A stretch of 25,700 bases of DNA from a virus, in IMG/VR virus record IMGVR_UViG_3300024264_000156, positions 1 to 25,700 of that record. One strand, written 5' to 3'. Both the position numbers and the translations under genes were made by a program. Each line of letters starts with the position of its first letter. Position 1 is the stretch's first letter. The notes beneath the pieces are model-generated. The model was not told the origin of the DNA. It saw only the letters and a program-made list of their open reading frames with translations, and searched no databases. This document shows, one piece after another, positions 1 through 25,700 of the stretch.

Positions 1-7
1 ACTTAAA

Positions 8-29
8 CATTATTACATTCGTAATAATG
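8..29. repeat. Perfect inverted repeat (hairpin) in upstream region
   Basis: CATTATTAC (8-16) and GTAATAATG (21-29) are perfect reverse complements around the 4-base spacer ATTC, so either strand can form a 9-bp hairpin. There is no T-run after it, so it is not an obvious intrinsic terminator. It may belong to the 3' end of a gene to the left of the window or to a regulatory site. Its role is unknown. Confidence 0.5.
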
Positions 30-96
30 CATTTGTATCTTATTAATTACTTCTATCTACAAACGAAGTGTATAGTTTGAGCGTTAGCGAAAACTT

Positions 97-113
97 GTTT
101 CGTTGCACGAAAC
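97..113. repeat. Inverted repeat just upstream of late promoter
   Basis: GTTTCG (97-102) and CGAAAC (108-113) pair around the loop TTGCA, giving a 6-bp hairpin one base before the TATAAATA element at 115. No T-run follows on the + strand. It could be a weak terminator for upstream transcription or a protein-binding palindrome. Bases 1-146 hold no convincing gene. Apart from the two palindromes and the promoter I see nothing else there. Confidence 0.45.
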
Positions 114-114
114 A

Positions 115-122
115 TATAAATA
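115..122 (+). promoter_or_regulatory. T4-type late promoter (TATAAATA)
   Basis: An exact TATAAATA, the T4 late promoter core, lies 25 bases before the ATG at 147. It would drive the two-gene unit 147-2998. The assignment rests on an exact consensus match plus position. In this AT-rich DNA a chance match is possible, but the same element recurs at the heads of other units in the window. Confidence 0.7.
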
Positions 123-146
123 TATATAATTATCTAGGATTGCATT

Positions 147-872
147 ATGAATATCTACGACATTGTTTCTGAAAACAGGAATCTTCCTTTAAAAGGAAAT
201 CCCGTAGCAAAAAACTTAAACAAATTTAATAAACCATCTACTCACACGGATCGTAAGAAAGAACTTAAGAAAGGTGAACGCAAGCATAAAGGTGCACCTA
301 TCGACGAAGCACCTGTAGGAGTACTAAAACAAATGGGTCGCAAACTTGGTGCTAAGGCGGCTGGTGCAGTAGGCATGAAGGGTACTGCTGCTGGTCTTGG
401 CGGCGCTGCTGAAACAGGTGATGTTGCTAGACAACTAAATGTAGATCTTAAAAAGTATGCTGGGCAAACTGGCATGAATCTAAAACAGTTAGACGCACAA
501 GATCTTGTTGCGTTTTTAAAATCAAAAGGTTTTCCTACTACACCACTTGCTAATGTAACTGGAGTACTTGCTCCTAAGCAGATTGATCAAGCTCTATTAA
601 AAGTAGCTCAAGAAAAAGCAAAGGTTGGTGGAGCCAAAGCAGGTACAGGAGTTGCTGGTAGCAACGCCGCAGGTGCTGCGCAAGCGGCTCAAGGAGGAGG
701 GGTTTTAGATAAGATACTACAAAAAACTAGCAAAGCTGGAGTATCTGGTGCCAGCCAAGCTAGAGGCAGTGCAGGTGCTGGTGCTAAACAAAATGCTTTA
801 CCAGCAGATATACAAGCACAATTAGATCAACTTACTCCTACAGAGAAAAAAGTACTAGGAGGTTTAATATAA
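147..872 (+). CDS. Ala/Gly/Lys-rich putative internal or structural virion protein
   Basis: The product has 241 residues and no family I can name with certainty. The N-terminus starts MNIYDIVSENRN and is followed by a strongly basic stretch (about residues 25-50, Lys/Arg-rich). Two Ala/Gly-rich segments (about 65-95 and 155-215) flank a more normal helical stretch that includes the motif LKQLDAQDLVAFLKSKGFP. The start is set by the ATG at 147, with AGGA just upstream and a late promoter 25 bases away. The stop overlaps the next ATG (TAATG), so the two genes are translationally coupled. Low-complexity Ala/Gly/Lys proteins under a late promoter in a structural region are often virion or packaged internal proteins, but that is inference. 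There is no signal peptide. Confidence 0.8.
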   Translation: MNIYDIVSENRNLPLKGNPVAKNLNKFNKPSTHTDRKKELKKGERKHKGAPIDEAPVGVLKQMGRKLGAKAAGAVGMKGTAAGLGGAAETGDVARQLNVDLKKYAGQTGMNLKQLDAQDLVAFLKSKGFPTTPLANVTGVLAPKQIDQALLKVAQEKAKVGGAKAGTGVAGSNAAGAAQAAQGGGVLDKILQKTSKAGVSGASQARGSAGAGAKQNALPADIQAQLDQLTPTEKKVLGGLI

Positions 873-2998
873 TGAAACTTCAAGAAGTAACAGCATACAA
901 CTTACGCTCTCAAACTATACTAAATGAAAGTTGGGAAACACTTACAGAAAATCAAAGAATATATGTTGGCAAATGGGAAAAAGAACTTTGGCCCTTGCTG
1001 GAAGAATATGTTCGTGTATGTGAAGCTGAGTTAAATCCAAACCAAATTAAAAGTATTTTTACCAGTGCTGAACAACAAGCAGCAGGACAAAAGACAGGTC
1101 TAGGCAAAGCAGCAGGCGCGGCGGGCGCAGCATTAAAGTTACCAGTAGAGCTTGCTAAAAAAGTTGATACAAAAGTCAATGAACTAGGTAAGCTGGCACA
1201 AAACGCAGGTCCTGTAAAAAATGCAGATGCTAAGTTTGCACAACTTAAGAAAGATATTACTGCAAACAACAGTGACAGCAAAATTGTACAAGGTGTACAA
1301 AAGATAAGCGACTGGGCAAAAGCCAATCCTGGTAAGGCTTCATTAGCAGTTGGTATTCTAACTACTATGGCAGCGTTTGCAGGTGGTCCTGCAGGCGGTG
1401 CAGCAGCAGGTTTAATTTTAAGGGCATCTAAAGATCTATTGCAAGGTGAAAAACTTTCAACAGCAGTTGGCAAATCAGTTAAAACAGCAGCATATGGTGC
1501 TCTTGCTGGTATGACATTTAAGTATATTTCCGATAACATTATTGATAACATTGCTTCTGCAGATGCAGCTGAATTTACTGATATGAAAGCAGGATTACGA
1601 GATGCAAACTATATAAATGCTAAGGCAGATGTACTGTCTGATATAGGACAGCCTGTAGATATTTTAGACAATGCTATGCGTTATCGTGCACAAGGTAATG
1701 TAAATTCGTTTTACTTTAGCTACGACACAGTAGTACCAGGTAATATGCAAGCACAGTTTGAAACTCTAGAAGGGGCATTAGAAGGTGTAAAAACTGGTAC
1801 TGAAGAATTTTACGCTGCGGCTGCTAAATTTCACGACTTCATGGGCGGCTTGCAAAATTCTACAGAAGCAAAAAATTTAACAGCAGCATGGGATGCTATT
1901 CAACAAATTCCTAAAGACGCACTTACTGCTGGTCAAACAGCAGAATTACTAGCACAGGCAAATTCAAGTGAAGCACTAATAAGTGCTATAGAAACTGCTG
2001 GCACTAGTGCAGCATCAGTTGTACAAGGTGCTTTAGCAACAGTAGATGATAATGCAAAAAAAGCCCAACAAGCAAAACCAATTGACCCTGAAGAAAAGAA
2101 AGAATTAGAAGCAGGAGCAGAAACAAAAGCAGAATCACTGACTATGGAGGAAAAGTACGAACTTTATCTTCAAGAAGGTCCATTAGCCGATAAGTTAAAA
2201 GGTGCAGCAAGTAAAGCAGCAGGAGCAGTAAAAGGAGCAGCAGGTAAAGCAGCAGGAGCTGTTAAACAAGCAGGTAAAGATATTACTCAGCAAGTTACTG
2301 CTAACAAATTAATGAAAGCATGGAAAGCAGCAGGCGAACCTACTGACACTGGATCTATTGTTAACATATTATCATCAGCTGGTGTAAGTGACGATCAAAT
2401 TGCTACAATAGGACAGGAACAAAAAGTAAAACTTCCTGCTCCTACTAAAGCACCACAAGCAGATAAAGCAGCAGCACCACAAGCAGATAAAGCAGCAGCA
2501 CCACAAGCAGATAAAGCAGCAGCACCACAAGCAGATAAAGCAGCAGCACCACAAGCAGGCGGCGAACAGCCTACAAGTGCTCCTACAGCTCAAAAAGGTG
2601 ACACTAAAAAAATTGGTGGAGCAACTTACCAATGGGAAGGCGCACTTTGGGTAGACACTGCAACAAATAAACCAGTTGGCATAGCAAACGCAATGGAAAT
2701 AGGATTAGGCAATCCTAAATTAGATCCTATCATTGCATTAGCTAAAAAAGATCCAGCATTAGCTAAACTTATTAAAGCACAAGTAACAGCTAAAGGTGTA
2801 AAAGCAGGAACATCTGCTGCTAAACAAGCAGCTGACGCAGGTGTAAAAGGCACAGAAGTAGTAAAAACAAAAGCCAACACAAAGGTATCAAAAGCACCAG
2901 CACCTAAGCCAGCAGCACCTAAAGCAAAGGCAGCACCTAAGCCGGCAGCACCTAAAGCAAAGGCAGCACCTAAGCCAGAATTAAGACTAGTAAAATAA
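872..2998 (+). CDS. Large Ala-rich putative virion/internal protein with repeats and hydrophobic segments
   Basis: The product has 708 residues and no firm family assignment. The first 75 residues are an ordinary helical domain (motif YVGKWEKELWPLLEEYVRVC). Two hydrophobic Ala/Gly-rich stretches follow (about 153-187 and 205-229) that could enter a membrane. A central helical region leads to a second Ala/Lys region, a short domain near 479-515 (motif TDTGSIVNILSSAG), four exact copies of APQADKAA (527-558), and a Lys/Pro/Ala tail with two 11-residue repeats (677-698). The start ATG overlaps the previous stop. Late-promoter control, low complexity and membrane-like segments would fit a protein packaged in the virion and ejected with DNA, but a purely structural role is equally possible. 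It converges with the - strand frameshift ORF, with one base between the stops. Confidence 0.8.
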   Translation: MKLQEVTAYNLRSQTILNESWETLTENQRIYVGKWEKELWPLLEEYVRVCEAELNPNQIKSIFTSAEQQAAGQKTGLGKAAGAAGAALKLPVELAKKVDTKVNELGKLAQNAGPVKNADAKFAQLKKDITANNSDSKIVQGVQKISDWAKANPGKASLAVGILTTMAAFAGGPAGGAAAGLILRASKDLLQGEKLSTAVGKSVKTAAYGALAGMTFKYISDNIIDNIASADAAEFTDMKAGLRDANYINAKADVLSDIGQPVDILDNAMRYRAQGNVNSFYFSYDTVVPGNMQAQFETLEGALEGVKTGTEEFYAAAAKFHDFMGGLQNSTEAKNLTAAWDAIQQIPKDALTAGQTAELLAQANSSEALISAIETAGTSAASVVQGALATVDDNAKKAQQAKPIDPEEKKELEAGAETKAESLTMEEKYELYLQEGPLADKLKGAASKAAGAVKGAAGKAAGAVKQAGKDITQQVTANKLMKAWKAAGEPTDTGSIVNILSSAGVSDDQIATIGQEQKVKLPAPTKAPQADKAAAPQADKAAAPQADKAAAPQADKAAAPQAGGEQPTSAPTAQKGDTKKIGGATYQWEGALWVDTATNKPVGIANAMEIGLGNPKLDPIIALAKKDPALAKLIKAQVTAKGVKAGTSAAKQAADAGVKGTEVVKTKANTKVSKAPAPKPAAPKAKAAPKPAAPKAKAAPKPELRLVK
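2450..2557 (+). repeat. 24-bp in-frame tandem repeat (APQADKAA x4.5)
   Basis: Four identical 24-base units encode APQADKAA (2450-2545), followed by a half unit for APQA (2546-2557). Identity at the DNA level, including synonymous positions, points to recent expansion by slippage or recombination. Copy number may vary between related phages. Confidence 0.95.
2900..2977 (+). repeat. 33-bp in-frame tandem repeat in Lys/Pro/Ala tail
   Basis: Two 33-base units (2900-2932 and 2933-2965) encode APKPAAPKAKA. They differ at one synonymous position (CCA versus CCG), and a partial third unit (APKP) follows. This forms the basic, flexible C-terminal tail of the 872-2998 product. Confidence 0.9.
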
Positions 2999-2999
2999 T

Positions 3000-3230
3000 T
3001 TAAAAGAAAGGCAAGCCTGACTTCTTAGTTGTTTCTATATTTTCTTTGATAAGAGTGGCACAGATTTCTCTATCTTCAGGACCCATAACATAAATCTCAT
3101 CGATTGATACTGACCCTCTCATGTACCAGCATATTTTCATAAGTTCGAGTTTGAACTGTTTGACTTCCTTTTCTAGGACCTTAACTTCTTCTAAAATTTT
3201 GTCAACCGGCCAGGCTAAGATCCTTACGCG
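3000..3230 (-). CDS. Predicted -1 frameshift extension of the gp26-like protein (tail-assembly-chaperone-like)
   Basis: This open frame fills the apparent gap after the gp26-like gene. Read from the slippery site it gives 76 residues (RVRILAWPVDKILEEV at the start) with a helical stretch and a well-formed C-terminal domain (motifs ICWYMRGSVSIDEI and ETTKKSGLPFF), ending at TAA (3002-3000). It has no ATG, GTG or TTG upstream of the conserved-looking part. The first in-frame ATG would remove the N-terminal third, and the frame is closed by TGA shortly upstream inside the gp26-like gene. It lies in the -1 frame and overlaps the gp26-like stop. The simplest reading is ribosomal frameshifting at T TTT TTC (3236-3230), which would give a fusion of about 362 residues. 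The alternative is a separate gene with a rare start such as ATC at 3221. Confidence 0.7.
   Translation of the reverse strand, partial: RVRILAWPVDKILEEVKVLEKEVKQFKLELMKICWYMRGSVSIDEIYVMGPEDREICATLIKENIETTKKSGLPFF
3002..3018 (-). terminator. Possible weak terminator at end of - strand unit
   Basis: In the - strand transcript AGG-CTTG-CCT (3018-3009) can form a 3-bp stem with a CUUG tetraloop, followed by TTCTTTTA. The stem is short and lies inside the last codons of the frameshift extension, so this is only a suggestion. No better terminator separates the convergent units. Confidence 0.25.
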
Positions 3231-3236
3231 AAAAAA
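3176..3236 (-). promoter_or_regulatory. Programmed -1 frameshift signal (slippery heptamer plus stem)
   Basis: On the - strand the gp26-like frame reads CAT TTT TTC GCG TAA. The heptamer T TTT TTC (3236-3230) matches X XXY YYZ in the correct phase. Six bases downstream GGATCTT (3223-3217) can pair with AAGGTCC (3182-3176) to make a 7-bp stem with one G-U pair. Inside the loop AGCC/GGTT can form a second small stem. The spacer length suits known -1 frameshift stimulators. The heptamer is seen directly, while the structure and its use are inference. Confidence 0.65.
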
Positions 3237-4087
3237 TGTGATTGGTCAAACGTTATAGGTACACTAAATTCTTTTGGAGCACCCTTTGCAATATCTTCGT
3301 CGTCTAACTCAACACGCAACGGTTTAATTGCAAATTTTTTCTTTTGCTCTTCGATGTGATTAGTTAGTGCTTTATAGAATTTTTTGTCAGCATTTTCAAT
3401 AAATTCTTTTATTTGATGGGGATTACTTACTACATTATCGCCTACTGCAATTGAAACAATGCTGCTAATAATCATTCCTACAGTGAGCTCTGTTAACTTT
3501 TTAAAACTAACATTAAATTTTGCAAGTTTTTCTTCTTCAGTTAATCCGTCATCATTGACTAAACTAAAGACTCGTTGCTCTTCAAAAGTTTTAAGTGCAC
3601 TTTGTGTAAATTCTTTATATGTTAACGGTCGTAAATTGATAGTTAACTCGTCTAGATAAACTGCATCTTCAAATTGTGCAGTAAGTAACCCTTCTAAAAT
3701 TGTTCTTAGATCAACTTGAAAGTCTCTATCTTCTTCTATGCCAGGGATAGTAGTTCCAATATTCATCATTTCACCATATGTAGCAATGCGTATTGCTATA
3801 AGAGCTGCGTCTAAATCTAAACTAGGCATTAGCCATGCATTCTTAATAGCCGGTATACAACTTTGTATTACGTCAACTGTTGATTGTCCGTTTATAAGAG
3901 CATCTGGTGTTTTAAATGACAGTTCGTCTTTAGCAGTCATTGAAAACACAGGATATTCGCCTGTTTCGGATATGTCTATAGCATCGTCCGGGTAAAATTT
4001 TCCTTGGCTAGGAAGTGTGAGATAAAGTTTAGGCTGTCTATAAAACGCCTTTAGCGGGTTAGCACCGGGTGCAGTAATTTCTGGCAT
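3224..4087 (-). CDS. 26: gp26-like baseplate hub / tail assembly protein (PF12322-like)
   Basis: The product has 287 residues. The N-terminal motif LPSQGKFYPDD, then a Gly/Tyr turn, SMTAKDELSFKTPDAL and VIQSCIPAI, matches the pattern I know for the T4 gp26/gp51 family (T4_baseplate, PF12322). T4 gp26 is a hub protein needed for baseplate assembly. T4 gp26 is about 208 residues, so this one is longer. The start at 4087 is chosen because GGAGAAAAAC precedes the ATG and a late promoter lies upstream. The open frame continues to 4696 only as antisense of the divergent gene. It is the only - strand gene in the window, and its 3' end carries the frameshift signal. Position beside a tape-measure-like gene suggests a tail assembly chaperone role. 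Family call by motif only. Confidence 0.75.
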   Translation of the reverse strand: MPEITAPGANPLKAFYRQPKLYLTLPSQGKFYPDDAIDISETGEYPVFSMTAKDELSFKTPDALINGQSTVDVIQSCIPAIKNAWLMPSLDLDAALIAIRIATYGEMMNIGTTIPGIEEDRDFQVDLRTILEGLLTAQFEDAVYLDELTINLRPLTYKEFTQSALKTFEEQRVFSLVNDDGLTEEEKLAKFNVSFKKLTELTVGMIISSIVSIAVGDNVVSNPHQIKEFIENADKKFYKALTNHIEEQKKKFAIKPLRVELDDEDIAKGAPKEFSVPITFDQSHFFA

Positions 4088-4098
4088 GTTTTTCTCCG

Positions 4099-4106
4099 TA
4101 TAAATA
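4099..4106 (+). promoter_or_regulatory. Late promoter for tape-measure/portal unit
   Basis: TATAAATA followed by C, 60 bases before the ATG at 4167. It points right and lies to the left of the opposing - strand late promoter (4132-4139), so the two predicted transcripts overlap by a few bases at their 5' ends. Confidence 0.65.
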
Positions 4107-4131
4107 CAAGTATAAAAGTATGTATCATCTT

Positions 4132-4139
4132 TATTTATA
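4132..4139 (-). promoter_or_regulatory. 26: Late promoter for gp26-like gene
   Basis: The + strand TATTTATA is TATAAATA on the - strand, about 45 bases upstream of the gp26-like ATG at 4087. It faces the + strand late promoter at 4099-4106 and shares the 79-base divergent gap with it. Confidence 0.65.
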
Positions 4140-4166
4140 TACGTATATAATAGGACATTTAACATT

Positions 4167-7100
4167 ATGGCAGGACCTGTAAAAGGCACGTGGGGCGGAG
4201 AAGACATTGAGCTCAATGATGCTGCAACTGAAACTACACTTCTAAAACTACTTGAAGCAGTAAAAGCCATGGGCTCTGATGGTGGTTTCGGTGATGGGTC
4301 AGGTGCTGCTGACGAAGTTGACCGACTAGCAAACGAAAGTAAAGATGCTAGCGAGAAAGTTGAAGATTTTGGTGATACTGTTGAAGACGTATCTAAAAGT
4401 TTTTCTGTATTAAAAAACGCAAGTAAGGATTTATTAGCAGAATTCCTAGTAGGCGGTAGTAGTATTAGTGACTTCACTAAACACATTACGGGTGCAATAG
4501 CAGAAGTTCCTTTTGTAGGAGGAATAATAGCTAAACCTGCACAGATATTTGCAAATGTGTTAACCGAGAATATTGCAAGTTTTAGAGAGTTAACAAATGT
4601 TGGTGTTGATTTTGGAACTAGTCTTTTTGATATACAAAGTGCTGCAACCAAATCAGGGCTAAGTTTAGCAACATTCCAGCAAACAATTAGCGGCAATGCA
4701 GAAACACTTGCTAAGTTTGGCGGTAACGCCGCTGCTGGCGCTCGAAGATTTCAAGAAGTAAGCGGAATACTACAAAAAGATTTTGGACCAGGATTTAGTG
4801 CACTTGGGTTAACTATGGAAGAAACTGCTCAACATACAGCAGATTATATGGAATTGCAAACTACACTAGGACGTGGCCAGTCCGGTGATGCTAGATCGCA
4901 AGCAAAAGGAACAGCAGACTACGTAATGCAATTAGACAAATTGTCTAAAGTTACTGGCAAGCAAAGAGATCAAGTTGCTGATATGCTTCAGCAACAAGCA
5001 GAAGATTCAAGACAAAAAGCACTACTTGCTACATTAGATGCAGAAGCAGGGGAAGCCTTACAAAATATTACAGCAATTGTAGGAGCTAAAGATCCAAAAA
5101 TCGCAGACGCAATTACTGAACTTGTAGCAACTGGTGGTGCACCTATGAGCGACTTCGGAAGAAGCATTGCAACAATGTATCCGGAAGTTGCAAAAGCTTC
5201 TGCTGCACTTAAAGAAGGTGCAATCTCCGAAGAGGAATACATGACAGTTCTTCAAGGTAGTATTAACACTGCACAAGACAGAATGAAAGTCGACGGAGAA
5301 TCAATTGCCTTACAACAACAACTGGGCATCAGTATCAACGATTCAACAGTAGGTCTTGCAAGTATGGGCGAGCTTACAACAGACATGACGGAGATACAGA
5401 AGAAACAAAACGACCAAATGCAATCAGGATCCAAAGGACTTTTAGATTTTGAAAGACGAATTACAGAAGCAAGGAATATTATATTCGGTGCGTTAATTAA
5501 CAGCGGAGTATTTCAGTCATTAGAAGATGGCTTTAGTATTCTTATTGACATGTTCACAAGTGAAGAAATGTTAGGTTCATTAAAAACTACTGTAGAATCG
5601 TTATCAGTGGTATTTAAGAATATTGTAGATGATATAAAAGATTTTGGATTTTTGGAAGCTATATCGAGATTATTTGACGGAATCGATCTGGGCAAAATGA
5701 TTAAAGACATGCTCTTCGGCGGCGGCACGAAAGAAGAACCAAAAGACAATTCAGATGCAGTAAATCGTGCTCAAGAAAAATTAAATGCATTAAATGAAAC
5801 AAGATCCAGCGATGATTTTAAACAAGCACAAGCAAAAAAGACCGAACTCGAAGGCAAAGCAGGATCAGGACAGGAATTAAGTGCAGGAGAATTAAAAGAA
5901 TTAGAAAATGCAACATCTCTAGTAAACGACTTAGATAGAGAAACAGCACGACTTACTACAAGGATGAAAGACCTTAGTGCAGCTAAAAAAGAAGTGGGGG
6001 ACGACAGTCCGGGATTCTTTAGTTCGATGGGCAGTATGCTAGATTTTGATTGGTCTACTTTAGCAATTGCCGCAGCTGGTATTGTAGGCATAGCTTACGC
6101 AACTAAGCCACTTAAACCAGCAATTCCAGTTTTACTAAGTGTAGCAGCAGCGTTTGCAGGAGTTGGTCTTGCAGGCGCTGGCATATCAATGCTTATAGAT
6201 TCTATAGCAGAAAGCTTCGGCAAAGTTGCTAAAGGCATTAGAGAATTTGAAAGCATAGACGGAAAAGTAATAAGTTCTGTAGCTACTAGTTTAAAACCGT
6301 TTGCAGAAGCGCTAATGGATCTTGCAAAAGGCGGAATCGTTGCTAGCTTTGTAAGTGAAGGAGCATTAGAAAATCTTGCAGTAGGATTGAAATCTTTTGA
6401 AAGTATTGACTATTCTCTTTTGCCGGCTGTTGGCTTTGCAATTCGACAGCTTGCAGATCCAATAGCAGAAATGGCCCAAGCTGGATTTTTTGCAAACTTT
6501 GTTAGCAGCGGAGCATTGCCTAATCTAGCAGAAGGTATTCGTAGTTTCCAAGGGCTAGATGTAGGTGTATTAACGATTTTAGGTCCTGCATTAGAATCTT
6601 TACAAAAAGGAATAGCAGCATTTACAGGTGACGGCGTTCTAGATAGCTTAGGCAAAGCTGCCGGTGGATTTATATCAAGCATTACCGGATCAGGAACATC
6701 TCCGTTTGACAGTTTAATTGAAGGATTGAAAGGTTTTGAAAATATTAATGCAGTTGCTCTGGAACAAATAGGATACGGATTAAACGCAATTTCTAAATTT
6801 GACTATGATAAAATGGAAGAAGTTGCTGATGGGTTAGATTTATTATTAATGTATGCTAATACCTTTCCAGAAGGAGCATACGATTCAATTGTTAGCTCTC
6901 TTGATCAGTTTAGCAATTTAGAATTAGCTAATTTATACGCTATTGCAGATATATTTGAAAACTTAACACAGTTTCAATTAGCAAGTCTAATTAATGAAAT
7001 TGATACATTTGCAGTTAAATTAACAGATCTAAAAGAAACAAAAAGCGCCGACGTATCATTCTCAAGTGCAGAAGCCTCATTTGATAGAATGATAGAGCAG

Positions 7101-7673
7101 TCAACTACATTTGATGCTGCTTTACAAGGTAGCGGATCAAAATTTGATGCAATGCTTGAAGGTTCTAGTAGCAAGTTTGATGAAGCTATGGAAGGAATAG
7201 GGTCTAATATAGAAACTTCAGCTATAGGCGCAGGTAAAGTTCTAGAGTCTAGTTTTGTACAACAAGAAAAATTAGCAAGCAACGCATCTGCAGATTTGCA
7301 GTCTTTCTTCAATGAAGATTTAAAGGCACAAAAAGCTGCAATGGCTGATGTTGATTTTGGTACTGGAATGTCTAATACAAGTTCCCTAGAAGGACTTGAC
7401 ACAAGCGAATTATCCAGTTATAATAAAGAATTAACAAATGCAATTGTAGAAATTAAAAATGCTTCGACAACATCAGCACAAGCAGAAAATACGAGCAATA
7501 TCGGAGAATCAATGCAAACAGTTGCCGGGAATGCACAAGGAATGGAAGAAGATAGGCTAGATAAGTTAAATACTACAATGGAAAAAATATTTGGTGCTAT
7601 TACAGCAGGTAACAGTATTAATGATAAGAGTCTCAAAGCGTTCAAGAACAATAAAACCAGTAGTGTATGGTAA
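4167..7673 (+). CDS. Tape-measure-like tail protein
   Basis: The product has 1168 residues, long and mostly helical, as in tail tape-measure proteins. The N-terminus (about 40-100) is acidic and coiled-coil-like. A Gln/Ala-rich helical region follows (120-420), then a charged helical stretch near 525-615 (motif AQAKKTELEGKAGSG). A hydrophobic segment spans about 629-680, enough for two membrane spans. Residues 684-920 hold about five degenerate 50-65-residue repeats around the pattern GLKSFESID. A Ser/Phe/Asp region near 970-1010 repeats KFDAMLEGSSS. The start ATG at 4167 has AGGA upstream. It sits beside the gp26-like gene and before gp20. The T4 counterpart would be gp29 (about 590 residues), but I see no clear sequence match. 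The cyanophage VrlC-type structural protein is an alternative. Confidence 0.65.
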   Translation: MAGPVKGTWGGEDIELNDAATETTLLKLLEAVKAMGSDGGFGDGSGAADEVDRLANESKDASEKVEDFGDTVEDVSKSFSVLKNASKDLLAEFLVGGSSISDFTKHITGAIAEVPFVGGIIAKPAQIFANVLTENIASFRELTNVGVDFGTSLFDIQSAATKSGLSLATFQQTISGNAETLAKFGGNAAAGARRFQEVSGILQKDFGPGFSALGLTMEETAQHTADYMELQTTLGRGQSGDARSQAKGTADYVMQLDKLSKVTGKQRDQVADMLQQQAEDSRQKALLATLDAEAGEALQNITAIVGAKDPKIADAITELVATGGAPMSDFGRSIATMYPEVAKASAALKEGAISEEEYMTVLQGSINTAQDRMKVDGESIALQQQLGISINDSTVGLASMGELTTDMTEIQKKQNDQMQSGSKGLLDFERRITEARNIIFGALINSGVFQSLEDGFSILIDMFTSEEMLGSLKTTVESLSVVFKNIVDDIKDFGFLEAISRLFDGIDLGKMIKDMLFGGGTKEEPKDNSDAVNRAQEKLNALNETRSSDDFKQAQAKKTELEGKAGSGQELSAGELKELENATSLVNDLDRETARLTTRMKDLSAAKKEVGDDSPGFFSSMGSMLDFDWSTLAIAAAGIVGIAYATKPLKPAIPVLLSVAAAFAGVGLAGAGISMLIDSIAESFGKVAKGIREFESIDGKVISSVATSLKPFAEALMDLAKGGIVASFVSEGALENLAVGLKSFESIDYSLLPAVGFAIRQLADPIAEMAQAGFFANFVSSGALPNLAEGIRSFQGLDVGVLTILGPALESLQKGIAAFTGDGVLDSLGKAAGGFISSITGSGTSPFDSLIEGLKGFENINAVALEQIGYGLNAISKFDYDKMEEVADGLDLLLMYANTFPEGAYDSIVSSLDQFSNLELANLYAIADIFENLTQFQLASLINEIDTFAVKLTDLKETKSADVSFSSAEASFDRMIEQSTTFDAALQGSGSKFDAMLEGSSSKFDEAMEGIGSNIETSAIGAGKVLESSFVQQEKLASNASADLQSFFNEDLKAQKAAMADVDFGTGMSNTSSLEGLDTSELSSYNKELTNAIVEIKNASTTSAQAENTSNIGESMQTVAGNAQGMEEDRLDKLNTTMEKIFGAITAGNSINDKSLKAFKNNKTSSVW

Positions 7674-7684
7674 TAGGATAAAAT

Positions 7685-9427
7685 ATGAGTTGGAAAAAGT
7701 ACTTTAACCCTGTTCCAACAGGGGATAACCCGAGCGGAAATTACTCACCCATGGGAGGTCCTCGCAGCGGAAATAATCCGGGTCCTGCACGTTCTAATTA
7801 CTCATCGTATTTGCCAGATGTGTATGTGGGATCACCAAATCGTGTAGAAAGATACGGCCAATACAACACAATGGATTTAGATTCAGAAGTAAATGCTGCC
7901 CTTGATATATTAGGTGAATTTTGTTCTCAAAAAAATGAACAAAATGAAACACCCTTTATTACTAGTTTCAAATCAAAGGCAACTAATACAGAAATAACAA
8001 TTATACAACAGTACCTACAGCAGTGGTGCAAATTGCAAGAGTTCGAAACTAAAATGTTTCGTATTTTACGCAATACATTTAAATATGGCGATACATTTTT
8101 TGTAAAAGATCCAGAAACTAAGCGTTGGTTTTATGTCGATCCTGCAAACGTAACACGCATTATTGTAAACGAAAGTGAAGGTAAAAAGCCTGAACAGTAT
8201 GTTATTAAAAACTTTAATTTAAATTTTGCAGACGGTGTTGCAACTACACCTTATGAAACAAACGGAAATATCACTGGCGGCGGCAGCGGACATTTAACTG
8301 GCGGCGTTCGCGGAATGGTAGGACAACCTCAGCAGTCAATGTCGGGCAGTAGGTTTATGACAGAAGAACGCGAAGTTGCTATTGATGCAGAACATGTTAT
8401 ACATTTAAGTTTATCTGAAGGATTAGACAGCAATTACCCGTTTGGTAATTCATTATTAGAAACTATATTCAAAGTCTACAAGCAAAAAGAATTGCTCGAA
8501 GACGCAATTATTATCTATCGTGTGCAGCGAGCTCCTGAACGTAGAGTGTTTTATGTAGACGTTGGTAATATGCCAAGTCACTTGGCAATGCAGTTTGTCG
8601 AAAGGGTAAAAACTGAGATACATCAGAGACGCATACCGAGTTCGACAGGAGGTGGCACGAATGTCATAGACAGTTCCTACAATCCGTTGAGCATCAACGA
8701 AGACTACTTCTTCCCGCAAACTGCTGAAGGGAGAGGATCAAAAGTTGAAACACTGCCAGGCGGCACTAACCTAGGTGAAATTGACGACTTACGTTATTTT
8801 ACTAACAAGCTAGTACGCGGTCTCCGAATTCCTTCATCATACCTTCCTACTGGAGCGGACGACAGTGCTAGTCAATATAATGACGGTAGAGTAGGCACTG
8901 CTTACATTCAAGAGCTACGATTCAACAAATATTGCGAACGTTTACAAAATTTGTTAACTAGAGATTTTGATCAAGAGTTTAAACGCTACTTACTTGAAAA
9001 GGGTGTAAACATTGACACAGCAATGTTTGATCTTAAATTTCAACCACCGCAAAACTTTGCAAGTTATCGTCAAGCAGAAATTGACAATGCTCGTGTACCA
9101 ACATACACACAAATGAGTGCTATTCCTTATATTTCAAATCGCTTTGCAATGAAACGTTTCCTAGGAATGTCCGACGAAGAACTTGCTGAAAATGAACGTT
9201 TGTGGCGAGAAGAAAATGAGGAAACTCTTACTCCAGCACCTGATGATGCTGCTGGCGAATTACGCGGCGCTGGCATAAGCGGTGCCGGTATAGAAGCCGA
9301 CATAAGTGACATGGAAACAGAAGCCCCAGGAGAAGCAGCACCAGTTGATGGCGGCGAAGGTGCTCCGCCTGATACTACTACAGGAGCAGACATCGGTGCA
9401 GGCGCTGCTACTGAGCAACCTGTATAA
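7685..9427 (+). CDS. 20: Portal vertex protein of head (T4 gp20-like)
   Basis: The product has 580 residues (T4 gp20 is 524). It forms the dodecameric portal that starts prohead assembly and is the DNA channel for packaging and ejection. The Gly/Pro/Asn-rich N-terminus is followed by the diagnostic MDLDSEVNAALDILGEFC (about 62-79). Later family blocks include YRVQRAPERRVFYVDVG, YFFPQTAEGRGSKVETLPGG, and GLRIPSSYLPTG with DDSASQYNDGRVG. The last 60 residues are an acidic Gly/Ala/Pro-rich tail, probably disordered. The start ATG follows AGGATAAAAT, 11 bases after the previous stop. The stop TAA lies inside the late promoter core at 9423. Confident call by family motifs. Confidence 0.95.
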   Translation: MSWKKYFNPVPTGDNPSGNYSPMGGPRSGNNPGPARSNYSSYLPDVYVGSPNRVERYGQYNTMDLDSEVNAALDILGEFCSQKNEQNETPFITSFKSKATNTEITIIQQYLQQWCKLQEFETKMFRILRNTFKYGDTFFVKDPETKRWFYVDPANVTRIIVNESEGKKPEQYVIKNFNLNFADGVATTPYETNGNITGGGSGHLTGGVRGMVGQPQQSMSGSRFMTEEREVAIDAEHVIHLSLSEGLDSNYPFGNSLLETIFKVYKQKELLEDAIIIYRVQRAPERRVFYVDVGNMPSHLAMQFVERVKTEIHQRRIPSSTGGGTNVIDSSYNPLSINEDYFFPQTAEGRGSKVETLPGGTNLGEIDDLRYFTNKLVRGLRIPSSYLPTGADDSASQYNDGRVGTAYIQELRFNKYCERLQNLLTRDFDQEFKRYLLEKGVNIDTAMFDLKFQPPQNFASYRQAEIDNARVPTYTQMSAIPYISNRFAMKRFLGMSDEELAENERLWREENEETLTPAPDDAAGELRGAGISGAGIEADISDMETEAPGEAAPVDGGEGAPPDTTTGADIGAGAATEQPV

Positions 9428-9430
9428 ATA
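9423..9430 (+). promoter_or_regulatory. Late promoter overlapping the gp20 stop codon
   Basis: TATAAATA followed by CT. The gp20 stop codon TAA (9425-9427) is part of the element. The next ATG is only 5 bases downstream (9436), so a transcript starting at the usual late-promoter distance would begin at or near that codon. It may mainly serve the gene at 9680, or give a leaderless message. Confidence 0.5.
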
Positions 9431-9435
9431 CTATT

Positions 9436-9675
9436 ATGATATTACGTGAGCTATTTTATTTCGACAAAGAAACAGTTGAACCTATAGAAGACTATAGTTA
9501 TGAACCAGAATACGACGACAGTCCTGTAGAGTTTTCTGATACACGTAAAACTAAACTTTCTCTTAGACAAATTAATCGTGCTCGTAAAGCTAGCGAACTA
9601 CACAAGAAAGAACAGGTTAAAGAACTAGACTTTGTTCGTCAAATGTACGGGATACCATCTGAACCAGAGGTATAA
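9436..9675 (+). CDS. Small conserved-type protein between gp20 and prohead genes
   Basis: The product has 79 residues, beginning MILRELFYFDKETVEP. An acidic N-terminal half (Glu/Asp/Tyr-rich, 14-35) is followed by a basic helical half (DTRKTKLSLRQINRARK), ending GIPSEPEV. T4 has the small prohead core protein gp67 (80 residues) at this position. Length and location agree, but I see no decisive sequence likeness, so the link is positional only. No Shine-Dalgarno sequence is visible before the ATG, which sits directly after a late promoter core. Translation may depend on coupling to gp20, whose stop is 8 bases upstream. Confidence 0.75.
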   Translation: MILRELFYFDKETVEPIEDYSYEPEYDDSPVEFSDTRKTKLSLRQINRARKASELHKKEQVKELDFVRQMYGIPSEPEV

Positions 9676-9679
9676 TGTT

Positions 9680-10507
9680 TTGTCAAAAATAGATAAGTCC
9701 CAACTATCAAAATCTGAATGGCACAAACTACGAGAACTTCGTAGAACAGAAAAAGAATTAATAAAAAAAGAAAAGCTTAAAGAAAGTAAGAAGTTAGCAC
9801 AAGCTTTAGGAACTCCTTCGCAAAAAAAAAATGTTCCTGACGAAATCCCGCAAACAAAAGTACAAAAAATAACAAAAACAAACTCTGCAATAATCTCCCC
9901 AGTTAAAAGTAACGGCGTAGCATTTGTGCTTGGGAACGGTACTAGTAGATCAGCCATTGAACCAGAATGGCTTAGACCTTACGGTAAAATCTATGGTTGT
10001 AATGCGTTGTATAGATCATTTGACCCAGACTATCTAATAGCTGTTGACGTAAAAATGATGTTAGAAATAAACAAAGCTGCATACCAACAAAAAAACCCTA
10101 ACGTATGGACCAACCCGAATAGATCCTATTCTAAATTTAAAGGATTTAATTATTTTAATCCAGCAAAAGGGTGGAGTAGCGGACCTACTGCATTATGGTT
10201 AGCTAGTCAGCATACTTATGAAACTATCTATATTTTAGGATTTGATTACAGAGGACTGTCCGAAGGACAAAAAGTTAATAACATTTACGCAGATACTCCT
10301 AACTATAAAAAATCTTCAGACAGTGCAACGTTTTTTGGTAATTGGCTGCGTCAAACTGCGTCTACAATGCAAAAACACACAGGAATTAACTATGTTAGAG
10401 TAATAGCACCAGATAACTATAGTCCTCCAGAGCTAAATAAAATTGAAAACTATAGCTCGATCACTATTGATGAGTTTCAAATACAATTCGGTTTCCCACC
10501 AAAATAG
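9680..10507 (+). CDS. Putative sialyltransferase/DUF115-like protein
   Basis: The product has 275 residues from a TTG start. The N-terminal 70 residues are a charged helix (KLRELRRTEKELIKKEK). The rest resembles a Rossmann-type domain. It begins VAFVLGNGTSRSAI (about 82-95), then YGKIYGCNALYRSF and PDYLIAVDVKM, and later YETIYILGFDYRG (about 180-192). The GNGxS start, the N-[AQ]-L/F-Y block and the IYxxGxD block match in order what I know of GT42 sialyltransferases (Campylobacter CstII) and DUF115-type proteins. No function in T4-like phages is known to me. The TTG at 9680 is chosen because AGAGGT lies 8 bases upstream. The ATG at 9632 would overlap the previous gene by 44 bases and has no such site. 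A hairpin terminator follows. Confidence 0.7.
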   Translation: MSKIDKSQLSKSEWHKLRELRRTEKELIKKEKLKESKKLAQALGTPSQKKNVPDEIPQTKVQKITKTNSAIISPVKSNGVAFVLGNGTSRSAIEPEWLRPYGKIYGCNALYRSFDPDYLIAVDVKMMLEINKAAYQQKNPNVWTNPNRSYSKFKGFNYFNPAKGWSSGPTALWLASQHTYETIYILGFDYRGLSEGQKVNNIYADTPNYKKSSDSATFFGNWLRQTASTMQKHTGINYVRVIAPDNYSPPELNKIENYSSITIDEFQIQFGFPPK

Positions 10508-10535
10508 GCAAAAAGTATCGTTTTTGCCCCCTTTT
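10507..10535 (+). terminator. Hairpin terminator after the portal unit
   Basis: GGCAAAAA (10507-10514) pairs perfectly with TTTTTGCC (10521-10528) around GTATCG. A short CCCCTTTT follows, so the T-run is weak. It starts in the stop codon of the preceding gene and lies just before the promoter of the head unit. This supports a transcription boundary. Confidence 0.6.
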
Positions 10536-10556
10536 CGTATATAATCTAAACATATA

Positions 10557-10564
10557 TATAAATA
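10557..10564 (+). promoter_or_regulatory. Late promoter for prohead/capsid unit
   Basis: TATAAATA, 51 bases before the ATG at 10616. It opens the unit of the acidic core protein, gp21, gp22 and gp23, which ends at the terminator at 14513-14544. A TATAAT hexamer lies just upstream (10540-10545), without a -35 box at the right distance. Confidence 0.75.
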
Positions 10565-10615
10565 ATAATGACAGCCTTACCATAGGTAACCAATCATTTA
10601 TAGGAGAATTTAAAA

Positions 10616-11557
10616 ATGGCTAATAAATTTGAAGAAATGCTAGAGCGTCTCATTAACGAGGACCGTGATGGCGCAGAAGAATTATTTCATGAGATTGTTG
10701 TAGAGAAGTCACGCGACATATACGAGTCACTACTTGAAAATGATCTTGAAGAAGAAGAAGTTGAAGAAGCAGAAAAATGCGACGACGACGAAGAAGTTGA
10801 TGAAGCAACAGACGAAGAAGTTGATGAGTCAGACGAAGACCTAGACGAAGCTACTAACGAAGACGACGACGAAGAAGTTGAAGAAGGTTTTGACCTAGAC
10901 GAGTTTGAAGTTGAAGCTGACCCAATGGACGACATGGGCGGAGATCCTGCAGATGATATGATGGGTGACATCGAAGCAGATGCAGACGACGAAGATAAAG
11001 GCGATGACGAAGAAATAGAAGACAGAGTTGTTGACCTAGAAGACGCACTAGACGACCTAAAAGCAGAATTTGAAAAAATGATGTCTGACGATGATGGCGA
11101 AGAAGAGCCAGAAATGGACATGGACATGGACATGGATGACGAAGGCGACGATGATGATGAAGCTGAAGAAGCATTTCAATTCGAAGCTGAAGACGAAGAC
11201 GAAGAAACAGAAGAGTCTGCTGCTCCAAAAACTGATACTGAGCAGATGCGTGAATACGTAGAAAAAATTGCAGGTGGACACGGCGCTGAGTCAAAAGGCA
11301 AAGCTGAAACTGCTGACAACAAAACTTCTCCAGTAGCAGGTGCTAATGATATGGGCGGTGACGCTAGCAACTTAGTACAAGGCGGAGAAGAAACTGGCGG
11401 AAAAGCTGATTCTGCTAAAGAAGAAAATGCTGGTAATGTAAATGTACCAGGTGGCAAAGCTGGAAAATCAATGAAAGCTATGCCAAAAGGCCACGGCGCT
11501 GAAAAGAAAGGCGCAGGCGAAACTGCTGCTAATAAGAAATCAACACTTGGCAGTTAA
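10616..11557 (+). CDS. Highly acidic prohead core protein (T4 gp68-like position)
   Basis: The product has 313 residues. The N-terminal 45 are a helical domain (EELFHEIVVEKSRDIYESLL), whose layout recalls T4 gp68. Residues about 46-215 are almost entirely Asp/Glu with a Met-Asp repeat (MDMDMDMDD, encoded by ATGGAC repeats at 11114-11137). The C-terminal 95 are Gly/Lys/Asn-rich and contain two related blocks, GHGAESKGKAET and GHGAEKKGAGET. T4 has the core proteins gp67 and gp68 between gp20 and gp21, and acidic core proteins fill the prohead before DNA entry. The role is inferred from position, the N-terminal likeness and composition. T4 gp68 is only about 141 residues. The start has AGGAG 10 bases upstream. 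Confidence 0.75.
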   Translation: MANKFEEMLERLINEDRDGAEELFHEIVVEKSRDIYESLLENDLEEEEVEEAEKCDDDEEVDEATDEEVDESDEDLDEATNEDDDEEVEEGFDLDEFEVEADPMDDMGGDPADDMMGDIEADADDEDKGDDEEIEDRVVDLEDALDDLKAEFEKMMSDDDGEEEPEMDMDMDMDDEGDDDDEAEEAFQFEAEDEDEETEESAAPKTDTEQMREYVEKIAGGHGAESKGKAETADNKTSPVAGANDMGGDASNLVQGGEETGGKADSAKEENAGNVNVPGGKAGKSMKAMPKGHGAEKKGAGETAANKKSTLGS

Positions 11558-11572
11558 TTAAGGGAAGTTTGA

Positions 11573-12199
11573 ATGAGTAATTTTTTAAGAGAGCATTTGA
11601 CGTTCGACAGAGCTCAGATAGTTATAGAAAATGCTAACGAAGGCAAAGACCTTTATATGAAAGGTATTTGCATACAAGGAGGCGTCCGCAACGCTAATCA
11701 GCGAGTGTATCCTGTAAATGAAATAGGCAGGGCTGTCAAAACTCTCAATGATCAGATAAGCGGAGGATACAGTGTTCTCGGAGAAGTTGATCATCCAGAC
11801 GGACTTAATATCAATATAGATCGTGTAAGCCATATGATTACAGAAATGTGGATGGATGGCGATAACGGTTACGGAAAGTTGAAAGTTTTACCAACCCCTA
11901 TGGGGCAACTAGTTAAAACGATGCTTGAGGCAGGCGTTAAATTAGGTGTTTCATCTAGGGGTTCAGGTAATGTTAGCGAAAGCGGCAACGGCGAAGTAAG
12001 TGATTTTGAAATCATTACTGTAGACGTTGTTGCCCAACCCAGTGCTCCGGGGGCGTATCCTACGCCGATCTACGAGCATCTAATGAATGCCCGTGGGGGG
12101 TATAAGGCATACGAACTAGCACAGGCAACAAAACACGACGATAAGGCACAGAAATATCTTAAGGAATCGCTGATTAATATAATCAGCAAGCTCCGATAA
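11573..12199 (+). CDS. 21: Prohead core protein protease (T4 gp21-like)
   Basis: The product has 208 residues, close to the family length. It is a serine protease that sits in the prohead core and cleaves scaffold and capsid proteins before packaging. The catalytic His lies in LGEVDHPDG (His74) and the catalytic Ser in LGVSSRGSG (Ser127 or Ser128), matching HPP and GVSSRG in T4 gp21. The family block VDVVAQPSAPGAYPTPI follows (150-166). The C-terminal 35 residues are helical and charged. It lies 15 bases after the acidic core gene and 14 before gp22. Start ATG at 11573 with GGGAAG upstream. Confidence 0.95.
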   Translation: MSNFLREHLTFDRAQIVIENANEGKDLYMKGICIQGGVRNANQRVYPVNEIGRAVKTLNDQISGGYSVLGEVDHPDGLNINIDRVSHMITEMWMDGDNGYGKLKVLPTPMGQLVKTMLEAGVKLGVSSRGSGNVSESGNGEVSDFEIITVDVVAQPSAPGAYPTPIYEHLMNARGGYKAYELAQATKHDDKAQKYLKESLINIISKLR

Positions 12200-12213
12200 C
12201 GAAGGAGAAAAAT

Positions 12214-13317
12214 ATGTTGGATGCACTAAAAACACTTTTTGAGAATGATGTAGTTTCTGGAGAAGTACGTGCTGAAATTGAAGAAGCATGGAACGCAAAG
12301 ATCAAAGAGAATAAACAGCAAGTAACTGCTGAGCTCCGCGAAGAATTTGCACAAAAGTACGAACACGACAAGTCAACAATGGTTGAAGCCATTGATTTAC
12401 TTGTTTCTGAGCAACTTCAATCAGAAATTGCTGAGTTTGCAGAGGACCGCAAACAACTAGCAGAAGCAAAAGCAAAATATGCAGTAGCAATGCGTGAAAA
12501 CGCAGACCTAATGAAGAATTTTGTTCTTGATCAACTAGGCAATGAAATTTCTGAACTACATGAAGACCAAAAAGCAGTAGCAGGCAAGTTTGCACAGCTT
12601 GAGGAATTTGTTGTAGAAGCACTTGCAAAAGAAATTGCAGAATTTTATGATGATAAGAAAGATTTAGCAGAAACAAAAGTACGTTTAGTACGTGAAGCTA
12701 AAGAACATTTTGTTAAAGTTAAAACAAACTTTATTCAAAAGAGTGCTGCACTAGTGTCTGAAACAGTTGAAAAGACTCTTAACAGAGAAATTGGTCAATT
12801 GCAAGAAGACATTGAAGAAGCACGTAGAAATGATTTTGGAAGAAAATTATTTGAAGCATTTGCAACTGAATATTCAAATAGCTATCTAAACGAAAAATCA
12901 GAAACAGCCAAACTTTTAAAAGTTGTTGCAACAAAAGATGCACAACTAGCAGAAGCAAAAACATTTGCAGTTAAGGCTAAGCAATTAGCAGAAGCTCAGA
13001 CAACTGAGAAGAAGCGTTTAGTTGAAGCAGCAGAAAGAAAAGATGTAATGAACGAGCTTATTGCACCACTAAGCAACAAGCAACGTGAAATTATGATAGA
13101 TTTACTGGAATCAGTACAGACAGACCGTTTGCAAAAACAGTTTGAAAAATATCTACCGGCAGTAATAGAAGACGGTAAAACTCCAGCAAAGCGAAAGGCA
13201 GCAATTACAGAAGGCAAAGAAATCACAGGCAACAGAGAAACACAAACAGTTAGTAGTAAGGCAGACGACAACAATGTAGTAGATATCCGTCGTTTAGCTG
13301 GAATTGGATTAAATTAA
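12214..13317 (+). CDS. 22: Prohead scaffold protein (T4 gp22-like)
   Basis: The product has 367 residues (T4 gp22 is about 269), nearly all charged alpha helix. It is the main scaffold that shapes the prohead and is degraded by gp21. About four related helical units are visible, each around the pattern L-x-x-E-I-x-E-x-x-x-D (near residues 68, 108, 138 and 189). The gp21-type recognition triplet LAE occurs four times (ending at Glu84, Glu153, Glu247 and Glu260), besides IAE and LVE. The C-terminus ends in NNVVDIRRLAGIGLN, which would contact the shell in T4. It starts after a strong GAAGGAG and lies between gp21 and gp23 as in T4. Confidence 0.9.
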   Translation: MLDALKTLFENDVVSGEVRAEIEEAWNAKIKENKQQVTAELREEFAQKYEHDKSTMVEAIDLLVSEQLQSEIAEFAEDRKQLAEAKAKYAVAMRENADLMKNFVLDQLGNEISELHEDQKAVAGKFAQLEEFVVEALAKEIAEFYDDKKDLAETKVRLVREAKEHFVKVKTNFIQKSAALVSETVEKTLNREIGQLQEDIEEARRNDFGRKLFEAFATEYSNSYLNEKSETAKLLKVVATKDAQLAEAKTFAVKAKQLAEAQTTEKKRLVEAAERKDVMNELIAPLSNKQREIMIDLLESVQTDRLQKQFEKYLPAVIEDGKTPAKRKAAITEGKEITGNRETQTVSSKADDNNVVDIRRLAGIGLN

Positions 13318-13327
13318 GGAGAAAATT

Positions 13328-14491
13328 ATGTCAGAACTACTAGAAAGTCGCTGGCAGGAGACCAAGAGTGCCCTTCTTGAAGGCCTACAAGGAAACAAGA
13401 AATCAGTAATGGCTGCAACACTTGAAAATACTAAGCAGTATCTTTCAGAAGCAGCTACTTCGGGTGCCACATCTGCCGGTAACGTAGCAACTTTAAACAG
13501 AGTAATTTTACCAGTTATTCGTCGTGTAATGCCAACGGTTATTGCAAACGAATTAGTTGGTGTACAACCAATGACTGGACCAGTTGGACAGATTCACACA
13601 TTGCGTGTTCGTTACGCAGATGCTGGAGAGTTTGCTGCTGGAACAGAAGCATTGAGCCCATTTGAAATTGCTCAAGGCTATTCAGCTAATTCTGCAAGCG
13701 GAACTGCAAAAGCTGCTGCTACAGCTGCTCTTGAAGGCCAAGCTGGTAAGAAGTTAAGCATTCAAATATTGAAGCAAACAGTCGAAGCTAAAACTCGTAA
13801 GCTCAGCGCACGTTGGACTTTTGAGTCAGCTCAAGACGCACAATCACAGCACGGTATTGATATCGAAGCTGAAATCATGGCAGCTCTTGCACAAGAGATC
13901 ACTGCTGAGATTGACCAAGAAGTATTAGGCAGCTTACGTTCGCTAGCTACTACTTCTGAAACGTACGACCAAGCTGCGGTATCAGGTACTGCTACATTTG
14001 TTGGTGACGAGCATGCTGCATTAGCTGTTCAAATCAACCGTGTTGCTAACTTGATTGCACAGCGTACACGTCGTGGTGCTGGTAACTGGGCAGTTGTTTC
14101 GCCATTCGCGTTAACAATTCTTCAGTCAGCAACTACTTCAGCGTTTGCTCGTACAACTGAAGGTACGTTTGAAGCTCCAACTAACACTAAGATGGTTGGT
14201 ACCTTAAACAACGCTATGCGTGTATACGTTGACAGCTATGCTGGCGATGACGCAGTAGTACTTGTTGGTTACAAAGGTTCAAGCGAATCAGATGCAGCAG
14301 CATTCTACTGCCCATATATTCCATTAATGAGCAGCGGTGTTGTACTAGATCCAGCAACATTCGAGCCAGTCGTATCATTTATGACACGTTATGGTTACGT
14401 TGAGCTTTCTAACACTGCATCATCTTTAGGTAACGCAGGTGATTACTTAGGAGCAGTTGGCATTACAGACGGTAATGTAAGCTTCTCTTAA
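13328..14491 (+). CDS. 23: Major capsid protein (T4 gp23-like)
   Basis: The product has 387 residues, with the HK97-type fold expected of the family. Family blocks are VILPVIRRVMPTVIANELVG with PMTGPVG (about 58-85), YADAGEF, AKTRKLSARWTFESAQD (near 155-172), EITAEIDQEVL, and RTRRGAGNWAVVSPFALTIL (near 238-258). The N-terminal 41 residues are helical and end in the gp21-type site YLSE, followed by AATSG, so cleavage after Glu41 would leave about 346 residues. T4 gp23 has 521 residues, so this protein is short and probably lacks the T4 insertion domain. It has a strong AAGGAG site and is the last gene of the unit, directly before a strong terminator. Confidence 0.95.
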   Translation: MSELLESRWQETKSALLEGLQGNKKSVMAATLENTKQYLSEAATSGATSAGNVATLNRVILPVIRRVMPTVIANELVGVQPMTGPVGQIHTLRVRYADAGEFAAGTEALSPFEIAQGYSANSASGTAKAAATAALEGQAGKKLSIQILKQTVEAKTRKLSARWTFESAQDAQSQHGIDIEAEIMAALAQEITAEIDQEVLGSLRSLATTSETYDQAAVSGTATFVGDEHAALAVQINRVANLIAQRTRRGAGNWAVVSPFALTILQSATTSAFARTTEGTFEAPTNTKMVGTLNNAMRVYVDSYAGDDAVVLVGYKGSSESDAAAFYCPYIPLMSSGVVLDPATFEPVVSFMTRYGYVELSNTASSLGNAGDYLGAVGITDGNVSFS

Positions 14492-14512
14492 TTGTTACAT
14501 TAAAAAGCAATA

Positions 14513-14544
14513 AAAAAAATAGGACCTTCGGGTCCTATTTTTTT
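14513..14544 (+). terminator. Strong intrinsic terminator after gp23
   Basis: AAAAAAATAGGACC (14513-14526), loop TTCG, GGTCCTATTTTTTT (14531-14544). The 14-bp perfect stem with a UUCG tetraloop ends in seven T. The flanking A-run makes it symmetric, so it could also stop transcription on the other strand. Confidence 0.95.
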
Positions 14545-14560
14545 ATCTATAACTTTTTTT

Positions 14561-14568
14561 GATAAATA
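14561..14568 (+). promoter_or_regulatory. Late promoter variant for the appendage unit
   Basis: GATAAATA followed by CT, 17 bases after the gp23 terminator and 81 bases before the ATG at 14650. It shares ATAAATACT with the elements at 9423, 17385 and 22623. The first base differs from the T4 consensus. Confidence 0.65.
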
Positions 14569-14580
14569 CTTGTGTCTAAT

Positions 14581-14619
14581 AGCGAGCCGCAAGGCGGACT
14601 TATGCGGGCCCACCGCGTA
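14581..14619 (+). promoter_or_regulatory. GC-rich structured 5' leader
   Basis: In the leader between promoter and ATG, 28 of 40 bases (14581-14620) are G or C, in otherwise AT-rich DNA. Two hairpins can form: GCC-GCAA-GGC (14586-14595, GNRA-type loop) and TATGCGG-GCCCA-CCGCGTA (14601-14619, 7 bp with one G-T). An open GGAG site follows at 14639. The role is unknown. It could stabilise the message or be a regulatory fold. I do not recognise a known riboswitch. Confidence 0.5.
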
Positions 14620-14649
14620 GACCTAGAACGTCAAATAAGGAGAAAAACA

Positions 14650-15099
14650 ATGGGAAGACCAATTAATAAAAGATACTTCGGCAGACTAGCCGATGCAGAC
14701 GATGCACGTTTTGCACCGTTAAATGATACTTTTTTCAACATTGCTATCAATGTGCAAATTAGAGCAGAAGCCGAAACTGAATCAGGCTTGATACTACAAC
14801 AGCGCAGTCCTAATAAGTTTGTTGTTAACGATTTGAAAACCGGTACTGCTGTAAATGCAGATGGCACACAGCGTGACGGCACAGCAGGTACAGGGAATGT
14901 AGATACTTGTACATTAGTAGACAAAGCAGCAGGAGCACTGGGTGCTAACGAAATGTCTATTATGGGAACTACACCAACTGGCCAGGTAAGAATTAAAAAA
15001 CTATATAACAGAACTTGTAGAGACTTTGACAACAATCGTTATAAGTGGGTTACAGAAGATGACTCAACAGAAACTGTATTACGTCTAACAGCGATCTAA
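14650..15099 (+). CDS. Putative virion structural protein downstream of gp23
   Basis: The product has 149 residues, beginning MGRPINKRYFGRLAD. It is beta-rich and Thr/Gly-rich in the middle, with a basic motif RIKKLYNRTCRDF near the C-terminus. I recognise the opening MGRPINKRYFG as a type found in marine T4-like phages but know no function. The ATG at 14650 is chosen over the in-frame GTG at 14572 because AGGAGAAAAACA lies directly before it and the earlier start would place coding sequence in the structured leader. It is the first gene after a late promoter and has a 12-base gap to the next gene. Confidence 0.8.
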   Translation: MGRPINKRYFGRLADADDARFAPLNDTFFNIAINVQIRAEAETESGLILQQRSPNKFVVNDLKTGTAVNADGTQRDGTAGTGNVDTCTLVDKAAGALGANEMSIMGTTPTGQVRIKKLYNRTCRDFDNNRYKWVTEDDSTETVLRLTAI

Positions 15100-15111
15100 C
15101 AGGACTTATAA

Positions 15112-16149
15112 ATGTCAAAGTTTCTAAACGTACCATACGGAGACTATGTAATTACAGTTCAAGACGGAGGAGCTATCCGTCTTGATACTGGCCTTTCAAA
15201 CGGTGAAGTAATAGTTACTGGCGATTTAACTGTATTAGGTGAAACTACAACTGTTAACACAACTACGTTAACAGTCGAAGACAACATTATTACAGTAAAT
15301 TCTCTTGCCGGAGCAGTTAACGAAGCTGGTATAGAAGTAGCAAGAGACAGTAAAGTTACACAAAAATTTGTTTTTGATGAAACAATTAATTATACTAGTC
15401 CTACACTAGGTGCAATAAGTGGAGCTTGGCATCTAAAAGATGAAAATGACGATTTAGCAGGTATACGTACTAATGTAATTGATACTGCCGGCGGAGATCT
15501 TTATTTAATAAACAGTGGACAAGGTGTAGTTAGTGTTACTGAAACTAATAACTACGAGTACGGAGTTTTTAATTATACTTCTGCTAATACTATTAATGTC
15601 TTAGATCCGTTTGGAGATACTGGAGCATTTACAACTCCAAGAACACCAGACGATGATAATATACCCAACGGTAGAGCAGTAGCTGACTTTATCACTTCGT
15701 ATTTTGCTACAGTATTCTATGATAAAATTTCAGAAGGCTCCAATAGTCTTACCTATGTGGAAACTAAGGATTTTGAAATTACAGGAGAACTTAGTAGAGT
15801 AGAAGTCGGAATAGACAATCAATTAGTTGCAGAGTTTTATAATGACAGACTTGACGTTTTTAATTTAAGATTACAAGATTCTACATTATCCGCAACAGAT
15901 TCAGGGCAAGACTTGGTATTAATGTCTCCAGGAACTGGAAGCGTAAGAATAAACGATACACTGCATATTGATGCTACACCTACATTTGAGGATGCTACAT
16001 TAGATCCTAGTTTACCAACCGGCGGCATAAAACTTTATAGTAAAACTCCAGGTTATGGTGATACTGGACTTTATTTCGCTAATAGTGCAAGTAGGACCGA
16101 CGAAGTAATAAGTAACAACAAAGCATTAATTTATAGTATGTTGTTTTAG
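15112..16149 (+). CDS. Tail fibre-like structural protein
   Basis: The product has 345 residues. The N-terminal block NGEVIVTGDLTVLGETTTVN, then TTLTVEDNIITVNS (about 29-65), is a typical phage fibre stalk motif that forms short beta strands in trimers. A similar VTGDLTV pattern recurs in the two large fibre genes downstream. The rest is beta-rich with IPNGRAVADFI (about 182) and GGIKLYSKTPGYGDTGLYF (about 304-322). The C-terminus has no S74 chaperone signature. The start has AGGACTTATAA before the ATG. It probably forms part of a fibre or a fibre-attachment protein. Confidence 0.75.
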   Translation: MSKFLNVPYGDYVITVQDGGAIRLDTGLSNGEVIVTGDLTVLGETTTVNTTTLTVEDNIITVNSLAGAVNEAGIEVARDSKVTQKFVFDETINYTSPTLGAISGAWHLKDENDDLAGIRTNVIDTAGGDLYLINSGQGVVSVTETNNYEYGVFNYTSANTINVLDPFGDTGAFTTPRTPDDDNIPNGRAVADFITSYFATVFYDKISEGSNSLTYVETKDFEITGELSRVEVGIDNQLVAEFYNDRLDVFNLRLQDSTLSATDSGQDLVLMSPGTGSVRINDTLHIDATPTFEDATLDPSLPTGGIKLYSKTPGYGDTGLYFANSASRTDEVISNNKALIYSMLF

Positions 16150-16159
16150 GAAAAATTAA

Positions 16160-16531
16160 ATGGCACTTGAATACGCAATTATAACTGACGATAGTACTCC
16201 TACAACACTGCTAACAGTACCGGCAGAAAAAGAGTATGCTATTACTACTATGATTGTATGCAATACAACACTACCGGATCCTGAAGATCCAACAGCAGGA
16301 ACAGCATACTTTGATATGCATCTTGTCCCGCAAAGTAGCGATCCTGTAGGAGATGTAATACCTCCTCTAGAAACACAAGTAATAAAAGATTTGTATCTAG
16401 AAGCAGGAGAAACATTTACTTTTGATTCAGAGAAACTAGTTTTAGGTCCTGAAGATAAAATTGTTTTTGTAAGTTATTCTGTAGCAGGCGGTGGAAGTCT
16501 AAGTGCAACCGTAAGTTATTTGGAAATATAA
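16160..16531 (+). CDS. Small beta-rich virion protein, paralogue 1
   Basis: The product has 123 residues, beta-rich, with LLTVPAEKEYAITTMIVCNT, YFDMHLVP, AGETFTFDSEKLVL and a final SATVSYLEI. The neighbouring gene at 16533 encodes the same blocks in the same order, so the pair arose by tandem duplication. The function is unknown. Size and beta content fit a small appendage, decoration or fibre-adaptor protein. An AGGAAAAATTAA site precedes the ATG, 10 bases after the previous stop. Confidence 0.75.
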   Translation: MALEYAIITDDSTPTTLLTVPAEKEYAITTMIVCNTTLPDPEDPTAGTAYFDMHLVPQSSDPVGDVIPPLETQVIKDLYLEAGETFTFDSEKLVLGPEDKIVFVSYSVAGGGSLSATVSYLEI

Positions 16532-16532
16532 A

Positions 16533-16868
16533 ATGGCAATAGCAAACGCATTAATATCAGGAGCAAAAGTATTACTTACTGTACCAGCAGGAAAGCGATA
16601 CGCTATAACTACAATTATGGTTTGTAATACAGTAACGCCGGAGTCTGTTGACAGTGACGGCGGCGTATCAGATTTTGACATGCATTTTATAAAAAGTGGC
16701 GACTCTAGAAGTGATGCAAATACTATTGTAAGAGCTTTAGAGTTACCAGCAGGCGAAACATTTACATTTGATAGTGAAAAAATAGTAATTGAGGCAGGCG
16801 ATACTATAGAACTAGTAGGCAGTTCTCCAGAAGTTCTTGTTGCAACTGTAAGTTATATGGAAGTATAA
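16533..16868 (+). CDS. Small beta-rich virion protein, paralogue 2
   Basis: The product has 111 residues. It matches the upstream gene product block by block: LLTVPAGKRYAITTIMVCNT, DFDMHFIKS, PAGETFTFDSEKIVIEAGD and VATVSYMEV. The region between the first two blocks differs in length and sequence. The stop of paralogue 1 and this ATG are one base apart, and the next gene is also one base away, so the three are probably translated together. The function is unknown and likely structural. Confidence 0.75.
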   Translation: MAIANALISGAKVLLTVPAGKRYAITTIMVCNTVTPESVDSDGGVSDFDMHFIKSGDSRSDANTIVRALELPAGETFTFDSEKIVIEAGDTIELVGSSPEVLVATVSYMEV

Positions 16869-16869
16869 A

Positions 16870-17379
16870 ATGAGGCTTATAAAAAGACAAACAACAAATT
16901 TAAGAAACATCAACGGCAAAGGTGTTCAGTACGATACTAAAGATCAAGTAATTCTTGACTCTTCAGTAGGTGTATTAATGCCCAAAGGAACAACCTCAGA
17001 AAGACCCACTACTCCAACTGAAGGATATATTAGGTACAACACTACATCAAATGAATTCGAAGGTTATCAAGACGGCGCCTGGAGAAAGATTAGATATAAA
17101 GAACCAAATAGAAATCCAGGCATAATAAAACAAACGTTTGGTCCAGGAGATGACATAGAAGTATATTTTGGCACTCTGGACAGTGGCGACACAGATTATC
17201 CAGTACCAGAAAGTGCAGATAGTATTATTGTTTTAGTTGAAAATGTAATTCAAATATCAACAACTAACTTTGTTCTCGAGCAAAACCCCGTCGGAAAGCC
17301 AGCAGGATGGTATATAAAATTCTTAACTCCGGTTCCAACTGGTAAGTTAGTCACTGTCCTTCACAACTTCGATAAGTAA
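16870..17379 (+). CDS. Fibre-associated structural protein with RYNT/EGY motif
   Basis: The product has 169 residues. The central block ERPTTPTEGYIRYNTTSNEF, followed by EGYQDGAW (about residues 45-73), is a recurrent phage fibre motif. It also appears in the C-terminal part of the 1729-residue fibre as RPNAVEGEIRYNT and GDIRYNNEFSLFQGY. The remaining 95 residues are beta-rich with IKQTFGPGDDIEVYFGTLD and a C-terminal TPVPTGKLVTVLHNFDK. It may adapt or terminate the fibre encoded next to it. This is inference from the shared motif and position. Confidence 0.75.
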   Translation: MRLIKRQTTNLRNINGKGVQYDTKDQVILDSSVGVLMPKGTTSERPTTPTEGYIRYNTTSNEFEGYQDGAWRKIRYKEPNRNPGIIKQTFGPGDDIEVYFGTLDSGDTDYPVPESADSIIVLVENVIQISTTNFVLEQNPVGKPAGWYIKFLTPVPTGKLVTVLHNFDK

Positions 17380-17384
17380 AATTC

Positions 17385-17392
17385 AATAAATA
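17385..17392 (+). promoter_or_regulatory. Late promoter variant before the large fibre gene
   Basis: AATAAATA followed by CT, 18 bases before the ATG at 17411. The first base differs from the T4 consensus, but ATAAATACT agrees with the other elements of this window. The predicted start of transcription falls close to the GGGGA ribosome-binding site. Confidence 0.55.
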
Positions 17393-17411
17393 CTGTATGG
17401 GGAATACAGTA
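17391..17411 (+). promoter_or_regulatory. Hairpin with ribosome-binding site in its loop
   Basis: TACTGTAT (17391-17398) and ATACAGTA (17404-17411) are perfect reverse complements around GGGGA. The loop is the ribosome-binding site and the last base of the stem is the A of the ATG. Only read-through transcripts contain the whole stem. Transcripts from the promoter at 17385 would start inside it. Confidence 0.6.
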
Positions 17412-20400
17412 TGTCGCAACTAGGTAGAATATCTGGTCCGTTACTAACGGAAAATCTTTTAAGAAATGGTGCTGATCTTGCGTTTAGCAACGATAGAACC
17501 GATTCTAATACTACTCTTTTATATCTTGATGTTAATACTGACAGGATCGGTATCAACACCGAAACTCCTATCCGAGAATTAGATATAAACGGATATACAA
17601 ACTCAACTACATTTATTGCAAATGTAAGTGCTGATATTGCAAACTTTGAAATAACCGCAGGAAAAATAGAAAATCTTTCTGACAATATTTTTATAAAAGC
17701 AGCTGATACAATTGTTGTTCCAACTATTAGAAATACTGACATAGAAATAAACGACAATTATATTTCCACATATACTACAGATACTGATTTACGATTAATT
17801 GCTAATGCTATAGGCAATATAGTTTTTGACGGGTCAGTAGAAATAGATAATTTTACACTTAATGGAGTACCTACTTTTAATGTAGTAAACATAGATGGAA
17901 ATTTGTCTGTAATAGGAAATGTGTCGCAAGCAGGCAATTTAAGTGTAACTCAATCTATAGACACTGGTACTTTTAACCTTGAAGGGAATTATATTGCTAC
18001 AGTTGAATCCAATGCAAATATAGATCTACGAGCAAGCGGTACTGGTTCAGTAACCTTTTCATCGTTGCGTACAGACGGCAGTTTAACAGTAGCCGGCAGC
18101 ACAACATCTTTAAATGATGTTTCTGCAACTGGAACTGTTGCTACTTCAAATTTAAATGTTACTGCGGATTTGATCGTAGGCAGAAATGTAAGTTTAGAAA
18201 CTATAGATATAACACAAAATAAAATAATTGTTACTACGGCAGACACAAATCTTAATCTTGTACCTGCAGGATCTGGAACTGTTGAAATACTAGGCAATAC
18301 TAATATTGCAGGCAATGTACATACTAGCGGCAATATCACAATGGATGGCAGTTTTGTATTAGGCGATCAAAATACAGACAATCTAATACTTAATGCTGAA
18401 ATCAGTAGTGATATAGTTCCTGATGCTAGCGGTACATATGATATAGGAGCTTCTACTAAAAAATATGCAAATACAGAATCACTTTCATTCAACAGTGAAA
18501 CTATTACTGTAGGTGCTATTACTGTAGACGGTAATGATCTAGCAAGTAGACAAGGTAATATATTTTATGTTGCTGTTAACGGTGACGATACAAATGTTGG
18601 AGATCATCAGCAAAGCCCATTTAGAACTATTAAACATGCTTTAAGTGCATCAGATTCAAGTGTTGGAGGCCCGGTAACAATATATGTTTATCCAGGAGAT
18701 TACGAAGAAGAATTTCCATTAACATTATCCGCTAACACAACTATAAAAGGTTTAGATCTAAGAGGAACAATTATCCGGCCGACTGTTTCTACTCAAAGCG
18801 AAGATGTATTTTTATTAACCGGTGAAACTACTGTTGAAGATCTAACTATAAAAGATTTTTACTATGATAGCTTGAATGATAAAGGATATGCTTTTAGATT
18901 TGCAAGCAATGCAATTACTACAACACGTTCTCCTTACATTAGAAACATTACTGTTATCACACAAGGCTCTGTAACAAGTGCAACCGATCCAAGAGGTTTT
19001 GCAAGCGGTGATGCAGGTAAAGGGGCATTAGTAGACGGCACAGATGTAAACAGTGCAAGTGCTGATGCTTCAATGTTATTCCATAGTTGTACATTTATTA
19101 CTCCTGGGGTAGATGCACTTACAATGACAGGCGGTGTAAGAGTAGAGTGGTTGAACTGCTTTTCATATTTTGCAAACAGAGGACTGTATGCATTTAATGA
19201 TGCGGTAGGTAGAGTAAATCAAGACGGAAGTACTATAAACAAAGGTGCAGAATTACGTTCTATTGGATCAGCAAGTGTATACGGGAATGTAGGTGCAGAA
19301 GCCGACGGCGACGAAGCACTGATGTATCTTATTAATCATAATTTTGCTTATATAGGCACAGGTAAAGATGTTTCAAATGATGCAACACTAGTAATCCAAG
19401 AAAACGAAACTGTTGAATTAAACTCAGGCAGAATATATTACACTAGTCAAGATGCCAGCGGAAACTTTAGAGTCGGCGATGCATTTGTTGTAGACTTTGA
19501 TAAAGGAACTACTAGTTTAAGCGACAGTGATGTTGCACTAACTGGTATATCTAGTATAACTGTAAACACAGGCGGAGATGAAACCTTTATCAACGCAGAA
19601 AAAATTGAAACTGGTAACTGGAGGATCGAAGATAACACTATTAGCGCACTAATAGGCGAAGGTAACTTAGCAGCTGTATCTGGAACAATTAATTTTACAA
19701 ACGATGTTAATATGCAAAGCAATTTGTCTATGACAGGTGACTTTGTTATGTCTGGTGCTAATTTTACTCTAGGAAATGCAACAGGCGACAGTGTAAGTTT
19801 TGAAGCCGATGTTAAAAGTAATATTATACCCAAGCTAAACAATATATTCACATTAGGTAGTGATACTAAAAAGTGGAATACTGTATGGGTCAGTGATATA
19901 CCCATAGACGAATTACAAATAAACGACAACTATATTCAAACTATTAATAGCAATGCTAGTCTTGAGTTACGTGCAAATGGCACTGGAGATATTTTATTTT
20001 CAAGCACTACTCGAATAGACAACGACTTAACAGTAAACACAGCCGATTTACAAGACACAACTATTTCTACGTTATCGCATCTCGGAGATGTAGTACAGAC
20101 AGGAGACAAAACACAAACCGGTGACAAGACCATAACTGGTGAAATTAGTGTTTCTTCAACTGCACAGTTTGAAAATATTCAAATAGAAGCTAATAATATT
20201 ACAACAACAGAATCTAATTCTGATTTAGAACTACGTGCTAACGGATCTGGTGAAGTAATTATTCCTGACAATAATACACAAATAAACAACGACCTTTATT
20301 TAGACCAGGATACTACACTAGCAGAAGTAGTAGTTACTGCTAGTGTTGCACTAGAAGAACTTTTAGTTGACGATCTTAGAATAAGTGATAATAGGATAGA

Positions 20401-22600
20401 AACTATTACATTAAACGCAGATTTGACTTTAGATCCTGACGGAAATGGAAAAGTCTATATTCCTAGTAATAATTTAATAATTGATAATAATTTTACTGTT
20501 AATAATTTAACTACACTAAGCACTACTAATATTGCCGGGGAACTCTCCCATACAGGTAATTATGTAATTACGGGTAATATTGCACAAACAGGTCCTACTA
20601 ATATAATAGGCAATATTACTACAAGTAGTGATGCACAAATAGAAGATATCTTATTTTCAGGAAATGTCGTTTCTACTACCAATAGTAACTCTAATTTAGA
20701 CTTGAGAGCTAACGGAACCGGAATAGTTCGATTTGTTGGCAACACCGTTATTTCTAACAACTTACAAATTACCGGCAATATAAACACTGGTAATATTAAT
20801 ATAGCAACCAGTTTAGATCTCAACGAATTAGTAGTTAATAATAACATAGAAATAAATGACAACTACATATCTACAACAGTTTCAAATAGCAATCTTGAAA
20901 TTCGTGCAAATGGCTCCGGAAATGTAAATCTACAAGATAGTGTACAGATTGATAACAATCTAACAGTTTTAGGATTACCTAGTTTACAAGATACTAACAT
21001 TACTGGAGTAATGACTCGTACAGGAAATTTACTACAAACAGGAAATGTTTCGGTTACAGGAAATTATACAATTTTAGGAGCAATTGATGTAGGTGCTATT
21101 GCACAATTTGAAAATATTGAATTTAACAATAATTACATCACAACGACAGAAAGCAATTCAGATTTACAGTTAAAAGCTAGCGCAGCAGGCACAGTGAAAT
21201 TTGTGGATAACACTACAATATCTAATAATTTACAAATTAACGGAGATCTTAACACACAAGACATATCTATAGCAACTAGTTTGGATCTTAATGAATTAGT
21301 AGTTAATAATAACATAGAAATAAATGACAACTACATATCTACAACAGTTTCAAATAGTAATCTTGAATTAAGAGCTGTTACAGGTAAATTAGTTAATATT
21401 CAAGACAGTTTATTGATAGATAATAGTTTAACTGTAGCAAGTGACACAAGTTTAAAAGATGCTACTATTGCAGGAGAGCTAACGATCAGTGGCAACACTG
21501 ATCAGCAAGGTAATTATAACCTTTTAGGAAATTTTTTAGGTACAGGAAACATTAATGTAGGTGCTATTGCACAATTTGAAAATACTGAATTTAATAATAA
21601 TTACATTACAACGACAGAAAGCAATTCAGATCTTGAATTACGTGCTAACGGAACGGGCAAAGTTAAATTTAATAATAATGTACACATTGATAACAACGCA
21701 ATTGTACAAGGGAACATCTCCGCAGGCAATACTGTTATTAATACTAATTTAGACTTAAACCGTTTAGTTACTCCTAGTAATATTTTAATTGACGACAATT
21801 ATATTACCACTACTGAAAGCAATTCAAATCTAGAACTTAGGGCAGACGGTGCAGGATATGTTGCATTCCAAGATGCTTTATTCAAAAATAGTACTATTAG
21901 TACAGCAGCAACTAATTTAAATTTAACTACTGCTAGTGTATTAGATATCAATACTACAGGAGCATTAATTCTTCCTGTAGGGACAACGGCACAAGGAACA
22001 GTACAACAAGGTGATATAAGATATAACAATGAGTTCTCATTATTCCAGGGATATGCAACTTCTAATGTAGTGTTTAATAGCGGAGTATATTCGGATGACT
22101 TTTTAACAAGAGCAAGAATAAACGATGGGGATGATGTATTAAGATTTGATATTAACAATACTGAAGTGGCTACCATTACTGACGGTCTTAGTATATTAGA
22201 AGCACAAATTAACGATGTAAATATCGATGTTAATACTCTATCGACAAATGTGCCTAACTCTAATTTGGAATTTACTGCTAACGGCAATGGAATAGTCAAA
22301 TTACATGATTTAAGTTTTGGTACTAGTACTGTTAGTACACCAGACATCTTGTCATTGAATAGTACTGCATCAGGATACTATAAGATATCAGGGACTAACG
22401 GTATTGTTGTTACATCAGGAAGTAGTGCAAATAGACGGCCGAATGCTGTTGAGGGAGAAATTAGATACAATACAGGCCTCTCTACAACAGAAATTTTCGA
22501 TGGGGTATCTTGGATTTCAGCAGCAGGAATTTCAGGTACGGGTACAAGTGCTGCTGAAATGGCCGAACTACTGGACGAATACATTCTAATCTTTGGGTAA
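17411..22600 (+). CDS. Large repetitive tail fibre protein with beta-helix domain
   Basis: The product has 1729 residues, the largest in the window. The N-terminus LGRISGPLLTENLL, then LLYLDVNTDRIGINTETP (about 4-56), probably attaches to the virion and is shared with the gene at 22731. Stalk repeats follow. Residues about 385-600 hold a DUF1565/pectin-lyase-like beta-helix (FYVAVNGDDTNVGDHQQSPF, then VYPGDYEEEFPL, TIKG and RSPYIRNITV). From about 838 to 1461 there are four tandem units of 154-157 residues, each with DNYI-T-T--SNS-LELRANG-G and NNL-V-G blocks. The C-terminus repeats the RYNT motif and ends EYILIFG. No S74 chaperone signature is seen. It is probably a receptor-binding long fibre or spike. 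Confidence 0.85.
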   Translation: MSQLGRISGPLLTENLLRNGADLAFSNDRTDSNTTLLYLDVNTDRIGINTETPIRELDINGYTNSTTFIANVSADIANFEITAGKIENLSDNIFIKAADTIVVPTIRNTDIEINDNYISTYTTDTDLRLIANAIGNIVFDGSVEIDNFTLNGVPTFNVVNIDGNLSVIGNVSQAGNLSVTQSIDTGTFNLEGNYIATVESNANIDLRASGTGSVTFSSLRTDGSLTVAGSTTSLNDVSATGTVATSNLNVTADLIVGRNVSLETIDITQNKIIVTTADTNLNLVPAGSGTVEILGNTNIAGNVHTSGNITMDGSFVLGDQNTDNLILNAEISSDIVPDASGTYDIGASTKKYANTESLSFNSETITVGAITVDGNDLASRQGNIFYVAVNGDDTNVGDHQQSPFRTIKHALSASDSSVGGPVTIYVYPGDYEEEFPLTLSANTTIKGLDLRGTIIRPTVSTQSEDVFLLTGETTVEDLTIKDFYYDSLNDKGYAFRFASNAITTTRSPYIRNITVITQGSVTSATDPRGFASGDAGKGALVDGTDVNSASADASMLFHSCTFITPGVDALTMTGGVRVEWLNCFSYFANRGLYAFNDAVGRVNQDGSTINKGAELRSIGSASVYGNVGAEADGDEALMYLINHNFAYIGTGKDVSNDATLVIQENETVELNSGRIYYTSQDASGNFRVGDAFVVDFDKGTTSLSDSDVALTGISSITVNTGGDETFINAEKIETGNWRIEDNTISALIGEGNLAAVSGTINFTNDVNMQSNLSMTGDFVMSGANFTLGNATGDSVSFEADVKSNIIPKLNNIFTLGSDTKKWNTVWVSDIPIDELQINDNYIQTINSNASLELRANGTGDILFSSTTRIDNDLTVNTADLQDTTISTLSHLGDVVQTGDKTQTGDKTITGEISVSSTAQFENIQIEANNITTTESNSDLELRANGSGEVIIPDNNTQINNDLYLDQDTTLAEVVVTASVALEELLVDDLRISDNRIETITLNADLTLDPDGNGKVYIPSNNLIIDNNFTVNNLTTLSTTNIAGELSHTGNYVITGNIAQTGPTNIIGNITTSSDAQIEDILFSGNVVSTTNSNSNLDLRANGTGIVRFVGNTVISNNLQITGNINTGNINIATSLDLNELVVNNNIEINDNYISTTVSNSNLEIRANGSGNVNLQDSVQIDNNLTVLGLPSLQDTNITGVMTRTGNLLQTGNVSVTGNYTILGAIDVGAIAQFENIEFNNNYITTTESNSDLQLKASAAGTVKFVDNTTISNNLQINGDLNTQDISIATSLDLNELVVNNNIEINDNYISTTVSNSNLELRAVTGKLVNIQDSLLIDNSLTVASDTSLKDATIAGELTISGNTDQQGNYNLLGNFLGTGNINVGAIAQFENTEFNNNYITTTESNSDLELRANGTGKVKFNNNVHIDNNAIVQGNISAGNTVINTNLDLNRLVTPSNILIDDNYITTTESNSNLELRADGAGYVAFQDALFKNSTISTAATNLNLTTASVLDINTTGALILPVGTTAQGTVQQGDIRYNNEFSLFQGYATSNVVFNSGVYSDDFLTRARINDGDDVLRFDINNTEVATITDGLSILEAQINDVNIDVNTLSTNVPNSNLEFTANGNGIVKLHDLSFGTSTVSTPDILSLNSTASGYYKISGTNGIVVTSGSSANRRPNAVEGEIRYNTGLSTTEIFDGVSWISAAGISGTGTSAAEMAELLDEYILIFG
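19925..21793 (+). repeat. Four tandem ~468-bp coding repeats in the fibre gene
   Basis: The codons for the DNYI-type motif recur at 19925, 20387, 20858, 21326 and 21794, giving unit lengths of 462, 471, 468 and 468 bases. The last units are the most alike. Bases 20825-20889 and 21293-21357 are 65 identical bases, and the stretch starting at 21087 matches that at 21555 with few differences. All length differences are multiples of 3, so the frame is kept. Confidence 0.9.
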
Positions 22601-22622
22601 GTTACTATAATACTTCAAATAC

Positions 22623-22630
22623 GATAAATA
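22623..22630 (+). promoter_or_regulatory. Late promoter variant before the second fibre gene
   Basis: GATAAATA followed by CT, 100 bases before the ATG at 22731. It is the same variant as at 14561, and like that one it is followed by a GC-rich leader. Confidence 0.65.
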
Positions 22631-22641
22631 CTATTAATGCA

Positions 22642-22723
22642 AAGTGTGACCTCACTTAGCAGGACAAACTGTGGTCAACCCGCAATGTAAGGTGGTTGGA
22701 GGGACAGGATCCCCGTGTTGAGG
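22642..22723 (+). promoter_or_regulatory. Structured leader with possible ribosome-site masking
   Basis: The leader has 42 G or C in 80 bases (22641-22720), above its surroundings. Possible stems are AAGTG/CACTT (22642-22646 with 22653-22657), CAACC/GGTTG (22676-22680 with 22694-22698) and GGGA/TCCC (22701-22704 with 22710-22713). CCTCA in the first loop region (22650-22654) is complementary to TGAGG (22719-22723), which overlaps the AGGAG ribosome site. This would allow an alternative fold that hides it. The function is inferred only. Confidence 0.45.
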
Positions 22724-22730
22724 AGAAGAG

Positions 22731-25700
22731 ATGGCGCTTGGTCGAATTAGCGGTCCGCTCTTAAAAGCTAATCTCGAACGCTTGGGCGTTGATCTGGCTT
22801 TTGAGACAGACTTATTATACCTAGATGTAAACAATCAGCGTATCGGCGTAAGAACGAATACTCCTCAGTACGATTTAGACGTCAACGGCACTATAAACAG
22901 TACTAATTTAGAAGTTAGTACGCTTGCAAACATAGCAGATATAACTGTAAGCGGCAACACAATCGAAACTACTAGTGCTGTTCTTAATTTAGCAACTTCT
23001 AACACAGTTGTTTATCAAAATAAACTACGTATCGATAGTATAGATATTGACACTAATGTAATAACTACAACAGAATCAAATGCCGACTTAATTCTTAGAG
23101 CAAACGGAAGCGGGAAAATAGTTATACCTGCAAACGATTTACTCATTGAAGAAGATCTTACAGTAAATGGTACTGCAAATTTAAAAGACACAACCGTAAC
23201 AGGAAATTTAACTGTTGCAGATTTATCAGTTAGCGGTGATTTTACTACAACAGGTGATATTACAAATAATAATATTTTAATTAAAGACAACTTTATTACA
23301 ACAACCGATAGTAATTCGGATTTAGAACTTCGTGCTAGTGGAACCGGCGAGATATACATTCCAGATAATAATGTTCAAGTTAATAATAATTTAACTGTTA
23401 GCGGTCTTGCAACAACAAATAGTATTACTGCTAGCGGAGACATTGATGTTACGGGGAATGTTTCTGTTTCTAACGATTTAGATGTATCAAAGAATGCTCA
23501 GTTTGAAAACATTAGAATTGTACAAAACACTATTAGTACTTCCATATCAAACAGTAACTTAGAATTATCACCAAACGGTGTTGGAACTGTTGAAATATCG
23601 GCTAATACTAATATTACTGGTAACTTACATGCTACAGGAACTATAACAGCCGACGGCGACATTACAATCGGCGATGCTGATACTGATAATATTACAATTA
23701 ATGCTGAAGTTGCATCAGACATTATTCCAGACCAAGATAACACATATGAGTTAGGCTCACCGACAAAACGCTGGGCAAATATTTGGTCAAACAACCTCAT
23801 TACAGATTCTATTGAAACAAATACAATTGACGTCGGCGGGATAGATCTTGCTCTGAGTCAAGGAAATATCTACTATGTTGCAGAAAACGGATCTGATGCA
23901 GCTAGCGGAACTCATCAAAACAATCCGAGGCGAACTGTTAAAAGTGCATTAGGATCAGCAGGCAACGGAGACACTGTTTTAGTATATCCAGGTGTTTACG
24001 AAGAGGCATTTCCTATAACAGTGCCCAAGGGAGTTACGCTTAAAGGATACGGCATAAGGGCAGTAAATATTAAGCCAACAACGGCTACAAGATACAACGA
24101 TGCATTCCTAGTAAACGGCGAAAGCACTGTAGAAGATTTAACAGTTAGAGATTTTTACAGTGGCGGTAACTTTTTTAGGGTTACAAATATCCCAGACACT
24201 TCGACTATAAAAGTAAATGTAGGAACATCTCCGTTTGCCCATGCTTATGTAAGCGGCGGAACTATTGATTCTGATGACAGTACAATAGCAAATGTTACTG
24301 GTGCTACGTATGACCATACAACGGGCGAGCTTACAATTACAACAGACGTACCGCATGATACATATATAGGTGCAAATTTATTTTTAAAAGATTTAACATT
24401 TAGTTGTAACGGCGGAACAAGAGTATTTCCAGACAATGGATATGCCTTCCGTTTTGCTACAGACTTTGAAGTAACTACACGCTCGCCATATATTAGAAAC
24501 ATAACTGTACTAACATTTGGTTCAACATCCGATGTTAGTGATCCAAGAGGATACAATGCAGGCGATGCAGGTAAAGGTGCTTACATAGACGGTGCTTATG
24601 CTACCGCAGCATCAAAAGAAGCAAGTATGCTGTTCCATTCTGCAACATTTATATGTCCAGGTGTAGATGCTGTAACAGCAACTAATGGTGCTAGAATTGA
24701 ATGGCTAAATTCATTTACATATTTTGCTAACAAGAGTTTCAACGCATTTGACAGTAACGATGGATTAAAAGGTGCAGGACAAACTGCACTTAGAGTAGAC
24801 GGACTTAGCGGCTCTTTTGCAGCAAGCGAAACAGTTTCCTACTATGACACTGACGGAGTTACACTGTTAGCATCAGGCACTATTGCAGACAAAGATGCTG
24901 ATGGCAAGTTTTATATTGACGGCAAGGTAGTAGGGTTTGAAACAGCATCAGAACGAGGCGGCAAAACTATTGCTGCGAACGGCGATGCACAACTTAGTAC
25001 CAGTGTTAAGAAAATGGGTACTGGCAGTTTATTGCTAGACGGCACTGGAGACTATGCATCGATAACTTCGCAAGCAGACTTTGGATTTGGCACTGGAAAC
25101 TTTACAGTTGAAGGTTGGATATATCTTGATGCAACTACTGGTGTACAAACATTTACAGATTTTCGTGCAGGGGTTGACACAAACACAGCAGTTTGGATTT
25201 ATGCCGACGGCGCTGATGCAAAAGTTAATGTAGGTAACAGCACAGTAATTACAGGCACTACAGCATTAAGTGCAACTACTTGGCACCACGTTGCACTAAC
25301 ACGTTCAGGAACAGACACAAAACTTTTTGTAGACGGTGTGCAGGTAGGTAGTACATACACAGACAACAACGACTATGGCAACACTAAGCCAGTATATATC
25401 GGTGCTGAACACGATGCTGGTGGAGCACTAGACGGTAACATAGATGATGTTAGAGTTATAAAAGGCACAGCAGTTTACACAGCAGGATTTACTCCTACTA
25501 ACTTACCGTTGCCCGTAACATCACAAACTGTGTTAATGGCACGTTTCGATGGTGACAATGCAAGCACTACATTCGAAGATGATGTCGTACTAGCACAAGA
25601 CATTAGATTTAGTGGCGGCGCAACAGCAACAGGCATTACACTAGCTGACTATACAGATTTTGGTGCAGAAATACGTTCAATTGCATCTGCATCAGTTTAT
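22731..25700 (+). CDS. Second large fibre protein with LamG-like insertion (partial, runs off window)
   Basis: The frame is open from the ATG at 22731 to the end of the window (990 codons, no stop). It is a paralogue of the fibre at 17411, with the N-terminus MALGRISGPLLKANLERLG, the LYLDVNNQRIGVRTNTP block, DNFITTTDSNSDLELRASGTG stalk motifs and the beta-helix block YVAENGSDAASGTHQNNP followed by VYPGVYEEAFPI. Two insertions set it apart: about 85 extra residues near 474-569, and about 290 near 674-976. The second holds a laminin-G/concanavalin-like domain (GNFTVEGWIYL, TWHHVALTRSG, KLFVDGVQVG, GNIDDVRVIKGTAVY). After it the paralogy resumes (EIRSIASASVY matches residue 624 of the other fibre). 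AGGAGAAGAG precedes the start. It is probably a receptor-binding fibre, and LamG domains often bind glycans. Confidence 0.85.
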   Translation, partial: MALGRISGPLLKANLERLGVDLAFETDLLYLDVNNQRIGVRTNTPQYDLDVNGTINSTNLEVSTLANIADITVSGNTIETTSAVLNLATSNTVVYQNKLRIDSIDIDTNVITTTESNADLILRANGSGKIVIPANDLLIEEDLTVNGTANLKDTTVTGNLTVADLSVSGDFTTTGDITNNNILIKDNFITTTDSNSDLELRASGTGEIYIPDNNVQVNNNLTVSGLATTNSITASGDIDVTGNVSVSNDLDVSKNAQFENIRIVQNTISTSISNSNLELSPNGVGTVEISANTNITGNLHATGTITADGDITIGDADTDNITINAEVASDIIPDQDNTYELGSPTKRWANIWSNNLITDSIETNTIDVGGIDLALSQGNIYYVAENGSDAASGTHQNNPRRTVKSALGSAGNGDTVLVYPGVYEEAFPITVPKGVTLKGYGIRAVNIKPTTATRYNDAFLVNGESTVEDLTVRDFYSGGNFFRVTNIPDTSTIKVNVGTSPFAHAYVSGGTIDSDDSTIANVTGATYDHTTGELTITTDVPHDTYIGANLFLKDLTFSCNGGTRVFPDNGYAFRFATDFEVTTRSPYIRNITVLTFGSTSDVSDPRGYNAGDAGKGAYIDGAYATAASKEASMLFHSATFICPGVDAVTATNGARIEWLNSFTYFANKSFNAFDSNDGLKGAGQTALRVDGLSGSFAASETVSYYDTDGVTLLASGTIADKDADGKFYIDGKVVGFETASERGGKTIAANGDAQLSTSVKKMGTGSLLLDGTGDYASITSQADFGFGTGNFTVEGWIYLDATTGVQTFTDFRAGVDTNTAVWIYADGADAKVNVGNSTVITGTTALSATTWHHVALTRSGTDTKLFVDGVQVGSTYTDNNDYGNTKPVYIGAEHDAGGALDGNIDDVRVIKGTAVYTAGFTPTNLPLPVTSQTVLMARFDGDNASTTFEDDVVLAQDIRFSGGATATGITLADYTDFGAEIRSIASASVY

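Follow-up and report, generated by a model that had tools for sequence, protein, structure and literature searches.

The window, by which we mean the whole 25.7-kb stretch of viral DNA analysed here, contains a T4-like structural module on the plus strand (7685-22600), in which the portal protein gp20 (7685-9427), the head protease (11573-12199), the major head protein (13328-14491) and the baseplate wedge (17411-22600) were recognised. On the minus strand, positions 3224..4087 hold a gp26-like gene, an ORF that runs from ATG 4087 to TAA 3226-3224 and encodes a short, TAC-N-like product of 287 residues ending in ...QSHFFA. Its neighbours are a divergent gene for a 1168-aa virion protein and a convergent ORF of 708 aa (872-2998, plus strand), which has a repeat-rich 3' end and for which no PHROG or Pfam match was found.

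The 287-residue protein matches Pfam family PF12322 (T4_baseplate, the T4 gp26 family) with E=7.6e-11 and 42.5 bits against a cut-off of 24.5, and it also matches phrog_150, 'baseplate hub', with E=1.4e-11. The first-pass annotation had called the product gp26-like from its sequence, and the Pfam match bears this out. The AlphaFold2 model of the protein (pLDDT 87.8) resembles predicted T4-like baseplate hub assembly proteins in a structure search of BFVD. Among solved structures, no match was found with E <0.001 or with a VIA-align Z >=8, a result that does not in itself make the fold new; HSP90 matches to the gp26 profile (E 0.014) were judged to be due to chance.

The same BFVD search also returned uncharacterised proteins of about 500 aa from the Ralstonia phages RSF1 and RP12, Erwinia phage Special G and Klebsiella phage Eowyn, with TMq ~0.5; judging from the models, it is possible that these are unrecognised chaperone relatives in jumbo phages. 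The window protein carries the motifs TTIPGIEED and LRVELDDED and has none of the cysteine pairs, CPxC and CxxC, that are frequent among its relatives, which, at the level of sequence comparison, suggests the loss of a zinc site.

A slippery heptamer and an open -1 frame

In the zero frame the gp26-like ORF ends CAT TTT TTC GCG TAA. The heptamer T_TTT_TTC occupies 3236-3230 (3230..3236, minus strand) in the zero-frame phase, and a single codon, GCG, separates it from the TAA at 3224..3226, where the short product terminates. Between TGA 3248-3246 and TAA 3002-3000 the -1 frame is free of stop codons. The C-terminal extension that it encodes (3000..3236, minus strand; FFRVRIL...KKSGLPFF) comprises 78 codons including both slipped Phe codons, 76 beyond them, and is closed by TAA; one base, 2999, parts this stop from that of the convergent plus-strand ORF, which ends at 2998. 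The earliest start codon at or after the slip in the -1 frame is an ATG at residue 33, before which no Shine-Dalgarno-like sequence was found. The in-phase heptamer, the 76-residue open frame with no usable start of its own and its end one base before the convergent gene had all been noticed in the first-pass annotation, and each was confirmed. The gene therefore presents the arrangement by which a candidate -1 programmed frameshift is recognised, namely a heptamer of the X_XXY_YYZ type, in phase at the 3' end of the gene, and a -1 frame that stays open past the stop.

Within the window this arrangement is rare. Among the 44 ORFs of at least 100 codons, two have an X_XXY_YYZ heptamer within reach of a -1 frame, and the gp26-like ORF is the only one in which the heptamer is combined with a -1 frame that runs for at least 70 codons without a stop; because one ORF in 44 qualifies, and because 247 homologous haplotypes keep the heptamer, the arrangement is better than expected by chance. 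The tryptic peptide predicted across the slip junction in the window is EFSVPITFDQSHFFR.

Conservation of the heptamer and selection on the extension

The extension was searched against IMG/VR, yielding 102 relatives, and the best 80 of the 102 loci were kept. In every locus analysed an upstream ORF, of about 290 codons where complete, has the extension in its -1 frame, and TTTTTTCG stands at the junction in 74 of the 74 distinct stretches found in this way. As FFR had itself served to locate the junction in these stretches, sets retrieved by gp26 alone constitute a fairer test. Fourteen cultured jumbo phages picked by gp26 similarity (Atu_ph07, Phosso, PA5oct, 121Q, RaK2, XaC1, BF, CBB, Vibrio 2.275.O, SCTP-2, XacN1, RAS14, Munch and XbC2) all have the heptamer and, beyond it, a -1 frame similar in length; the heptamer reads T_TTT_TTT in XacN1 and RAS14 and T_TTT_TTC in the other 12. 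Queries with gp26 alone also returned 82 distinct loci of cyanophage type and phiAS5 type, the phiAS5 query (L114) contributing four loci only, and all 82 carry T_TTT_TTC exactly 9 nt before the stop. With a profile of window-type gp26 together with a Cygsa01 query, the heptamer was found in 88 of 89 loci, the exception (L300) being a disrupted ORF. The heptamer is also present in YB07 and S-CAM9.

When uncultured marine phages, cultured jumbo phages, cyanophages and the Aeromonas T4-like group are pooled, 247 distinct haplotypes result, which correspond to 113 gp26 clusters at 70% identity and to 24 at 50%; T_TTT_TTC is present in 245 of them and T_TTT_TTT in two, and a T never precedes the run. 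Since this pool was collected as carriers of T6 or FFR, it is the unbiased gp26-only counts that carry weight.

These homologues, including the sets retrieved by gp26 alone, support the programmed -1 frameshift that the first-pass annotation had predicted: in the window lineage, cultured jumbo phages, cyanophages and the phiAS5 group alike, a gp26-like gene with the heptamer is continued by the extension in the -1 frame. The prediction had been said to fail if homologues existed as genes with their own start, or if related phages had lost the heptamer and kept both frames. Such cases do exist, in distant relatives only: Cygsa01, CBA120 (Ackermannviridae) and Vibrio D532 have both parts but lack T6, and gp51 of the T4 type is a separate gene. 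CBA120 and Vibrio D532 have a shorter run, TTTTC, at the junction, and in Cygsa01 the extension is likewise in the -1 frame with TTTTC only at the junction. These three phages may slip on a weaker site or may use another mechanism, for example re-initiation.

The extension is under strong purifying selection in the clade of the window. Between the window and its nearest relative (L003), dN is 0.088 and dS 1.34 for the extension (dN/dS ~0.07), against dN 0.33 and dS 1.41 for gp26 (dN/dS 0.23), the faster evolving of the two proteins. Over eleven relatives, changes at positions 1, 2 and 3 of the -1 frame codons are in the ratio 266:136:420. Elsewhere in these genes Phe is encoded 498 times by TTT and 138 times by TTC, and TTT-TTC makes up 2 of the 16 other Phe-Phe pairs, so that codon preference does not account for the fixed TTT-TTC at the junction. 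An alignment of 61 extension sequences has invariant F1, F2, R3, W37, R40 and N66. The model of the extension is all-helical (pLDDT 86.7); a BFVD fold search with it gave nothing below E = 1, and no PHROG match was found for the window extension.

Proposed mechanism, alternatives and stimulatory elements

Taking these sequence data together, we are confident that two proteins are made from a single start of this gene, the longer one by a -1 slip, and that they probably form a tail-assembly chaperone pair. The frameshift is very probable; the chaperone role is probable, being drawn from homology with T4 gp26 (short form) and gp51 (long form) and from the analogy with lambda G/GT. Most ribosomes would end at TAA 3224 and release the 287-residue gp26-like protein. 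A fraction of them would slip back one base on T_TTT_TTC, where both tRNA-Phe could re-pair with UUU, and would go on to make a long protein of about 362 residues, composed of the first 286 residues of the short form and of 76 from the -1 frame, the latter as an all-helical C-terminal domain. The short form would coat the tape-measure protein, and the long form would recruit tail-tube subunits via its C-terminal domain. Slippage, its rate and the chaperone role are what we infer from the features that are directly supported: the sequence, its conservation, the selection acting on it and the homology of the short form.

It has to be considered whether the extension is instead a separate small gene, expressed by re-initiation or from an internal start. 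Public records annotate it in this manner, listing the downstream ORF separately as a hypothetical protein or as 'gp51', and in Cygsa01 that ORF starts with an ATG that overlaps the stop of gp26 (TAATG). In the window, however, a product begun at the first start, the ATG at residue 33 with no Shine-Dalgarno-like sequence, would contain neither the conserved FFR nor the greater part of the long helix. Moreover, conservation sets in with the heptamer, and T6C is maintained although the protein would be the same with synonymous Phe codons. Independent initiation of the extension was rejected for the window, as no suitable start codon is present there, and we regard the separate gene as improbable.

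Slightly less probable again is transcriptional slippage on the T6 run, by which the long form would be translated from altered mRNA in a mixed population. A homopolymer run does lie exactly at the frame junction, but runs prone to transcriptional slippage are usually longer than six, and here the run consists of six T in all haplotypes except XacN1 and RAS14 (seven), with no T before it and a C after it in 245 of 247, a pattern that suits tandem tRNA slippage. That the open -1 frame is the product of chance, of an assembly error or of a decayed gene is hardly credible, because the arrangement is repeated in complete cultured genomes and in 247 haplotypes that come from unrelated samples, and the -1 frame is under purifying selection.

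As regards elements that could stimulate the predicted ribosomal slip, a candidate downstream hairpin was found at 3175..3224 (minus strand): in the MFE fold, 3224-3214 pairs with 3185-3175 in an 11-bp stem that starts 5 nt past the heptamer. The stem had been described earlier as one of 7 bp, 6 bases after the heptamer, and this description has to be replaced; its energy is, moreover, unremarkable (z = -0.42), and conservation across 18 relatives is lacking. Although the 11-bp stem does better than slid controls, it is broken in ~31% of cells and is partly kept in the closest relatives only. RNAalifold found no consensus structure among 18 relatives, and on these two grounds a conserved RNA structure was rejected as the stimulator.

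An upstream Shine-Dalgarno-like sequence is a frameshift stimulator known in bacteria. In cyanophages, pairing between the anti-Shine-Dalgarno sequence and the 16 nt that precede the slip has a mean of -6.8 kcal/mol, and it is -5 kcal/mol or stronger in 85% of cases versus 8% of control stretches from the same genes; the strength of this pairing is due to a conserved GAGGG, about 10 nt upstream of the slip. A strong element of this type was not found in the clade of the window, where pairing is hardly above that of the controls, or in cultured jumbo phages, and the window's own 16 nt upstream of the slip show no Shine-Dalgarno-like signal.

Relation to T4 gp26 and gp51 and to other chaperones

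Frameshifted tail chaperones were reportedly described for lambda, as G/GT, by Xu, Hendrix and Duda in 2004 and for P2, as E/E+E', by Christie and co-workers in 2002. In both systems ribosomes that slip back one base close to the 3' end of a short tail gene produce a minor, longer form that carries a C-terminal domain. The window gene, with a predicted -1 slip near its 3' end that would add a C-terminal domain, appears analogous to them, although the lambda slip sequence, G_GGA_AAG, differs from T_TTT_TTC. A lambda-type chaperone gene lies just upstream of the tape-measure gene; beside the gp26-like gene no tape-measure gene was recognised in the window, which is a fragment, and in T4 gp51 is parted from gp29 by two genes.

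T4 gp26 and gp51 both belong to PF12322 (8.8e-64 and 3.9e-52, respectively), the family spanning residues 1-201 of 249 in gp51, and by this measure of sequence similarity they are paralogues. Both are classed as hub assembly chaperones; gp51 is required for assembly and does not form part of the finished particle (PMC3004832). Family phrog_634, 'baseplate hub assembly catalyst', is matched both by the -1 extension of cyanophage S-BM1 (4e-31) and by residues 147-246 of T4 gp51 (1e-23). In profile comparisons with gp51, the cyanophage extension reaches 95% probability (E=2e-8) and the window-type extension 56% (E=1e-4), which is a weak match; no sequence relative of T4 gp51 was found in the PDB. 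The window gene and the T4 genes have in common the PF12322 family and the capacity to encode a short and a long form, a capacity that is conserved among the homologues of the window gene, and the in-frame tail of gp51 resembles the -1 extension, though only weakly that of the window type; they differ in that T4 has two duplicated genes for the two forms, whereas the window has one gene and a predicted -1 shift. Kyanoviridae, with gp26 and a small ORF 'gp51' (phrog_634), have the same heptamer as the window and an extension homologous to T4 gp51, but differ from it in their upstream Shine-Dalgarno-like stimulator. The window extension is also longer than those of cyanophages (78 vs ~60-70 residues).

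The kind of system described here is already known. According to the papers that cite it, the work of Vladimirov, Gautam and Davidson (Virology 2022;566:9-15) concerns the tail-assembly chaperones TAC-N and TAC-NC of T4-like phages. The PRFect paper (PMC10885494) cites it for T4-like phages in which a short and a long chaperone gene replace frameshifting, and the Adele paper (PMC12846349), which itself reports that Vandenendeviridae use a GTTTTT motif for a -1 frameshift, cites it for poly-T slip signals in T4-like TAC-N genes. The first-pass annotation, which knew of no frameshift described for the gp26 family, is thus superseded on this point, insofar as the citing papers credit both the T4-like chaperones and their poly-T slip sites to that study. 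As the central idea is published for T4-like phages, the surprise is limited; no report for jumbo or marine lineages was found in the open-access literature, which is weak evidence of absence, and the breadth across these lineages, together with a T4 two-gene form that looks derived, may be new.

A tree of 49 PF12322 proteins, rooted at the midpoint and including some long branches, unites T4-type gp26 and gp51 in a single clade (99/94), whose sister is the frameshifting phiAS5 group (96/88); the frameshifting cyanophages and the jumbo and marine phages fall outside this grouping. We lean towards a scenario in which a single frameshifted gp26-51 gene was ancestral in the wider T4-like group and has persisted in jumbo phages, cyanophages and uncultured marine phages, and in which duplication split genes 26 and 51 only in the T4/Straboviridae line; the clade of the window would then be a branch that slips without the upstream Shine-Dalgarno stimulator. 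Owing to the midpoint rooting and the long branches, the replacement of an ancestral frameshift by the T4 duplication is likely rather than shown.

In most of the jumbo phage and cyanophage records examined, the C-terminal half either appears as a protein of its own, called hypothetical or 'gp51' and begun at an internal codon, or is left unannotated, and the predicted long chaperone is consequently missing from databases. For example, cyanophage and Aeromonas phage records (L113, 1854-2752; L112; L114) have a gap after gp26 and a downstream ORF begun at an internal codon. Recognition of the slip site would correct these annotations and extend the logic of lambda G/GT to many T4-like and jumbo phages, and T4 genes 26 and 51 would provide a natural case in which duplication seems to have replaced a recoding event.
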